From: Neokomagataea tanensis
GTDB lineage: Bacteria > Pseudomonadota > Alphaproteobacteria > Acetobacterales > Acetobacteraceae
Assembly: GCF_006542335.1 (NCBI RefSeq)
Contig: NZ_CP032485.1
Span: 2,215,001 to 2,279,000, forward strand
Direction: 5' to 3'
Length of the DNA stretch: 64,000 bases
Shown: positions 1-64,000 of the stretch, in pieces
Numbering within the stretch: the first letter of the stretch is position 1
How the letters are laid out: every line of letters begins with the position of its first letter
Translations under genes and position numbers: made by a program
The notes under the pieces: model-generated
Told to the model about the DNA's origin: nothing
Database searches by the model: none
The model's input: only the letters and a program-made list of their open reading frames with translations

Positions 1-311
1 ATGATCTGCTTGGCACCATTACCAATTAGGATCTCATCTAATGCATAGTGTAGCGAATTTTCGCGGGCAAATTTACGTTGCACAGCCGCTTTCAGTGCGG
101 GCGTTCCATCTTGTGGAGGATACTTTGTCGCTCCGTTTCTGGCGGCTTCAAATGCAGCATCAATGACATGATCTGGTGTTGGAAAATCAGGTTCCCCAGC
201 GGAAAGGCTTATGATTTTGTGACCTTCAGCCTTTAAGGCTGAGGCTTTGTCAGTCATGGCTGCTGACGCAGAAATCGCAATTCCGTTTAGACGGTCGGCA
301 AGGCCCGGCAT
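1..311 (-). CDS. Pyridoxal-phosphate aminotransferase, aspartate aminotransferase type (N-terminal part only)
   Basis: The first 103 residues of a class I aminotransferase run off the left edge of the window. The reading frame opens with ATG at 309-311 and contains the N-terminal motif SLSAGEPDFPTPDHV, followed by the TKYPPQDGTPALKAAV stretch seen in family I aspartate aminotransferases, which moves the amino group between aspartate and oxaloacetate in the cytoplasm. The PLP lysine and the C-terminal domain lie outside the window, so the exact substrate (aspartate, prephenate or aromatic) cannot be settled here. Confidence 0.85.
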   Translation of the reverse strand, partial: MPGLADRLNGIAISASAAMTDKASALKAEGHKIISLSAGEPDFPTPDHVIDAAFEAARNGATKYPPQDGTPALKAAVQRKFARENSLHYALDEILIGNGAKQI

Positions 312-431
312 AGTTATCTCCCGAAGGCTTGTTAGTTTTGGCTCAGGAACATTACTGTCATGCCACTACGGCCTTCGGGAGGGGGGTGGCGAAATAATGT
401 AACCCCATAACAAGCACTTATGACGGGTTGG

Positions 432-1367
432 TTATACAGGGTGCGTACCTGGCCAGCTGCGTGAACTTGCCATTGCACGTGCAAGATCCATGAGGTGTTC
501 CTTAACGGCGACAGAGGCTTCCGTCTCAGGAATACTCTCTGGAACGCAAAGAGAGACGTCTTCTTGGATTGTCGGGTTGCGCAAAGGTACGATGCGTGAA
601 CGCCCTTCTACCGCAATTCGGCTGGCGACTGACCACGGTAGTATTGTTGCTCCTAACCCCTCTGCCACGGCGTCTTGCATAGTATGAATACCTTCAATTT
701 CGGCAATGGTCGTCGGGGTGATTTGCTTGCGCTGAAAGGCCATATCGATTCGTTTTCGAACGAAATTATGCGTAGGAGGTAGAAGGAGGGGGAGGTGTAC
801 AATCGAAGCAAGGTGGACAGCCCCGTTCTCGTCTAAGGGGAGGTCCATGTCGATTGGTGCAAGCAGAAAAAACTCTTCCCGCATGAGGGGGGTGAAAGAT
901 ACACCTTTAATCGGTCCGGCTCCGTGGATGACGGCCATGTCAAGGCGGCCCGTCATGATCATTTCGCTGTAAATATCATCAAAACTTTCAGTTAGATGTA
1001 ATGTAATGAGAGGTAAGTGGCTACGGATACGCCTGAGCAGTGCCAGAGAGAGTGTTGAGCCGGCACTATAGGGCGACATGCCAGCGGAAACACGTCCAAC
1101 GAGGGGGCCGCTGCCTGCGGAAATCTCAGCCGTAGCGCGCTCAAGTTGTTTTATCATGAGTTGCGCGTGGCGGTAGAGCGTACTCCCGGCTGATGTGGGG
1201 GTAACTCCACTTTTGCTTCGAATAACCAGTTTTTGTCCCAAAGAGGACTCTAAAGTAGCAAGCTGCTGACTTAAGGCTGGCTGGGCAATGTTAAGGAGGT
1301 CCGCCGCGCGGGAAATACTTGCCAGATCAACAATCTTAACGAAGGCGTGCAGTCGCCTGATGTCCAC
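432..1367 (-). CDS. LysR-family transcriptional regulator, Nac-like
   Basis: A 311-residue LysR protein. The N-terminal winged helix-turn-helix (about residues 1-60) carries the pattern AADLLNIAQPALSQQLATLE and then RSKSGVTPT, which closely resembles Nac/Cbl-type regulators; the rest is the two-lobed effector-binding domain. I place the start at the GTG at 1367 because GAAAGG lies 7 nt upstream and the protein then begins DIRRLHAF, the normal LysR N-terminus; a TTG five codons further upstream has no Shine-Dalgarno sequence. It is transcribed away from the TonB receptor at 1632, with about 260 bp between them, so it may control that receptor. The inducer is unknown. Confidence 0.9.
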   Translation of the reverse strand: MDIRRLHAFVKIVDLASISRAADLLNIAQPALSQQLATLESSLGQKLVIRSKSGVTPTSAGSTLYRHAQLMIKQLERATAEISAGSGPLVGRVSAGMSPYSAGSTLSLALLRRIRSHLPLITLHLTESFDDIYSEMIMTGRLDMAVIHGAGPIKGVSFTPLMREEFFLLAPIDMDLPLDENGAVHLASIVHLPLLLPPTHNFVRKRIDMAFQRKQITPTTIAEIEGIHTMQDAVAEGLGATILPWSVASRIAVEGRSRIVPLRNPTIQEDVSLCVPESIPETEASVAVKEHLMDLARAMASSRSWPGTHPV

Positions 1368-1631
1368 AGGAATACCTTTCAAAGGAGTTATTGTTTGTCA
1401 TAAAAGAACAAAAACTGAGCTAAAACCGTATGATTTTGGATGAATCGGGTCAATATGGAGCCGTAAAAAGAAAGCCATAAAATTTCTCTATATCATCATA
1501 TATGAAACGAAAACGTAACCTTCCGGAATAGATTCAAACATTGTGCCCCCGCGGCGCTTCGATGGTTTGCGTGAATGCCTACCTCCCGGAGTGTGTATCA
1601 GCGATGGCGAGAATTCTGCAGGAGGGATGGT

Positions 1632-4289
1632 ATGGTGCGTCATCGGTTCGAGCTTATCAACAGGGATAATCGTTCTGGCTTTCAGATGTCTCTCCAAGTG
1701 ACGCGTATTGCCATTTGCGTAATGCTTGGCGCGACTACGGCTTTGTCTTCTGGCATAGCTTCTGCAGAAACGCGACAAACCGCGAAGAAGGCTTTAGCCG
1801 CTAAGCAAACTGAAAAAAGCCCTATAAAGACTACAGCATCCCAACCAAAAACGGCAAAAAGAAAAGCTTTTTCAGCTATTGATAATGAGCAGATCATTGT
1901 AACTGGCACCCGGGCACCAAATCGCCACGCCCGCCAGAGCGATAGTCCTATTTCAGTTGTTAGCGCCGCTGCATTGGCGCGTACTGGGCAACCTAATCTT
2001 GCTGAAGCTTTGACGCGCGTCTACCCGTCAATCAATATGCAGGCTATGGGACAGAATGCAGACGCCTTGACATCATCAATACGTATGCGTGGCCTCAACC
2101 CCAATCATGTTCTTGTGTTGATTGATGGTGTACGGCGGCATACGACCTCCAACATCAGCACGGGTGCGGGTGTTAATTTTGCGTCTACACCTGCAGATCT
2201 TAATACGATCCCGCCTTCTGCTATTGATCACATCGAAATCCTAGAGGACGGCGCTGCCGCGCTCTATGGATCAGATGCTATTGCAGGGGTTATCAACATT
2301 ATAACCAAGAAAAAACCCTCGGGATTGCACGTTGCGGCAACAACAGGAGCTAATGCCTATCTAGGAGATGGCTGGACGGCCCAGTTGGACGCTGACGGTG
2401 GCCTGCGGCTTGGATCAGATGGTTACATACATCTGTCTGGGCAGTTTATGCACCGTGATACATCAGTTATTCCAGCGATTGATCATAGGTTGATCGCAAA
2501 TCAAGCTCCTGCCGGAGCTTACCTAGCAAATGCTTACACAGGAAGTGTACCCGTTTCGCTCTACGCCAATAAGGTAACGAATATCCCGGAAGAAACGCGT
2601 GAATCTCTTGCAATAACATTTGGAAAGCCTATTACCTCGCAGATTGATGGGTATGGGGTAATTACTTACGCACACCGACACTCTCAGGCTTTTCAACAGT
2701 ACCGACTGCCTACCGTTTTACCCTCGGTTTACCCAAATGGCTTTGAGCCCATTGATGCTGGCGAAGAAAATGATTACGCCGCGACATTGGGACTCAAGGG
2801 GCGCAACTTGCTCGGTTTCGATTGGAACCTGAGTACGACTTATGGTGCGGACCATCTGAATATCAGCACGACAAATAACATTAACTTGGGAATGTTAAAG
2901 TCGACTTGCGTACCGGCATCCGTTGATCCGACATCCTCTTTTGCGTCTGAAGATGGATGCGGCTACGCAAAGACAAAATTCTTTCTCAAAGGTTTCACTT
3001 CAGCGCAGTGGGACAATAAATTCGATGCTCGTCGCAGTTTTACGCTTCCCTTCAATGTACCGCTCAATCTGGCTTGGGGGGCTGAGCATAGACTAGAATC
3101 TTACACATTATCGCCAGGTGAACCATCTTCCTACCAAGTGGGAGGGCCGCAGGCGATCGTCGGTTTGACGCCTAAGAATGCAGGAAGCTGGGACCGCGAC
3201 ATCTGGGCTGGCTATCTAGAAACGGACTTCAAGCCGCTGAAAAATTGGGACATAGATCTAGCTGGCCGCTTGGAGCATTATACGGATTTCGGGAACACTC
3301 AAAACGGCAAGATTTCAACGCGTTACGATATCACGCCACGAATTGCTGTACGTGGCACAATCAATAATGGCTTCCGGGCACCAACCTTGGCAGAACAGCA
3401 CTATAGTTCGGCCAGCCTGCAGCCGACAGCAGCCGGCGGTTTGCTTCCTGCTGATTCCGCAGGAGCTAAAGCGCTTGGGGCGTCTCCTCTGAAGCCGGAG
3501 CGCTCGTGGAACATGTCAGGTGGTTTGGTGCTTGAGCCACTTAAAGGTTTCCATGTTGAAATAGATGCTTATCAAATAGCAATTCGGGATCGCCTCGTTA
3601 GTAGCAGCTTGTATAATGGTGCAGCGGCCGTTGCTGCATTATCATCTCTTGGTTTTACAGTTCCATCGACAATACCTGCCAACAACGTAACAGCTAATTA
3701 TATTACGAACGGTGCAAGTACCCGTACGCAGGGCTTAGATATAAAAGCCGATTACATTTTAAGATTGCACAAGTACGGTAATGTTGCTTTAACAGCCGCT
3801 CTTGACCTCAATAGAACAAGAATTAGCCATCTTGCTCAAGGGGCAAATGGTGGGCCACTGCTCAATGCTCAGGCCGTTTCCCAATTCACTACGCAATATC
3901 CGCGCAGTAAATTGATTCTTAATGCATTATGGACTGTTGATAAATTTGATATAAATATACGCCAGAGCCGGTATGGACAGACAAAAAGCCTGTTGACTTA
4001 CCAAGATTGGGCGACAGGGACCTGTCCCGATGGTTCGCCTAAGCAGTTTTCAACGAAATGCTTTTATCAATTTAAAGGAGCTCCGCGTTGGTTGACTGAC
4101 CTAGAGGTCGGATACCATGCCACAGAGCACCTACATCTTTCTGTTGGTGCAAATAACATTTTCAATGTTCGTCCAAGAAAAATACCGCAAGAAACACGGT
4201 ATAATGGAACTAATATTTATGACACATACGCCTCTAGTATTCCTATGACAGGAGGATACTACTTTGGTAGAATTGATATGAATTTTTAA
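1632..4289 (+). CDS. TonB-dependent outer-membrane receptor
   Basis: An 885-residue TonB-dependent receptor. From N to C: a signal sequence (CVMLGATTALSSGIASAE), a lysine/alanine-rich linker, a TonB-box-like segment EQIIVTGTR, a plug domain with VLVLIDGVRRH and GAAALYGSDAIAGVINIIT, and a 22-stranded barrel ending in DMNF with a C-terminal aromatic residue. The start is chosen at 1632 because AGGAGG sits 6 nt upstream; ATG 1686 would give a tighter signal peptide, and an upstream start at 1575 lacks such a site. Receptors of this type import a scarce ligand (siderophore, cobalamin, sugar or peptide) using TonB energy. The ligand is not readable. Two cysteine-bearing loops lie near residues 420-450. 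Confidence 0.9.
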   Translation: MVRHRFELINRDNRSGFQMSLQVTRIAICVMLGATTALSSGIASAETRQTAKKALAAKQTEKSPIKTTASQPKTAKRKAFSAIDNEQIIVTGTRAPNRHARQSDSPISVVSAAALARTGQPNLAEALTRVYPSINMQAMGQNADALTSSIRMRGLNPNHVLVLIDGVRRHTTSNISTGAGVNFASTPADLNTIPPSAIDHIEILEDGAAALYGSDAIAGVINIITKKKPSGLHVAATTGANAYLGDGWTAQLDADGGLRLGSDGYIHLSGQFMHRDTSVIPAIDHRLIANQAPAGAYLANAYTGSVPVSLYANKVTNIPEETRESLAITFGKPITSQIDGYGVITYAHRHSQAFQQYRLPTVLPSVYPNGFEPIDAGEENDYAATLGLKGRNLLGFDWNLSTTYGADHLNISTTNNINLGMLKSTCVPASVDPTSSFASEDGCGYAKTKFFLKGFTSAQWDNKFDARRSFTLPFNVPLNLAWGAEHRLESYTLSPGEPSSYQVGGPQAIVGLTPKNAGSWDRDIWAGYLETDFKPLKNWDIDLAGRLEHYTDFGNTQNGKISTRYDITPRIAVRGTINNGFRAPTLAEQHYSSASLQPTAAGGLLPADSAGAKALGASPLKPERSWNMSGGLVLEPLKGFHVEIDAYQIAIRDRLVSSSLYNGAAAVAALSSLGFTVPSTIPANNVTANYITNGASTRTQGLDIKADYILRLHKYGNVALTAALDLNRTRISHLAQGANGGPLLNAQAVSQFTTQYPRSKLILNALWTVDKFDINIRQSRYGQTKSLLTYQDWATGTCPDGSPKQFSTKCFYQFKGAPRWLTDLEVGYHATEHLHLSVGANNIFNVRPRKIPQETRYNGTNIYDTYASSIPMTGGYYFGRIDMNF

Positions 4290-4302
4290 ATTATTGAGTA
4301 GA

Positions 4303-4338
4303 AGGATTGCTTTGATTATAATAAATCAAAGCAATCCT
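4303..4338. terminator. Bidirectional intrinsic terminator
   Basis: A perfect 15-bp inverted repeat (AGGATTGCTTTGATT and its complement) with a 6-nt loop lies between two convergent genes. It is followed on the + strand by ATTTATTTTT and preceded by an A-rich run, so it can serve both the receptor at 1632-4289 and the PLP enzyme gene at 4358-5512. Confidence 0.85.
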
Positions 4339-4357
4339 ATTTATTTTTCAAATAAGT

Positions 4358-5512
4358 TTATTTGATCAAAAAAGCTCTAGCTATTTCCGCTGGAGGACGC
4401 CGTAATATAGACAAATTAGTGTAAAAATCCATTTTTCCATCATCTGAAATTCTTGCATAGATATCGGCTGCGGTCAGCCTTTCTTTCAGCCCTTGTAAGC
4501 GTGCCTCCGAGATTTGAATGGGAAGAATGTTACTCCCGTTGTTAATTGGTTTGAGCGTAAACCCTTCTGAATTGCACAGAAGCTGAACTACTTCTTTGGC
4601 CCGGATCTGAGCCTTTAGGTAATTTTCCTGAAATTTAGGTAAATTTATGAGGGGAGGGAGGGCTAGCTGCCATCCTCCGTGTAGAAGACCTCCAAATAAA
4701 TGTCTTAAATGACGTGCCTTTTCCATGTTTGTACGTTCTCCTATAAGCATAGCGCCTGTAGGTGCACCTAAGTATTTATCCAATGAAACCATAATTGTAT
4801 CAAACAAAGATGCTGTTTTTTGTAAATTGAAATTATCTATTCCATAGAGAAGTAATGAACGAGAGCCATCCCAATGCATGCCTATTTTTTGCTCCCCGGC
4901 AATCGACGATATTTGTTCTAAATCTTTGAATGGAATATAAGCGCCGTTATGTCGCCGTACTGGTGATTCAAGGGAAATAGCGCCGACAGCGACTGGATAT
5001 GGTCTATTTTTCCAGCTCTCAATTTCCAAACGCACACTCTCTGGCGAAGGGTTAACTAATCCTGGAGCCATGGGTACTAGATTGAGGCCACTTAGTATTT
5101 GTGCTGCATCGCTTTCATCTGCGTACAAGTGGCTATCCTGTTGCGTAAGAACCAAGCGCTGTTCATCAGCAAGAAGCCGAACTGCTACGTTATTCGCCAT
5201 GGTTCCAGTTGGAAAAAATACAGCGTCTGTTTTCCCAAATAAATCTGCTATTTGCTTTTCTAAAGCACTTACAGCACCATTTTTTAAATAAAGGTCTTCT
5301 GGATTATTAATATCTGATGCTGCCTCGTGTAGATATGCAATCTGTTCAAGCGGCGAGAGCGGTGCAGTGTCACCAAATAATGTGACGGAGCGCGAAGAAA
5401 GTTGGGTAGGTGGCTTCGTTTTTGGTGTACTAGCCGAAGCTGACACCACTCCGGGTAAGCAGGTTGAGACCATGATCGCGGCTGATTTTGAAAATAATTC
5501 CCGCCTTTGCAT
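4358..5512 (-). CDS. Exported PLP-dependent lyase of the threonine aldolase / beta-eliminating lyase fold
   Basis: A 384-residue fold-type I PLP enzyme resembling low-specificity L-threonine aldolases, which split threonine to glycine and acetaldehyde. Visible motifs are PTGTMAN (residues 101-107), HWDGSR (213-218, the usual site is HxDGAR) and SLDKYLGAPTG with the presumed PLP lysine at K246. Unusually, it begins QRRELFSKSAAIMVST and continues to a small-residue cleavage region, a probable Tat signal. Tat export would fit a cofactor loaded in the cytoplasm. It sits between two TonB receptors, facing the first and in the same direction as the second. The substrate is unknown; amino-acid or peptide-derived beta-hydroxy compounds are possible. 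Confidence 0.8.
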   Translation of the reverse strand: MQRRELFSKSAAIMVSTCLPGVVSASASTPKTKPPTQLSSRSVTLFGDTAPLSPLEQIAYLHEAASDINNPEDLYLKNGAVSALEKQIADLFGKTDAVFFPTGTMANNVAVRLLADEQRLVLTQQDSHLYADESDAAQILSGLNLVPMAPGLVNPSPESVRLEIESWKNRPYPVAVGAISLESPVRRHNGAYIPFKDLEQISSIAGEQKIGMHWDGSRSLLLYGIDNFNLQKTASLFDTIMVSLDKYLGAPTGAMLIGERTNMEKARHLRHLFGGLLHGGWQLALPPLINLPKFQENYLKAQIRAKEVVQLLCNSEGFTLKPINNGSNILPIQISEARLQGLKERLTAADIYARISDDGKMDFYTNLSILRRPPAEIARAFLIK

Positions 5513-5646
5513 AGGTCTGTCCTTTAAGTGCTAATATTTTAAGATAGTAGCATTATTTAAAGGTTTTTCTTTTGAGCAAGCAATTTAAATTTTGAAAACG
5601 TATCTTTCTAAAGATAAAAATATTTCGGAGTACGTATTAAATAAAT

Positions 5647-5676
5647 AAGAGAGACCGAACTGCGACGATCTCTCTT
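5647..5676 (-). terminator. Intrinsic terminator of the 5759-8863 receptor gene
   Basis: An 8-bp perfect stem (AAGAGAGA/TCTCTCTT) with a 14-nt loop lies 83 bp beyond the stop codon and is followed on the - strand by TATTTATTT. Confidence 0.6.
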
Positions 5677-5758
5677 ACATATTGCTAATTCATGCCACCT
5701 CTTCGGAGGTTTTGCATGTAGGCGTTAGACTATAAAGAATACAAATTCTCATCACTGC

Positions 5759-8700
5759 TTAGAAGTTGGCGAATGCGCCAAAACGGAAGGCACGCCCTAG
5801 GATGCCTGCGGCTCCCCACGCTGGGTTGTAAAGGTAGCCACCATAAGTTCCAAGGTCCAATGGTGCTTTGAAATTAGCAACATTGTAGACATTGGCATAA
5901 ACAGACCAGTGGCGATTAAACTGGTAGTTAAACGTCATATCAATGTCCCAAAACGCTTTGGTTTTGCAGCGCAATGGGCTTCCATCCATATTGTAAGCAC
6001 CACTAAAATTGGTAGCAGCAAGAGAGCAATCGTTGCGAGTGCCTCCGCCAGTATAATCCTCTGCGGTTAGCTTGTAGCCGCTGGTGTAGTATACCGTGGT
6101 AGTCCAAGAAATCTTTTTATAAGTAAGGGTGTTCGCCCAGTTCGCACGCCATTTTGGCGTTCCGGAAGCTGACGTTGTATTCGCAGGCCCCAAGGTTCCA
6201 GCGTAATGCTGGGTAAGTTGCCCGGGATATGTTACATTGTAACGGAATACATAAGAGGCGCTGCCCTTACTATACCACTTGATGTCGGATAGTGCACCCG
6301 GGAGGGCAACGTTTGCGTCGAGCGCAAGGTCTAGACCGTCCGTCATAAGACGCGCGCCGTTAACGTACGTTAAGTTAACAATTCCTGGACGACGTTGCGC
6401 ATTGGGATTGTCGGGATCGGCAATGTCCGGAACGACCTGTGAAGTTGTGGTTTGGCCAGCATAGTAGGCAGCAATGGCGTCGCTCTGTGTTTGGGCTGCA
6501 ATATAATTAGATTTCTTGATGTAAAAATAGTCAACGCTCAGATTCATCCAAGACGTAGGTTTGATAATTGTTCCGCCCGTGAAGTTTGTGGCTGTTTCTG
6601 GACGTACATTTGGGTTTCCAACAGTGTTTAGACCAATGCTGTAGGCTTGCGCATAAGTATTAGGCTTGCCTGCTGCCGTTAAATGCTGCTGAACAAAGGC
6701 CGCCGCGCTTGGGTCGTTCGCGGGGTTATACGATACGAAGCCAATTGTTCGACTGTTTGTTTCTGCGAAACTTGGAACTCGAAATCCCTTTGAGAAAGTG
6801 CCACGCAATGTAAATTCGTGCACGGGCGAGAAAATCACGCCCACCTTTGGTGAGAAGCGACCGTAGCCAGCTGAATAATGGTCGTACCGGCCTGATACGT
6901 TGGTTGTGAGTTGTTTGACAATTGGCGCATTTAACTCAAAGAAGCCGGACTGAACCCACCGTGCGCCTTGTGCGTAGAAGGGATTGAGGTTCATATATTG
7001 TGTTGATGGATTTGCCGGATTATCTGGATTAGCACTAGGAGCATTCAGTGTTTCGCGCCGGATGTTTCCGCCAATGGCTAGGTCTAAATTTCCACCTGGC
7101 AAACGCATCAACCCTTTGGACAGAGTGGCCTGAGCTGAATACTCTGCTGAGTGGGCGTTTTGAATTGCGGTAGGTGCAATAAAATTCCGAACCGCGCTTG
7201 AATTTTTTGAGGGGTCTACAAAGTTATAAGAACCATCGTTAATTGCTTGCTGCACACGACCAAATACTGGGATGCCAGTATTAACGACTTGGAGCACATC
7301 AGCCATGCCGGTAAAGCTGGCGTCATACGTCCAATCTGAACCCCACTTTGAAGGCGCCCAGCCTGAAAACGTAGTGGCGCCCCGGAATGCCTGATTAAAC
7401 TGACTACTGGTACGGTTAAGATCACCGAAAAGGTAATAAATTTGCGCGACTTGGTTTTGATTGGCAAACGGGTTGTTGGGGTTGAGTTCACCGTTACTTA
7501 AGCGTACTGGTAGAGTAATATTAGCAAAGCTGATATCACCTGACCTGCTTTGTGAACGAATGCTGACAGGGGACCCTGTATTATAGTTCAAGTTTTGCGA
7601 ATAGGTAAACATCGCGGTTACTTGATTACGGTCGTTAATATTTCCCGTAAAGTGCCCTGTAGCGCTGATACGTCGATCCGCAGGATTAATTACGCGGTAA
7701 TCGCCTACAGTATTTTGTTCACACACGCTGTTAGCAAAACGGCCAGTTGTACCGCCGAATGCGCCTGCAGGTACGTTGTGTTGAACTAGACCGGCGCAAT
7801 TTCCACCCAGCGGTTGAAGGCCTCCAATTGGGGTAAGTTGCCCGTTTGCAGCAACTGAAACAGGGCGCACGGTTGCAACCCTTGTTGCACCGATGCCTAG
7901 GACCGAACCGTTACTTTGAACGGCATTAGGGTTGCCATTGAAACCACCAATCCCGTAGAGATTACCAGTGTTGTAGGGATAACCGCGTTGACGGTTATAA
8001 AGCATGTCATCGTTTTGATATTCAGCGTTTATATAAAAGTTATACCCATCTTGAGCGAGGCTTCCGTGTCCAAACGTTGCATAGAGGCGTTGATGCCCTG
8101 AGTCTCCATGCTCCGATAGCCCGCCTTCGGCATTGCCTTCAAAACCCCTGATTTCTTTACGAGTAATAAAGTTAACGACACCAGCAACGGCGTCTGCGCC
8201 GTATGTTGCAGATGCGCCGTCTTGCTGAACGTCAATTGTCTGCATGATGGACATCGGGATCCAGTTTGAATCCACGAAATTACGCGCTCCGTCATCAGAA
8301 AGCGGGTAATACGCAAGGCGCTGACCGTCCATGAGAGTTAGTGTTGAATCTGTAGTTAGACCACGCAAAGAGGGAGCTGAAGCCCCTGCTGCGAACGCCC
8401 CGTTTGCAGAGAATGAGGGTGGCAGTGTGCCGGAGCCGTTAGCGGCAAGTTGTTGTAACGCTTGTGCAGCAGTGGTGATTCCACGCGCACGCAAATCTTT
8501 GCTAGTCAGGTGTGTAATAGGAGATGCGCTGCGGAAGTTAGGGTCCCTGATTAAAGACCCCGTGACAACAACATTCTCGCTTTGTGTGGCTGTAACCGCG
8601 ACTGGAGCTGTTTGTGCCTGAGCTAGAATACGAGCTTTAGTCACGCTCGGAGCTGGCGCCGCGTTTGTTGACGTCGAAGTTTTAGGGCTGGGCCGCACTG

Positions 8701-8863
8701 CGAGGGGCAGGGCATGACTATGCGCCGCATGTTTGTGAGTAGAGGCGGCGTGTACTGATGCGGCAGAGACGCCGCTCATCGCTGAAAAAGCTAGCAAAAA
8801 CAGCCGTGAAATACGTCCAGGCAAAGGTGCATTCCTTCTAAAAACAATACGGTGCGGCACCAC
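5759..8863 (-). CDS. Large TonB-dependent outer-membrane receptor
   Basis: A 1034-residue TonB-dependent receptor. The N-terminus has a hydrophobic signal (LFLLAFSAMSGVSAASVHAA), then a His/Pro/Ala-rich linker of about 60 residues and the TonB-box-like ENVVVTGSLI. The plug contains LTLMDGQRLAYYPLSDDG and GASATYGADAVAGVVNFIT, and the barrel ends in FGAFANF. The GTG start at 8863 is the most upstream option and is uncertain. The plug style (QALQQLAANGSGT, SNWIPMSIMQTIDV) resembles the large receptors for peptide or sugar ligands found in alpha-proteobacteria, but the ligand is unknown. Several asparagine-rich extracellular loops fit a large substrate. Confidence 0.9.
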   Translation of the reverse strand: MVPHRIVFRRNAPLPGRISRLFLLAFSAMSGVSAASVHAASTHKHAAHSHALPLAVRPSPKTSTSTNAAPAPSVTKARILAQAQTAPVAVTATQSENVVVTGSLIRDPNFRSASPITHLTSKDLRARGITTAAQALQQLAANGSGTLPPSFSANGAFAAGASAPSLRGLTTDSTLTLMDGQRLAYYPLSDDGARNFVDSNWIPMSIMQTIDVQQDGASATYGADAVAGVVNFITRKEIRGFEGNAEGGLSEHGDSGHQRLYATFGHGSLAQDGYNFYINAEYQNDDMLYNRQRGYPYNTGNLYGIGGFNGNPNAVQSNGSVLGIGATRVATVRPVSVAANGQLTPIGGLQPLGGNCAGLVQHNVPAGAFGGTTGRFANSVCEQNTVGDYRVINPADRRISATGHFTGNINDRNQVTAMFTYSQNLNYNTGSPVSIRSQSRSGDISFANITLPVRLSNGELNPNNPFANQNQVAQIYYLFGDLNRTSSQFNQAFRGATTFSGWAPSKWGSDWTYDASFTGMADVLQVVNTGIPVFGRVQQAINDGSYNFVDPSKNSSAVRNFIAPTAIQNAHSAEYSAQATLSKGLMRLPGGNLDLAIGGNIRRETLNAPSANPDNPANPSTQYMNLNPFYAQGARWVQSGFFELNAPIVKQLTTNVSGRYDHYSAGYGRFSPKVGVIFSPVHEFTLRGTFSKGFRVPSFAETNSRTIGFVSYNPANDPSAAAFVQQHLTAAGKPNTYAQAYSIGLNTVGNPNVRPETATNFTGGTIIKPTSWMNLSVDYFYIKKSNYIAAQTQSDAIAAYYAGQTTTSQVVPDIADPDNPNAQRRPGIVNLTYVNGARLMTDGLDLALDANVALPGALSDIKWYSKGSASYVFRYNVTYPGQLTQHYAGTLGPANTTSASGTPKWRANWANTLTYKKISWTTTVYYTSGYKLTAEDYTGGGTRNDCSLAATNFSGAYNMDGSPLRCKTKAFWDIDMTFNYQFNRHWSVYANVYNVANFKAPLDLGTYGGYLYNPAWGAAGILGRAFRFGAFANF

Positions 8864-9114
8864 GATATGATTGCCTCATCGGCCATTTTTAGGCGTATCC
8901 GGCATTGATTTGCAGGAATGCGAAAGATGGCTAGCCGAGGAATATTCTTTCAGAGGAACGGTTCGTTACCGTTTCATATAGATATTTTCAGTCATTAATC
9001 GTGTTTCTAAACCGTAACAATTTTGCCGTATGTAACCATGTTGTCAAATTTAATTTAGTTTGTTTCAAAAAGACTTAAATTTCGTGTTATAAATGACACA
9101 CTTTTTCTATGAAT

Positions 9115-9140
9115 ATAGATATGTTTCAAATTATATCTAT
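9115..9140. repeat. AT-rich inverted repeat
   Basis: A perfect 8-bp inverted repeat ATAGATAT/ATATCTAT with a 10-nt spacer ends 7 bp before the IS5 end. It could be an operator for the receptor gene starting at 8863, or merely AT-rich sequence next to the insertion. The rest of the 8864-9147 interval is AT-rich without a recognisable gene. Confidence 0.3.
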
Positions 9141-9147
9141 CTTGAGA

Positions 9148-10420
9148 TGGAGGGATCGAAGAATTGTCAATTGATGTGCTTGGCCTGTAGTTTATGGCTT
9201 TTGGCGATTTGATTGACGGTTCTTGAGGTCGTTTCCGGTCTGCGTTTTGCGCAGATTCAGGGCTGTCTCCCGCTGGATGACTGCGCGCTCGCGCTGATCC
9301 GCTTTAGGAAGAGAAAGCGGCACATGTTGTAGACAATATTGGCCAGTCCGATCCTCATGGTTACCCGGGTGATACCGACAGTTCGGATGAACAGTCCTGT
9401 CTGCGATTTCCGATCGGCAAAGACATGCTCGACACGAGATCGGACCACCGACGTTCCAGCATTCGATTTCTGGATATGCCGGGGCATAGGCTCGAGATGC
9501 GGCTTTTTTCGGTGAACTTTTGAGACAAAGCCCTGCTTTTCTATGAAGTCTTCGTTGGCTTTGGAGCGATACGCCGTGTCTGCCCAGACGCTTGAGGCCG
9601 TATTGGTTTTATCCAGCAACCTTTCTCGCAAGCGCGCATTATCACTGGCGGCAGCATCTGTCGTCTTCCATTTCCGGATGAACCGGAACTTCCGGTCGAT
9701 GGAGACATGGGACTTATAGCCAAAGAACGGAATGGCAAGATCCGTTGTGGGCATCGTCCCGTCATCCTGCCGCTTTGCCTTCGTGACCTTCAGTGTCTAT
9801 CGTGCATGACGATCCTTGTGCGACAGCTTTGCCGGCTTGTCCTGCCAGTCTTCAGGAATACGTCCTACCCGGAGGTCGGCTTTCTCAGCATTCGTATTGC
9901 GCTGCTTTGGAGCGGCTGCCAATGTTGCATCTAGGATCTGGCTCGACATCGGTAGATAGCCCGCGCTCCGCAGGGTCGCGTCAAATCGGTTAAACAGTCT
10001 TTAAATAGCCCCCGCATGGGTCAGGCGTTCACGGAACAGCCAGATTGTTTTGGCATCAGGCACACGGTCCGACAGCCCAGGCCAAGGAAACGCATGAAGG
10101 ACAGGCGATCGGTGATCAGACAAATTGTTCAGCGTCTGGATCACTAGGATTTTGAACATCAGTACCGTATCAAACGGTGGACGCTCGCCTTTACTGCTGT
10201 CTGAATAGGCCAAAGCCTGCTCCAGATCAGGGCGAAACACTTCAAAATCCATTAGTCCGGGAAAACGCTTCGAGCTGATCGCTAAGCCCGCTCAACCGGG
10301 CAAGCCGCTCTTCAACATCAAAGAAACCAGCCTGCCTCATAGCGCTATTCCCTCAGTCAGAACCGGACAAATGGAGTCACAGAGCTGGTTTCAAAACCAG
10401 GGGGTTTTTCGAACCCTCCA
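9148..10420 (-). mobile_element. IS5-family insertion sequence, inactive copy
   Basis: The element is bounded by inverted ends: TGGAGGGATCGAAGAA at 9148 and, at 10420 read inward, TGGAGGGTTCGAAAAACC. It encloses one transposase gene on the - strand. Length is about 1.27 kb. Its right end abuts the AHH toxin remnant at 10421. A much older copy with the same end sequence and the same start of the transposase lies at about 35798-36812. Confidence 0.75.
9257..10340 (-). pseudogene. IS5-family transposase, frameshifted
   Basis: Reading from ATG at 10338-10340 the protein begins MRQAGFFDVEERLARL, then shifts frame near 10255 into DFEVFRPDLEQALAYSD and LSDRVPDAKTIWLFRERLT. After a damaged middle part (9770-10000) it resumes as DLAIPFFGYKSHVSIDRKF, WADTAYRSKANEDF and SRVEHVFADRKSQTG to the stop at 9257. 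The second and third parts show the DDE catalytic neighbourhood of IS5 transposases (YKSH, ADTAY, VEHVF). At least two frameshifts make it non-functional. Confidence 0.85.
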
Positions 10421-10826
10421 GCTGAAGGTGCATCACTGTGTGCCTATCAAAATGGACACCGCGCAAGATGCACGCGATATACTGGATGAATGGCAGATCG
10501 GGATCAATGATCTCGCCAATGCGCCGATCATGCCCTGTAACTTTCATTTTAGTAATGAAATCCATGGCGGTCAGGGGGCTCAGAAAAACTATGGCGATCT
10601 CATCAACCAGTACATGGAAGAAGCCGATAGACTTGCTGTAATCGAAAGTAAAAGTTTGGGCGGTGGAGAACCGGGCTTCAAGGCCGGACGAGCCGTCGTC
10701 ATGGATTCACGGCGCAGATTCTGCGATAATCTGACCTACAAAAGCAAAGGCCCCAACGCGATCGTCTTTCAAGAAATCATGCATAATGTCGAAAAAGGCG
10801 CGCGCCAATTAGTGAATGGAAACTAG
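10421..10826 (+). pseudogene. C-terminal remnant of an AHH-family nuclease toxin (polymorphic toxin domain)
   Basis: After the IS5 end the reading frame carries LKVHHCVPIKMDTAQDA, then LDEWQIGINDLANAPIMP, SNEIHGGQGAQKNYGDLI and a helical tail ending VEKGARQLVNGN. The HH pair followed by an ING/IND-D-ANG-like segment and a later histidine in a glycine-rich loop is the layout of the AHH branch of HNH/Endo VII toxins, which sit at the C-terminus of secreted effectors (type VI or other). All N-terminal trafficking parts are missing, cut off by the IS5 element immediately before the catalytic histidines. An ATG at 10371 lies inside the IS. The partner immunity gene follows 2 bp downstream. Confidence 0.6.
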
Positions 10827-10828
10827 GC

Positions 10829-11496
10829 ATGAATGTTACAGTTTATCAGATTGACCATGAGGGCCCCGTGGGTAAACTTAGCCTGCTCTCAAGAAATGAA
10901 AATGATCTGGTTCTGAACGGCTAGGACAGAAAACTGATGAGCCCTGGATCGCGCCTGAAACCAGAATAAACTCCTGGTTCATCCCGGCCGATATTGTCGG
11001 GTTCGGGCCCAATGCCATGGCTTTTACCCCCCATACGGTTGAGGTCTTACGCGATCAGATTGCTCAATGCGCCGATATGCTGCCTGTGAAGACGCCGTAT
11101 GGCGACTATGCCTGGTTCAACTGCACGCAATATCTTGATTGCGTCATTCAGGACAGGATCGAAGGTACGAGAGACGACACAGGGAAATACTGGCTTTCTA
11201 TCGATAAATGGGTCTTCGACGAAACCATGCTCCTCGAAGCGCCACCCGTATTTCGGACAACCGTTTTAGGCTACGATTTGCGTTATTTCTGCACGGACTC
11301 ATTCAAATCTCGAATCGAAGAAACCGGGCTTGTGGGTATGGAGTTTACCCCCGTCTGGAACAGCGAGACCGGGGGTATTCTACAGGAATTCCCCATTCTT
11401 CTTGGCCCTGAGAGCCTTGAAATAGGGATCCAGTGGGAGAAATGTCGGGATGAGCTTTCATCCCGTTTTGGTATCTTTGGCTCTGTTGCCAAGTGA
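10829..11496 (+). pseudogene. Imm11 (DUF1629)-type immunity gene, single frameshift
   Basis: From ATG 10829 the frame reads MNVTVYQIDHEGPVG to NDLVLNG and hits TAG at 10922. One lost base in the presumed tyrosine codon at 10922-10923 would restore continuous sequence into GQKTDEPWIAPE and the long frame from 11017 (159 residues). That part has YLLN/WFNCTQYLDCV-like strands, the FCTDSFKSRIEETGLVGMEF segment and FTPVW, typical of the Imm11/MXAN_0049 immunity family paired with polymorphic toxins. The stop codon TGA at 11494-11496 coincides with the first bases of an IS3-type terminus, so the natural C-terminus may be missing. A sequencing error could also explain the frameshift. Confidence 0.6.
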
Positions 11497-11545
11497 ACTG
11501 TCCCGGGTTTTGTGGAGATAAAAAGGTCGAAGAGGTAGAGTTGAT
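11494..11545 (+). mobile_element. Left-end fragment of an IS3-family element
   Basis: About 50 bp starting TGAACTGTCCCGGGTTTTGTG and ending in GAAGAGGTAGAGTTGAT closely match the left end of the IS3-family copy at 57101 (TGAACTGCCCCGGGCTTTC, then CAGAGGTAGAGTTGAT). Only this terminus is present here. The stretch 11546-11646 that follows has no recognisable gene and probably includes the IS110 boundary. Confidence 0.65.
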
Positions 11546-11646
11546 GGCTTCTGGGGTTACCATTTGAAATGCAAGAAGTTTTTGATCCTGATGTGCGAGT
11601 GATAGATTGCGGTCTTCTGTCAGGGATGATGAAGCCTCTATATTCG

Positions 11647-12269
11647 TCAAGCATGTAATTCAGGTTCCTTTGGCCTGCACAAGGCGGTGAAGATTTCACG
11701 CACGATGTATCGTTTGAGGCATCGGATAATTTCACCGCTGGTCTTTCCGTTTGCGGTTTTTTTTCGACGTAAGCCAGGGTTGGCGGATGAGTGCGCATTT
11801 TGACGATAGCGACGCGGTAGTGAGCGGCATTGGCCTGTCTGTTGCCTCCTCGGTTAAACCGAAAGCGATTTGTCCTGCCGCTTGAGGCCGGGATCAGGCA
11901 GGCCCCGCACAGACAGGCGAGTGCCGCTTCTGATCGGGTGCGTGCGGTGCCCTCGGCGTCGAAGTGATCGTTTTTTCCATGTCGGGCACGGATCAGACGA
12001 TTGGAGCGGGTGACTTCAATAACCCTATGCCCGCAGGTCAGCAGTAGGCGTGACAGCCCGGCCCCGTATGAACCGGTTCCCTTAACGCCGAAGGCCTTGA
12101 TCTTGCCGAGGGTCCGCGCCCATTGTTTGAGTTCAAGATAGCCATCCATATCCGCCGTGATGGATCGATGTCCTAAGGTCGTTCCACGGCTGTCGAGGGC
12201 CACGGCAACATGTGTGTCCTTATGTGTGTCTACACCGATGATGATTGTCCGAACTAGCTGTGACGTCAT
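11647..12269 (-). pseudogene. IS110-family transposase, internally deleted and frameshifted
   Basis: The N-terminus reads IIIGVDTHKDTHVAVALD, the first catalytic aspartate block of IS110 RuvC-like (DEDD) recombinases, then FGVKGTGSYGAGL, where the usual catalytic Glu (GxEGTGSYG) is Lys. Just after NDHFDAEGTAR it jumps to the C-terminal Tnp20-type region ALACLCGACLIPASSGRTN and RGGNRQANAAHYRV. A run of A residues near 11757 shifts the frame, after which GEIIRCLKRYIVREIF can be read to TGA at 11647. The missing middle and the E-to-K change mean it is dead. The interval 12270-12450 contains IS110-end DNA and no gene. Confidence 0.8.
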
Positions 12270-12450
12270 GAAGAGCCTCCTTGCGAAAAAAGTGCCCGTG
12301 CATCGGACGAAGAGGGCAGGACTGTGAGGGGGCAAACCCGCCAAGCTCCTATTAGGTCACATCGCCATCCGGTGCCCAGGACGAACCAATACCCGACACA
12401 TCATCACCAGGGTCAGAGTGTCGGCCCGCCAAAGCACACTCACAGTCACA

Positions 12451-12890
12451 TTAATTTTTGTAAGTCGCCTGAGGTCGAGTTGCCTGATGTTGCGGAAGGC
12501 TGAACGCGAAGGATGTGCAAACAAGCGCGTTGTCGTTTGAGACTGGCGGAGCGAAAAAGGTAGGAAGGGGAAAGCACGCGTGGGATCTGCTTGCAGATAG
12601 CTTTTTAGGAATTCGTCGAAGACGTAAGCGTCTCCGATAGAGGGTCGCCACAGCTAGTGCGCGCTTTGCTGTCGATGACGACGCGCATTTTGACACAGCA
12701 TCACACATCGTCGCGTCCAACCGATTCCAGTTGTAAGAGACGGAATAGCGTTTTGCCAAATTTCAGGCTGCAGCTACGACTTGTTTCAAACGATGCTATG
12801 ATCTCGCGCTCGGTTAACTGCTCCTCGATTGGGCGGTAATTCAGTAGAAAAGAAGAATGTATCCATACCCACCGCGCTATCAATTCACGT
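12451..12890 (-). pseudogene. Eroded IS6-family transposase fragment
   Basis: On the - strand the frame at 12883-12701 reads SFLLNYRPIEEQLTEREI and SFETSRSCSLKFGKTLFR, matching the IS6/IS26 pattern of R/F-x-LSYRDVEELLAERG, SYETIRRW and KFG. After frame changes, LWRPSIGDAYVFDEFLK corresponds to the LWRAVD-x-x-x-VLDE block. No intact frame is left. The interval 12891-13091 is AT-rich upstream sequence of the next receptor. Confidence 0.55.
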
Positions 12891-13091
12891 CAGAGATAGC
12901 GACGTTCCTAACGTGGTGCAGACTTGTTCCTCCAACAATTCTAAAACTGCATCCATCCTTGATGGAAACAGCGCAAAAATAATTTAAGGAATTATTGAAA
13001 ATATTTCATTATTAAATCAAAATGAATATCGCTAATGAGGTAAGTTGAATTAGAGTAGAATCACAGCATGATATAAGGGCGGAGCTTCTAA

Positions 13092-15476
13092 ATGAAAAAA
13101 AATAGCTATCCCTATTTTTGTAAATTATTGGTATTTATTCCAATTGGTTCGGTTTTGTATGCGTCTTCAGTACATGCAGAAATTTTCAATAAAAATCGTA
13201 TAACTCTCTCTCAATCGCATATTAAAAGCAAAAAATCTTCTCTACCCAAAAAAAAGAAATCATCAATTACTGCAAATAGTTCAGAAAATGTTTCCGTTAC
13301 AGTTAGTCGTTTTGCTTCACATGGTGCTGATAACGTCATCTCTAAAGCCATTATGGCGCAATTTACTCCTGGCATTAATCCGCTAAAGGTCGCTGACCGC
13401 CTTCCGGGAGTAAGTTTCTCTTCCACAGATCCCCTCGGTATTGATACATGGGGAACCAGTATTTACGTCCGTGGTTTTTTTATGGACCAGCTTGGCGTAA
13501 CTCTTGATGGAATACCACTTGAAGAACAGATTTACCAATCTGTTATGGGCGTGAATATTATTCAAGCAGCCATCTCAGACGATATTTCGCGTACAACAGT
13601 TTCCGAAGGCCCCGGTGGGGTCAACGTCCCCTCCACATCGACGCTCGGTGGCACGCTTCAGTTTGAAACATCAGACCCAGCAAACAAAGTTGGCGCTAAA
13701 GTCAGCCAAGGCTTTGGTTCTTACGGGTCATTTCGCACCTATGTTAGGGGCGACACGGGTAAACTTAACGCCTCCGGCACCAAGGCCATGGTTGCGTATT
13801 CACGTTCGGACGAAAAACTCTGGGTTGGTGGCGGGGATCAGTTCCAACAGCAGGTGGATGCCAAAATCGTCCAGCCAATAGGGCAAAACTCCAACGTAAA
13901 AGTATTCTTTAATTGGAGCCAGCTGGCTGAGTGGGGATACCAGGATCAATCTCTGAGCATTCTGAATGGTTTGGGCTGGCGCGTTTCCCATCTCTATCCA
14001 AATTATACGCAAGCCTATGAATATGGCCTCGGCAACACCTCTCTTCCCACCACGCCGGCCATCGAAGCAAACGGGCAAAGCCCTTATTTGTACGATGGAG
14101 GGCAAGCGGAGGTTGATTATACGGGCGGCCTTAATTTTGATATCGCACTGAACGATCGCCTACACTGGCTTTCTGTTGTCTATGGTCAGTCCGATACCGG
14201 GCATTACACCTATTCTGATTACGGCACGCCTTCCGCTGATACAGAAGCACCCTTCTCAGAAGAAGTCTGGCAAACCCGCCAAGAGCGCTACGGTGCCGTG
14301 TCGTCATTGCGTTATGAAGCAGACCACCACACGATTGATACTGGTGTATGGTTTGAAAACAACGATCAGCAGAGCGGCCTTTTCTGGTATAATGAGCCAA
14401 CACTTGGCCAAGGTGCGCCGCTGAAAACCGTTGGCCCCTACACGACATATGGCGCCGCGTTTAAACAAGGCTATGGCTTCCAATGGCACACCAATAACTT
14501 CACCTATCATCTGGAAGATACATGGCACCCGCTCCATAATCTGCGGGTTGTTGCTGGTTTTAAATCCATGGTCGCAACAACAGTGGGTGGTGCACAATAT
14601 AATAACCCAGACTTTACGGGTGCGGATAACCTCGCCGTTGGCGGCCTAACAGCATCAAGTGCCTTCTTGCCTCACGTTGGTGCCAACTGGCACTTTCTGC
14701 CAGAACATGAGCTTTATTTTGATGTCGCTGAAAACATGCGCTCATACCAGGTACAGCCTTATGGTGGGGTAGGGGCTTCTCCTTGGTCTGTGCAAGATCA
14801 AACGACGTTCCTTCAGCTGAGGAAGACCATCAAACCAGAAAAAGACTGGGTCTATGCTGTTGGGTACCGGTATAATGGCAAGTATGCTCAAGGAAGCCTC
14901 GCGGGATACCACGCTGATGCAAATAACCGTTTGCAGGCTGCAACCGCTGGCACCATTACCAACCCAGTCTCTACCGTCGTATCATCCACCGTCCATATTA
15001 ATGGCGTCGATGCTGCCCTGACCCTAACGCCAATCAAGGGCTTAGCGTTGTACAATAGCGTCAGCTATAACCATGCTACTTACGGCAGTAACTTTGCGTT
15101 AGAAAATTCTGGAATGACGACTCAAGGTAAGAGGCTCGTTAACTACCCAGAGTTCATGTATAAAGCGAACCTTTCATACACTTGGAAAGGTCTCGAAACG
15201 CACTTTGATGTTCACTATTACTCAAAGCGTTATTTTTCTTATACCAATGATACATCTGTACCAGGATACTGGCTTGCCAGCACAGGCGCGCGCTGGAATG
15301 TTGGTAAAGTGGGTTTCATAAAAAACCTCATGTTTGATTTTAATATCTACAACCTAATGAACAGCAAATACATCTCCATGATGGGTGAAAATGGAAACCC
15401 AATGTCTGGTGATTATCAATCTTTAGAGCGTGGATCTATTCGACAGTATTTTGGGACGGTTAGTGCACAATTTTAA
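13092..15476 (+). CDS. TonB-dependent outer-membrane receptor
   Basis: A 794-residue TonB-dependent receptor. It has a signal peptide (LLVFIPIGSVLYASSVHAE), a strongly basic linker containing KKSSLPKKKKSS, a TonB-box-like SENVSVTVSR, a plug with VADRLPGVSFSSTDP and VTLDGIPLEEQ, and a barrel ending FGTVSAQF. Its plug resembles the branch of short-plug receptors that lack the common DALRYTPGV signature. GGGCGGAG lies about 8 nt before the ATG. It stands alone between two zones of IS debris. Base use in the first 300 bp is AT-rich compared with the rest. Ligand unknown. Confidence 0.9.
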   Translation: MKKNSYPYFCKLLVFIPIGSVLYASSVHAEIFNKNRITLSQSHIKSKKSSLPKKKKSSITANSSENVSVTVSRFASHGADNVISKAIMAQFTPGINPLKVADRLPGVSFSSTDPLGIDTWGTSIYVRGFFMDQLGVTLDGIPLEEQIYQSVMGVNIIQAAISDDISRTTVSEGPGGVNVPSTSTLGGTLQFETSDPANKVGAKVSQGFGSYGSFRTYVRGDTGKLNASGTKAMVAYSRSDEKLWVGGGDQFQQQVDAKIVQPIGQNSNVKVFFNWSQLAEWGYQDQSLSILNGLGWRVSHLYPNYTQAYEYGLGNTSLPTTPAIEANGQSPYLYDGGQAEVDYTGGLNFDIALNDRLHWLSVVYGQSDTGHYTYSDYGTPSADTEAPFSEEVWQTRQERYGAVSSLRYEADHHTIDTGVWFENNDQQSGLFWYNEPTLGQGAPLKTVGPYTTYGAAFKQGYGFQWHTNNFTYHLEDTWHPLHNLRVVAGFKSMVATTVGGAQYNNPDFTGADNLAVGGLTASSAFLPHVGANWHFLPEHELYFDVAENMRSYQVQPYGGVGASPWSVQDQTTFLQLRKTIKPEKDWVYAVGYRYNGKYAQGSLAGYHADANNRLQAATAGTITNPVSTVVSSTVHINGVDAALTLTPIKGLALYNSVSYNHATYGSNFALENSGMTTQGKRLVNYPEFMYKANLSYTWKGLETHFDVHYYSKRYFSYTNDTSVPGYWLASTGARWNVGKVGFIKNLMFDFNIYNLMNSKYISMMGENGNPMSGDYQSLERGSIRQYFGTVSAQF

Positions 15477-16294
15477 ACTTTAAAAAGTAGAGTTTTCATA
15501 TATTTTTAGATCGATAAACAGTAGTTAGAGAAGAGTTTAAATTGCGAACGTAAGCATGTCTTTGTTAAACTACATACAATATTATCTCAGACGACGTATG
15601 CCGTGTCTGAGATAAAAGGCTTTACCTGCACTGGGTTGCCAGCGAAGTATGCGATACGATTGATTTCTACCTTTCGCATAAGCTTGAAACGGTAATCTCA
15701 ACCAAAGATTCCTAAGTAAATCCTCAAGCAGCGGGGAGGAGTGGTAATATCGACAAAGCTTCGACTGACAACATTGATACTAGTGTCTTCAAAGCCGTAG
15801 GTAAACTAGCGGAAGCGTTAGAATAACGTAATCTAGAGCGTTCAGACTCATTGATGCGGCCAATCTGAGTTTGTCAGGAGGGTATCTCAGGCCAGATGCG
15901 TCTCATCAGTAGGTAATTTATTTTTGAACTGACTAAGAAAAAATCAGTTTGTGTGTGTTCAACCTTACTTGAAGGTATGGTTAAGTCTAAGAGGTACTCA
16001 AGGTAGGGCTACATTATCGTAGGAAATAAATTTCTCAAAAAATTTATAAAAAATCCTTTCAAATCATATATTTAATTACAGTTATATCATATACACAAAG
16101 CCAAATAAGTTTTATTTGTATGTTACAAAAACGATATGAAAAAAATTTGTGGCAAAAAAAATGTAAAAATATTCTTCTCATAAAGAAAATCGCTTGACGG
16201 CCACCGTGGGGATATGAGCTTATATTACGAAGTCGCATCATTTCAGTGGTCACCTTAATTCGTGATGTAGACTTGCTTTTGAGGTCTAATATTT
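15477..16294. other. 818-bp intergenic stretch with IS debris and AT-rich promoter region
   Basis: No intact gene is visible. At 15583-15614 a perfect 10-bp inverted repeat (TATCTCAGAC/GTCTGAGATA, 12-nt loop) occurs without a T run. At 15640-15840 (+) short frames TIDFYLSHKLETVIST and NIDKASTDNID resemble the DFYLS and VINTDKAPTYG blocks of IS240-type IS6 transposases. The final 300 bp are AT-rich and probably hold the promoter of the next receptor. An open frame at 16059-16253 (-) shows no protein-like features. Confidence 0.4.
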
Positions 16295-18706
16295 ATGGAA
16301 ATAAATACATCACGCAATTTAAGGTGTTTTTTCGTAAGAAAAAACAAATTGCGTAAGTTTTTTTTACTGTCGACTTCTTTGTGTGTATTTTCTTCAATTT
16401 CGCATGCTGAAGTAAAAAAAATACATCATAAATTAGAAACTAAATCAGATAATAAAAAAAATATATCAAAGAAGGAGGCTAAAAAACTTTCCCCTATTAA
16501 AGAATTTAAAAGTAATGGTGTAGAAGAAGTAACCGTTACTTCAAGGAGGAGAAAAGAAACCGCGCAGCAGATTCCGGAAACTGTGCAAATTTTCACTGGA
16601 AAAGATCTAAATAGGCTTGGCGTGCAAGCTTTACCAGATTTAATTAAGTATACTACCAATGCTCAAAACCTTGATTTCTATGGCGGGGCGATGCCGACAT
16701 GGGTTATCCGAGGCGTAAGCCTTGCTGACTTCAACCCTAATAGTACACCTGCAGCGCCAGTTTTTTTGAATGACGCATATCAGCCGAGCACTGTGATGGG
16801 CACCGGGACGTTATTCGATATAGCGCGGGTTGAAGTTTTAAAGGGCCCACAAAGTGGTTTGTACGGACGCAACACAATCGGTGGTGCAGTTAGAGTTCTA
16901 ACGAATAAACCAAGTTTTGACCGCAGCACGGGCTCTATGGCTATGTCATATGGCCGTTGGGGCGATGGTCATATTAACGCGGCCTACGGTGCGCCCATTA
17001 ATAAAAATCTAGCTTTCCGCATTGCGGAAACATCAGATCACGGGTGGAGCGGTTGGCAAACATCTTTGCAAAATGGTGCGAAGTGGGGGCGCAAGAACCG
17101 TGATGCGGTACGCTTGGAAGTTGCTGCAAAACTCGAGGATTGGGATTTATCGCTTGATGTGCATGGCAGCCGCGACAAAACGCAACTCGCTTTGGCAACG
17201 GCAATAGGTGTCTACGGTTCTGGAGGGAGTTTCTGTAATGCAATGATTGCTGGCTACCAAGACCAGCAGAATTGTCTAACTCTACCTCAAGCGTTCGGTG
17301 ATACAAGTCAAGCAGCGTCACGACAGACCCAGGATGGTACTAAAGTTTTATCATCAGCGGTGAACCAATTGGATAATAAGGCCGGGGGTGCTCAGTTAAA
17401 TGCTACAGGAAAAATAGCAGGCTTAGACTTTACTTCAATTACATCGCTCGATTATTTCGATTATGGGCTCCGCTATAATTATGCTGCGACGGGCCCAACA
17501 TACGCAACTCAGGTTGAGCACACACCAATGCGCATGGCGCAAGAGAATTTGCGATTGAGTTCGGGAAAATCAAAACACCTAGAGTGGTTGATAGGTGCTG
17601 ACATCGCATATGAAGATTTACAGGAAAATAAGCAATTTCAGCTTTTTGATAATGCATTACAAACTTTGTATACGGGCCTATCGGGAGAAAGTAACACTGG
17701 TATTTTAACTTACACACAGAAAACCCAATCCTATAGCGGTTATGGTCAATTAACTTACCACATTTTGCCGAAACTTACCCTAGATTTCGGCGCTCGCAGT
17801 ACTTGGGAATATAAAACATATAACGGAGCTTTCCAGCTCTCCCCTGGCTATTATGTGGCTGATTCTGTCAAGCGCCAATACCAACTCAAAGACCACGTAA
17901 CAGGTAAGTTGGCTTTGCGTTACCAGTTTGACCCGCTAAATATGATCTACGTCTCTGTTGCTCGCGGCTATAAATCAGGAGGTTTTTACGGAGGCTTCCC
18001 TATTTCTAGCACAGCGCAAATTGATCCTTACCGTGAGGAACAAGTATGGGCTGTAGAAGCGGGGTTCAAAGCGCAAACAGCCGATCGGAAATTGATCGTC
18101 GATGGTGCAGCTTTCTACTATCGCACCTATAACTATCAAAACTTCCAACAAGAATATTCTGCTATTAGCCAAACTATTACGACCACACTTACAAACTTGG
18201 GCACGGCAGTGAACCAAGGGCTGGAAGGTAATATTGTTTGGCGACCTGTCCCAAGTTTGACGTTCAATTTGGGCGCTGCGTATAACGACGCTAAAATTGT
18301 AAGGTCATCTCAGTACCAACTAGACTACGCAGGTAATTTAGTTGCGTGGCAGGGGCAGCGCTTACCTTATGCTCCTCGTTGGAGCTTAACGCCCTCTGCG
18401 CGATATGAGCACGATCTTGGTAATGGTAGTTACACCGCCGGTATACAGATGAATTACAACTTCCGTACCACTCTCAACGCCTCGCGTGGAGTAGGGGCGT
18501 GGATCAATAATGTGCCGGGTTACGGTTTGCTGGATGTGCGGCTCGATCTTGTGTCGCACAAGCAACGCTGGAATTTGGCCCTTATGGGTTTTAACGTGAC
18601 GAACGTTCACTATAGAACCGTCGGCCAGACAGATGGCGTAGGTGATTACCAGCAAATCTACGGGACACCTGCAAGTTATCGTTTCCAAGTGGGTTACGAT
18701 TTCTAA
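16295..18706 (+). CDS. TonB-dependent outer-membrane receptor
   Basis: An 803-residue TonB-dependent receptor. A signal sequence (FFLLSTSLCVFSSISHAE) is followed by a lysine-rich linker and the TonB-box-like VEEVTVTSRRRKE. The plug shows QQIPETVQIFTGKDL, WVIRGVSLADF and ARVEVLKGPQSGLYGRNTIGG, and the barrel closes with YRFQVGYDF. The plug type is that of FyuA/pesticin and TBDR-substrate receptors often annotated as siderophore or natural-product receptors. Two secreted hydrolases, a secreted DUF3237 protein, a regulator and a permease follow on the same strand with short gaps, so the group may process an imported ester or amide. Ligand unknown. Confidence 0.9.
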   Translation: MEINTSRNLRCFFVRKNKLRKFFLLSTSLCVFSSISHAEVKKIHHKLETKSDNKKNISKKEAKKLSPIKEFKSNGVEEVTVTSRRRKETAQQIPETVQIFTGKDLNRLGVQALPDLIKYTTNAQNLDFYGGAMPTWVIRGVSLADFNPNSTPAAPVFLNDAYQPSTVMGTGTLFDIARVEVLKGPQSGLYGRNTIGGAVRVLTNKPSFDRSTGSMAMSYGRWGDGHINAAYGAPINKNLAFRIAETSDHGWSGWQTSLQNGAKWGRKNRDAVRLEVAAKLEDWDLSLDVHGSRDKTQLALATAIGVYGSGGSFCNAMIAGYQDQQNCLTLPQAFGDTSQAASRQTQDGTKVLSSAVNQLDNKAGGAQLNATGKIAGLDFTSITSLDYFDYGLRYNYAATGPTYATQVEHTPMRMAQENLRLSSGKSKHLEWLIGADIAYEDLQENKQFQLFDNALQTLYTGLSGESNTGILTYTQKTQSYSGYGQLTYHILPKLTLDFGARSTWEYKTYNGAFQLSPGYYVADSVKRQYQLKDHVTGKLALRYQFDPLNMIYVSVARGYKSGGFYGGFPISSTAQIDPYREEQVWAVEAGFKAQTADRKLIVDGAAFYYRTYNYQNFQQEYSAISQTITTTLTNLGTAVNQGLEGNIVWRPVPSLTFNLGAAYNDAKIVRSSQYQLDYAGNLVAWQGQRLPYAPRWSLTPSARYEHDLGNGSYTAGIQMNYNFRTTLNASRGVGAWINNVPGYGLLDVRLDLVSHKQRWNLALMGFNVTNVHYRTVGQTDGVGDYQQIYGTPASYRFQVGYDF

Positions 18707-18745
18707 AATTTAGTTATAATTCCAAATATCTACAAGGTGTTTATT

Positions 18746-19981
18746 ATGAATAAATGGTCTTATAAATCTTCTCTGCTTGGACTGTTGGCTCTTACAACTA
18801 GTCTTGGCTCAGTGGCATATGCTGGTGAGCCACCACTCCCGACCGACCCTGTCGTTACGCGCTCTCTGGAATCTCAAGATGCCTTGCCTCGTACGGCCTT
18901 TTACAGCACCCCCTCGGATATAGCGACTGCTTTGCCGGGTGCATTGTTGAAGCACGAGTCAGCTGCAAATTATGATTTACCAAAAGGCTTCACTGCAACA
19001 CGTATTTTGTACCGCTCAACAGACTCGCATGGCCAGCCAGTGGCGACTTCAGGCGTAGTAGTTGTGCCACCTGGCAAAGCGCCAGAAGGCGGATGGCCGG
19101 TAATCGTATGGGCGCACGGTACCAGCGGAACAGCAGAAATGTGTGCGCCATCTTTAATGAAAGATGTCTACTACGGTAGTTTGAGGGTTTTTGACCTTGC
19201 TTCTGCAGGGTTTGTTTTGGTCATGACGGATTATCATGGCCTTGGAACGGATGGGCCTCACCAATACATGAACAAGTATGCGCAGGTTGCTGATATCCGT
19301 AACGCGGTACCTGCAGCTCATGCGTTGATGCCGGAATTATCACAAAAATGGTTTGTTGTAGGGCATTCTCAAGGCGCTTATGCTGCTTTGGCTACAGCAG
19401 AAGCCGAGACGAAGGCGAATGATGCTGGCTATCTTGGAGCCGTATCTATCGCTCCGGCCGCGCGTCCAGGAATGATGAATGCCAACATTTCTGCAGTTAA
19501 AAAGGCTGGCGGTCCGTACATGTCGTGGTTAGCCTTTGCTATTAAAGCTCAGTACCCTGAGTTCAAACCGGAAGATTTGTTATCAAAAAAAGGATTGAAG
19601 TTCTATCCTGAAGCAACAGGGGGTGCTTGTTGGTTGACGGGCAATGCATTGTATTATCCATATTCGGCTAAAGAATTGGTTCGGCCAGACTGGAACAAAA
19701 ATAAGTACGTAAAGCAATTCTTTGCTGAACAAACTGTTGGATATGAGAAAACACTTGGTCCTATTTTGTTGGTAGCGGGTGGCGGTGACACGACAATCCC
19801 CATTCGTACGCTTAATTCATACTACAAAGACGCCTGTCACCTTGGTTCAGACATTAAATACCTAGTAGTACCAAATGCCGAGCATGGGGCAGCTATGGTT
19901 GAATCAATGGATACACAAATTTCTTGGTTAAAGTCAGTTCTTGCTGGAAATACGCCAGCTTCTAGCTGCCCTAAAAACTGA
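18746..19981 (+). CDS. Secreted alpha/beta-hydrolase (secretory lipase / esterase type)
   Basis: A 411-residue serine hydrolase. A signal peptide (LLGLLALTTSLGSVAYAG) precedes an alpha/beta-hydrolase fold with VIVWAHGTSG (oxyanion region), the nucleophile elbow GHSQG, a likely acid in AGGGDTTIP and the histidine in PNAEHGA. This set matches fungal/bacterial secretory lipases (LIP family) that cleave esters outside the cytoplasm. The ATG at 18746 is preferred over an in-frame GTG at 18737 because AAGG lies about 8 nt before it. It starts 39 bp after the TonB receptor, which suggests co-transcription. Confidence 0.85.
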   Translation: MNKWSYKSSLLGLLALTTSLGSVAYAGEPPLPTDPVVTRSLESQDALPRTAFYSTPSDIATALPGALLKHESAANYDLPKGFTATRILYRSTDSHGQPVATSGVVVVPPGKAPEGGWPVIVWAHGTSGTAEMCAPSLMKDVYYGSLRVFDLASAGFVLVMTDYHGLGTDGPHQYMNKYAQVADIRNAVPAAHALMPELSQKWFVVGHSQGAYAALATAEAETKANDAGYLGAVSIAPAARPGMMNANISAVKKAGGPYMSWLAFAIKAQYPEFKPEDLLSKKGLKFYPEATGGACWLTGNALYYPYSAKELVRPDWNKNKYVKQFFAEQTVGYEKTLGPILLVAGGGDTTIPIRTLNSYYKDACHLGSDIKYLVVPNAEHGAAMVESMDTQISWLKSVLAGNTPASSCPKN

Positions 19982-19988
19982 TAAATAC

Positions 19989-21884
19989 ATGATAAAACGT
20001 TTGCCTCTGGTACGCTTGTACTTATTTTCTACCATAGCTTATTTTGCTATAGGGCAAGGTTATGCGCAAGATAACCGTTCTGGAGGCAGCGTTATTGCTG
20101 CAGTTTCAGGTTATAACCCTGAAGTTGTGCATACTCAGCCTTTTTGGAGCCAACGTATAGTTGGTTATTTACCAACGCGCGATAATACGGCCTTGCGTTA
20201 TAGTGTTTTACTGCCAAAAGGGAAGGGGCCTTTTCCTGTTGTAATTAATTACAGCGGTTATGACCCTGGCGGTATTGGCAGTGCACCATATTTGACAGGT
20301 GATACAGCAATGTCCGTGAGCCTTGATCGTACGCTGGTAGAAAACGGTTACGCTGTTATGGGAGTAAATGCCCGTGGGACAGGGTGCTCTGAAGGTCACT
20401 TTACGTTTTTAACGTCGTCTTACGGTGAGGATGGTTACGACATTGTCGAGTACGCTGCTGCGCAGCACTGGTCTGATGGGCACATTGGCATGGCCAATTG
20501 GTCATGGGCTGGTATGTCGCAGATTGCCACAGCCTCGACGCGTCCGCCGCATTTGAGCGCTATTGCGCCCGGTATGGTGCTAGCGGACGCACGGTTGGAT
20601 AGCTGGGCGCCGGGGGGGGTGCCGAACATGCAATTTCCCTCGGGTTGGTTGCTATATTTACAGTCACGATGGGACGCTTTGACAGCGGGCGCCCTCAAAG
20701 AAAATGACCAACGTTGTCTGAAGCAGTTGGCGCTTAATACGCAGGCGAATAAAAAATTTAACCTTCGCGATGTTTTGCTACAGCATCCGTTACGCGATGC
20801 AGAAATTGAAAAACGCAATTTAGCAGCAAAAACACACATGATTTCTGCTCCCGTTCTCTCAATGGAAGCTTTTCAAGATGAAGCAGTGACGTCACGCGAA
20901 GGATATTACCAGGATACTTTGCCGGCTAAAAACATTTGGCTGGTGCAAACTAATGGTCAGCACGATGCCTACGAATCCCTCAAATTCCGGAAGGTTTTGA
21001 TCAATTTCTTTGATCGTTTTTTAAAAGGGGACACAGAAAAATTTACTGACACCCCCCATGTTCAGGTTTGGTTAGAGAGTGGATCGCACGGGGAGGGGCA
21101 TGAGAAGGTAGAACAAATGACTCCCCGGATAGTGATTGAAGGAAAAAATTACCCAATTGTAGCAACCCCTAAAGTGTTCACATTGGTCGAACAGGGGAAT
21201 CTTACGATGGATGACAAGCCCTCAGTTGGATATGATTCCTATGCCTATCCCGTACGGGGACCTGATGTAGATGTTGATGCGGATCATTATAGTTGGGGCG
21301 CATTGCCAGATCAGTATAGTCACGGAAGCCTTGCCTATACTTCGGCCCCGTTTACTCAGAATGTGATTGCTTATGGCCCTGCCAGCGCGAACTTATGGGT
21401 TTCATCGGATATGCCGGACACTGATCTCGAGGTTACGCTAACAGAGTTGCGGCCTGATCATCAGGAGATGTTTGTAGAGCGAGGGTGGCTGCGTTTATCG
21501 GACAGAGAACAAAACACCGATAAATCAACTATACTCAGACCGTTTCCTGTAGACCAGATACAAAGCATTCATAGCTTGGCGCCGGATGAGCCTGTCCTTG
21601 GAAGAGTGGAGCTGAGTAAAATGGGACATGTATTTCGTACAGGCTCAAGGTTGCGAATATGGATAGATGCACCGGGCAATTTTGGTGGATACGGTTTTTC
21701 ACCATGGCTTCTCCCAGCAACAAATCGCATTTGGCACGATTCATCACATGTTTCTCAATTTGTTTTGGGAACACTGCCGAACAAAGGGAGCCCAGACATT
21801 AAAATTAGTCACATTCCAGGATCATTATCACCTTGCAATGATGTTCTGATGCAGCCCTGCCGAATTGATCCTTTACATCAATAA
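19989..21884 (+). CDS. Secreted CocE/NonD-family hydrolase (X-Pro dipeptidyl-peptidase S15 type)
   Basis: A 631-residue protein with a signal peptide ending in IGQGYAQ. The N-terminal alpha/beta-hydrolase part contains NYSGYDPGG, NARGTGCSEG, the nucleophile region NWSWAGMSQ and the histidine region NGQHDAY; the C-terminal third is the jelly-roll typical of CocE, cephalosporin acylase and PepX. Members hydrolyse esters, acyl bonds or X-Pro peptides. It begins 5 nt after the stop of the lipase-like gene, so the two are probably one operon; the ATG at 19989 gives a proper signal peptide whereas the longer frame from 19941 overlaps the neighbour. The elbow S-W-A-G differs from the usual S-Y-G-G. 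Confidence 0.85.
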   Translation: MIKRLPLVRLYLFSTIAYFAIGQGYAQDNRSGGSVIAAVSGYNPEVVHTQPFWSQRIVGYLPTRDNTALRYSVLLPKGKGPFPVVINYSGYDPGGIGSAPYLTGDTAMSVSLDRTLVENGYAVMGVNARGTGCSEGHFTFLTSSYGEDGYDIVEYAAAQHWSDGHIGMANWSWAGMSQIATASTRPPHLSAIAPGMVLADARLDSWAPGGVPNMQFPSGWLLYLQSRWDALTAGALKENDQRCLKQLALNTQANKKFNLRDVLLQHPLRDAEIEKRNLAAKTHMISAPVLSMEAFQDEAVTSREGYYQDTLPAKNIWLVQTNGQHDAYESLKFRKVLINFFDRFLKGDTEKFTDTPHVQVWLESGSHGEGHEKVEQMTPRIVIEGKNYPIVATPKVFTLVEQGNLTMDDKPSVGYDSYAYPVRGPDVDVDADHYSWGALPDQYSHGSLAYTSAPFTQNVIAYGPASANLWVSSDMPDTDLEVTLTELRPDHQEMFVERGWLRLSDREQNTDKSTILRPFPVDQIQSIHSLAPDEPVLGRVELSKMGHVFRTGSRLRIWIDAPGNFGGYGFSPWLLPATNRIWHDSSHVSQFVLGTLPNKGSPDIKISHIPGSLSPCNDVLMQPCRIDPLHQ

Positions 21885-21913
21885 AAATAACAGTTTTCCA
21901 AAGGAGTGAAGTT

Positions 21914-22486
21914 GTGCGTACTAAGAGAATTTGTATATCCACAGCCTTAATGTTGATGACCTCCTCTTTCGCTTTTGCTGAAACGTCATCGAAATCGTCC
22001 TTTGCTTCGACGGTTTACGATCCTGTTAAGACAGAATTAGTTTTAAATTTGGTCGTAACCTGCACGGATCCAATTCGACCTGGCCCTAATGCTGCAAGCA
22101 AGGATGGGGAACGCTCCGAAATATGGCCTATTATAGGGGGACGCTTTGATGGACCAGGCATCCACGGCACCGTCGAAGCTGGCGGCGCCGACCTACCAGT
22201 TTTGCGCCCTGATGGCGTGGAAGTTGTTGACGCATTTTATCGATTAAAAACGGATGACGGGCAAATTATTATTATTCACAATAAAGGGTTGGCATATCCT
22301 ATTAAAAATGGACAAGATTATAAATACAGATTGAGCCCTGAGTTCATCGCTCCAAAAGGGAAGTATGACTGGCTCAATAAAAGTATATTTGTCGCTACCC
22401 TTGTGTATCCTGTGCCGAAAGGAATGGAGCTGGCAAGGGGGCCTCACCAAAACGATCGTTTGATACAAGTATTGAGACTTAATTAA
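21914..22486 (+). CDS. Secreted DUF3237 protein
   Basis: A 190-residue protein from a GTG start, with AAAGGAG 7 nt upstream. A signal peptide (ALMLMTSSFAFAE) is followed by a single DUF3237 beta-barrel: IIGGRFDGPGIHGTV, GGADLPVLRPDG, then FYRLKTDDGQII and YDWLNKSIFVA. DUF3237 proteins have no settled biochemistry; they are small beta-barrels often found next to hydrolases and catabolic genes. Export is uncommon for the family. It continues the receptor-hydrolase series and may bind or act on the product. Confidence 0.75.
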   Translation: MRTKRICISTALMLMTSSFAFAETSSKSSFASTVYDPVKTELVLNLVVTCTDPIRPGPNAASKDGERSEIWPIIGGRFDGPGIHGTVEAGGADLPVLRPDGVEVVDAFYRLKTDDGQIIIIHNKGLAYPIKNGQDYKYRLSPEFIAPKGKYDWLNKSIFVATLVYPVPKGMELARGPHQNDRLIQVLRLN

Positions 22487-22511
22487 ATATTGATATGGTG
22501 GTTTTAAAGAG

Positions 22512-23096
22512 ATGCTACACAATAAAAACTCTGAAAATACATCAGAAATTGACCATGCTGTAGGATATCTCATTCGAGAGCATAGAAAGCAAAACGGTCT
22601 GCAGTTAAGAAATGTAGCATCTCGTGTCGGTATTTCCGTGAGCCATCTTAGTCAAATAGAGAGGGGGGCAACTTCTCCGAGTGTACGAGATTTAATGAAA
22701 ATCGCGGAAGTCTTGGAGTTGGATGTCTCTAATTTTTTTCAGTCTTTTCAGGGACAAGCATCAGATATTGCTAAATTTTATACAAGAAAAGAAAGTCATA
22801 AAAAAATTACCTTTAACGATGGGATTACAAAAGTTTGCCTAAATTCACAAAAGCCCGAATTGTTGAGAACATATTTGATGATTATTCAACCAAATGGACA
22901 TTCAGGAGACAAGCATTTGTCACATGCTGGTTTTGAAGCTGGTTTTATAATAGAGGGAACGCTTCATTTACAGGTTAATAGTCAGTATTGTGTATTAAAT
23001 GAAGGTGATTCTTTCTCTTTTCTAAGTCATCTTCCGCATAAGTATGAAAATAGAACAAACGTTATTACAAAAGTTATGTGGTCAAACACTTTATAA
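22512..23096 (+). CDS. Cupin-containing XRE-family regulator (PuuR-like)
   Basis: A 194-residue cytoplasmic regulator. Residues 15-72 form an XRE helix-turn-helix (LRNVASRVGISVSHLSQIER, then ATSPSVRDLMKIAEVL); residues 110-190 form a cupin domain with HAGFEAGFIIEGTLHLQ and a late HLPHKYEN. This architecture is shared with PuuR and related repressors of polyamine, amine and amino-acid catabolism, whose cupin senses a small molecule. It is placed between the hydrolase group and an amino-acid/amine permease, upstream of the amine dehydrogenase cluster, so it is a candidate regulator of either. Confidence 0.85.
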   Translation: MLHNKNSENTSEIDHAVGYLIREHRKQNGLQLRNVASRVGISVSHLSQIERGATSPSVRDLMKIAEVLELDVSNFFQSFQGQASDIAKFYTRKESHKKITFNDGITKVCLNSQKPELLRTYLMIIQPNGHSGDKHLSHAGFEAGFIIEGTLHLQVNSQYCVLNEGDSFSFLSHLPHKYENRTNVITKVMWSNTL

Positions 23097-23199
23097 TTAC
23101 ACAAAGTTGTGGGTAAGTTATTTTGAATTGTTAAAAAGTAACAAAGTCAAATCGGTACAATTGCTCCCTAAGATTGGGTGAGCCATCAAAGGCCATGAG

Positions 23200-24507
23200 A
23201 TGACACAAACGCTCGACCATTCTCTGCACCCGAGACACATCGTTATGATTTCTATAGGAGGGATCATTGGGGCCGGTTTTTTCATCGGAGCTTCAGGTCC
23301 TATCTCTATGGCCGGGCCGGGCGTAATAGTTACCTACGCATTTAGTGGGCTTCTCACAATTTTTGAGAGCTTAATGCTGCGGGATATTGCTCTAAATTCT
23401 GTTGAACCTGGTTCATTTATTATGTCTCTGCGGTCGATATTGGGACGAAGTTTAGGGTTTATCGCAGGTTGGACTTATTGGATTATTTGGGTTGTAACTT
23501 TGGCAATAGAAGTAATTGGAGCCTCTGACTTAATCAGGGAGTGGATCCATATTCCGTTTACGCTTATCGAATTAATTGTTTTGTCAATTGTCACAGGAGC
23601 AAATCTGGTATCAGTACGCAATTATGGTGAGGTCGAATACTGGCTTTCTATTATAAAAATTATGGCTCTTGTTTCTTTCATATTAATTAGTCTGGGTTCT
23701 TTATTTTTAGGAATTCATGCCATGGAAAATATGCATAGTGCCTCTGGGTTTTTACCTAATGGATTAACAGCTCTATTCGCTGCCGCACCAACTGTTGTTT
23801 ATTCTATGTCTGGTAGTGAAGTAGCTACTATTGCAGCGCTTGAATCTGGTGATCCCCGGGGCAATGCTTCCCGTTTATCACGTGTTGTCGCGCTAAGCGT
23901 AACCAGTCTTTATTTTTTCAGTATTGTGGCTTTGTTAAGCTTGGTTTCATGGGACAAAATAATGCCCGGACAATCTCCGTTCCTTTACGCTTTAAATATC
24001 ATACATATGCCATTTGCTAGCACTGTAATGACAATAATAATTTTAACTTCAATGTTGTCGACACTTAATTCGGGAATTTATGCAACATCTAGAATTACGT
24101 TTGAGATGGCAGAGGTTGGGGATGCGCTTGCGTCGTTTAAGAAATTAGACGTACGCAACAATCTGCCGGTAAGGGCTATTCTTTTATGTTCTCTAGGCAC
24201 ATTGCTGGTTGCAATTCTAGCAATTATCTCTCCCAATTTGGTTTTTGCATTCCTTGCTTCCGCAAGCGGTGCAATGATAATTCTTCATTACGGTTTAATT
24301 ACAACTGCCCGCGTTATTTTATCTAAGAAAAATCTGTGGAAAGCGTGGGTAACCTTTATTTTGTTGCTTGTTGTTATCGTTTCCATGGTTATTATTCCGA
24401 GTGCCCGTTACGAGCTTGTTGCCGGTATTCTTGCGTTTTTCATTGTTGGTGTTGCTGAAAAAATAACTAGAGCAAGACGAAAGAAGTGGTGTGCCTTTTC
24501 GCGATAA
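23200..24507 (+). CDS. APC-family amino-acid/amine permease (GABA-permease-like)
   Basis: A 435-residue inner-membrane transporter with about 12 hydrophobic segments. The first helix carries SIGGIIGAGFFIGASGPISM, the substrate-binding glycine motif of amino-acid permeases, and the sixth-helix region has YSMSGSEVATIAALES as in GabP/AAT transporters. These proteins import amino acids, GABA or related amines with protons. The gene lies just downstream of the PuuR-like regulator and ends at a hairpin at 24506, so it may be the uptake step for the amines oxidised by the next operon. Confidence 0.85.
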   Translation: MTQTLDHSLHPRHIVMISIGGIIGAGFFIGASGPISMAGPGVIVTYAFSGLLTIFESLMLRDIALNSVEPGSFIMSLRSILGRSLGFIAGWTYWIIWVVTLAIEVIGASDLIREWIHIPFTLIELIVLSIVTGANLVSVRNYGEVEYWLSIIKIMALVSFILISLGSLFLGIHAMENMHSASGFLPNGLTALFAAAPTVVYSMSGSEVATIAALESGDPRGNASRLSRVVALSVTSLYFFSIVALLSLVSWDKIMPGQSPFLYALNIIHMPFASTVMTIIILTSMLSTLNSGIYATSRITFEMAEVGDALASFKKLDVRNNLPVRAILLCSLGTLLVAILAIISPNLVFAFLASASGAMIILHYGLITTARVILSKKNLWKAWVTFILLLVVIVSMVIIPSARYELVAGILAFFIVGVAEKITRARRKKWCAFSR

Positions 24508-24545
24508 AGCAGCAAAACCCAATTCATGCTGCTTTTGATTTTCTT
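24506..24545 (+). terminator. Intrinsic terminator after the permease
   Basis: An 8-bp stem AAAGCAGC/GCTGCTTT with a 14-nt loop is followed by TTGATTTTCTTTT. It overlaps the permease stop codon and separates this unit from the amine dehydrogenase operon. Confidence 0.7.
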
Positions 24546-24572
24546 TTAATACTGTCTCTAAGGATACTGTAA

Positions 24573-25742
24573 ATGCGTTGGTCAATTACACTTTTTGTTG
24601 CACTTGCTGTTTTTTCTACGCCAGCTCTAGCGGAGCCAGAACCCATTCCACAAACAGAAGAAAGCGACATTATAAAACTTCCCCCTTGGAGTGCTCATCG
24701 TATCCTCGTGCAAGATACTGTTGCACGACATGCTAAGGACGGTCGTGTCTATGTTTTGGATGCTGATCAAGGCAAAATTCTTGGTATGGTCCAAGAATCT
24801 TATAATGGAAATGTGGTTCTTGATCCGAAGGGGCGGTCTTTCTACGTGAGCGAGACTACGTGGTCTCGTGGTAACCGCGGTGAGCGGAATGATCTCTTGG
24901 CTTCTTACGACCCACAGACGTTTCAAATTGAAAATGATTTTAAGTTACCCGGACGGGCGTTGGTAACGCCGAAAAAAAATAACCTTGCAATCAATGCCGA
25001 TGGGAGCTTGGTGTACGTTTTTGATATGGTACCAACCAATGCGGTACACGTAATAGAAACTAAAACACATAGTCTTTTAAAAAACATCGATTTGCCTGGC
25101 TGCGCTTTAGTATACCCTTGGGGGAATAGTGGTTTTTCATCAATATGTGGTGACGGTGGTCTTTCTAATGTCTTAATAGATCACGACCATATAGAAGTTA
25201 CGCACACTAAACCTTTTTTCGATCCAGAGAAGGATGCAGTATTTGAGCACAGTCCGTCCGATAAAAATACTGGGCAGACTTTTTTTATTACTTATAGTGG
25301 TCTTGTTTATCCATCTACCTTAAGTGCACAAACGACCGTTGAGAAACCTTGGTCTATCCAAGAAGCTGCTGGACTACCGCGTGCATCTGATGCTGGAAAA
25401 CCATTCGAAATAGCATGGCGACCTGGTGGATGGCAGCTGTCTGCTCTCCATTACGCAACACACCGCATGTACGTCGTTATGCATAAAAATACATTCTGGA
25501 CCCACAAAGAAGATGGAACAGAAATTTGGGTATTGAATACTGAAACCCATAAGCTACTGCACCGATTTACTTTACCTGAGCCCACATCCATGGTTGGCCT
25601 TACCCAAGATGCGCACCCTTTGATGTTCACTGATGATGCACATGGTGGTTTTTACATTTTTGACGCTGAAAACGGCAAACTCCTTCACAAGATTTCTCAC
25701 CTTGGTGATGATCTCTACTTTACAGTCGCCTTGGGTGAGTAA
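24573..25742 (+). CDS. aauB: Amine dehydrogenase heavy chain (aromatic amine dehydrogenase type)
   Basis: A 389-residue periplasmic protein with a signal peptide (LFVALAVFSTPALAEPE) followed by seven-bladed beta-propeller repeats such as GRVYVLDADQGKILGMV and GGFYIFDAENGKLLHKI. This is the heavy subunit of MADH/AADH-type quinoprotein amine dehydrogenases, which with the TTQ light chain oxidise primary amines to aldehydes plus ammonia. It opens an operon whose order B-E-D-A plus a monohaem cytochrome matches the published aau cluster of Alcaligenes faecalis. The stop overlaps the next start (TAATG). Assignment to aromatic rather than methylamine is by cluster layout and light-chain motifs. Confidence 0.88.
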   Translation: MRWSITLFVALAVFSTPALAEPEPIPQTEESDIIKLPPWSAHRILVQDTVARHAKDGRVYVLDADQGKILGMVQESYNGNVVLDPKGRSFYVSETTWSRGNRGERNDLLASYDPQTFQIENDFKLPGRALVTPKKNNLAINADGSLVYVFDMVPTNAVHVIETKTHSLLKNIDLPGCALVYPWGNSGFSSICGDGGLSNVLIDHDHIEVTHTKPFFDPEKDAVFEHSPSDKNTGQTFFITYSGLVYPSTLSAQTTVEKPWSIQEAAGLPRASDAGKPFEIAWRPGGWQLSALHYATHRMYVVMHKNTFWTHKEDGTEIWVLNTETHKLLHRFTLPEPTSMVGLTQDAHPLMFTDDAHGGFYIFDAENGKLLHKISHLGDDLYFTVALGE

Positions 25743-26263
25743 TGGAATTTCATGCGTCTCTTGCTTCAGCCCTACTTGCACATATCGGCTCCGGTATGAC
25801 TGCGGCGGTGTTTCTCTCATCAGCTATCGGTAAAGCACAAAATATCGATGATACGGCAAGCCTTGTCGCATCTTATCGTCTCTTGCCGCTTTCATGGTCT
25901 TTTACAGCGGCTTACGCTGTAATTGCTGCTAATTTTATGGCCGGGATCGCTTTATTAGCAGGGTTTAAAATCGGTGTTGGCCTCGCCGTGGCTCTGTTAC
26001 TCCTTTACGCTATCGCAATGGGTATTAACGTCGCAAAAGGCCGTACGAACATCACCTGCGGCTGCATCCCCGGCAGCACAACGTTCTTAGGGTTGGGAAG
26101 CATAATGCGAACACTTAGCTGGGTTATCCTAGCGTCTGCTCCGCTGAACTGCCCACACTCACCCGCCTTGTTTGCTGTAAGTGGAAACCTCCTCGGTATT
26201 GCAGCCTTTATCCTGTTCGTGACCACCGATACCCTCCTCGAAATCCGGGCGGTTCGGGCATGA
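25742..26263 (+). CDS. aauE: MauE/AauE-family amine dehydrogenase maturation membrane protein
   Basis: A 173-residue inner-membrane protein of the DoxX/MauE superfamily with four hydrophobic segments and the loop motif NITCGCIPG carrying a cysteine pair. MauE works with MauD to bring the cysteine-rich light chain through disulfide formation in the periplasm. It overlaps aauB by 1 nt and aauD by 4 nt, so translation is coupled. Confidence 0.88.
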   Translation: MEFHASLASALLAHIGSGMTAAVFLSSAIGKAQNIDDTASLVASYRLLPLSWSFTAAYAVIAANFMAGIALLAGFKIGVGLAVALLLLYAIAMGINVAKGRTNITCGCIPGSTTFLGLGSIMRTLSWVILASAPLNCPHSPALFAVSGNLLGIAAFILFVTTDTLLEIRAVRA

Positions 26264-26838
26264 TGATTTTTTTAATTATCTCCACCTTTGCCCTGATTAT
26301 TGCGGTTCTCGTACTGGCAATCATGCTCCTCGCGATGAGCCGCCAAATTGGTATCCTGCATGAACGGCTAGCACCCATTGGCCCTCAGAACACGATACAA
26401 GGGCTTAGCGTCGGGCAAGCAGTACCCGAGATTACGGCCCGCCACCTTGATGGCAGCGCCATTACTCTCGCCGGTACGCGCGCGCAGGCACGCCCCTCAT
26501 TAATCATGGTCGTTGGTGCTGATTGCCCCGTGTGCAAACGCACCCTTCCTTTGGTCCATGAGGCCACCCAAACCCGCAATATCGACCTGATATTACTGGG
26601 GGACGGAGAGATCGAAGCCCTGCGCGCTATGGAACGTTCGCAAAACCTTCCAGCGCCACTTGTTATCTCGCAAGAGCTTTTGCTGCTTTTGCAAATCAAC
26701 CGCCTACCAACACTTATCTTACTTGATCCGCGCGGCATCATCCGTGCGCTGGATGTTGCAACAACAACAAGCGACATCGCAGCTCTGCTCGATACAATCA
26801 CACAGCTCAAAAAGGAGGCCCAGCATGTCTCAGCCTGA
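26260..26838 (+). CDS. aauD: MauD/AauD thioredoxin-like disulfide protein
   Basis: A 192-residue protein with one N-terminal membrane anchor (residues 3-26) and a periplasmic thioredoxin fold holding the redox motif CPVC (C89-C92). MauD is required for the six disulfides of the amine dehydrogenase light chain. The cis-proline neighbourhood INRLPTLIL is visible. The gene overlaps the light-chain gene by 14 nt. A diverged paralogue with CPVS lies at 33775. Confidence 0.9.
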   Translation: MMIFLIISTFALIIAVLVLAIMLLAMSRQIGILHERLAPIGPQNTIQGLSVGQAVPEITARHLDGSAITLAGTRAQARPSLIMVVGADCPVCKRTLPLVHEATQTRNIDLILLGDGEIEALRAMERSQNLPAPLVISQELLLLLQINRLPTLILLDPRGIIRALDVATTTSDIAALLDTITQLKKEAQHVSA

Positions 26839-27370
26839 ATCAAGTCGTTTTGACGGCATTACAGAAAGCGTGATGCGCCGCATCGCTAGCCATACTGCAC
26901 GCCGCTCTTTCTTAGGCCGCGTTGGCGCTTGGGTGGTCGGTGGTATCGCTCTTCCTATGCTGCCTGCAGCCCGTGCAGCAACCAAAACAGAGAAGCCGAA
27001 AGCCCCATCACCATTCTCTGCAAAAGCACAAACGACAGACGCCACCGCATGCAATTACTGGCGTTATTGCGCCATTGACGGTTATTTGTGCTCTACCTGT
27101 GGCGGAGGAGTCCATTCTTGCCCACCTGGTACCCAACCCTCCCCAACCTCATGGATCGGGACGTGCTTTAACCCCGGAGACGGCCAGTCTTACCTCGTAG
27201 CATACCGTGATTGCTGTGGCCAAGACGCATGCAGCCAGCAAATGTGTATTGGTACGGATGGGGAACAACCAAGTTACCGTCCACAATCAAACAATGATAT
27301 TATCTGGTGCTTCGGTACCGGCTCTCTCGTTTACAACTGCTCAACATCCGTTATCGTCGGAGAAGCCTAA
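26825..27370 (+). CDS. aauA: Amine dehydrogenase light chain, TTQ-bearing subunit
   Basis: A 181-residue precursor with a Tat signal (ARRSFLGRV, residues 25-33). The mature part has twelve cysteines (six disulfides in the family) and the two tryptophans that cross-link into tryptophan tryptophylquinone: W110 in SWIGTC and W161 in NNDIIWCFG. Asp85 (AIDG) and Asp129 (YRDCC) match the two conserved aspartates of MADH. The first half (CAIDGYLCS, PSPTSWIGTC) resembles aromatic amine dehydrogenase while YRPQSNNDIIWCFG resembles methylamine dehydrogenase. The start at 26825 follows AAAAGGAGG. The stop overlaps the next start (TAATG). Confidence 0.93.
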   Translation: MSQPESSRFDGITESVMRRIASHTARRSFLGRVGAWVVGGIALPMLPAARAATKTEKPKAPSPFSAKAQTTDATACNYWRYCAIDGYLCSTCGGGVHSCPPGTQPSPTSWIGTCFNPGDGQSYLVAYRDCCGQDACSQQMCIGTDGEQPSYRPQSNNDIIWCFGTGSLVYNCSTSVIVGEA

Positions 27371-27825
27371 TGCTCAAACACGCTTTCCTTATTGCCCTGA
27401 CCGTTATGCCCGCGTTCGCTGTTGCTGCAACACCCGGACAAGATGTGTATGACCAAAACTGCTCTGTCTGCCACCAAGCAGCAGGCGCAGGCTCAACAGG
27501 CCAATTTCCTCCACTGAAAGGGCGTGTTGATAAAATTGCCTCGTCTCCTGATGGTAAAAAATACCTCGCTGACGTTGTGCTGAATGGTCTGCATGGCCCC
27601 ATCACGGCTGCAGGTTCACCCTATGCTGGTTTTATGCCGTCGTTAAAGTCGCTTTCAGATGACCAAATTGCCTCCGCACTTACTTATTTGATTTCTTTGG
27701 GAGATACAAAGCCAGCCCCAACGATTGACGCCGCCGTCATTGCTGGTGAACGCAGCACACCAAAGAAATCCAAAGAGATATTAGCCGAACGCAAAGCCTT
27801 GGATGATGCACACCTAGTACCCTAA
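27370..27825 (+). CDS. Periplasmic monohaem cytochrome c
   Basis: A 151-residue protein with a signal peptide (FLIALTVMPAFAVA) and one haem motif CSVCH (31-35); M89 in YAGFMPSLKSLSD is the likely axial ligand. It belongs to the small cytochrome c class that follows aauA in the A. faecalis aau cluster (orf-2). It presumably takes electrons from the reduced amine dehydrogenase, since no azurin/amicyanin gene is in the window. It is translationally coupled to aauA by the TAATG overlap. Confidence 0.88.
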   Translation: MLKHAFLIALTVMPAFAVAATPGQDVYDQNCSVCHQAAGAGSTGQFPPLKGRVDKIASSPDGKKYLADVVLNGLHGPITAAGSPYAGFMPSLKSLSDDQIASALTYLISLGDTKPAPTIDAAVIAGERSTPKKSKEILAERKALDDAHLVP

Positions 27826-27838
27826 GAGGCATCGTACC

Positions 27839-28318
27839 GTGAGCGTTTCATTCTTAAAACGAGCAGCAATATTTTTCGTTATTGTGGGCGGCTTTTTGTG
27901 CTTCTCGTTCAACCCGTCAGTCGCTCACGCGACTGGGGTTAATCGCGCCGTTTTTAACTATCTGACGCATTGCGGCGGCTGTCACGGCATCGAAGGGCAG
28001 TCTGGCGATTCAGGCATTCCATCCCTGCGTGATCATGTTGATGTGTTCTTGTGCTCCAAAGAGGGACGCGCCTATCTTGGACAGGTACCAGGCGTCTCTA
28101 TGTCACTAATCCGCAGCGATCAAGAACTCGCTGATGTGTTGAATTTTATGGTCTTCCAATTCGGCGGAGAAAGCCTTCAACCTAATACAAAACCCTACAC
28201 GGCGGCTGAAGTACATGCTCTTCGGCAACACCCCGTTAAGGTCGATGATATTATGACCTACCGGGCTGAAATTTTAGGAAGGGCACTGCCAGCGTGCCAA
28301 CACTCGAAAACTCCGTAG
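27839..28318 (+). CDS. Second monohaem c-type cytochrome
   Basis: A 159-residue protein from GTG 27839, with a signal peptide (IFFVIVGGFLCFSFNPSVAHA) and haem motif CGGCH (C45, C48, H49). Methionines in GVSMSL or NFMVF could be the sixth ligand. It has only one haem site, so it is not MauG, the dihaem enzyme that completes TTQ in methylamine dehydrogenase. Its place between the dehydrogenase genes and the Rieske gene suggests a carrier to bc1. The function is inferred from position. Confidence 0.75.
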   Translation: MSVSFLKRAAIFFVIVGGFLCFSFNPSVAHATGVNRAVFNYLTHCGGCHGIEGQSGDSGIPSLRDHVDVFLCSKEGRAYLGQVPGVSMSLIRSDQELADVLNFMVFQFGGESLQPNTKPYTAAEVHALRQHPVKVDDIMTYRAEILGRALPACQHSKTP

Positions 28319-28372
28319 CGTAATACAATGCAGAACATACACATACGTAACGTTCCACTATGGATATAATCT

Positions 28373-28999
28373 ATGACAGACTCAAAACCCGCTAACCCTG
28401 CTTCAACCAGCCGCCGTGATATCCTAGCCCGCGGCACACTTGCCGCCGCTTGTGCAGGGGGCTGCGCGGTCGCACTGCCGTTTCTTGGCAGCTTACGCGG
28501 AACACGAGACGCCGCCTTTGCTACGCCTGAAACCGTGGATGTTGACCTCTCCAGCGTGCATGAAGGCGCACAAATTACCGTAACATGGCATGGTTGGCCG
28601 GTCTTTGTGCAGCGCCGTAGCCCGGCCATGCTTGCGTCTCTAAAAGCACCAACACTTCTGTCGCGCTTGCGGGACCCTAATTCAAAAATACTCCAACAGC
28701 CAAAAGATGCTGAAAACTGGCACCGCTCTATTATCCCTGAAATAGGCATTTACATCGGTATCTGCACACATTTGGGCTGTATTCCCAATTTCAATATGGC
28801 CAATGGCCCCGATACTGCCCGATACCTCTGCCCATGCCACGGATCACATTTTGACATCGCCGGACGCGCGTTTTTAGGGGCACCAGCCCCCTATAACCTT
28901 CCTGTTCCACCAGCGACGCTCCTCGCTAATCAGAAAATACGCATCGGTGCCAGTGCTGGTGATCCGCATTTTGACATTACCGCCATTCAACAGGTGTAA
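28373..28999 (+). CDS. petA: Ubiquinol-cytochrome c reductase iron-sulfur (Rieske) subunit
   Basis: A 208-residue protein with a Tat-type N-terminus (TSRRDILARG) and one membrane anchor, then the Rieske domain with CTHLGC (C131, H133, C136) and CPCHGSHFD (C153, C155, H156), ligands and disulfide of the 2Fe-2S cluster. It passes one electron from quinol to cytochrome c1. First gene of a complete petABC set 54 bp after the second cytochrome gene. Confidence 0.95.
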   Translation: MTDSKPANPASTSRRDILARGTLAAACAGGCAVALPFLGSLRGTRDAAFATPETVDVDLSSVHEGAQITVTWHGWPVFVQRRSPAMLASLKAPTLLSRLRDPNSKILQQPKDAENWHRSIIPEIGIYIGICTHLGCIPNFNMANGPDTARYLCPCHGSHFDIAGRAFLGAPAPYNLPVPPATLLANQKIRIGASAGDPHFDITAIQQV

Positions 29000-29002
29000 A
29001 CC

Positions 29003-30172
29003 ATGAGCGAGCAACAGAAACAGGGCTGGCTAGAACAACGCTTACCCATTGTTTCCGCTTTTCGGCGGGAATATATTGATTTTCCAATGCCGCCAAACCT
29101 GAATTTCCTCTGGAATTTTGGCGCTTTTGCAACCATCGCTCTTGGTTTCCTTGTAATCAGCGGCATCTTCCTTGCCCTGAACTACACACCAAGCATTAAC
29201 GGTGCCTTTGCCAGCGTTGAAACCATTGACCGGTCCGTTGCATGGGGTTGGTTTATCCGTGGCCTCCATATGGGGGGCGTTACAATGTTGTTTGGCTCCC
29301 TCTACATCCATATGGGCCGTGGCCTCTATTATGGTTCCTATAAAGCCCCGCGTGAGGTCTTGTGGCTCACTGGTATGGGGCTATTTGTCCTCGTCATGAT
29401 CATCGCTTTTGCGGGTTATGTTTTGCCTTGGGGGCAGATGTCTTTCTGGGGGGCAACGGTCATTGTAAACGCCCTTGGTGCCATACCCGTTATTGGCCAG
29501 CCGCTGTCCTCTTTGCTCTTTGGTGAAGCACCCTTGGGCGATATGGCCTTGCACCGTATGTTTGTCGTGCATTTTGCACTGGCCTTCGGAGCAATGGCCG
29601 TTATTGCGCTGCATGTTGCAGCTCTGCATGTAACGGGCTCCAACAACCCAACTGGTGTACCTACTCGCAAGAAAGTGCCGTTTCACCCTTACTATACAAC
29701 CAAAGATTCCTTTGGAATTTGCTTGTTTCTCATGGTTTACGCCGTTTTGGTATTCTTCCTACCCGGCATCTTAACCCTAGCTGATAATTACATCGAAGCG
29801 AACCCCATGGTCACGCCGGCAGATATTACGCCAGAGTGGTATTTTGCCCCATTTTACGCCGTTCTACGTGCTGTTCCTTCGCGTTTGGGCGGGTTGTTAG
29901 CCGCAGCAGGCTTATTGCTCGTTGTGGTTGCTGTACCTTGGTTGGACCGTGGACCAATCCGCTCCGCTCGGTTCCGTCCGATGATACGCCTTGGCTTAGG
30001 TGCGGCTTTCTTGGCCTTTATCGCCCTCGGTATTGCCGGAATGCAATCACCTGACACGCTCTGGATATGGACCGCCCGTATTGCAGCCTGTGTTTGGTTT
30101 GGGTTTTTCCTCGTTCTTCTACCATGGGCCAGTAAGCATGATGACCACTTTCGGGTTGTGGAGGCAGACTAA
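29003..30172 (+). CDS. petB: Cytochrome b of the bc1 complex
   Basis: A 389-residue, eight-helix membrane protein. Haem ligands are in RGLHMGG and YIHMGRGLYYG (second helix) and FVVHFALAFGA and ALHVAALHVTGSNNPTG (fourth helix); the quinol-site motif PEWYFAPFYAVLR is present. Together with PetA and PetC it forms the quinol:cytochrome c oxidoreductase of the inner membrane. The start lies 3 nt after petA. Confidence 0.96.
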   Translation: MSEQQKQGWLEQRLPIVSAFRREYIDFPMPPNLNFLWNFGAFATIALGFLVISGIFLALNYTPSINGAFASVETIDRSVAWGWFIRGLHMGGVTMLFGSLYIHMGRGLYYGSYKAPREVLWLTGMGLFVLVMIIAFAGYVLPWGQMSFWGATVIVNALGAIPVIGQPLSSLLFGEAPLGDMALHRMFVVHFALAFGAMAVIALHVAALHVTGSNNPTGVPTRKKVPFHPYYTTKDSFGICLFLMVYAVLVFFLPGILTLADNYIEANPMVTPADITPEWYFAPFYAVLRAVPSRLGGLLAAAGLLLVVVAVPWLDRGPIRSARFRPMIRLGLGAAFLAFIALGIAGMQSPDTLWIWTARIAACVWFGFFLVLLPWASKHDDHFRVVEAD

Positions 30173-30173
30173 C

Positions 30174-30869
30174 ATGCAAACACACCCTACTAAAATCCTC
30201 GTGGCATCCCTCGCAGCCTTTTTCTGGGCGCAGAATGCCCACGCAAAAACACCTGAGCAACGCGGGTTTGAAGTCTATCAACATGTCTGTAGTACCTGCC
30301 ACAGCATGGACCACGTCCGCTTTCAGGACCTGCATTCCTTGGGCATATCCGTAGACGACATTAAGGCTTATGCTGCCAGTAAGCAGATCCCCGATGGCTT
30401 GGATGATGACGGCGAACCCAAAACACGCCCCGGAAAACCAAATGATGTTATTGGTTCACCATACCCAAGCCCTTCTATGGGTCGCATGGCTAATCACGGT
30501 ATTCTACCCCCTGATTTTTCACGCATAGCCCTCACGCATCCCGGCGGGGCCGCATGGATTGAGCACATGCTTCAATCGTTCACCACATCGCCAGATAAAA
30601 ATATCCATGTACCTCTCGGGGCATATCAAAACACCGCCACGAAGCTTGGATATATCATGATGCCCCCACCGCTTCATGAAAATGGGGTGCATTATACCGA
30701 TGGGACAAAAGCTACCGTGCCACAAATGGCGCAGGACGTTGCGGCGTTTTTGGACGCAACAGCCCACCCGCACCAGACATCACGCAAGAATATTGGCTGG
30801 GGTATTCTCGTATATCTCGCTATCATGACTCTGCTAACCGCGGTTCTGAAACGACGCGTCTGGCGGTAA
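30174..30869 (+). CDS. petC: Cytochrome c1 of the bc1 complex
   Basis: A 231-residue protein. A signal sequence (LVASLAAFFWAQNAHA) precedes haem motif CSTCH (C39, C42, H43); GYIMMPPPL carries the methionine ligand, and a C-terminal anchor (YLAIMTLLTAVLKRR) holds it in the membrane. The start is at 30174, one base after the petB stop. The operon ends in a strong hairpin. No cytochrome c oxidase genes are seen in the window. Confidence 0.95.
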   Translation: MQTHPTKILVASLAAFFWAQNAHAKTPEQRGFEVYQHVCSTCHSMDHVRFQDLHSLGISVDDIKAYAASKQIPDGLDDDGEPKTRPGKPNDVIGSPYPSPSMGRMANHGILPPDFSRIALTHPGGAAWIEHMLQSFTTSPDKNIHVPLGAYQNTATKLGYIMMPPPLHENGVHYTDGTKATVPQMAQDVAAFLDATAHPHQTSRKNIGWGILVYLAIMTLLTAVLKRRVWR

Positions 30870-30874
30870 CGAGA

Positions 30875-30901
30875 GTTACCCCCTTATTTCTTGGGGGTAA
30901 C
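30875..30901. terminator. Convergent intrinsic terminator
   Basis: A 9-bp stem GTTACCCCC/GGGGGTAAC with a 9-nt loop, followed on the + strand by ATTTTAT. It lies between petC and the convergent FAD oxidase gene and overlaps that gene's last codons. Confidence 0.75.
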
Positions 30902-32152
30902 CATTTTATCTTGCAAGCGCTTGAAAAGAATAGCCCCCGAAACCCCTATTTTCCAAAAGGGATGCCCTAAGATGGGGTTTATACCTGTAAACGGAAAAAG
31001 GGGCGGAGCACCTTGCGTCACATGCTCACTCAGAGCCTGCCCCGTGACCGTAGCCATTGCAACGCCACGGCCGTTATAACCCAACGCAGCATAAAGACCG
31101 GGCTGTGGGTTATGCCAATGCGGATAATGATCCATCGTCATGGCCAGTTGCCCGTTCCAACCATGCGTCCAGGCAGCGCCGGATAAATGGGGCCATAATG
31201 TCTTAGCGTGACGTATTAAAAACTTAAATGACTGCGGACCAAAAGCCTCCCTCGATTGGGATCGCCCACCAATCAGTAAGCGTTTTTGCGCATCGATACG
31301 GTAATATGTGGTGACCTCCCCAAGCTCATAAACCACTTCACGCTGCGGTAAGATCGTTTTAATCAAATCATCCGTTAAGGGCTGGCTGGCCACAATTCCG
31401 CTGTATAACGGCACAATCGAGCGTTTTAAACGCGGCATCAGCCCCGTGGTGTAACCGTTGGTGGTCACAATCACAGCGCCTGCATGCACACGGCCATGTG
31501 CCGTAGTAACTTCCCACCCTGCGCCCTGCTGTACCAATTTTTGTGCAACAGTTTGTTCAAATAAGCGTGCGCCTTCGGCCTGAGCCGCTTGTGCAAGGCC
31601 GCGCGTGTAGGCAAGGGGATTTAACTGGCCGCCGCGCGGGTCTAATAACCCACTGACATAATAATCACAGCCTGTGCGGGAAGCTATAGCCTTTGCATCA
31701 AGCCATTCTACAAGATGGTTTTCATGCTTAAGCTGTGAGCATAAATCATCCAGAGGGGGAATTTGACACTTGGCTGTTGCGGCGCGAATTGTACCCCCCT
31801 GAACCGCATCACACGCAATATTATACTCTTTAATCAACTCAAACACGCGGTTTGGTGCGTTCCAGCTTGCGCTGATTAACTGTGCACCACGTTCTGCGCC
31901 AAAATATCTTACAATGTCATCAGGGGGTGTTTTGAGGCCGGGATTAACCTGCCCGCCATTACGACCTGATGCCCCAAAACCGAGTGTTTCCGCTTCGAGA
32001 AGAACAACGGAATGGCCCGATTTTGCCAAATGTAGAGCTGTTGAAAGCCCTGTAATACCACCACCGATAACACAAAAATCAGCTGTAACGTCCTCTGTCA
32101 ACGCTGCTAAAGTCAGCGATGTCATTGGCTGCTCGTAGGTGGTTTTCAGCAT
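30884..32152 (-). CDS. FAD-dependent amine/amino-acid oxidase (PuuB/OrdL-like, DAO family)
   Basis: A 422-residue flavoprotein of the DAO family. The N-terminus has the dinucleotide-binding motif VIGGGITGLSTALHLA and GFGASGRNGGQVNPG, the latter typical of gamma-glutamylputrescine oxidases; near the end lie AALGYNGRGVAMAT, the FAD-closing motif. These enzymes oxidise a secondary or primary amine to an aldehyde with release of an amine and transfer to oxygen or quinone. It neighbours an aldehyde dehydrogenase on the same strand, as in puu clusters. The substrate is not certain. Confidence 0.85.
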   Translation of the reverse strand: MLKTTYEQPMTSLTLAALTEDVTADFCVIGGGITGLSTALHLAKSGHSVVLLEAETLGFGASGRNGGQVNPGLKTPPDDIVRYFGAERGAQLISASWNAPNRVFELIKEYNIACDAVQGGTIRAATAKCQIPPLDDLCSQLKHENHLVEWLDAKAIASRTGCDYYVSGLLDPRGGQLNPLAYTRGLAQAAQAEGARLFEQTVAQKLVQQGAGWEVTTAHGRVHAGAVIVTTNGYTTGLMPRLKRSIVPLYSGIVASQPLTDDLIKTILPQREVVYELGEVTTYYRIDAQKRLLIGGRSQSREAFGPQSFKFLIRHAKTLWPHLSGAAWTHGWNGQLAMTMDHYPHWHNPQPGLYAALGYNGRGVAMATVTGQALSEHVTQGAPPLFPFTGINPILGHPFWKIGVSGAILFKRLQDKMVTPKK

Positions 32153-32228
32153 AAAAGCATCCCTGCCTATGGCTCATAAAAAGCCGTGAGTATGTGCACC
32201 CACGGCCTCAACGACGATATTTTACGTC

Positions 32229-33659
32229 TTAAACCGTATCCCACCCGATGACGGCTTTTACTTCCGTAAAGTCATGCAGGCCGAAGTCGCTGCACTCGCG
32301 GCCATTGCCGGATTGCCCAAAACCACCGAAGGGCACTTTGACCGTCCACGCACTGCCATTGATATTAACGTTACCGGCACGCAAACGACGCGCAATTTTG
32401 CGCGCACGCTCCAAATCGCCGGACTGAATATAAGCTGCCAAACCATAGACAGTATCATGTGCCAAGGCGATGGCATGTTCTTCGTCATCATAGGCAATAA
32501 TCGATAGGACGGGACCAAAAATTTCTTCTTTAAAGACGGTCATGTCTGCCGTTACATTACCGAAAATAGTTGGCTTTACATAATACCCGACAGACAGCCC
32601 TTCTGGCCGGCCCAAGCCACCTGTGACCAAGGTGGCACCTTCGGCGATTCCGCGCTCAATCAAAGCTTGAATGCGGTCATATTGCAAATCGCTGACCACT
32701 GGCCCCAGATCTGTGCTTGAATCTTCAGGGTTGCCCACCTTCAGTTCTTCAGCGCGTGCCCTCGCAATTTCAAGGGCTTCATTCATACGATTGCGTGGCA
32801 CCAACATACGCGTTGGTGCGTCACAAGATTGGCCTGAATTGCTAAAGCAGTTCGAAACCCCACTCCGCACGGCTTCCGTCAAATCTGCATCATCAAGGAT
32901 AATATTTGGCGATTTTCCTCCCAGTTCTTGATGCACGCGTTTGATAGAATCTGCTGCAGCATGCGCCACCGCTGCACCAGCGCGGGTAGATCCTGTTAGT
33001 GACACCATATCGACATCAGGATGGCGGGATAGAGCTTCACCAACGTCAGGCCCTGTGCCATGAACCATGTTGAACACACCGGGGGGCAGTCCAGCTTCCT
33101 CAACAATTTCTGCAAAGATAATAGAGGATAGGGGGGCAACCTCACTTGGCTTTAGGACCATTGTACAACCAGCTGCTAGCGCCGGAGCCACCTTGCATGT
33201 GACTTGGTTCATAGGCCAATTCCAAGGGGTAATTAGTGCGCAAACGCCGACAGCTTCACGTGTAATCAAACAATGATCACGTTTTTCTTCGAAAACAAAA
33301 CGCTTCAGCGCTTCAATCATTTCCGCGATATGAGCTTGACCTGCCCACGTCTGACTGTCACGTGCGCGCTCAATAGGGGAACCCATTTCTAGGCTGATAG
33401 CCTGCGCCATATCCTCGGAGCGTCTTTGGTAAATATCTAAAATTTTCTGTAGCACAACCAAACGCTCAGCCCGCGTAGAACTGGACCAGCTGTTAAAAGC
33501 TTTCTTTGCCGCCGCTACAGCACTCTGGACATCTTCGGCTGTTCCTAAAGCCAAGGTAGCAACCGGCTTTTCGGTAGCGGGGTTAATGACGGACAATGTT
33601 TTATTGCCTAAAGGAGTAGTCCAGACACCGTTAATATAGAATTCTTGCGAATGACGCAC
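32229..33659 (-). CDS. NAD(P)-dependent aldehyde dehydrogenase
   Basis: A 476-residue aldehyde dehydrogenase. Visible are LITPWNWPMNQ (cofactor pocket), VSLTGSTRAGAAVA, the catalytic glutamate in HQELGGKSPN and the catalytic cysteine in FSNSGQSCDAPTRM. It would oxidise the aldehydes produced by the amine dehydrogenase or by the FAD oxidase located downstream on the same strand (77 bp gap). Substrate assignment is by context only. Confidence 0.9.
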   Translation of the reverse strand: MRHSQEFYINGVWTTPLGNKTLSVINPATEKPVATLALGTAEDVQSAVAAAKKAFNSWSSSTRAERLVVLQKILDIYQRRSEDMAQAISLEMGSPIERARDSQTWAGQAHIAEMIEALKRFVFEEKRDHCLITREAVGVCALITPWNWPMNQVTCKVAPALAAGCTMVLKPSEVAPLSSIIFAEIVEEAGLPPGVFNMVHGTGPDVGEALSRHPDVDMVSLTGSTRAGAAVAHAAADSIKRVHQELGGKSPNIILDDADLTEAVRSGVSNCFSNSGQSCDAPTRMLVPRNRMNEALEIARARAEELKVGNPEDSSTDLGPVVSDLQYDRIQALIERGIAEGATLVTGGLGRPEGLSVGYYVKPTIFGNVTADMTVFKEEIFGPVLSIIAYDDEEHAIALAHDTVYGLAAYIQSGDLERARKIARRLRAGNVNINGSAWTVKVPFGGFGQSGNGRECSDFGLHDFTEVKAVIGWDTV

Positions 33660-33774
33660 AGCGTGACTCCAGTCAAAAATAAGAACTAAGCTTGCCTTGT
33701 TTTGAAGGCAAAACGAAGGGGGGTCTTTACTTTTTTTTAGAAAATGCTTTCATAGAAAAAACACCCGGATAATT

Positions 33775-34359
33775 ATGATGGATATCTTTTCTCTTTTCTA
33801 TGTGCACGTTGGTCTTTGGGTCTGTGTGGGCACTATAATTTTTGCATCTATTTTGATTCAGCAACATATGAACAAATTATTTAGTAAAATTGCACCGATT
33901 GGCGCTCTAACCCCGAATAATCTTTTACCTGGTGCATTACCTTATCAGAAAGCAACCATGCTGGATGGTTCTCAGGCGGATTTAAAAGAAGCATGTCTTC
34001 TATTTGTGGATGCTTCGTGTCCTGTTTCACGTAAAATGATCCCCATAGCCCGCAGCTTCGCTCACAAAGAACAACGACTTCTCATTTTATGTACCGACGC
34101 ACCGGAAAATTCTTTAGATGAAGCGTGTAGAGTATTGAGGGCTGAAGCGAACGAAATTACAAATGGGCCTGTATTGGGTCAGTTTATTGGCGTTGATCGG
34201 CTGCCTTTCGGGGTTCTCGTCTCTGACGATTATACTGTTTTGGCGCGTGGACTCGTAAATAGCCGTGAGCATCTTGAAAGTTTGTCTGTCTCTGTGAAAA
34301 CAGGGTATGCTTCTATTCAAAATTATTTGGAAAATAATAAATATAATATTATTAATTAA
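33775..34359 (+). CDS. MauD-like thioredoxin-fold membrane protein with CxxS motif
   Basis: A 194-residue protein of the MauD family: an N-terminal anchor (residues 10-30) and a segment LLFVDASCPVSRKMIPIAR, where the MauD CPVC motif is CPVS (C82, S85). Loss of the second cysteine suggests isomerase-like or binding rather than oxidase function. It is divergent from the aldehyde dehydrogenase gene. No MauE partner is adjacent. Downstream are short open frames and a retropepsin-like gene on the same strand. It may serve a second, unseen cysteine-rich client, or be a relic of a duplicated aau cluster. Confidence 0.7.
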   Translation: MMDIFSLFYVHVGLWVCVGTIIFASILIQQHMNKLFSKIAPIGALTPNNLLPGALPYQKATMLDGSQADLKEACLLFVDASCPVSRKMIPIARSFAHKEQRLLILCTDAPENSLDEACRVLRAEANEITNGPVLGQFIGVDRLPFGVLVSDDYTVLARGLVNSREHLESLSVSVKTGYASIQNYLENNKYNIIN

Positions 34360-34673
34360 AATCATACTTTTTAGTTTATGAATAAATTTCATTATGATTT
34401 ATTCCTTATATTCAATGTAAATACGGACAGGTGTGTCAAAGTACATACTCATAGTTTCTGGTGCTGTATCAAGACGGTAGATGTCAAAGTATATTATTGG
34501 CACGGACCTTCGTGGCATTCTGGAGGTTTGCAAACCGGAAGAGGCCGAACAACCCAAAGTATACCCTAAAAAGTAATAATAATTTCAATAAATAAGGAAT
34601 ATTTAATAATTATATTAGTAATATTACTTACATCCTTTGTCTGTATATTGCTCATTAAAAGGGAGGTTCTGTA
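34360..34673. other. 314-bp stretch with two short cysteine-containing open frames
   Basis: No confident gene. At 34378-34569 (+) a 63-residue frame includes TDRCVKVHTHSFWCCIKT; overlapping in another frame, 34481-34576 gives a 31-residue peptide ending EVCKPEEAEQPKVYPKK. Neither has a strong ribosome-binding site. The position after a MauD-like gene and the partial likeness of EQPKVYP to the EQPSYRP segment of the light chain allow the guess that this is an eroded light-chain gene; this is weak. A GGGAGG site for the next gene lies at 34661-34666. Confidence 0.3.
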
Positions 34674-35717
34674 ATGTTTAAAATTTTGTGTTTATCTAAA
34701 TATGCCTTTTACGGGAATAAATCAAAGTACTACTTTGTTTGTATATTATTTAGTGCCCTTGCTATTTTTACCCCAACATGCGGAAAGGCCACGACACTGC
34801 CGCCTTTATGTATAGAGGGAGCCACAATCGTATCCCTTTTAGGAGGAAGTGGGGACAGTCCGATTGTACCAGTAAAGGTCGGAGCCGCATCCGCTGCAAT
34901 GTTTGTAAGTCCAGCCCTACAACACGTATTCGTCCGTGACTACGGCGAGATATGGTTTCCCTCGGGACCGACACAGAAAATGCGTGCGCAGGATAACAAC
35001 ATCGTCACCACAGAACGGACTGAAATCGATAACCTTCAAATTGGCGAGGTCTCCTTATCTGACGTGCCAGCATCACTGTTGGATGAAGATACAACTTCCA
35101 AGGCAGGCGAACTTCCCGTCATAGGGCTTATCGGGCGCGATCTCCTTGAGCATGTAGAGGTTTTATTCGATGTGCCCCATAAAAAGCTCGCTTTGTTTCA
35201 ATGGAATAGCAGGGACGGATGCAGCGGAACGCCGGATTCGATTTTTTCGGGCACGGTATACAAGATCCCGATGGACAGTGACGGCGGGATTCAAGCAGTG
35301 GTTGACGGAACATCTGTACGCCTTCAACTCGACCCTGATCTCAAAACAAGCGTATTGCCGCGCTCCGCAGCCTACGACGCTGGAGTTTCCGACGAAATGC
35401 TAGACAAAGACCCGCGTGTGACAACACAATATGCGGCAATTACAATCGGAGCAAAGCACAGGTTTAAGAAAATCAATCTCGGGGGAAGAATCATCAGTAA
35501 TTTTGATTTTATCGTGCAAAATAATATACGTGATGGTGCTTTGGGAGAAAACTTCTTCTCCGGAATGATAGCATTGCTGGATTTTCCACATGGCCAACTA
35601 ATTTTTCAGCCGACAGATAGTCGTAATCATGCTCCCACTTTACACCTTCACTTTGATCAATCCCGACAAGGCTTTACATCGGTGCATGAAACGCAAGGTA
35701 CGCTAAAACAAAAATAG
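34674..35717 (+). CDS. Secreted retropepsin-like (aspartyl-protease fold) protein without clear catalytic motifs
   Basis: A 347-residue protein with a membrane/signal segment (VCILFSALAIFTPTCGKA). Two halves each look like a retropepsin lobe: GLIGRDLLEHVEVLFDVPHKKLALFQW closes the first (its conserved turn is GLIGRDLL) and ENFFSGMIALLDFPHGQLIF closes the second. The normal DTG/DSG catalytic triplets are absent: the equivalent places read AAMFVSPAL and LQLDPDLKTSVLP. The protein may therefore be a binding relative rather than a protease. GGGAGG 8 nt before the ATG supports the start. It follows the MauD-like gene. Confidence 0.6.
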   Translation: MFKILCLSKYAFYGNKSKYYFVCILFSALAIFTPTCGKATTLPPLCIEGATIVSLLGGSGDSPIVPVKVGAASAAMFVSPALQHVFVRDYGEIWFPSGPTQKMRAQDNNIVTTERTEIDNLQIGEVSLSDVPASLLDEDTTSKAGELPVIGLIGRDLLEHVEVLFDVPHKKLALFQWNSRDGCSGTPDSIFSGTVYKIPMDSDGGIQAVVDGTSVRLQLDPDLKTSVLPRSAAYDAGVSDEMLDKDPRVTTQYAAITIGAKHRFKKINLGGRIISNFDFIVQNNIRDGALGENFFSGMIALLDFPHGQLIFQPTDSRNHAPTLHLHFDQSRQGFTSVHETQGTLKQK

Positions 35718-35797
35718 ATTCATCCCTGTAAATATGAAAGCGTTTCGCTCTCTCTAAATGCCTGAACCTGTAGAAGAGGTTTGTTCAGAATACAGTG

Positions 35798-36812
35798 TAA
35801 AGGGTTCGAAAAACCCATTAGTTTTACTGGCCTCTATGTAATTTTATTTCCTCTGCTTTGACTGAGGTATGGAAAATGAGGCAGTTAAGTTTTTGACCAT
35901 AAAGAGCGTCTTTTTCGGTTGAGTGGGCTTAGTGACTCGCTCAAAGCGCTCCGCCTAGGTTCAGAAGGAACGTGGGCGCATTAGTGCGCGAGCAAAGGCG
36001 GGATCCAGTTTGGTCCTGTGTTGATGTTTGATATTCTATCGACTGAGTAATTTGGCAGGTGAGCAGACGCAATATCCGATTAGAGGCTGGCCCTCTTTTG
36101 CTCACTATCTGGAACTCAATCTGTAGGACTATGTGCAGATGCCAAAACGGTGTAATGCGAACGCGGAAAAACGGATATAAGCAGCGCAAGCCCGCAAAAC
36201 TGCCGTAATGACCGTCAGGTACGGTCACGCTGAAGTTCACTATGGCGAAGCGACGGATTGATCGAACGATCCACACAATGGATATCGCTATCTTTTTAGT
36301 CTGTAACCCCCTGTCTTCATCGGCTGGGAATTTCAAATGAACCATAAATGGAAAACAAGGCCTGCCGAGGCTAGTGGCGGTACCAGACTGGGGGGGCTTG
36401 CTAATAAAGTTACTATGGCCTCGACAGCCTAGGTCAAGAGGCCCGACTAAAGGTTTCGTGGACAAAGAAGATCCTATCTTACATGTCCAAAAAAACGCAC
36501 CGCAATCTCATGTCTCGCCATATTCAGCAGTCCGACGCAGGGTTAAATCCTACGCTGAGCACGTCTTTGCCAAACAAAAAGCTAGACGGAATTGCTCACT
36601 CGAACTGTTAGCATCATCTTGGCAAGAATAACGATCGAATTTTTAAATATCGTTTGCAATACGTGCCACCCAATGGTTCTCCGATTTCTATGGATTACTT
36701 TCTCTCATGACTAAACAGTAAAGAAAAGGCGTTTTCTGTAAGAGGGTATCTTGATAGTCGTCTATTAATTACAAAGGAATTACCGAATCTAGCAATTCGG
36801 CGTAGCAAACCC
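35798..36812 (+). mobile_element. Old, eroded IS5-family copy
   Basis: The left end reads AAAGGGTTCGAAAAACCC, matching the end of the IS5 copy at 10420. ATG 35876 begins ATGAGGCAG and continues with GAGCGTCTTTTTCGGTTGAG, paralleling the transposase start of the other copy. Near 36460-36600 the frame GFVDKEDPILHV, then VRRRVKSYAEHVFAKQKA, corresponds to GFVSKVHRKKPHL and VEHVFADRKS. Many stops and indels are present. The right end is not sharply defined. No other gene is seen in 35718-36865. Confidence 0.65.
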
Positions 36813-36865
36813 AAGGTAGGGTTTGAGGAAACCTGAAAAACCCTAATGATTTCAATGAATTAAAG

Positions 36866-36951
36866 TGGTGCGAGCTGCGGGACTCGAACCCGCACGCCCA
36901 TTCGGACTCGAGATTTTAAGTCTCGTGCGTCTACCATTCCGCCAAGCTCGC
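36866..36951 (-). tRNA. tRNA-Leu (anticodon TAA)
   Basis: An 86-nt class II tRNA with encoded CCA. The acceptor GCGAGCT pairs with AGCTCGC, the D-loop has GGAATGGTAGACGC, the anticodon stem-loop is CGAGA-CTTAAAA-TCTCG (TAA), the long variable arm is GTCCGAATGGGC-like and the T-arm is GCGGG-TTCGAGT-CCCGC. Confidence 0.95.
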
Positions 36952-36959
36952 ACTGCCTT

Positions 36960-37643
36960 TTACGGAACCCGTAAAAGCACGGCCCCCTTTTGGCGCAACC
37001 AGAGCTCGGCTGCAACCCTTCCTGAACGTCCTTTTGAAAAAAATTTATCTACATGGCTCCAAAAGGCCGGGCTATGGTCAAAATATGTCAAATGAGCCAA
37101 CTCGTGGACCGCAACATAGCTCTGTACTAATGGAGGGCACATTACGAGCCTCCAGCTCAGCATAATCCGTCCGTTGCGTGTGCAGCTACCCCAGCGACTA
37201 CGAACGTTCCTCACGTCCAGCTTGGTATAGGTAACACGCATATTTTGTGCTTCACGCTCAAGGAGCTTTGGCAGCTCTCGGGCTGCAAGCTCTCTTAAAA
37301 AACGCTGTACCCGTCTTTCAGTATGTTCCGCTGCTCCACTGACTTTTAAAACTGGCGTTTCCAACACGCAGCCGTTTTGTGCGTGCGGGGTATGAATTAT
37401 GGATGTTTCAATACCATTAATTAAAACCATTCCTCCGCCTGTTAGGTCTAGTGGAGGAGGGAGGGAGGCCAATGCTTTGCGTATCCAAGGATCATGCCGC
37501 TTGATAAAGGCTTCAATACTAGAACATTTTGTTGAAGGCGGATGAGTTAGTACTAAAGTACCGCTTGAGAAATCCAACCTAAGGGTGATTCGGCGCGCTC
37601 GTGCTGAGGGTTTTAAGGTAATATGATGTGGCTGAGAGATCAA
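36960..37643 (-). CDS. YgjP-type (DUF45) zinc metallopeptidase-like protein
   Basis: A 227-residue cytoplasmic protein of the YgjP/WLM family. RSRWGSCTRNGRIMLSWRL and the zinc motif HELAH followed by a later H (FDHSPAFW) are family hallmarks. Function in bacteria is not well defined; relatives are thought to act on DNA- or ubiquitin-like-associated targets. It is the last gene of the operon beginning with the ABC-like ATPase, 17 nt after the cysteine-cluster gene. Confidence 0.8.
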   Translation of the reverse strand: MISQPHHITLKPSARARRITLRLDFSSGTLVLTHPPSTKCSSIEAFIKRHDPWIRKALASLPPPLDLTGGGMVLINGIETSIIHTPHAQNGCVLETPVLKVSGAAEHTERRVQRFLRELAARELPKLLEREAQNMRVTYTKLDVRNVRSRWGSCTRNGRIMLSWRLVMCPPLVQSYVAVHELAHLTYFDHSPAFWSHVDKFFSKGRSGRVAAELWLRQKGAVLLRVP

Positions 37644-37660
37644 AAAATATTACCCTAGAA

Positions 37661-38137
37661 TTAAAGTCGTGAGGGGCGTTCAGCCTTGGTTGGCCATTCA
37701 CCAGGCCATTCCACAATATGATCTTCCAGCATGCCTGCACGACGTTCATTTACGCATCTATTTGCTACTGAAACGCCTTGGTTGTGCAATTGCTCACGGT
37801 TTCCTGCCCGAAGGGGGTGCCACGACGGAAGGTCGTAACCTTCCTTGACAAGTCTATATGCACAGCTTGGCGGAAGCCAATCAATATCGCTGAGCACGGC
37901 TGGTGTCAGCGTTACGCAGTCGGGTACTTTCCGGTGTCGTTTTTCGTAATCTGAGCAAAAGCAAGTTTCCGTGTTCAGCAATCGGCAGGAAACATTAGTG
38001 TGCGCGATCTCATCTGTGTCTTCGTCGCGTAATTTGTGCAGGCAGCACCGGCCGCACCCATCACAAAGAGACTCCCACTGAGAGCGGGTCATCTTTTCAA
38101 GAGGTACAGTCCGCCAAAAATCAGAAGTGTCATTCAC
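37661..38137 (-). CDS. YcgN-family (UPF0260) cysteine-cluster protein
   Basis: A 158-residue protein with LCDGCGRCCLHKLRDEDTDE and later CRLLNTETCFCSDYEKR, the cysteine arrangement of the YkgJ/YcgN family, presumed to bind metal or an iron-sulfur cluster. The GTG start overlaps the stop of the permease-like gene (GTGA). The role is unknown. Confidence 0.85.
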   Translation of the reverse strand: MNDTSDFWRTVPLEKMTRSQWESLCDGCGRCCLHKLRDEDTDEIAHTNVSCRLLNTETCFCSDYEKRHRKVPDCVTLTPAVLSDIDWLPPSCAYRLVKEGYDLPSWHPLRAGNREQLHNQGVSVANRCVNERRAGMLEDHIVEWPGEWPTKAERPSRL

Positions 38138-38538
38138 AGTGTGAAAACTCTACAAAAAATAACCAGGAAAACTATCAAAACCAACGATAATAAAAGCGGC
38201 AAAAAGAGAAGAGGCAACCAAAGCTTTTTTAGTCTTAACAAAGGCTTGGCGCCCAAGCCCTTAGCTGTCCGTAAGGTGCCTTCTGGAAGAGAAAGGAAGC
38301 GCGCGATCGGAGGGAGCATAATGAGGGGCGTATTGAGTGTGCCCTGCCAGAAAGGCAACCAAAAATCACCTCGCAATTCTGTCCAGTAAGGAAGAGACAA
38401 GGCGAGCATGGCACAAGGGAACGTAAAAGCCAGCCCTAGATTTTTGAAGACCCAGCGAGGCACAATCTGTAGAGACAAGACTACCCCTGTAGCACAGATT
38501 AAAATACCTAGGAAAAAACATGGATAAAACGAAGCCAT
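38134..38538 (-). CDS. Shortened ABC permease-like membrane protein
   Basis: A 134-residue membrane protein with about four hydrophobic segments. LPPIARFLSLPEGTLRTAKG followed by LGAKPLLRLKKLWLPLL looks like the EAA cytoplasmic loop (E-A-A-x-x-x-G-x-x-x-x-x-x-x-x-I-x-LP) of PotB/PotC-type permeases, with the second alanine/glycine pattern partly lost. Normal permeases have 260-300 residues and six helices, so more than half is gone. It overlaps the solute-binding-like gene by 1 nt and the YcgN-like gene by 4 nt, which argues for active translation. Confidence 0.5.
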   Translation of the reverse strand: MASFYPCFFLGILICATGVVLSLQIVPRWVFKNLGLAFTFPCAMLALSLPYWTELRGDFWLPFWQGTLNTPLIMLPPIARFLSLPEGTLRTAKGLGAKPLLRLKKLWLPLLFLPLLLSLVLIVFLVIFCRVFTL

Positions 38539-39482
38539 TATTTCTTCTCCGTTCCATCGAACCAGTTTAAAAATCTTTCCTGTAATGCTGTATTATTTTT
38601 CCAGAAATTCTCGTCTACAGAAATACCTTGAGAATTTTCTACATTCCCATTGTCTATTGATAATGACTTAACAACAGCCTCAATCTTTTTTTCATCGTCT
38701 TGATTAACGTTTTTTGGTATTGCCCAGTACAATTTAGCAACAAAACGATTGTTCTTTTCTTCGACGAAAGTCGAGGGGTGTACACTTTTTTTGTTGTTCG
38801 CGAGTATTATGTTTAAGGGCGCGCTGGTCATTAGCGCGCTACTTTGCGATATGATTTGCTGCGCTTCACTCGGGGTCCGCCACCAGATTATGTATGGCTT
38901 TAGCAGGTCTAATTTATGGAATGCTCTATCTACACCTGCCGGAGTGGCTAAAACATTGTACACATTGTCGGGGGAAACTCCATCTGCCAGAAGTGCGATT
39001 TCCAGAGTGGTCCTAGCCCCTAAATAGAGACCCCGCCGGCCCGGTTGACGTGCTACATCCCAAAAATCTTGCCAATTAGGCGGGGAGGGCAAACGTGACT
39101 TGTCCCAAGCGAGGGTCAAAATGCCTTCTCCTGCCGGTAGGCCGCACGTCGAAGCCGCGTCTATTGTGTAAAACCAGTGCTGGGAACAGCCATATTCAAG
39201 TTGCGCTTGGTTTAGAGTTACCGCCGCCCAATAAGGGGACGCACTCGTCATTTTATTTTTAAGCGTCTCATCCAAGCCATCCCATTCCCCAATGGGAAGT
39301 GAATCGGCTTGATTAGTGTCCTTAACGGTAGCCACCACCCCTGGTGGTAAGGCCAAGCTCAGAGTTGTCTGCTTTTTACGCCGGACGTGGTTTTTGTATC
39401 GTTTATGTGCCGTGAAGTGTCTTTTCTTATGATTGTCCACGTGCCCCGATGCTGACGAAGGAGAAAAAAACGCAATCATCAC
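38538..39482 (-). CDS. PotD-like solute-binding protein, shortened
   Basis: A frame of 314 residues. The middle reads PPNWQDFWDVARQPGRRGLY, TTLEIALLADGVSPDNVY and YIIWWRTPSEAQQIISQSSA, which is the lobe-2 core of spermidine/putrescine-binding proteins (PotD/PotF). The first ATG (39482) lies inside what looks like the signal sequence; the frame upstream adds RKWRFNGIALAV before MMIAFFSPSSASG but shows no ATG, so the true start is unresolved (CTG, GTG or a mutated codon). A basic His/Lys/Arg-rich stretch follows the signal. N-terminal lobe sequence is shorter than in PotD. Confidence 0.6.
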   Translation of the reverse strand: MMIAFFSPSSASGHVDNHKKRHFTAHKRYKNHVRRKKQTTLSLALPPGVVATVKDTNQADSLPIGEWDGLDETLKNKMTSASPYWAAVTLNQAQLEYGCSQHWFYTIDAASTCGLPAGEGILTLAWDKSRLPSPPNWQDFWDVARQPGRRGLYLGARTTLEIALLADGVSPDNVYNVLATPAGVDRAFHKLDLLKPYIIWWRTPSEAQQIISQSSALMTSAPLNIILANNKKSVHPSTFVEEKNNRFVAKLYWAIPKNVNQDDEKKIEAVVKSLSIDNGNVENSQGISVDENFWKNNTALQERFLNWFDGTEKK

Positions 39483-39672
39483 GGCAAGCGCTATGCCGTT
39501 GAAGCGCCATTTCCTGTTCCTATCATACGTGTTTTTTCTAACCAGAACTGAGTCAGATTTAAAACCAGAGCAATCTGACTTGTCTTGGATTGAAGAAGGA
39601 CGGGACAGAATCGTTCACCTCGAAAAACAAAAAAGAAAAATGGCACTTCTGTGGCAAGAAGGTACTTTACCC

Positions 39673-40818
39673 TTAGTACAAATCTGCCTCCAACGGAAAG
39701 GCTAAAGCGTGCGACGCCGGCCATGCTAGTTCGACGGCCGTACCGAGCTTGGGTATTCGCTGCGCTTGTACTGAGGGGCGATGCAACTCAATTTCAATGC
39801 CGTTATCGCAGCGTATAATCATGCGCACGTGCACGCCAAGGTGTAAGACTTCTGTCAGTATGCCGCGAACTGGAGGGTGCTCACTTTCTTCCTGTAAAGA
39901 ATTTTTTCCAAAAAAAGGTGAAATTCGGTCAGGCCGAACACACACTAGACAAGTGTCTCCAACCTGTGAGGCTGTTGCTTTTTCACTAAGCGGTTTGCAG
40001 GCTTCGACCACTCCGCCGCATGCAAGATGAATAGTGTAAACGTCGTCATAATCATCAATGATTTGGCCTACTAAAGCATTTGAACCACCAAAAAGCGTGG
40101 CCACGGTAGCCGTTTCAGGGCGTTCGTACAGATCTGCAGGTGATGAAACTTGTAATAACCGGCGACCACTGAAAAACGCGATGTAGCCACCACTACGTAG
40201 GGCAGATTCTTGCCTGCTTTCTGTCCGCAAAATCGTCAAGGCGAGTGCTTTTTGTAGGCGAGTAAGCAGAAATTCGATCCGCCGAGCGGTCGCAACGCTC
40301 AAACCCGCTAAGATATCATCCAAAATCAGGAGGTCCGGGCTCCTTGCTAAGGACTGGGCCAATTTTGTGCGCAGTTTTTCTTCGTCGCTTAAGTTACGTG
40401 GATACTTGGTGCGAACACCATCAAGTGCGAGCAAGGAAAGTAAATGGTTCGCCCGAGCGGGAACGGATTTTTTGTCTTGCTGTTGTGCCAAGCAAGCAAA
40501 CTCGACGTTTTCGCAAACTGATAGGTGGGGAAACAAATTTTCTCTATTGCTCACTAAAGAGAGTCTTCGTTCACCCGTCGGTAAGCTAGATATATCCTTG
40601 CCCGAAATTGTCAGCGTTTCACCTAGAGATGGATGAAAGCCACTAATGATATCGACCAAGACAGACAGGGCAGGCATATCTGTGCCAAACAAAATCAGCG
40701 TTTCACCTCGGCTTATATTCAGCGAGAAGCTTTCCTCTTGAAGTGCAATGCGTAGATCATCTGCCTGAAAGTAGTTTTTAGAGAGGGCCGAAACTGTTTT
40801 GGTGGTAGAGGGGGGCAT
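39673..40818 (-). CDS. PotA-like ABC ATPase with lost catalytic motifs
   Basis: A 381-residue protein with an ABC nucleotide-binding domain followed by a TOBE domain (from about residue 245, FGGSNALVG). The Walker A place (44-52) reads FGTDMPALS without GKS/T; the Q-loop reads VSNRENLFPH without Q; the signature is NLSDEEKLRT instead of LSGGQ; Walker B is LLILDDILAGL with D in place of the catalytic E; the H-loop reads TILRTESRQ without H. The frame is nevertheless intact. The start at 40818 gives the normal N-terminus; a longer frame would extend to 40980 into the divergent gene. Probably ATP hydrolysis is not possible. Confidence 0.75.
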   Translation of the reverse strand: MPPSTTKTVSALSKNYFQADDLRIALQEESFSLNISRGETLILFGTDMPALSVLVDIISGFHPSLGETLTISGKDISSLPTGERRLSLVSNRENLFPHLSVCENVEFACLAQQQDKKSVPARANHLLSLLALDGVRTKYPRNLSDEEKLRTKLAQSLARSPDLLILDDILAGLSVATARRIEFLLTRLQKALALTILRTESRQESALRSGGYIAFFSGRRLLQVSSPADLYERPETATVATLFGGSNALVGQIIDDYDDVYTIHLACGGVVEACKPLSEKATASQVGDTCLVCVRPDRISPFFGKNSLQEESEHPPVRGILTEVLHLGVHVRMIIRCDNGIEIELHRPSVQAQRIPKLGTAVELAWPASHALAFPLEADLY

Positions 40819-40899
40819 GAAACTTACCGTGGGAACCAAGCGTTCGAGATGAGGTAGTGTCCAGACTTGGACACATTGATGTTTGGTGAGGATTTGAAC

Positions 40900-41178
40900 A
40901 TGAGTGGTGATCGCGTCAAGGAAAACGTCGAAGAAATTCGCAAAGAGGCTCAAGAACAGATTGACAGCCTGCGCGCACAAGTTGAGCAGCTTTTGAAAGA
41001 AGTTGTGACCCCTAATCTGCTCAAGGCAGCAGATAAGACGGACACTGCCGTTGCAAATGCGAGGAAATTCAAAGATTATGAGTTAGAAAATGTTTCGACG
41101 CGCGTTCGTTCACAGCCTATAGCCGCAGTTCTAATATCCGCTGCTGTTGGATTTGTTTTAGGGCGCTTTTCACGCTAG
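40900..41178 (+). CDS. DUF883/ElaB-like membrane-anchored protein
   Basis: A 92-residue protein with a coiled-coil body (KENVEEIRKEAQEQIDSLRA) and a C-terminal glycine-rich anchor (PIAAVLISAAVGFVLGRFSR), the layout of ElaB/YqjD proteins that bind ribosomes at the inner membrane in stationary phase. The ATG at 40900 has TGAGGA 7 nt upstream and is preferred over an ATG at 40867. It is followed by a membrane protein gene, as in yqjD-yqjE pairs. Confidence 0.8.
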   Translation: MSGDRVKENVEEIRKEAQEQIDSLRAQVEQLLKEVVTPNLLKAADKTDTAVANARKFKDYELENVSTRVRSQPIAAVLISAAVGFVLGRFSR

Positions 41179-41259
41179 TCGTTTGTCCCATTAGATAAAC
41201 GGCTTGAAGAAAACGCTGTTTCTGGCGCGTGTCCTGTCAGGAAAGGTGATTGACCCTTC

Positions 41260-41694
41260 ATGAAACCGCTCGACCTTGGTCAAGAAGTCCTTAGTGCACA
41301 AGGGCAAATTTTGTCCCGGACAGCTCTGCGCGTTGCGCGCCGCGCTGCTTTCGGGGTTGTGGCGCTAACCTTCCTCTTCTTCTTCGTAATTGGTCTGCAT
41401 GGGCTGCTCTGGGCGCTGTGTCTAGATGTGGGCGGCTTCAGCCATGTTAAGGCAGCGCTGTGCGTTCTAGGTTTTGACCTACTATTTGTGGTGATCTTCG
41501 GTGCCTTAGCTGCTTGGTCTATACCGGACATGGTAACGATTGAAGCACGCATCCGCCGTGATCGAAAGCTGAACGAACTTAAGCAAGCCATAGCCCTGTC
41601 AACCCTTACAGGCCTTTTGATCGGCCCTATAGGCCGAGGAATGGCGGGCAGCCTGCTTTCTGTTTTTAAAAGCGTTCTGCGCCGTAAGGGCTAA
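41260..41694 (+). CDS. Small inner-membrane protein, YqjE/holin-like
   Basis: A 144-residue protein with two strong hydrophobic segments (VVALTFLFFFVIGLHGLLWA and LCVLGFDLLFVVIFGALAAW) and a basic loop EARIRRDRKLNEL, ending in a basic tail. It resembles YqjE or the putative holin superfamily members that follow DUF883 genes. The precise role is unknown. A terminator follows directly. Confidence 0.6.
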   Translation: MKPLDLGQEVLSAQGQILSRTALRVARRAAFGVVALTFLFFFVIGLHGLLWALCLDVGGFSHVKAALCVLGFDLLFVVIFGALAAWSIPDMVTIEARIRRDRKLNELKQAIALSTLTGLLIGPIGRGMAGSLLSVFKSVLRRKG

Positions 41695-41701
41695 TCAAGT
41701 G

Positions 41702-41730
41702 AGGGGGCCAAGTGCCCCCTTGTTTGTTTT
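41702..41730 (+). terminator. Intrinsic terminator
   Basis: A 7-bp stem AGGGGGC/GCCCCCT with a 5-nt loop followed by TGTTTGTTTT, 8 bp after the stop of the gene at 41260. Confidence 0.85.
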
Positions 41731-41753
41731 AGGCTTTACGAAGGTATCATTTC

Positions 41754-41948
41754 ATGCTCGCAGAATTTAATATATTCGGAGTGTTTGTTGCTCCGGTGTC
41801 GGTCTACGCATTAGTAGCCTTGGTTATCACTTTTTCATTCAGACGTTTTTTGTGGAAAGTCGGTCTTCTTAACTGGATTTGGCACGTACCACTTTTCGAA
41901 ATTGCTTTTTTCGTATGCACACTGTGCTTATTGCTGATGTTCGCTTAA
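41754..41948 (+). CDS. DUF1656 small membrane protein (AaeX-like)
   Basis: A 64-residue protein with two hydrophobic helices and the pattern EFNIFGVFVAPVSVYALVAL, then LLNWIWHVPLFEIAFFV, as in DUF1656/AaeX. Such proteins accompany HlyD-type adaptors and FUSC-type permeases in hydroxybenzoate or multidrug efflux. The HlyD gene follows after 63 bp; no FUSC gene is in the window. Confidence 0.85.
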   Translation: MLAEFNIFGVFVAPVSVYALVALVITFSFRRFLWKVGLLNWIWHVPLFEIAFFVCTLCLLLMFA

Positions 41949-42011
41949 GGGCGTAGACACAATGCATTAAGCTGAATGCAACATGATGTTCAGCATTTAA
42001 ACTAAGTTAGG

Positions 42012-42935
42012 ATGAAAGAGGCTATGCACCGCCTCCGCCACATTACAGGTATTGTTTTAACCCTCTTGGTCGTGCTGGCTGCCATCGCACTTGGTCGTGT
42101 GATGTGGGAAATTTACGAACTATCAGCTTGGACAAGAGATGGTCGCGTAAGGGTTTACGTCGTTAACGCGGCCCCGGAGATATCTGGCACAGTTGTGTCT
42201 GTCCCAGTGGTTGATAATCAATTCGTACACCGGGGCGACCCCTTATTTACCCTAGATCCTCTCCGTTTTCGGCTCGATATCAACTCTGCTCAAGCAGAAC
42301 TGGCGCAGGAAAAGGCCGAGTTGGCTTTAAAGGAAGCCGATGCTCGACGCCGCCACGGTTTGGGTGGATTAGTCTCCGCAGAAGAAGAAGAGGACTTCAA
42401 CGCCCGCGTAAATGTTGAGAAAGCACGGGTAGACGCGGCTCAGGCCAAGTTAGATACGGCCTTACTGAATCTTCAACGCTCAACAGTTTATGCTTCCGTA
42501 GACGGGTATGTGACGAACCTAAACCTACGAGTTGGCAATTATGCCCATGCAGGGCAATCTGGTATGGCCATTATTGATGCCCATTCTTATTGGATAAACG
42601 GCTACTTCGAGGAAACAAAACTTCACGGTGTGCACGTCGGTGATACTGCTCTCATAAAATTGATGGGCTACAAGCAGTTGGCTTCAGCGCATGTGGTAAG
42701 CATTGGTCGCGGCATAAACGACGAAAACGGAGTGTCTGATCACCTTGGCCTTCCCGATGTAAACCCGATCTTTACTTGGGTACGCCTTGCGCAGCGTATT
42801 CCGGTGCGTTTGGAATTCGATAAGGTGCCCGAAGGTGTAACGCTAGTTGCCGGCATGACAGGAACGATTACCATTGGCAATTCACCCCATGGCATGCATG
42901 GTCGCCTTACAACTTGGCTACAGAACCATCTCTGA
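42012..42935 (+). CDS. HlyD/EmrA/AaeA-family periplasmic adaptor
   Basis: A 307-residue membrane-fusion protein: an N-terminal anchor (GIVLTLLVVLAAIALGRVMW), a lipoyl half with VNAAPEISGTVVSVPVVDNQ, a coiled-coil hairpin (SAQAELAQEKAELALKEADA) and the second lipoyl half STVYASVDGYVTNLNLRVGN. It links an inner-membrane pump to the outer-membrane factor encoded next (stop and next start 1 nt apart). An alternative start is ATG 42024. Confidence 0.9.
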   Translation: MKEAMHRLRHITGIVLTLLVVLAAIALGRVMWEIYELSAWTRDGRVRVYVVNAAPEISGTVVSVPVVDNQFVHRGDPLFTLDPLRFRLDINSAQAELAQEKAELALKEADARRRHGLGGLVSAEEEEDFNARVNVEKARVDAAQAKLDTALLNLQRSTVYASVDGYVTNLNLRVGNYAHAGQSGMAIIDAHSYWINGYFEETKLHGVHVGDTALIKLMGYKQLASAHVVSIGRGINDENGVSDHLGLPDVNPIFTWVRLAQRIPVRLEFDKVPEGVTLVAGMTGTITIGNSPHGMHGRLTTWLQNHL

Positions 42936-42936
42936 C

Positions 42937-44442
42937 ATGCGCGTTTCTCATAAACTTACCGTACTGGGCTGTGTAACTCTTTTGAGTGTTGGGGGGTGCA
43001 AGGTTGGCCCCAATTTCAAACCAGACACCTTTGCCCCACCAGCAGCTTTTACAGATCAAAAAGAAGCCATCACAGCAGAGGATCGCGCAAGGACGGCAGC
43101 ATCCCTCAAAGATTGGTGGCATCTTTTTAAAGATCCAACCTTAGATGGGCTTGTTGATACAGCAATTCATCAAAATTATACTCTGCAAGCCGCCGCCCAA
43201 CATGTGATCGCGGCTGAAGCGTTAAGACGGGAAGCGGCATCGGCTTGGTATCCGCAGCTTGACGCAATGGCAGGTGGCGGAGACGACCGCTATTCGATTG
43301 TAGTTGATAACTGGCCGCTCCGTCCCGGAGATCCTGCGAATAGACCACAGGCATCGGTTCTTACATATGGCGCAAGAGCAAGTTGGGAAATCGACCTTTT
43401 TGGCCATATTGGGCGTCAAGTAGAGGCGCAATCGCAAGAAATTACCGCTTCCGTAGAAGAACAAAGAGCTCTTCTGGTTGCTGTGATCGCGGAACTTGCC
43501 TCAAATTACATTGCCCTTAGAGGTACTCAGGCCCGCTTGACGGTGGTGGAGCACGACATTGGTGTTGCTTCGGATACTCTGGCCATCACGCAACGTCTTT
43601 ACACAAAGGGGCTCGCAAACTCACTTGATGTTGCTCAGGTTACCGCCAACCAAAGAATAGATGAGGCGCGCATCCCTCCGCTCCATGCGGAGGAGGACAG
43701 GTTAATTCATTCCATCGCTGTACTTGCGGGACAAATACCTGGCTCATTAGAAAGCAGCTTAAAAGTCAGACAGCCGATGCCTAGCGTACCTTCATTTCCA
43801 GCAGCTTTACCTTCAGAAGTCATTGCACAGCGTGCTGATATCAGGGCGCAAGAAGCGCGCTACGCTGCAGCAACGGCAAGAGTTGGAGTGGCCGTATCTC
43901 AGCTATATCCCCGTTTCTCAATCCCTATGACGTTTAATCCCAACGCTTCGGCCGTCTATCAAGCTTTTCAGCTAGGAGCTATGAGTTGGAGCGTGATGAT
44001 GATGGCATCGCTTCCTCTAATGCACGGTGGCCGTAATAATGCTGAAATCATGCGTGCTAAAGCCGCGGCAGAAGCTTCTCGTTTGGCTTACCGACAAACC
44101 GTATTGCAGGCTTTTAAAGAAGTAGAAGATGCGTTGAGTGATTGGGAACAAGATAACGAGTTGGTTTTACACTATAACCAAGCCATTAAAGCGTCAAAAT
44201 TAGCACAAGGACGAGCTCAAAGACGTTATGCCGTCGGCCTCACCAGTGTTTTGGATGTGCTCTCAACGAACCGTCTTGCATTACGTGCAGAAGAGCACGC
44301 AACGATAGCAAACGCGGCCCGTCTGCGCGATACGGTTAGGCTTTATACAGCTATCGGTGCTGGCTGGCAGGGGTATGCCCTACCGGAACTCCCTGTCACA
44401 GCAAAACAACAAAGCATTTGGGCTAAAACGTTCTCACCTTAG
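42937..44442 (+). CDS. Outer-membrane efflux lipoprotein (NodT family)
   Basis: A 501-residue TolC-like protein. The lipoprotein signal ends LLSVGGCKVGPNF with the lipobox cysteine. Two repeats of the OEP fold contain DWWHLFKDPTLDGLVDTAI, RASWEIDLFGHIGRQVEAQ and RYAVGLTSVLDVLSTNRLAL. It forms the outer-membrane duct for the HlyD adaptor upstream. The start ATG 42937 directly follows the adaptor stop codon; the longer frame from 42874 overlaps it. Confidence 0.92.
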   Translation: MRVSHKLTVLGCVTLLSVGGCKVGPNFKPDTFAPPAAFTDQKEAITAEDRARTAASLKDWWHLFKDPTLDGLVDTAIHQNYTLQAAAQHVIAAEALRREAASAWYPQLDAMAGGGDDRYSIVVDNWPLRPGDPANRPQASVLTYGARASWEIDLFGHIGRQVEAQSQEITASVEEQRALLVAVIAELASNYIALRGTQARLTVVEHDIGVASDTLAITQRLYTKGLANSLDVAQVTANQRIDEARIPPLHAEEDRLIHSIAVLAGQIPGSLESSLKVRQPMPSVPSFPAALPSEVIAQRADIRAQEARYAAATARVGVAVSQLYPRFSIPMTFNPNASAVYQAFQLGAMSWSVMMMASLPLMHGGRNNAEIMRAKAAAEASRLAYRQTVLQAFKEVEDALSDWEQDNELVLHYNQAIKASKLAQGRAQRRYAVGLTSVLDVLSTNRLALRAEEHATIANAARLRDTVRLYTAIGAGWQGYALPELPVTAKQQSIWAKTFSP

Positions 44443-44513
44443 ACTTGGTATTGCAGACACCCACCATATGTAAAACTGTGTTGGGTATCCGTCGCATTTA
44501 GGGAGTATTCGGT

Positions 44514-44660
44514 ATGTCGAACGAGCATCCTGTCGAAGATTTTTTAAAACCAAAAGTGCACGCACTCATTGAAAGCGCACTGGCCGCCGGGTATGAGCGT
44601 GACGTTGTTATAGCCGTGCTGCTTGATATTTTGGACGATACCACTGAAGGGAATGTTTGA
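44514..44660 (+). CDS. 48-residue hypothetical protein upstream of dnaJ-like gene
   Basis: A small frame starting ATG 44514 with AGGGAG 8 nt before it and stopping at 44658-44660, two bases before the DnaJ-like ATG. The acidic, probably helical sequence contains VEDFLKPKVHALIESALAAG and VIAVLLDILDDTTEG. No family recognised. The good ribosome-binding site and tight coupling to the chaperone gene argue it is real. Confidence 0.6.
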   Translation: MSNEHPVEDFLKPKVHALIESALAAGYERDVVIAVLLDILDDTTEGNV

Positions 44661-44662
44661 TC

Positions 44663-45556
44663 ATGAAAGACCCTTATGCCGTTTTAGGTGTGAGCAAAAC
44701 TGCAACGGATAAGGATATTCGAAGTGCGTATCGTCGCTTAGCAAAGCAGTATCATCCAGACCACAATCCTAATAACACCGACGCGGAAGAAAAATTCAAA
44801 GCTGTCGGACAGGCCTACAACATAATCGGTGATAAAGAGAAGCGGGCTCGTTTTGATAGGGGCGAGATCGGGTCCGACGGACAAGAACGCGGGCCGTTCG
44901 GAGCCGGTTTCGGACAGGGCGGTTTTGGAGGCAATGCTCAGGGTTTTAACCAAGAAGATCTGGGCTCCTTCTTTTCCGATATGTTTGGTGGGGGGGGCCA
45001 AGGTGACTTTCAGCCGGGTGGTCCGGGCGGGCGCAGGACGTCTAAGGGATCAGACAGACGGTACGAAATCAGCATTACTTTCACACAATCTGTTTTAGGC
45101 ACCACTCTAGAGCTCGCTCTTGGAGAAGACGGACACACTGAAGTTAAAGTCCCTGCTGGCATTGAAAATGGACAGACCTTGAGGGTCAGAGGGAAGGGTG
45201 CTCCTGGACGTTCTCTGGGAGGGCAGCCAGGCATTGCCGGGGATGCGCTCATCACCATATCCGTTCAAACCGATAAGCGTTTTTCACGGGAGGGGAGGAA
45301 CATTCGCATGACGCATAATATTCCTCTCAAGACGGCTGTGATAGGCGGAAAAACCACCGTAGAGACCCCGGCGGGGGCTGTAACGCTGAAAATCCCCAAA
45401 CATTCCGATGGTGGTAAAACGCTGCGGCTTGCAGGGCGTGGTGTAGCCGCTACCAAACAAAGCCCAGCAGGTGATTTATTTGTCGTATTAAATATTCAAA
45501 TTGGCGATTTTTCACCAGAATTGGAAAAATTTTTCGCAGAAGAAAGCCATGACTAA
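44663..45556 (+). CDS. CbpA-like DnaJ-family co-chaperone
   Basis: A 297-residue type II J-protein. Residues 1-65 are the J-domain with the HPD motif in YHPDHNP; a Gly/Phe-rich region follows (FGAGFGQGGFGG, MFGGGGQ); the C-terminal substrate-binding domains include TFTQSVLGTTLEL and PLKTAVIGGKTTVETPAG. There is no zinc-finger, so it is CbpA-like rather than DnaJ. It stimulates Hsp70 (DnaK). It is encoded right after the 48-residue protein. Confidence 0.92.
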   Translation: MKDPYAVLGVSKTATDKDIRSAYRRLAKQYHPDHNPNNTDAEEKFKAVGQAYNIIGDKEKRARFDRGEIGSDGQERGPFGAGFGQGGFGGNAQGFNQEDLGSFFSDMFGGGGQGDFQPGGPGGRRTSKGSDRRYEISITFTQSVLGTTLELALGEDGHTEVKVPAGIENGQTLRVRGKGAPGRSLGGQPGIAGDALITISVQTDKRFSREGRNIRMTHNIPLKTAVIGGKTTVETPAGAVTLKIPKHSDGGKTLRLAGRGVAATKQSPAGDLFVVLNIQIGDFSPELEKFFAEESHD

Positions 45557-45654
45557 GAATAGATTAGTTATAGTCGTATAAAAACATTGCTTGTTGCTGG
45601 CGTTCCGTACAAAAAATAGAGCCTGTTTTGGACTATTTTTCGGATGGAGCGCCA

Positions 45655-47103
45655 ATGAACACAACCGCTGAACAGAGGCGTCGTGGCTTTTCAGTCGTTT
45701 TTGCAATTGAATTGTGGGAACGGTTTGGTTTTTACGGGATGCAAGCCGTCCTAACGGTTTTTCTGGTCCAGCAGCTCGGCTTTAGCGATCATAGAGTTAA
45801 CAGCCTTTTAGGAGCTTCGTCCGCACTGGCTTATATAATGCCTATCTTGGGCGGCATTGCAGGTGACCGTATAGTAGGAACAAGGGTAGCTATGCTTTTA
45901 GGCGCAGCAGGCCTGACTTCTGGATATCTTTGTTTATCACTTATACCGCAATCTATTACGGGCCTATTTTGTGCACTCTCCTTAATCGCAGTAGGAAACG
46001 GCTTATTCAAACCGAATGCCGGGAATTTGGTACGGAAAATTTATGCTGACGATAAAACAAAATTAGATACCGTTTTCACCCTTTATTATATGTCGGTAAA
46101 TATAGGATCCATGGTTTCAATGTTATTGACACCTTGGCTACACACTAATTACGGTCCAAACGTTGCATTTGGGGCATGTGTTGTTGGTTTAATCATCGGT
46201 TTACTATACTATAGTCTGCGCTCAAAATGGCTTAATTCTGTAATTAAAAATGACAAAACAAATATGATTAAAAACTTTAAAAAATCATATTTCGCTATTG
46301 GTATTTTTTTGTCTTTAATATTTTGTTACTTAATCATTCAAAATGAATTTTTGGCAGAGTGGGGTATTTTATTTTCTATTTTAGGTATTATATATTTGTG
46401 GATTAGAACGTACAAAAAATCAAAAGCGCATGAACACGCATCCTTAATAAAAGGATACTCATTAAGTGTTTTTGCTGCAGTTTATTATGCCTATTATCAA
46501 CAAAGCATTACATCACTAACGCTCTATACTATGAGAGACGTATCAGGTGATTTTAATATTTTTGGGAAGGCAATATTTCATTTTAGCCCAGGCCAGTTTC
46601 AATCACTTAACTCTTTCTGGATTTTCTTGCTGAGCCCTGCTTTGGCATGGTTATACCAATCATTAGGGCGGGCAGAACGGGAGCCGTCAATTGGGCAGAA
46701 AATGCTCTTGGGCTACGCAGTTCTAACGTGCGCCTTTTTCCTCTGGTGGTTCACAAGCCTTACCGCAAGCACTAGCGTTTCCCCATGGGTTATGGTGGCC
46801 GGTTATGGTTTGATGTCTTTGTCAGAGCTACTGACTGGTGGGTTGGGGTTAGCTGTCGTCGCGCGTTATGTCCCGGACAGATTTGGAGGCGTTATGAATG
46901 GCTCTGTTTATGCATTATGGGGGGTAGCCATGTATGCTGGGAGTCTTATGGCAAACGCTGTTGAATACATACCGGGAAACGGAGGTGGCGCAAACGTATA
47001 TGCACCGCTTTTTAAAAACTTAACCTTCTTAGCATTATCCATCCTGTTGTTCGGATCAATAATGTATTATCTTACCTCAAGAATAGCGAAGCGGTACTCG
47101 TAG
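45655..47103 (+). CDS. POT-family proton-dependent oligopeptide transporter
   Basis: A 482-residue inner-membrane transporter. The first helix has the POT signature ELWERFGFYGMQAVLTVFLV, the next loop GGIAGDRIVGTR, and NGLFKPNAGNLV follows, all typical of DtpA-type di/tripeptide symporters. ATG 45655 is chosen over 45628 because it is the family start and GGAG is close upstream. A hydrophilic and AT-rich middle portion (residues 195-270) is less conserved. Confidence 0.9.
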   Translation: MNTTAEQRRRGFSVVFAIELWERFGFYGMQAVLTVFLVQQLGFSDHRVNSLLGASSALAYIMPILGGIAGDRIVGTRVAMLLGAAGLTSGYLCLSLIPQSITGLFCALSLIAVGNGLFKPNAGNLVRKIYADDKTKLDTVFTLYYMSVNIGSMVSMLLTPWLHTNYGPNVAFGACVVGLIIGLLYYSLRSKWLNSVIKNDKTNMIKNFKKSYFAIGIFLSLIFCYLIIQNEFLAEWGILFSILGIIYLWIRTYKKSKAHEHASLIKGYSLSVFAAVYYAYYQQSITSLTLYTMRDVSGDFNIFGKAIFHFSPGQFQSLNSFWIFLLSPALAWLYQSLGRAEREPSIGQKMLLGYAVLTCAFFLWWFTSLTASTSVSPWVMVAGYGLMSLSELLTGGLGLAVVARYVPDRFGGVMNGSVYALWGVAMYAGSLMANAVEYIPGNGGGANVYAPLFKNLTFLALSILLFGSIMYYLTSRIAKRYS

Positions 47104-47114
47104 GAACTTTATAA

Positions 47115-48527
47115 ATGCACCGAAAAAAAAGAATAGCTGTCGCTGCAATTATAAGGGACGAACGCTCTGATATTTTGACATGGCTTGGATGGTACAGAAA
47201 TCTCGGCGTTGATACTTTAATTATTTTCGATGACGGTTCTTCCGACGGTACAACGCAGATAATACGCGATGCTGCATGCTGTTTCGATATTCGATTATAC
47301 AAAATTGAAAATCAAGAAGGTAGCCATATCCTACGGCAGAAAGATGTTTACTTATATGTATTGAAAAACATTGCCCCGTATTTCGACTGGGTTGGTTTCT
47401 TTGATGCCGATGAGTTTTTATTTTTGGAAAAAAACCAAAATCTGGCAGATTTTTTTGCACAAGTCCCGGCTGATGTTGGTGCTGTAGCCTTTAACTGGTG
47501 CAATTATGGCAGCTCAGGGCACGTCTTAAAGCCTCAGTCCCCGCTAATTTGGGCTTTTGATCATCACTCCACTGCACAGGAAACAATAAATCGGCACGTA
47601 AAAACTTTTATAAGGCCTGCTGCTTGGTCTGGTGAGTGGGTCAACGTGCATTATTTTCCACTCAAAAATTCCCGGTATGTGGACGCATCCCTCAACGATA
47701 TGAGGTGGTCTAAAACACCGGGAATTTCATCCGAAACGCCAGATTGGTCATCGGGCCGAATACTTCATTATCAGGCGCGCAGTATGGAGCATTTCATCGA
47801 AAGGGCGAAAAGAAGGCGGGATGTCACGCTTACTGTGGATGATTTTCGTATAATTGATAGAAATGAATTATACGCTGAAAATCCTAAAAAAATGTGGGAA
47901 AATATTGCTCCGTGGATTAAAAAAGTAGAGCTACAATCTTATGTACGCGCCTTTAAAGGCCTTGATAACAATCAAAATAATAAGTCCGAATATTTAAATT
48001 CTGAATTTAATATTTATGAAATTGTTCATGAACATTATAGGAAGAAGTTATTTGCTTTATACGTCCCTAGGGCGGGCGAAGATAAGGTATTTATTTTCAC
48101 GGTAGACGAAGGTGGATTTCCCGTCCCAATCAAGATCGAGTTTGATTACCGGGTGTGTGACGAGTTCGTAGAATATACATTAATTTCAATTCCGTCACAA
48201 AATAAATTTGCTCTACAAAATCCGACGACACATAAGTATCTATGCGCATTACCATCGGAATGTAATCTAAAATTATCATCAAGTAGGAAAGAAATTAGTG
48301 ATTGGGAAAAATACTCTTTCAAGGAATGCGATTATCCCGTTATTCACCCTTCACTATTTCTTCTTCTGCAAGACATATTTTCGTATCCAGTCACTTTAGA
48401 GTCTATCTCGTACTTTTATAAGATAGACCCTAAAATGATGTATTATATTCTACCTATTGCTGTGAAAGTTCTTCCACCAGAGGAGACGGCGCAGTTAGAA
48501 ATCCTTCTGGGGTTTAAAATCCTGTAA
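47115..48527 (+). CDS. Family 2/92-type glycosyltransferase
   Basis: A 470-residue protein. The N-terminal half is a GT-A domain: AIIRDERSDILTWLGWYRNL, IIFDDGSSDGT and DWVGFFDADEFLF with the metal-binding DAD, then HYQARSMEHFIERAKRR. These match the GT2/GT92-like enzymes used in polysaccharide or surface-glycan assembly. The C-terminal 180 residues are not recognised. It follows the POT gene by 11 nt and overlaps the convergent gene by 14 nt at the 3' end. AT-rich base use in the last 500 bp. Confidence 0.8.
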   Translation: MHRKKRIAVAAIIRDERSDILTWLGWYRNLGVDTLIIFDDGSSDGTTQIIRDAACCFDIRLYKIENQEGSHILRQKDVYLYVLKNIAPYFDWVGFFDADEFLFLEKNQNLADFFAQVPADVGAVAFNWCNYGSSGHVLKPQSPLIWAFDHHSTAQETINRHVKTFIRPAAWSGEWVNVHYFPLKNSRYVDASLNDMRWSKTPGISSETPDWSSGRILHYQARSMEHFIERAKRRRDVTLTVDDFRIIDRNELYAENPKKMWENIAPWIKKVELQSYVRAFKGLDNNQNNKSEYLNSEFNIYEIVHEHYRKKLFALYVPRAGEDKVFIFTVDEGGFPVPIKIEFDYRVCDEFVEYTLISIPSQNKFALQNPTTHKYLCALPSECNLKLSSSRKEISDWEKYSFKECDYPVIHPSLFLLLQDIFSYPVTLESISYFYKIDPKMMYYILPIAVKVLPPEETAQLEILLGFKIL

Positions 48528-49527
48528 GCACAGTCTTTCCGATAGATTTTCCGCTTTCTTGTAGTGCGTGTGCTTTGAGCAAATTTTGTAAAGTGATCGC
48601 ACCGTTCAAGTGGTAGAGCGTTGTTTGTATTAATCCCGCATCTACCAAGGAAGCGACTTGAGATAATATATGGCCTTGCGCGCTCATGTCGGGTGTTTCA
48701 AATATTGGGCGTGTAAACATGAACTCCCAGTGTACTGACAATGATTTGCGCTTAAAGGGCATGATATCGAAACTGCCCGGATCATCTATCAGCGCCAACG
48801 CCCCCTGTGGAGCAAGTACCTGCAATATTTCATCGCGGTGCTGTGCTGTTTGCGTGAGACTTGCGACGTAGCGCACATGCGGAATACCAAGGCGTTTGAG
48901 TTCTTGTGATAATGGGCGTGTGTGATCAATGATATGATGCGCGCCCATCTTTTCGCACCATGCAATTGTTTCCGGGCGAGAAGCTGTAGCGACAACACGC
49001 AAACCAGTCAGACGGCGGGCGAGCTGTATTAAAATTGATCCAACCCCGCCAGCGCCACCAATGATTAAAATGGTATCGTCTGTAAATTGGTTGTTGAGAG
49101 GCACGCGTAAACGATCAAATAAGAGCTCCCATGCTGTGATAGCAGTGAGGGGCAATGCGGCGGCTTCTGAAACATTTAATGTTTTAGGGGCGTGAGCGAT
49201 AATGCGCTCATCTACAGCTTGATACTCAGCATTACTGCCAGGCCGGATTGCACTCCCGGCGTAAAAGACGCGATCACCTGAGCGAAATTTTGATACGTTT
49301 CCACCTGTAGCGACGACAGTTCCACAGGCATCGTAACCCAGAATGCGTACGGCGTCGCTAGTTGGAAGAGCGCTCTGACGGAGCTTAGTGTCTACTGGAT
49401 TTATTGAAACTGCCGCAATCTCGACGATAACATCGTGAGGCTGTGGCTCGGGCGTCGGTGCCTGTATTTCAATTAAAGCATTATCATCCGTTAGTGACGA
49501 AGCTCGGCTGTGGCCAAAGGCTTTCAT
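48514..49527 (-). CDS. Zinc-binding-type alcohol dehydrogenase / quinone oxidoreductase (MDR)
   Basis: A 337-residue medium-chain reductase. VSINPVDTKLRQ, the nucleotide-binding motif IIGGAGGVGSILIQLARRL and the late VKPLAA-like region match the ZADH/quinone reductase branch that normally lacks the structural zinc and reduces quinones or enones with NADPH. Substrate unknown. Confidence 0.88.
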   Translation of the reverse strand: MKAFGHSRASSLTDDNALIEIQAPTPEPQPHDVIVEIAAVSINPVDTKLRQSALPTSDAVRILGYDACGTVVATGGNVSKFRSGDRVFYAGSAIRPGSNAEYQAVDERIIAHAPKTLNVSEAAALPLTAITAWELLFDRLRVPLNNQFTDDTILIIGGAGGVGSILIQLARRLTGLRVVATASRPETIAWCEKMGAHHIIDHTRPLSQELKRLGIPHVRYVASLTQTAQHRDEILQVLAPQGALALIDDPGSFDIMPFKRKSLSVHWEFMFTRPIFETPDMSAQGHILSQVASLVDAGLIQTTLYHLNGAITLQNLLKAHALQESGKSIGKTVLTGF

Positions 49528-49551
49528 GTCGCATTCCTCTCTTGGGGGGGG

Positions 49552-50736
49552 TTAGTGCCCTTGGTCCATAAGCATCCCGGTGATGGCCTTTTTAAAGGGG
49601 ATCAAACGATCAGCCAGCCCCAATCCCAAGCGGCGAACAGCCATGGCGGGCGTACTATCACGGGTGTAAAGAGTCGCTATGGCATTGGTCCCGGCATAAA
49701 GCGGGAGCGTAGCCCGACGATGCTGCCGCTCGTATCGCGCAAGGCTGCTTGGGGCGCCTGCATCCTTTGGGCCGTCTGCGATGGCACGAGCTAAAGTCTC
49801 TTGCCCTTTGAGGCCTAAATTAAAGCCGTGAGCCGTAATTGGATGCATACCAACTGCGGCATCTCCAATAAGTGCCAGACGGGGGGCTTTAAAACGATGC
49901 GCAAATACGGTTTTTAAAGGGTAGGAGCATCGCGGGCTAGCTAATGCTAGTTCCCCTAGGCGGCCGCCAGACCTTTGCGTAATTTCGGCATTAAAGGCTT
50001 GTTCATCAAGAGAACAAAGACGTTCAATTTCTGCTTCCTCCAGCGTCAGGACCAAGGAAGAAATTGATCCGTCTTCTCCATCCGATAAGATCGGTAGAAA
50101 GGCAATTGTCTGGCCTGCATCAAACCATTGAAGCGCTATGTTTTCGTGAGATTTTGGGTGCCGCACACGGCAGACCATTATCCGCCGTTTAAAATCGTCA
50201 ATGATGGCCCCTATACCTGCCGTTTCGCGCATTTTTGAAAAACGACCGTCTGCTGCAACGAGCAGATCAGCTGACAGTGCTTCACCCCCTTTGAGTACGA
50301 CACACGCGGCACTGACTGTGTGTTCTGCGCGCTCAATAGCCACGCCTGCACGGATTGCTATGCGGGGTGAATTGGATGCAATTGTATAGAGAGATTGTCT
50401 AATATGGTGGTTGGCCACCATGTAGCCTAACGCGTCCGGACCGTCTTTAGGAGCATCAAAGATAAGGGGGAGGGACGAGTGCCGTCCCGTTTCCACGCGA
50501 GCGGTATACATGGGACAGACCGCATCAGCTGGAATGTGCTCCCAAGCCCCGGCCTCTTTTAACCATTGGACGGCATGATGTGTGAGCGCTATTTCGCGGC
50601 CATCAAACGGTGGAGATATGAGCGTTTCAAGGGGAGAACGCTCCACGATGCAGACTTCTCTTCCATCTCGTGCAAGAGAAATAGCGCATGCGAGGCCAGT
50701 TGGCCCGCCACCAATGATGATTACGTCGTAACGCAT
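49552..50736 (-). CDS. UbiH/UbiF/COQ6-family FAD-dependent hydroxylase
   Basis: A 394-residue flavin monooxygenase: the N-terminal motif DVIIIGGGPTGLACAISLAR, the mid motif LLVAADGRFSKMRE and the FAD motif LALIGDAAVGMHPITAHGFN, the last typical of ubiquinone-ring hydroxylases. It probably adds a hydroxyl in ubiquinone synthesis. The start 50736 gives MRYDVIII; a longer frame to 50769 overlaps the nitroreductase gene. Confidence 0.9.
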   Translation of the reverse strand: MRYDVIIIGGGPTGLACAISLARDGREVCIVERSPLETLISPPFDGREIALTHHAVQWLKEAGAWEHIPADAVCPMYTARVETGRHSSLPLIFDAPKDGPDALGYMVANHHIRQSLYTIASNSPRIAIRAGVAIERAEHTVSAACVVLKGGEALSADLLVAADGRFSKMRETAGIGAIIDDFKRRIMVCRVRHPKSHENIALQWFDAGQTIAFLPILSDGEDGSISSLVLTLEEAEIERLCSLDEQAFNAEITQRSGGRLGELALASPRCSYPLKTVFAHRFKAPRLALIGDAAVGMHPITAHGFNLGLKGQETLARAIADGPKDAGAPSSLARYERQHRRATLPLYAGTNAIATLYTRDSTPAMAVRRLGLGLADRLIPFKKAITGMLMDQGH

Positions 50737-50740
50737 AGAG

Positions 50741-51337
50741 TCAATCCTCATCTGCAGCGAACGAGGCATTCTTCCCGTTCCAGATTGCCATGTATGGCTT
50801 TATATCTGGGCGCGGCTTACTTAGTTCCGGATTAGACGGTGTTCCGACAAGCAGAAAGCCCTCAAGCCTGTGCGGTGTGGTAAGACCCAGACTTTCCAGA
50901 AGTTGTTGGTCTTTCTGAAAAGCACCTGTAACCCAGACGCCGCTGAAGCCTTCAAAATGCAAAGCATTTAATACATTCATGGCCCCCGCAGCCACCGCTG
51001 CTTCCTGTTCACTTACAGGAATCTTGCCTTCTGGTTGTACGTGGAATCCAAGCGCAATGATCGCAGGGATGGTGCGGAATTTCTCACGGCGTTTCTTAAG
51101 CTTAAAGTCCGGCGTATCCGGTGCTTGGCGGATAACCGCGTCACACACTTGATCTGCAAATGCTGTGCGGTATTCGCCAGCAATGACAGTGTAGCGCCAA
51201 GGGCGTAAACGTCCGTGGTCTGGGGCACGAAGCCCCGCTGACAAAATGCGTTCCAGCTCAATTCCGGAAGGAGCGGGCTCAACGAGTTGATCGGTTGAGG
51301 CGCGGGACAAGAGGGTATCAAGGACGGACTTGCTCAT
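50741..51337 (-). CDS. Nitroreductase-family protein (YdjA-like)
   Basis: A 198-residue FMN protein. LRAPDHGRLRPWRYTVI is the flavin-binding N-terminal motif of the short nitroreductases, and VAAGAMNVLNALHFEGFSGVW the dimer core; GLTTPHRLEGFLLVGTPSN ends the fold. The start ATG 51337 is used since the longer frame would run into the hisB region. It precedes the UbiH-like gene by 4 nt and is divergent from hisB. Confidence 0.88.
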   Translation of the reverse strand: MSKSVLDTLLSRASTDQLVEPAPSGIELERILSAGLRAPDHGRLRPWRYTVIAGEYRTAFADQVCDAVIRQAPDTPDFKLKKRREKFRTIPAIIALGFHVQPEGKIPVSEQEAAVAAGAMNVLNALHFEGFSGVWVTGAFQKDQQLLESLGLTTPHRLEGFLLVGTPSNPELSKPRPDIKPYMAIWNGKNASFAADED

Positions 51338-51434
51338 AATTGAAATATGGATCGCTCCAAGCATTCCGCCAAGAGGAAAGATTGCATGCATGAACTGCAT
51401 AGAAATAATTCTAAGGGTGGTGTAGCAATGAAGT

Positions 51435-52031
51435 ATGACTGACAAACGCCACGCACAGCTGGAGCGTACGACCAGCGAAACCGAGATTTCTGTAAAACTC
51501 ACCATTGAAGGTGAAGGCCGCGCAGATATTGAAACAGGCATTGGCTTCTTTGACCATATGCTTACGGCGCTGGCTCGCCATAGCGGGATGGATTTAACCG
51601 TCCGCGCGAAAGGCGATTTGCATATTGATGACCATCATACGGTTGAAGACGTTGGCATCGTAATAGGCCAGGTGTTGCGTCAAGCCGTTGGTGATAAGCG
51701 TGGCATAGAACGTTTTGGTCATGCACTTGTCCCGCTGGACGAAGCACTGTGCGAAGCCGTCGTTGACATATCGGGGCGCCCTTACCTTGCGTGGAACGTG
51801 ACGTTCACACGTGAAAAGATCGGCACGATGGACACCGAACTTTTTGAGGAATTCTTCAGAGCGTTCGCTATGTCAGCACATGTTGCACTCCACCTGACCA
51901 CGAAGTCAGGAACGAACGCCCATCATATTGCTGAAAGTACGTTTAAGTCAGTTGCGCGGGCATTGAGGATGGCAGTTGCAAGAGACCCAAGAGCACTCAA
52001 CAGCATTCCTTCAACAAAGGGGGTTTTGTGA
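51435..52031 (+). CDS. hisB: Imidazoleglycerol-phosphate dehydratase
   Basis: A 198-residue enzyme for the sixth step of histidine synthesis, dehydrating imidazoleglycerol phosphate. The metal-binding motifs are FFDHMLTALARHSG, IDDHHTVEDVGI and later SGTNAHHIAESTFK. It starts an operon hisB-DUF2628-hisH-hisA(fusion)-hisF-hisE-HIT with overlapping genes throughout. No leader-peptide attenuator is visible ahead of it. Confidence 0.96.
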   Translation: MTDKRHAQLERTTSETEISVKLTIEGEGRADIETGIGFFDHMLTALARHSGMDLTVRAKGDLHIDDHHTVEDVGIVIGQVLRQAVGDKRGIERFGHALVPLDEALCEAVVDISGRPYLAWNVTFTREKIGTMDTELFEEFFRAFAMSAHVALHLTTKSGTNAHHIAESTFKSVARALRMAVARDPRALNSIPSTKGVL

Positions 52032-52411
52032 GAACATACCGTGCTTTTTTTTCCCATGAGTCAGACCCTGTTTTAGTCAAATTGGGCTTCTCTAAACGGG
52101 TGCTTATTTTAGGGCCATTGGGTCTTTTAAGCCTTGGTGCGTGGATTTCTGGCCTTTTGCTTGCTGCCGTAGATATGGCTGCCCTAGTTTTTTGCCCTGC
52201 CGGGTACACCAGTATAGCCATAGGCTCTCTCAACATAGCATGCGCGGTCTTCACCCCAGAAATACGGTGCTGGGAACTCTCTTTGTCAGGTCATACCTCG
52301 CTGGAAGAGGACAATGTCATCGCAGCAAACCACGATCAGGCCTTACTTCGTGTGCTGGATAGACAAATCACGGTCAACACACCGCCGGAGTTACCATGCG
52401 TATTGTCGTAA
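52028..52411 (+). CDS. DUF2628-like membrane protein in the his operon
   Basis: A 127-residue protein from a GTG start overlapping the hisB stop (GTGA). It begins with the DUF2628-like pattern DPVLVKLGFSKRVLILGPLG and has two membrane segments (LGLLSLGAWISGLLLAAVD and AALVFCPAGYTSIAIG), then an acidic tail. Members occur between hisB and hisH in Rhodospirillales-type operons; the function is unknown. Its 3' end overlaps hisH by 16 nt. Confidence 0.65.
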   Translation: MRTYRAFFSHESDPVLVKLGFSKRVLILGPLGLLSLGAWISGLLLAAVDMAALVFCPAGYTSIAIGSLNIACAVFTPEIRCWELSLSGHTSLEEDNVIAANHDQALLRVLDRQITVNTPPELPCVLS

Positions 52412-53034
52412 TTGATTATAATGGTGGTAACCTTGCATCTGCCGCCGAGGCTGCAAGAAAAGCCGCTGCGCGCTTTGACCTTCATGCAGAGGTTTCGATC
52501 TCTAGAGACACAACTGATATACTAAATGCTGACCGCCTGATTTTACCAGGCCAAGGCGCAATGGCGGATTGTGCCCGAGGACTTGGCACGGAGTTACGGT
52601 CGTTGTTGGAAACAGCGACTGAAAACGGTACGCCTTTTTTAGGCATTTGTGTCGGCATGCAGCTAATGTGTGATTACGGTGTGGAGTATGGCCGCACCGA
52701 AGGTCTGGGCTGGATATCAGGCTCCATCCAGAAAATCACCGAAGCACAAAAAGAAGGGCTGCGCTTACCGCATATGGGTTGGAATACCCTTGATTTTATT
52801 CCTGGGCAGCATTTGTTAACAAAAGGTCTGACACCCGGCGATCACGGTTATTTTGTACATTCTTACGCCCTGCATGATGGGTCTGAGAACGACTTGGTAG
52901 CAAGCAGCAACTACGGAGCGCGCATACCGGCCATCGTGGCGCGAGGTAATCGTTGCGGAACGCAATTCCACGTCGAAAAAAGTCAAGATGTTGGGCTTAC
53001 AATCATGGGTAATTTCCTCAAATGGGAGATGTAA
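52396..53034 (+). CDS. hisH: Imidazole glycerol phosphate synthase, glutaminase subunit
   Basis: A 212-residue class I glutaminase. The nucleophile is in FLGICVGMQLMCDYG, and the His-Glu pair in GTQFHVEKSQD (the usual HPEKS is HVEKS here). It supplies ammonia to HisF. The 3' end overlaps the next gene by 13 nt. Confidence 0.95.
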   Translation: MRIVVIDYNGGNLASAAEAARKAAARFDLHAEVSISRDTTDILNADRLILPGQGAMADCARGLGTELRSLLETATENGTPFLGICVGMQLMCDYGVEYGRTEGLGWISGSIQKITEAQKEGLRLPHMGWNTLDFIPGQHLLTKGLTPGDHGYFVHSYALHDGSENDLVASSNYGARIPAIVARGNRCGTQFHVEKSQDVGLTIMGNFLKWEM

Positions 53035-54353
53035 AAGTAAGCTGCGAACGCGTGACCTCTGCTCTTTCCGATGATGACTTGGAAATGCTGTGCGAAGCTG
53101 CATTAGCGGGTATCTTGGATGGTGGGGGGTTCGGTTGGATACGCCCTCCCAGCCGTGACGTTCTCAAGCGCTATTTTGAGGGCTTGCTTTTAGTCCCTGA
53201 ACGTAACCTTTACGTTGTACGTGAAAACGGCATTATCTGCGGGGCGGGTCAACTAATCCGCCCTCCAGCAAGTTACGAAGCTCACGCTGCGACTGTTACT
53301 CTGACAGCTTTTTTTATTGCGCCCTATGCCCGTGGGCGGGGGCTTGGCTACCAATTACTCACCACTATGTTGAATGGTGCTAAGGCAATTGGTTGCAAAG
53401 TCGTTAACTGCGACGTACGCGAAACACATACTCAAGCTATACGGCTCTTCCGTTCCTTCGGTTTTGAAGAATGGGGGACACATCCTTATTATGCACGGAT
53501 CGGAGGCCAAACTGTGCGCGGCATTTTTCTTTCCAAACTTCTTGCTGATGACCACGAAGCCAGTGAGTGGCGCTTCACTCCCGACACAGGCGCAACAAAT
53601 CATCCAGCGCGCAGAGCTCTAACGCTTTATCCCGCTATTGACCTTAAGGACGGAGCCTGTGTGCGTTTGCGCAGGGGCGAAATGGATGACGCAACGCACT
53701 ATTCAGACGACCCTGCGGCTCAGGCAAAAACATTCGCGGACGCAGGATGCCAGTATCTTCACGTGGTAGACTTGAATGGTGCGTTTGCCGGGCGGTCCGT
53801 AAACTACTCAGCGATTGAAGCCATCGTTCGGGCCACCGACCTTCCTGTGCAGCTAGGCGGCGGCATCCGAGACATGGAAGCCATTGAACGCTGGCTCTCC
53901 ACTGGCGTGGAGCGTGTCATTTTAGGTTCAGTCGCTGTAAAAGACCCCGATCTGGTCAAACAGGCCGCGCGCGCATTTCCTGGCAGAATTGTCGCGGGCA
54001 TCGACGCGCGACAGGGGAAAGTCGCAACTGAAGGCTGGGCAGAGGTATCAGAACTTGAAGCCAACGATCTTGCTTTGCGTATGGAAGATGCTGGCGTTTC
54101 AGCCGTAATATTCACAGAAATCAGCCGCGACGGAATGCTAGCAGGACTAGATCTTGAGCAGACCGCAGCAATGGCAAAGTCATTAAGCATTCCGGTTATA
54201 GCCAGTGGTGGCGTGGGCACGTTAGAGCATTTGCAAGCTCTTAGAGATGTTGCGCAAGAAGTCCCCGGGATTGCAGGAGCGATTGTAGGACGGGCTTTAT
54301 ACGATGGGCGCGTACAGCTGCGTGATGCCTTGGACGTCTTTAAAGCATGCTAA
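53022..54353 (+). CDS. hisA: GNAT acetyltransferase-HisA fusion protein
   Basis: A 443-residue two-domain protein in one frame. Residues 1-175 are a GNAT acetyltransferase: [18 protein letters not shown] carries the acetyl-CoA loop, and [11 protein letters not shown] closes the fold. Residues 200-443 are HisA (phosphoribosylformimino-AICAR-P isomerase) with [17 protein letters not shown] (D207), [18 protein letters not shown] and FTEISRDGM. Between them (180-199) there is no ATG, GTG or TTG in frame near the HisA start, so the isomerase has no start of its own. The fusion overlaps hisH and hisF. Confidence 0.9.
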
Positions 54354-55108
54354 AGTTAAGAGTAATTCCTTGTTTGGACGTCAAGGACGGGCGCGTCGTA
54401 AAGGGAGTGAATTTTGTATCACTCCGCGATGCAGGTGACCCTGTTGAACAAGCCAAGCTTTACGACGCCGCAGGCGCAGATGAATTAACGTTTTTGGACA
54501 TAACGGCCAGCGTTGAAAACCGCGATACGATACTCGATGTTGTGCGCAGAACGGCTGAAGCAATTTGCTTACCACTGACAGTAGGCGGAGGCGTCCGCAG
54601 TTGCGAGGATATGCGGCGCCTTTTACTCTCAGGTGCCGATAAGTGCGCCGTAAACTCCGCTGCAATCACGAACCCCAAACTTATTTCAGAGGCTGCCGAG
54701 CGTTTTGGCTCCCAATGCGTTGTCGTGGCTATTGATGCCCGTTCGAACGGGCGAGGTGGATGGGAAGTCTACGCCAAAGGTGGGCGTGAGCCCACTGGGC
54801 TCGATGCTGTAGAATGGGCCAAGAAAATGGCTGAAGCAGGAGCCGGAGAAATATTATTAACCAGTATGGACCGTGACGGCACAAAATCCGGTTTTGATCT
54901 AGACTTACTTCGGGCAGTATGTAGCGCCGTAAACGTCCCGGTTGTTGCATCTGGTGGAGTAGGGACGGTCGAACATTTTGTTGAAGGTGCACGAGCAGGT
55001 GCTAGCGCATTGCTTGCCGCAAGTGTCTTTCATTTTGGTCAACTTAGTATTGACGACGTAAAGCTGACAATGAAAAAAGCTGGTCTTCCAGTTCGCATAG
55101 GGAAATAG
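54347..55108 (+). CDS. hisF: Imidazole glycerol phosphate synthase, cyclase subunit
   Basis: A 253-residue (beta/alpha)8 barrel. The catalytic acids are D11 in [12 protein letters not shown] and the Asp in [13 protein letters not shown]. It joins the HisH-made ammonia to PRFAR, giving imidazoleglycerol phosphate and AICAR. It overlaps the fusion gene by 7 nt. Confidence 0.97.
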
Positions 55109-55112
55109 CATC

Positions 55113-55484
55113 GTGGCCAAAGCCCCCAAAAAAAACGAGACGGTGCCTGCGGACCACATCTTACACCGCTTATACGAGACGGTTTTGTCCCGCCGTGGTA
55201 CCGACCCAAGCCTCAGTCACTCAGCGAGACTGATGGCGAGGGGCAGAAATAAAGTTGCGCAAAAATTTGGCGAAGAAGCCGTCGAATGTCTGATCGAGGC
55301 CGTTAATGGCAATCGAAAAGAATTGGTAAGCGAAAGCGCTGATGTGCTGTACCACTTGATTGTTATGTTGGTCGATTGTGGGGTAACGCTTGATGAGGTC
55401 TGGAGTGAATTGCTCCGTCGGGAAGGAACGAGCGGAATAGTTGAAAAAGCCTCACGCAGCCCAAAGAAATTGGACTCAAAATAA
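55113..55484 (+). CDS. hisE: Phosphoribosyl-ATP pyrophosphatase
   Basis: A 123-residue MazG-fold enzyme. [20 protein letters not shown] and [19 protein letters not shown] hold the EExxE and ExxD metal motifs. It hydrolyses phosphoribosyl-ATP in the second step. Starts with GTG 4 nt after hisF. HisI is not in the window. Confidence 0.94.
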
Positions 55485-55486
55485 AT

Positions 55487-55852
55487 ATGCATTACGATAG
55501 TGAAAATATCTTTGCCCGTATCCTCCGCGGGGAAATTCCCTGCAATAAAGTTTACGAAGACGAATATGCGTTGGCCTTTTATGATATAGCCCCGCATGCA
55601 CCTACGCATATTTTGGTTATCCCAAAAGGGCCCTATGTCTCTCTTTTCGATTTTGGCAAGTACGCCTCGTCAGAAGAGCTCAATGGTTTTTGGCGTGCTG
55701 TTTCAGTTATTTCTGAAGAGCGTAATTTGGTGCAAGACGGCTTTAGAGCTATCAGCAACTCCGGTGCCGACGCAGGGCAGGAAGTTCCTCACTTCCACGT
55801 TCACCTTCTAGCCGGCACCCCCCTAGGACCGATTTTATCAAAAAAGATGTAA
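55487..55852 (+). CDS. HIT-family (HinT-like) hydrolase
   Basis: A 121-residue protein with the histidine triad HFHVHLLAG near the C-terminus and the N-terminal FARILRGEIPCNKVYED. HIT proteins hydrolyse nucleoside phosphoramidates and adenylates. It is 2 nt after hisE, at the operon end. Confidence 0.93.
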   Translation: MHYDSENIFARILRGEIPCNKVYEDEYALAFYDIAPHAPTHILVIPKGPYVSLFDFGKYASSEELNGFWRAVSVISEERNLVQDGFRAISNSGADAGQEVPHFHVHLLAGTPLGPILSKKM

Positions 55853-55900
55853 AAGGGCTTGCACTAGGCGAGGTGAGGGCGTATTAACCCCTTCGCCCTA

Positions 55901-55976
55901 GTCCCGTTCGTCTAGAGGCCTAGGACACCGCCCTCTCACGGCGGCAACACGGGTTCGAATCCCGTACGGGACACCA
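55901..55976 (+). tRNA. tRNA-Glu (anticodon CTC)
   Basis: A 76-nt tRNA with encoded CCA. Acceptor GTCCCGT/ACGGGAC, anticodon arm CCGCC-CTCTCAC-GGCGG (CTC), T-arm ACGGG-TTCGAAT-CCCGT. A partial inverted repeat (ACTAGGCGA ... CGCCCTAGT) immediately precedes and overlaps its first bases. Confidence 0.96.
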
Positions 55977-56308
55977 TTGATTCTGCTGGGTTTTCTAATT
56001 TATCCATAGGTCATGTAGTGGTCCAATAGGACCAAAATAGGGTCCTCTTATCTAGGTTAAAGCCACTTCTCCACACCACCATAATGCGAAAATGTTTCCC
56101 TATGGTGAGGGCCGAAGCTGAACAGTGTAATCAAAAATTGATAAAACTATTAGACTATCGCTCTGCACACACTCGGACTTGATTGCCCAGCCTGATATAG
56201 TCGCCGATGAACCGTATTGTCTGCGGTGCTGGATGGGCGTGGAGTTCTGCTGCCAGGGCTTGCTGATCCGCCTTGCTATAAGTTGGACTTATGACGGTTT
56301 TGTGCCGG
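55977..56308. other. 332-bp stretch between tRNA-Glu and the IS3 nest
   Basis: No convincing gene. It contains a short hairpin (TGGTCC-AATA-GGACCA at about 56018) and a 62-residue frame at 56155-56343 (-) with no familiar motif. As the flank of a tRNA next to prophage remains, it might hold an old attachment site, but no second copy of the tRNA 3' end was found in the window. Confidence 0.4.
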
Positions 56309-56349
56309 TGAATTGAGTATCTTACTCTTTCATTTGGAGACAAGTCATT

Positions 56350-56691
56350 ATGGCAGTGAAGCAGACAGAAGAATTCCGTCGTGAGCCGGTAAGGATTGCC
56401 CTGACTAGCGGTTTACCACGAGGGCGTGTTGCCTCGGATCTAGACGTTGGCCAATCGACGCTGTCACATTGGATTTCTCAGTATCGTCCGACCGATGACA
56501 TATCCCTTGATGCGCAGACAGACCTTGCCTTTGAGAATGAGCGTTTGCGCCGTGAAAACCGTTTTTTACGGGAGGAGAGGGAAATCTTAAAAAAAGCCAC
56601 ACAGTTCTTTGCGAGCCGAGAGACGCGAGGTTTTCTTTCATTCGTAAGCATCGTGAGAGATGGTCCATCGACCGTCTCTGCAGGGTTTTAG
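56350..56691 (+). CDS. IS3-family OrfA
   Basis: A 113-residue helix-turn-helix protein: VASDLDVGQSTLSHWISQYR and the leucine-zipper-like LAFENERLRRENRFLREER. The sequence TTAAAAAAAGCC near 56588-56599 is an A-AAA-AAG slippery site that in IS3 elements lets ribosomes shift -1 into orfB. Reading -1 from there gives RFSFIRKHRERWSIDRL, joined without stop to orfB. Confidence 0.8.
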   Translation: MAVKQTEEFRREPVRIALTSGLPRGRVASDLDVGQSTLSHWISQYRPTDDISLDAQTDLAFENERLRRENRFLREEREILKKATQFFASRETRGFLSFVSIVRDGPSTVSAGF

Positions 56692-57100
56692 ATGTTTCCC
56701 CACGGGGATATCGCGCTTGGGTTTCTAGGCCTGTTTCTCAACGCCAACGCACGGATTTAAAGGTGTTAACGCATATCCGGGAATATTATACTTTGAGCCA
56801 TCAAACTTATGGCCGCCCTCGGATGACCGCGGACCTCAAGGTTGCAGGCCTTGAGGTCGGTGAGCGCCGCGCCGGTTGGTTAATGAAAGCGAACGGGATC
56901 CGGCTTATACGCACGCGTCGCCACAAAGTAACGACGGATAGCCGCCATACGCTTAGTTTTGCTGATAAGCTTCAGGATTGTAACTTTCAGGCGGCAGCTC
57001 CCAACCAAAATTGGGCCGGCGATATCAGCGCCATTTGGACAAACGAAGGCTGGCTCTACCTCACCGTTGCTATCGACCTGTTCAGTAGGCGCGTCATCGG
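56640..57100 (+). pseudogene. IS3-family OrfB transposase, C-terminally truncated
   Basis: In the -1 frame: SIDRLCRVLDVSPRGYRAW, then YYTLSHQTYGRPRMTADLK and NWAGDISAIWTNEGWLYL, with the first catalytic Asp (GDISAIW) and the start of the second block (AIDLFSRRVIG). The frame then runs into the second IS3 element. The DDE Glu block is missing, so it is inactive. Confidence 0.8.
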
Positions 57101-57154
57101 TGAACTGCCCCGGGCTTTCTGGAGACAGAAAGTTCGCAGAGGTAGAGTTGATTT

Positions 57155-58366
<1,212 letters not shown>

Positions 58367-58479
58367 ACCCGATAAAAACGTCTCCAGAAAACCCGGGGCA
58401 GTTCACATCTAACCGCCCCTCAGCAGGGGCTGTTGTTTTTCCCGTGATAATGTTTCCTTCGACCACATAATACCACATA

Positions 58480-60207
58480 TTAGTTACTCGCTGAGTTGTT
58501 GGCTTGGTTGTTGTTCGGACCCTGGTTGTTGTTAAAGATTGAAGCCGTGGCATTGTTGAGCAACACATTCCCAACAACTTGTGTGTAACCTGTGCTGCTC
58601 CCACCCACGTAATAAACGCCATACAGTTGCGGATTAACTTTGTTTTGCGGGTTCCCAAGCGTGCCGATAATATTCCCTGTGATCGCCACCCCCGTTGTTC
58701 CATCAGCAATGTAAATACCCGCACATTGCGTGTCCCCCGCATTAACGGCGGCCCCGCAATTTAAACCAATGCTCATGCTTGAAATCGTTACATTGGTGGG
58801 CTTGCTTAGATAGAAACCGCCGCCGCCATTATAAGCAGCTCGGCCGTTAGTGAAGTGCACATCAGTCGAGTTTGGACCAATCTCGACCGCATACCCACCT
58901 TGAGAACCAATCCAGCAGGAGTCACAGTAAAAACCGTCCTCAGACTGCAAATCGATCCCAACATATTGTGGATGATCAATCTCAAGATCCGAAGCCCACA
59001 TCCATTGAGGGTGGCTGCTGCTCGTATTGGCCGTATCTGTTACCCGCACGCCATGCACACCCCCCAAGAGAGCTGCATTGCGAATAATCATAGAGTAAGC
59101 GTAGCTGTTCTGCACAATCCACGACATGGGCCCCGAGGTAAACGCCCATGTCACACTGCCATCAAGAACGGTTGCATTCCATGTACTTGCGCCGCTACCC
59201 GGGATGCCCGTTGGCGGTGTGCCGCCCGATGTTCCGCCAGATATACACGTCCAAATTGTACCATCTGGTGATTGCACGGTTTGACTAGGCGTATAGGCCG
59301 TTGAAGCTTTCCAGCCTGGTCCTGCCGCATTGATATTACCGTATGAATATGACGGCACGTTCCCTGCAACAAAATTGCTCACCATCATGCGGTAAGAGTG
59401 GTTGTGAGCAGACCCTTCGAATTCAATGCCATAGTACCCAGCCATACTGGATAAAGTGACGTGATCTGTGACTTGATCCTCACCATTAGATTGGTAAACA
59501 TGAATGCCATTATAACCAAATCGTAGATCAACACGCCGTACAAATGCACTATTCGTATTATATCCAAGAGTGACCATAAACGGTGAGTAAACGTTACTGC
59601 TTTGAAATACAGAAGCGTAAGAAGTATTACCACTAATGGTTAGATCTTCGACGCCGCATTTTGTACAATTGGAGAATATCAGAAAATCTTTGGCATTTTG
59701 GTTCAGCATTAAGATCGTATTGCGACCGTCACCCTTCAATACGGTCCCATCCGTATTTACTGTGAGTTGTCCGGTAAACGCGTACGTGCCGTTCGGAATA
59801 CGAATAATACCGCCACCTGCTTGCTGCACAGTATTGATCGCGGCTTGGAACACACTCGTCCAGTCCGTCGTAGCGCTCGTTCCTGTCAAGATTTGGACGG
59901 TGTTAATGACGCCTCCAAGCAACGTAGAAACGAGTATGCCAGCCAGTGTGTTCGTGCCATCTAATTTTGCACCAGAGATCGTGCCGCCTGAAATGGTAGC
60001 AGAAGACACAGAGCCGCCTGCAACATTGGGGGCGTTGATCGTCGGTGTATTAAGTGCACCATTATTCACATCGGCTTTTTTAGAGAAAGCAATGCTCAAG
60101 CCTTGTGGCCCTGCAAGCGTTACAGGCCGCGACATGCTCGGAACCGCTTGCGCAAGTACCTGACCAGCCCAAAATAGAGATCCTATAAAAAAGACAAGCC
60201 GTTTCAT
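58480..60207 (-). CDS. Right-handed beta-helix (pectate-lyase-3-like) phage tailspike-type protein
   Basis: A 575-residue protein. It begins with a signal-like segment (LVFFIGSLFWAGQVLAQ), a repetitive stem (NAPNVAGGSVSSATISGGTI), then the parallel beta-helix start GGGIIRIPNGTYAFTGQL and helical coils such as VHGVRVTDT and YNGIHVYQSNG. A small insertion (GWKASTAYTPSQTVQSPDG) resembles a carbohydrate-binding repeat, and the C-terminal tail is Asn-rich. Such proteins act as phage tailspikes or polysaccharide lyases. Its 5' neighbour is a phage-type gene that overlaps it by 4 nt, so a prophage origin is likely. Confidence 0.75.
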   Translation of the reverse strand: MKRLVFFIGSLFWAGQVLAQAVPSMSRPVTLAGPQGLSIAFSKKADVNNGALNTPTINAPNVAGGSVSSATISGGTISGAKLDGTNTLAGILVSTLLGGVINTVQILTGTSATTDWTSVFQAAINTVQQAGGGIIRIPNGTYAFTGQLTVNTDGTVLKGDGRNTILMLNQNAKDFLIFSNCTKCGVEDLTISGNTSYASVFQSSNVYSPFMVTLGYNTNSAFVRRVDLRFGYNGIHVYQSNGEDQVTDHVTLSSMAGYYGIEFEGSAHNHSYRMMVSNFVAGNVPSYSYGNINAAGPGWKASTAYTPSQTVQSPDGTIWTCISGGTSGGTPPTGIPGSGASTWNATVLDGSVTWAFTSGPMSWIVQNSYAYSMIIRNAALLGGVHGVRVTDTANTSSSHPQWMWASDLEIDHPQYVGIDLQSEDGFYCDSCWIGSQGGYAVEIGPNSTDVHFTNGRAAYNGGGGFYLSKPTNVTISSMSIGLNCGAAVNAGDTQCAGIYIADGTTGVAITGNIIGTLGNPQNKVNPQLYGVYYVGGSSTGYTQVVGNVLLNNATASIFNNNQGPNNNQANNSASN

Positions 60208-60562
60208 AACTTCTGAATCTCCAAACCGGGCCAGTAAAACGCATTATTAAAGGGTGTGAGAATACTAGGCATACTTAACGTTGGTGTCTGACTGTTGGCT
60301 GCGCGAATGGTACTAAGCGATGCTTTTGCCAAGGCGGTAACAGTAGCTGAAGCTTCTTGCCCATACGAAGGCGCCAGCCGTGCCGCGAGTGACCACATGA
60401 TTGCATCCCAATATTCCGGGGGTAAGTTCAGGGCATCATTTTGCTGTAAGTCTGCTTGCAATGGTTGTTTGAACACGACATGCAGTTCCCACAAACCTGC
60501 ATGAGGAATGGGCCAAGGGTAAAGCTGGGCTTGCGGGAAGGTTGGATTGTAAAAAGCATAAA
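60204..60562 (-). pseudogene. Phage head/tail-type protein, N-terminally truncated
   Basis: The frame ending at 60204 reads YNPTFPQAQLYPWPIPHAGL, VVFKQPLQADLQQNDALNLP and YWDAIMWSLAARLAPSYGQE, a pattern common in phage structural proteins near the P22 gp4/packaged-DNA-stabilisation place (LPPGY-x-x-A-x-x-x-NLA-x-x-LAPEYG). In frame it opens at a stop near 60562 with no upstream start codon except ATG at 60494, so its N-terminus has been lost. Confidence 0.55.
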
Positions 60563-60785
60563 GCTAGAGTTTGCCGCTAGGCCTACAGCTTAGTACGGAA
60601 AATTCCCACCATCAAAAGGGCTGCGATTGCCAGGTTTCGTTGAAACTGTTTGAGCTGAGACCATAGTGATGAAGCAAGCCGCCGCAGTGTCAAAGTAGAG
60701 GGTAGAGAAAGAAACACGCTGTTTCCATTCTTTACTGGAAAATTAGAGCAACACGCTCCAAGGGTAGGGGACCGTACCCTGGAAG

Positions 60786-61157
60786 ATGTTCATGATCCAT
60801 CGAATAAAACCTCTAATCGTTCTGGCTATTAGTGTCGTGCCCATGCCAATTTTCGCTCAGAGCACAACCGTTTATGACGGCCAAACTTATACAGCCCTTG
60901 GCACTGCAACTTCATCATATAACGACACAACGAAAAGCGGACACAATGAAAGCGAAAAGTCGCACCATAGGTGCGGACCACCTCCGGGCATGCCCAATGG
61001 CAGACCACCACAGGGGATGAGTAATTTTGGCGATCAGCCACCGCCGCCCCCAATGGACAGTAGCGGCAAGCCTTTGCCTCCACCCGACGGGTGCCGCCCG
61101 CCGCCTTCTAAAAATTCGTCCAGCAAATTTGAAGCTTCTGCGCCTGACTCTAACTAA
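60786..61157 (+). CDS. Small secreted proline-rich protein
   Basis: A 123-residue (121 if started at 60792) protein with a signal peptide (LIVLAISVVPMPIFAQS), a Tyr/Thr region VYDGQTYTALGTATSSY and a proline-rich tail (CGPPPGMPNGRPPQGM, PPPPPMDSSGKPLPPP). No family recognised. A hairpin CCAAGGGTA/TACCCTGG lies directly upstream at 60760-60781. Confidence 0.6.
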   Translation: MFMIHRIKPLIVLAISVVPMPIFAQSTTVYDGQTYTALGTATSSYNDTTKSGHNESEKSHHRCGPPPGMPNGRPPQGMSNFGDQPPPPPMDSSGKPLPPPDGCRPPPSKNSSSKFEASAPDSN

Positions 61158-61302
61158 ATATCATGAGGCAGTAACATCCGCAGTCGAGCCGCTTCAAGCA
61201 TTAACGGGGCTTTCTAAAAAGGAACACCACCGCACCGCATCAGTGATGCTTTTACGGCTCGATCAAGACTGCACAATTTAGGAAAGCGAGACTGAAGAGC
61301 TT

Positions 61303-61701
61303 TCATGCTTCATATAATTCTAACGGCAAGTCATCAGGGTCTGCAAAGAACGTAAACTTTTTTCCTGTATAAGGGTCGACCCGTATAGGCTCACAAATAA
61401 CCCCCTTACTTGTTAAGTAACCCACAAAGAGGGCCACATCTTTAACTGCAAAAGCAAGATGCCGCAGCCCTCTAGCTTCTGGCCTTGATACTCGTATGGG
61501 GGCATCAGAAAAGGAGAAAAGTTCTATCTGCGCTGCTCCGACTCGCAAATCACACTTCCAAGAATTTCGCTCGGGCCGAAAATTCTCAGAAATGATGGGA
61601 AAACCCAAAATTGCTGTATAAAAAAATTTGGACCGTTCATAATCTGACGCAATGATTGCGACATGATGAAAAGCTTCAATTTTTGTAAAATCGTTAGTCA
61701 T
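61303..61701 (-). CDS. VOC (glyoxalase/bleomycin-resistance) family protein
   Basis: A 132-residue protein: FHHVAIIASDYERSKFFYTA and ENFRPERNSWKCDL in the first beta-alpha-beta-beta-beta unit, and GLRHLAFAVKDVALFVGYL, PYTGKKFTFFADPDDLPLELYE in the second. It resembles YaeR/GloA2-like VOC proteins with His/Glu metal ligands. The ATG 61701 is preferred over 61722 as family start. Confidence 0.88.
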   Translation of the reverse strand: MTNDFTKIEAFHHVAIIASDYERSKFFYTAILGFPIISENFRPERNSWKCDLRVGAAQIELFSFSDAPIRVSRPEARGLRHLAFAVKDVALFVGYLTSKGVICEPIRVDPYTGKKFTFFADPDDLPLELYEA

Positions 61702-61779
61702 TAAAAATCCAAATCCGGTCAATAGATATTTCTGTGTGTAAATAATAAGTAATTACTTACACACGATTAAACCTAAATG

Positions 61780-64000
61780 TTATTTTTTAAGCCAAGCACG
61801 TATTTGCGTTTGCGTAAGTTTCATAGCTTCAATACGTGCTTGAACGGAGTTTATAGCCTTCTCAGTTGCAAGCTTGGCACCGCTCGACGTCTGGACCGAT
61901 GGATCGTTTTGCAGTGCTTCAAGAGTAGAGGGAGTCGTAGAATGTGCAGCAATAGAAGGTAGAAAGCCATCTTGTGCCCACGGGGCCAAATGCCCACGAA
62001 TGGCACTCTCGTATTCTTTTACCAACTTCCAAACTAAGTCTGGGTTTTCACTAGCGCCTGCGACGATAGAAAGTGCGATTGCTACACGACCATTGGGAAT
62101 AGCGCCGCTGTAAGCGAGTTGTACGTTTTTGCGGATGAGTTCTGGTGAGTGGGCAGAAGCAATTGCTGAAAAAAGTCTTAGCTTGAGCTCAGTGGACTCT
62201 GTGGAGCGGACTTTATTGGCCATGAAAGACCAGTCTGCTTCATTCGCTTGTTTCATTGCCAGCGCAGTCACCACCCCCACTAGGTTTGGAGCCAAAGCTG
62301 AAGGATCTACTTTCCATTTATTAAAGCGCTCGCGAGCTTCAGCGGAAATTTTTTCATCACCAAATTCGCCTAGCGCACCAATAACACTGGGGCGTAGCAT
62401 TGTATCCAGCACGCTCTCGTTAGGTTTCGCATCCCAACCTAAGCGCTGCATAGAGGGCTGTAGCGCAGTAATAGCAAAGTCCCTGAACGCTTTTTGCTCA
62501 GGACTTCCATGCTCGTTGGTATCTATTGCTGAAAGGACATTAATAATCTCTTCTAGTACTGCAATATCATGCTCATTCCCTTGTGTGAGTTTTTGAGCAA
62601 GATCTAGATATGCTGCCAGAGGAGCCTTTCCTGCCCTAAAAAGAGCATATTGATCTCCAAGGATATTCGCACGATCGACAGCAGAGAAATTGGCAATTTC
62701 TGTGTTAATTCCTGACCAAGAACTATCATCATATTGCACGCGGTAATAACCGCTTTCGCCCAAATTAAGCTTAAAGGGCGAGTGACAGTGCGGGAGGTCA
62801 AATTGGACCGGCTCACTACCAAGAACAAATGTTTTATTTTCTAGGTTGGGTCCACCTGCGACCACAGGAATTGACCATGTCAACGGCGCTGCTTTGGGGT
62901 CGTGTATAGCAAAACGGCTTTGCGTGAGGGTGTAGTGCTGGACACCGTTCGCACACGTAGATGCTACCTTAATTAATGGAATACCGGGTTGCTCCGTAAA
63001 GCTACGGGCTACACCCGCCACATCCTGCCCAGACGCTTTAGACAATGCGTTCCATAAATCTTGGCTTGTGGCGTTGTTATAAGCATGAGCTTTCATATAC
63101 ATACGCATGCCGTCACGGAAGTGATCTTCTCCCAACCAGCCCTCCAGCATGCGTATAACCAACTCTCCTTTACCGTAACTAATACTGTCAAAGGCGGAGT
63201 TTGCTTCACTTACGTTATGGATGGTTTGTTGAATAGGATGCGTTGTTGAAAGTGCATCAACACTCATTGTTGCTTCGCGGGTCTCGTGCTGCCGGGGCCA
63301 GATATCCCAATCGGGATTCATTTTATCCGTAGCTTTGATTTCCATCCAAGATGCAAATCCTTCGTTCAACCAAATATTATTCCACCACCCCATGGTTACC
63401 AAATCACCAGACCACTGATGCGCCATTTCATGGGCAACAACTTCGTAAATCAACTCTTTTGTGCGTGGAGTACTGTTCTTAGGATCAAATAATAATACGT
63501 TATCAATATACGTCAAAGCCCCCCAGTTCTCCATAGCTCCTGCTTGATAATTTCCAGGAATGGCGAGCATGTCCATTTTAGGTAGGGGGTATTTCACACC
63601 AAAATAATTATTATAATAGGGTAGGATATTCTCAGCAGCATTCAATGCAAAACGGCCCTGCTCCTGGAGACCATTTGGCGCATACACGCCTATAGGGGTT
63701 TGGTCTGCGCTTCCATGGAGCGACCCCATGTCTCCAGCAACCAAAGCTAATAGGTAGGTAGACATTCTTGGGGTAACTGCAAAAGAGACCCGTTTTTCAG
63801 TTCCGCTAACGGACTGAGTGTTTTTTATGGGCATGTTGCTTACGGCAACATCATTTGCAGGCAAAGTCACGTTGAGTTGGTAAGTGGCTTTGAAAACTGG
63901 CTCGTCCCAACCCGGGAACATACGACGAGCATCAGCTACTTCAAACTGGCTAACCAGCATGCGGCGCTTCTCACCGGAGGGTGTATGGTAGTCGTTAATG
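61780..64000 (-). CDS. M1-family aminopeptidase (PepN/puromycin-sensitive type), N-terminus outside the window
   Basis: At least 739 residues; the frame stays open to the right edge (INDYHTPSGEKRRML precedes the first internal Met), so the start is beyond 64000. GAMENWGALTY is the aminopeptidase substrate motif, and HEMAHQWSGD with a later E (NEGFASWME) is the zinc site. The C-terminal helical domain (ERAP1-like) fills the rest. It trims N-terminal residues from peptides. Confidence 0.95.
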   Translation of the reverse strand, partial: INDYHTPSGEKRRMLVSQFEVADARRMFPGWDEPVFKATYQLNVTLPANDVAVSNMPIKNTQSVSGTEKRVSFAVTPRMSTYLLALVAGDMGSLHGSADQTPIGVYAPNGLQEQGRFALNAAENILPYYNNYFGVKYPLPKMDMLAIPGNYQAGAMENWGALTYIDNVLLFDPKNSTPRTKELIYEVVAHEMAHQWSGDLVTMGWWNNIWLNEGFASWMEIKATDKMNPDWDIWPRQHETREATMSVDALSTTHPIQQTIHNVSEANSAFDSISYGKGELVIRMLEGWLGEDHFRDGMRMYMKAHAYNNATSQDLWNALSKASGQDVAGVARSFTEQPGIPLIKVASTCANGVQHYTLTQSRFAIHDPKAAPLTWSIPVVAGGPNLENKTFVLGSEPVQFDLPHCHSPFKLNLGESGYYRVQYDDSSWSGINTEIANFSAVDRANILGDQYALFRAGKAPLAAYLDLAQKLTQGNEHDIAVLEEIINVLSAIDTNEHGSPEQKAFRDFAITALQPSMQRLGWDAKPNESVLDTMLRPSVIGALGEFGDEKISAEARERFNKWKVDPSALAPNLVGVVTALAMKQANEADWSFMANKVRSTESTELKLRLFSAIASAHSPELIRKNVQLAYSGAIPNGRVAIALSIVAGASENPDLVWKLVKEYESAIRGHLAPWAQDGFLPSIAAHSTTPSTLEALQNDPSVQTSSGAKLATEKAINSVQARIEAMKLTQTQIRAWLKK

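Follow-up and report, generated by a model that had tools for sequence, protein, structure and literature searches.

The cytochrome bc1 complex of acetous bacteria has been termed of questionable function (PMC10715153), and one locus of Neokomagataea tanensis raises the question of whether such a complex could serve an amine dehydrogenase. The locus lies in a 64,000-nucleotide stretch of DNA, hereafter the window, from a genome of 2.58 Mb that was placed in Gluconobacter. Positions 24573..30869 of the window carry, on the plus strand and with unbroken reading frames, the genes aauB-mauE-mauD-aauA, cytC1, cytC2 and petABC, in this order. The successive gaps from aauB to petC are -1, -4, -14, -1, +13, +54, +3 and +1 bp, the negative values meaning that several of these genes overlap. 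Pfam matches, together with gaps of at most 54 bp, confirmed the description given by an earlier sequence-only reading, namely aauB-E-D-A, two cytochromes c and petABC on one strand, and all the cofactor residues checked were present in the dehydrogenase and bc1 products. Thus, position ties bc1 to the amine operon, and this linkage suggests a job for a complex whose role in acetic acid bacteria is puzzling; some working link between the amine dehydrogenase and bc1 is, in our judgement, probable.

The amine module encodes both chains and two accessory proteins of a tryptophan tryptophylquinone (TTQ) amine dehydrogenase: the heavy chain (aauB/mauB, 24573..25742; PF06433, Me-amine-dh_H, 1.9e-49), the accessory membrane protein MauE (25742..26263; PF07291, 3.7e-17), a MauD-like thiol-disulfide protein (26260..26838; PF00578, AhpC-TSA, 5.6e-7) and the light chain (aauA/mauA, 26825..27370; PF02975, Me-amine-dh_L, 8.5e-50). 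The light chain matches 3c75_L in the PDB (1.9e-51), and its alignment with the methylamine dehydrogenase (MADH) light chain revealed the two cross-linking Trp and the two catalytic Asp residues; D85, W110, D129 and W161 are invariant across ten aligned sequences, and we take W110, W161, D85 and D129 to correspond to W57, W108, D32 and D76 in MADH numbering. The leader of the light chain appears twin-arginine-like by eye. For the heavy chain, PDB entries of methylamine dehydrogenase (5.9e-41) and of aromatic amine dehydrogenase (AADH, 7.5e-38) are similarly close, so that the "aromatic" label (aau) of the sequence-only reading is not established. Both the heavy chain (TIGR02658, 170.4 bits, cut-off 454.45) and MauD (TIGR02661, 116 bits, cut-off 188.6) score below their equivalog thresholds. 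No MauG-like gene was found near the operon in the 84 loci with mapped neighbourhoods, and the operon includes no gene for a cupredoxin. Two CCP/MauG-family genes located elsewhere in the genome reach 152.8 and 67.9 bits, far from the cut-off of 443.85 for MauG, the protein that serves TTQ formation.

Other genes flank the operon. An XRE-cupin regulator of PuuR-like type (22512..23096, plus strand; NCBIfam PuuR 4.9e-23, 81.6 bits, below the cut-off of 211) and an APC amino-acid/amine permease (23200..24507, plus strand; PF00324, 9.3e-61) precede the operon. Downstream lie an FAD-dependent oxidoreductase nearest to L-pipecolate oxidase (30884..32152, minus strand; NF050086, 312.4 bits, below the cut-off of 600), an NAD-type aldehyde dehydrogenase (32229..33659, minus strand; TIGR01804, 459.7 bits, below 668.6) and a second MauD-like protein (33775..34359, plus strand; TIGR02661, 73.8 bits, below cut-off). 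The aldehyde dehydrogenase could plausibly catalyse the step that follows amine oxidation, and seven loci of the A. tropicalis type have a gene 71-74% identical to it next to the operon. The second MauD-like gene likewise adjoins the amine operon in many relatives.

The permease gene, on the same strand and only 65 bp before aauB, may be the first gene of the transcript, which would then start at 23200 or earlier; in Acetobacter tropicalis-type loci a permease likewise precedes aauB. From the gene arrangement we infer a transcript shared by the amine genes and petABC. The earlier observation that no terminator occurs until 30875 carries little weight, as terminator-like sites (10 observed, 9.0 +/- 2.7 in shuffled sequences) are at chance level, and so are promoter-like sites (9 observed, 7.8 +/- 2.8 in shuffles). 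In the 54 bp that separate the amine module from petABC (28319..28372, plus strand), the promoter scan reported no promoter-like site; the TATAAT hexamer at 28365-28370 within this junction may be a candidate internal promoter.

Two monohaem cytochromes c stand between the dehydrogenase and bc1 genes. CytC1 (27370..27825, haem motif CSVCH) is c552-like, matching PF00034 (Cytochrom_C, 1.2e-10) and Thermus cytochrome c552 (1.3e-17), and cytC2 (27839..28318, CGGCH, GTG start) matches Thermus c552 (1.7e-7) and no family in the Pfam search. Since all 80 named loci have a cytC2 match after the light chain, we assign both cytochromes to the amine module; their presence agreed with the sequence-only reading, which is corrected on this point. 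Downstream, petA (28373..28999) encodes a Rieske protein (TIGR01416, 168 bits, over the cut-off of 97.4; Pfam Rieske 7.2e-6 and TAT-signal family 7.6e-6) with intact ligand boxes CTHLGC and CPCHGS, the latter within CPCHGSHFD, which places Phe at the Tyr165 position. Cytochrome b, encoded by petB (29003..30172; PF00033 4.4e-54, PF00032 6.1e-32), retains the four haem-ligand His residues (HHHH) and the PEWY motif, and petC (30174..30869; PF02167, Cytochrom_C1, 1.9e-61) encodes a cytochrome c1 with a CSTCH motif, present as a single copy in the genome. Hence, petABC comprises all three bc1 subunits with the metal-ligand motifs checked, and the contiguity of cytC1, cytC2 and petABC on one strand means that this bc1 is encoded with a potential feeding cytochrome c, as in uphill-working complexes. 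When decay of petB was sought behind fast-evolving petBC copies, changes at ligand or PEWY sites appeared in only 2 of 26 distinct matches (L229 and L231). One Asaia petB row departs at these sites, its source being a broken A. platycodi gene.

A PF00115 profile search of the whole genome found no cytochrome c oxidase, in line with what the sequence-only reading had assumed for Gluconobacter-type acetic acid bacteria. Matches occurred at two places, CyoB (over its own cut-off) and a degenerate 401-aa COX1-like protein, and the oxidases found are quinol oxidases. The gene of the degenerate protein adjoins one that resembles ctaB by eye. Nor did the oxidases and CCP/MauG-family genes of this genome include a clear consumer of reduced cytochrome c. 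As the cell seemingly lacks a cytochrome c oxidase, we propose that the cytochromes give their electrons to cytochrome c1. A periplasmic TTQ amine dehydrogenase would oxidise a primary amine and pass the electrons singly to the monohaem cytC1 and cytC2, which would hand them to cytochrome c1; bc1, working in reverse and driven by the proton-motive force, would reduce ubiquinone, and bo3 (and bd) oxidase would then oxidise the quinol, regaining more charge than the reversal would cost. Reverse bc1 activity appears to be the simplest route compatible with the parts list, from which both electron transfer between cytC1/cytC2 and bc1 and the direction of bc1 are deduced. The failure to find such an oxidase, the single c1 and the linkage lend partial support to the earlier reverse-bc1 reading; we consider the full reverse-flow scheme evenly balanced between right and wrong.

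If bc1 instead ran forward, amine and quinol electrons would share the cytochrome c pool, and cytC1 would be oxidised by a peroxidase or another acceptor. A CCP-family protein is indeed encoded in the genome, but this 488-aa protein has three CxxCH motifs and matches best, over most of its length, 9qdt, which is annotated in PDB as "probable cytochrome c peroxidase" and which we regard as YhjA, the quinol peroxidase of E. coli. The second CCP/MauG-family protein is nearest to 6nx0. Amine oxidation by such a route would also be capped by the peroxide supply. The light chain is lacking in 19 of the 22 Gluconobacter genomes with cytochrome c1, which counts against the reverse scheme, since bc1 must there serve some other purpose or persist as a relic. 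In favour of forward flow, all 19 keep bc1 with a cytC1-like gene adjoining petABC; their petB groups in the clade of the window petB. Reoxidation of cytochrome c by a cytochrome c peroxidase has, moreover, been proposed for acetous taxa (PMC10715153). On balance, forward flow seems unlikely to us.

Conservation of the linkage was then considered across Acetobacteraceae. Amine and bc1 clusters lie within 3 kb of each other in all three Gluconobacter and all four Asaia genomes carrying the dehydrogenase genes (aau+), and a different bc1 lineage, petBCA, lies within 20 kb of the amine cluster in 9 of 37 aau+ Acetobacter genomes. Linked clusters were found in 0 of 13 Gluconacetobacter and 0 of 3 Komagataeibacter genomes, and in the other groups 0 of 28 named loci had bc1 within 10 kb of the amine cluster. 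The linked bc1 genes belong to two lineages in the tree (petABC, clade 99; petBCA, clade 100) and occur in at least four arrangements. The head-to-tail order reported earlier holds for the window genome and was seen nowhere else among the genomes sampled; in the other linked Gluconobacter and in Asaia the two clusters are convergent, which makes a shared transcript impossible there. In a single-gene tree, the four genomes closest to that of the window species have neither cluster, and both clusters are present in four Asaia genomes and absent from five. In Asaia and Gluconobacter both clusters could be gained or lost as a single block.

Co-occurrence was also assessed statistically. In the family sample, 35 of 36 aau+ genomes have cytochrome c1, a figure that says little alone given its presence in 356 of 397 genomes. 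Within Gluconobacter and Asaia, bc1 occurs in 7/7 aau+ versus 19/28 aau- genomes (p 0.098, uncorrected), and petBCA in Acetobacter occurs in 31/37 aau+ versus 4/12 aau- genomes (Fisher p 0.0019, uncorrected). Pairing on the Acetobacter tree, which is low in power, used 43 of 49 genomes (G420, G424, G428, G435, G439 and G440 were dropped) and gave for petBCA a mean of 2.8 of 6 independent pairs concordant and none discordant (sign test, median p 0.25), and for a broader class 2.3 of 6 concordant and none discordant. The class "petBCA or slow-evolving petBC" separates 37/37 aau+ from 5/12 aau- genomes (p 9.2e-6), having been defined post hoc, after the data. An initial sorting of Acetobacter petB that relied solely on identity was rejected on the tree and gene order; G117, G413, G421, G422, G423, G432 and G435 were reassigned to split petBC, on the basis of the tree for G117, G421 and G422, and of gene order. 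Among the 31 petBCA aau+ genomes, the placement of G362, G417, G437 and G440 relies solely on petB identity, and that of G430 on the tree. Co-occurrence is thus not significant in Acetobacter once genomes are paired, and in Gluconobacter and Asaia it falls short even without correction.

These non-significant results, a head-to-tail order confined to the window genome and the presence of petBCA in aau- Acetobacter would all suit neighbours lacking a common function, brought together by accretion or co-transfer as an island while the genome shrinks. Such an origin would hardly lead one to expect linkage in four arrangements with two bc1 lineages, nor its absence from the sampled Gluconacetobacter and Komagataeibacter, and we regard it as improbable. 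Also counted against an amine-bc1 link is the disrupted operon petB of A. pasteurianus SKU1108, which has a paralogue elsewhere (PMC5158111).

Alternatively, amine electrons might reach ubiquinone through a different membrane cytochrome, for instance the one that forms the cytochrome subunit of PQQ alcohol dehydrogenase, and bc1 would then be dispensable. CytC1 is similar to a portion of the cytochrome c subunits found in alcohol dehydrogenases (8gy2_B, 3.1e-8), and genome G037 encodes the dehydrogenase without a PF02167 match, its best CtaD score (9.4e-175) being within the CyoB range; an enzyme without cytochrome c1 implies another electron exit, at least in G037. This route, which would leave unexplained both the recurrent linkage with two bc1 lineages and the joint absence of the two clusters in the four nearest relatives, has in our view only a small chance of being correct. 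Retention of bc1 solely to stabilise Complex I, proposed in print for the family (PMC10715153), is far less probable still. NuoD is absent over cut-off in the window genome (44 bits versus 459), for which we reject this explanation barring a missed, diverged Complex I; it is likewise absent from 25 of 26 Gluconobacter genomes, 21 of which carry cytochrome c1, and among the five Asaia genomes without cytochrome c1, four encode NuoD over cut-off and one has it in two pieces.

Returning to reverse electron flow, we tentatively suggest, with somewhat less than even confidence, that acetic acid bacteria which lost their cytochrome c oxidase retained bc1, or gave it a new role, as a cytochrome c:ubiquinone reductase driven by protons, through which periplasmic amine dehydrogenases feed a quinol-oxidase-only chain, and that the window species, alone in its sampled small-genome clade, owes its retention of bc1 to the fusion with this function. 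Reverse electron transfer in the Gluconobacter chain has already been suggested, in a sentence that attributes it to Richhardt and names neither amines nor bc1 (PMC4869267), and for A. pasteurianus 386B it has been stated as unknown whether reduced cytochrome c can be reoxidised (PMC3751514). Among the open-access papers screened by title and abstract opening, none dealt with genes for amine dehydrogenases in acetic acid bacteria. If correct, reverse bc1 would explain why these cells still have an electron input to cytochrome c although no cytochrome c oxidase is left, and would be an organotrophic counterpart to the iron-oxidiser pathway; the question can be tested in the culturable G. frateurii, G. 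thailandicus and A. pasteurianus.

Among known systems, mau/aau clusters share with the window operon the heavy chain, MauE, MauD and the light chain, with the TTQ Trp and catalytic Asp residues kept. They run in the order B-E-D-A, as here, and pass electrons to cytochrome c oxidase. The window operon differs from them in having no nearby MauG-like gene, no cupredoxin, two monohaem cytochromes and petABC joined to it. The petI operon of Acidithiobacillus ferrooxidans encodes a reverse-working bc1 with cytochrome c4 (PMC2754497) and resembles the window run in that contiguous bc1 genes accompany a cytochrome c proposed as feeder, with reverse flow to quinone, which here is a proposal; in petI, however, the donor is Fe(II), electrons go on to NAD and an aa3 oxidase is also present (PMC2754497), whereas for the window run we propose an amine as donor and a quinol oxidase as sink. 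Finally, qcrABC of Gluconobacter oxydans belongs to the same genus as the window bc1 and has no known cytochrome c oxidase beside it in the cell. Its soluble cytochrome c, GOX0258, does not adjoin qcrABC (GOX0565-0567) (PMC4869267), and a bc1 mutant shows a growth defect in acid (PMC6861446). The 19 aau- Gluconobacter genomes with cytochrome c1 differ from the window species in having no amine dehydrogenase.

The sequence-only reading had the amine dehydrogenase genes, two cytochromes c and petABC following one another on one strand, and the coordinates of the nine genes confirm that this arrangement is real. The run comprises the amine dehydrogenase heavy chain (24573-25742), MauE (25742-26263), MauD (26260-26838), the light chain (26825-27370), two monohaem cytochromes c, cytC1 (27370-27825) and cytC2 (27839-28318), petA (28373-28999), petB (29003-30172) and petC (30174-30869), all on the + strand. 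Its widest gap, 54 bp, coincides with the boundary between the amine module and petABC. Since a TATAAT hexamer has its last base 2 bp upstream of the petA start codon, a single transcript covering both modules is plausible and unproved; promoter-like and terminator-like sites were no commoner in the window scan than in shuffles. An amino-acid permease gene lies 65 bp upstream of the heavy chain, also on the + strand, and an FAD-dependent oxidoreductase and an aldehyde dehydrogenase are encoded downstream of petC on the opposite strand. A cocE-like gene and its neighbour (19941-22486) show mostly 70-88% identity to Asaia at the same locus (L069-L072, L114), above the approximately 55-69% of the pet proteins, so that parts of the region may have different histories.

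The respiratory chain of the host genome (2.577 Mb, two contigs) accords with the earlier expectation of a bc1 complex lacking a cytochrome c oxidase partner. A genome-wide search for cox/cbb3 genes with PF00115, which would also catch cbb3 subunit I, returned two places: CyoB (1118 bits, over the cut-off), adjoining a CyoA likewise over its cut-off, and a degenerate COX1-like protein of 401 aa (L002:1456-2661) with merely a weak CtaD match, adjoining what was judged by eye to be a ctaB-like gene. Such a COX1-like remnant beside ctaB is already described for Acetobacter in PMC10715153. The genome also carries cydA- and cydB-like genes, the latter exceeding its own cut-off, one copy of cytochrome c1, and one full PF00032 match together with a partial one (22.5 bits; cut-off 20.7) in an 802-aa frame. 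Retention of bc1 to stabilise Complex I fails as an explanation here, because NuoD reached at most 44 bits in this genome against a cut-off of 459. Near the cydAB-like genes lies a module (L321:8367-13684, about C1:218-224 kb) whose 490-aa NuoD-like product scores far under the cut-off for NuoD and which, judged by eye, also encodes membrane subunits. All 26 Gluconobacter searched contain a weak NuoD-like frame.

Across the Acetobacteraceae sample, the light-chain family PF02975 matched in 37 of 397 genomes, 36 of them over the cut-off; the 37th, G122, a 2.0-Mb relative, holds a remnant with four stops (G122:C1:1656488-1656691, in L094). Cytochrome c1 (PF02167) occurs in 356/397 genomes and in 35 of the 36 with a light chain over the cut-off. 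The exception, G037, carries two amine dehydrogenase loci (L084, L085); nothing in it matched cytochrome c1, and its highest CtaD score falls where CyoB proteins score. Judging from these matches, its electrons seem to leave through neither bc1 nor a cytochrome c oxidase. Among 26 Gluconobacter, the window genome included, 22 have cytochrome c1 and three a light chain, linked to bc1 in 3/3. Nine sampled Asaia have both clusters (four) or neither (five; G085 and G149 shown without a c1 match, G259, G286 and G343 missing from the match list). Together with G037, the 19 Gluconobacter having bc1 without the enzyme show that neither module strictly needs the other. In a NuoD-like gene tree, in which the program flagged long branches in this group, the window species clusters with G250, G180, G131 and G054 (2.2-2.6 Mb; support 98/95), and none of these four relatives matched PF02167 or PF02975.

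The clusters are co-directional in the window and convergent in G. thailandicus, G. frateurii and four Asaia, where a MauD-like gene lies between them and light chain and cytochrome c1 are about 1.6-2.0 kb apart, versus 2.9 kb in the window. In the A. estunensis group of Acetobacter, petB-petC-petA lies about 4-11 kb from the amine cluster; in G429 the two are divergent, with heavy-chain and petB matches 375 bp apart. Clusters within 20 kb of each other were found in 9/37 Acetobacter genomes with a light chain (aau+), 0/13 Gluconacetobacter and 0/3 Komagataeibacter. Among the named loci (the best 80 of 270 confirmed stretches, some stopping at contig ends), linkage was seen in Gluconobacter (2/2), Asaia (4/4) and Acetobacter (4/30), and not in Gluconacetobacter (0/11), Komagataeibacter (0/3), Ameyamaea (0/1), a Rhodospirillales MAG (0/1) or all others (0/28). 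A cytC1-like gene adjoins petABC in all 19 Gluconobacter with c1 and no light chain (L087-L093, L237-L248), divergently in 15 and convergently in four.

The petB tree (a quick method, with identical rows and matches <250 aa removed and 20 of the 30 L037-L066 rows omitted beforehand) places the window within a Gluconobacter and Asaia petABC clade (support 99, 26 rows), distinct from the Acetobacter petBCA clade (support 100, 31 rows). In the amine-protein tree of the window and 26 author-selected loci, the window falls outside the clade uniting the convergent Gluconobacter/Asaia and A. tropicalis types (96/95), which argues against its arrangement being simply copied from the convergent type. 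Of the four lone cytC1 genes convergent with petABC in aau- Gluconobacter, three join the operon copies from G. frateurii and G. thailandicus (86) and look like remains of a lost amine dehydrogenase operon; the window cytC1 is weakly (84) placed with the A. tropicalis type.

Acetobacter petBCA occurs in 31/37 aau+ versus 4/12 aau- genomes (p 0.0019 uncorrected); phylogenetic pairing gave six pairs, on average 2.8 concordant and 0 discordant (median p 0.25). For Gluconobacter and Asaia, bc1 is present in 7/7 aau+ versus 19/28 aau- genomes (p 0.098 uncorrected). Within Asaia, the poorly resolved NuoD tree implies at least three changes of the joint amine/bc1 state and contains one well-supported sister pair differing in both clusters. 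These tests agree in direction yet fall short of proving dependence, because linked clusters can travel together.

In ten aligned sequences, the light-chain residues that match the TTQ tryptophans and the catalytic aspartates do not vary, and cytochrome b retains its four haem histidines and PEWY. No MauG-like gene was found in 84 mapped loci (L107-L186, L073, L074, L076, L079; tblastn, 1e-6) with two own-genome CCP/MauG proteins as queries, neither of which reaches the MauG cut-off. The cytC2 gene invariably lies downstream of the light chain in mapped loci and is a candidate partner. Both ligand boxes are present in the Rieske protein. It has Phe in place of Tyr165, and the Phe is shared by all Rieske matches among those listed. 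This change is tied to lower potential and activity in PMC10715153. A lower potential would probably hamper forward flow more than reverse flow.

A functional link between amine dehydrogenase and bc1 is likely, and reverse flow through bc1 is the most economical mechanism, though unproved: electrons from cytochrome c would pass through bc1 in reverse to quinone and on to bo3. With midpoint potentials near +0.1 V for TTQ and ubiquinone and around +0.2 to +0.3 V for c-type cytochromes, the return to quinone needs energy. For every two electrons, running bc1 backwards consumes about two charges and bo3 gives back about four; thus the route can still conserve energy. According to PMC4869267, Richhardt proposed reverse electron transfer, or alternatively sodium pumping by bo3, as the reason for the low proton yields of G. 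oxydans. A cytochrome c-to-quinone route through reversed bc1 is in use in iron oxidisers with the petI operon, as described in PMC2754497.
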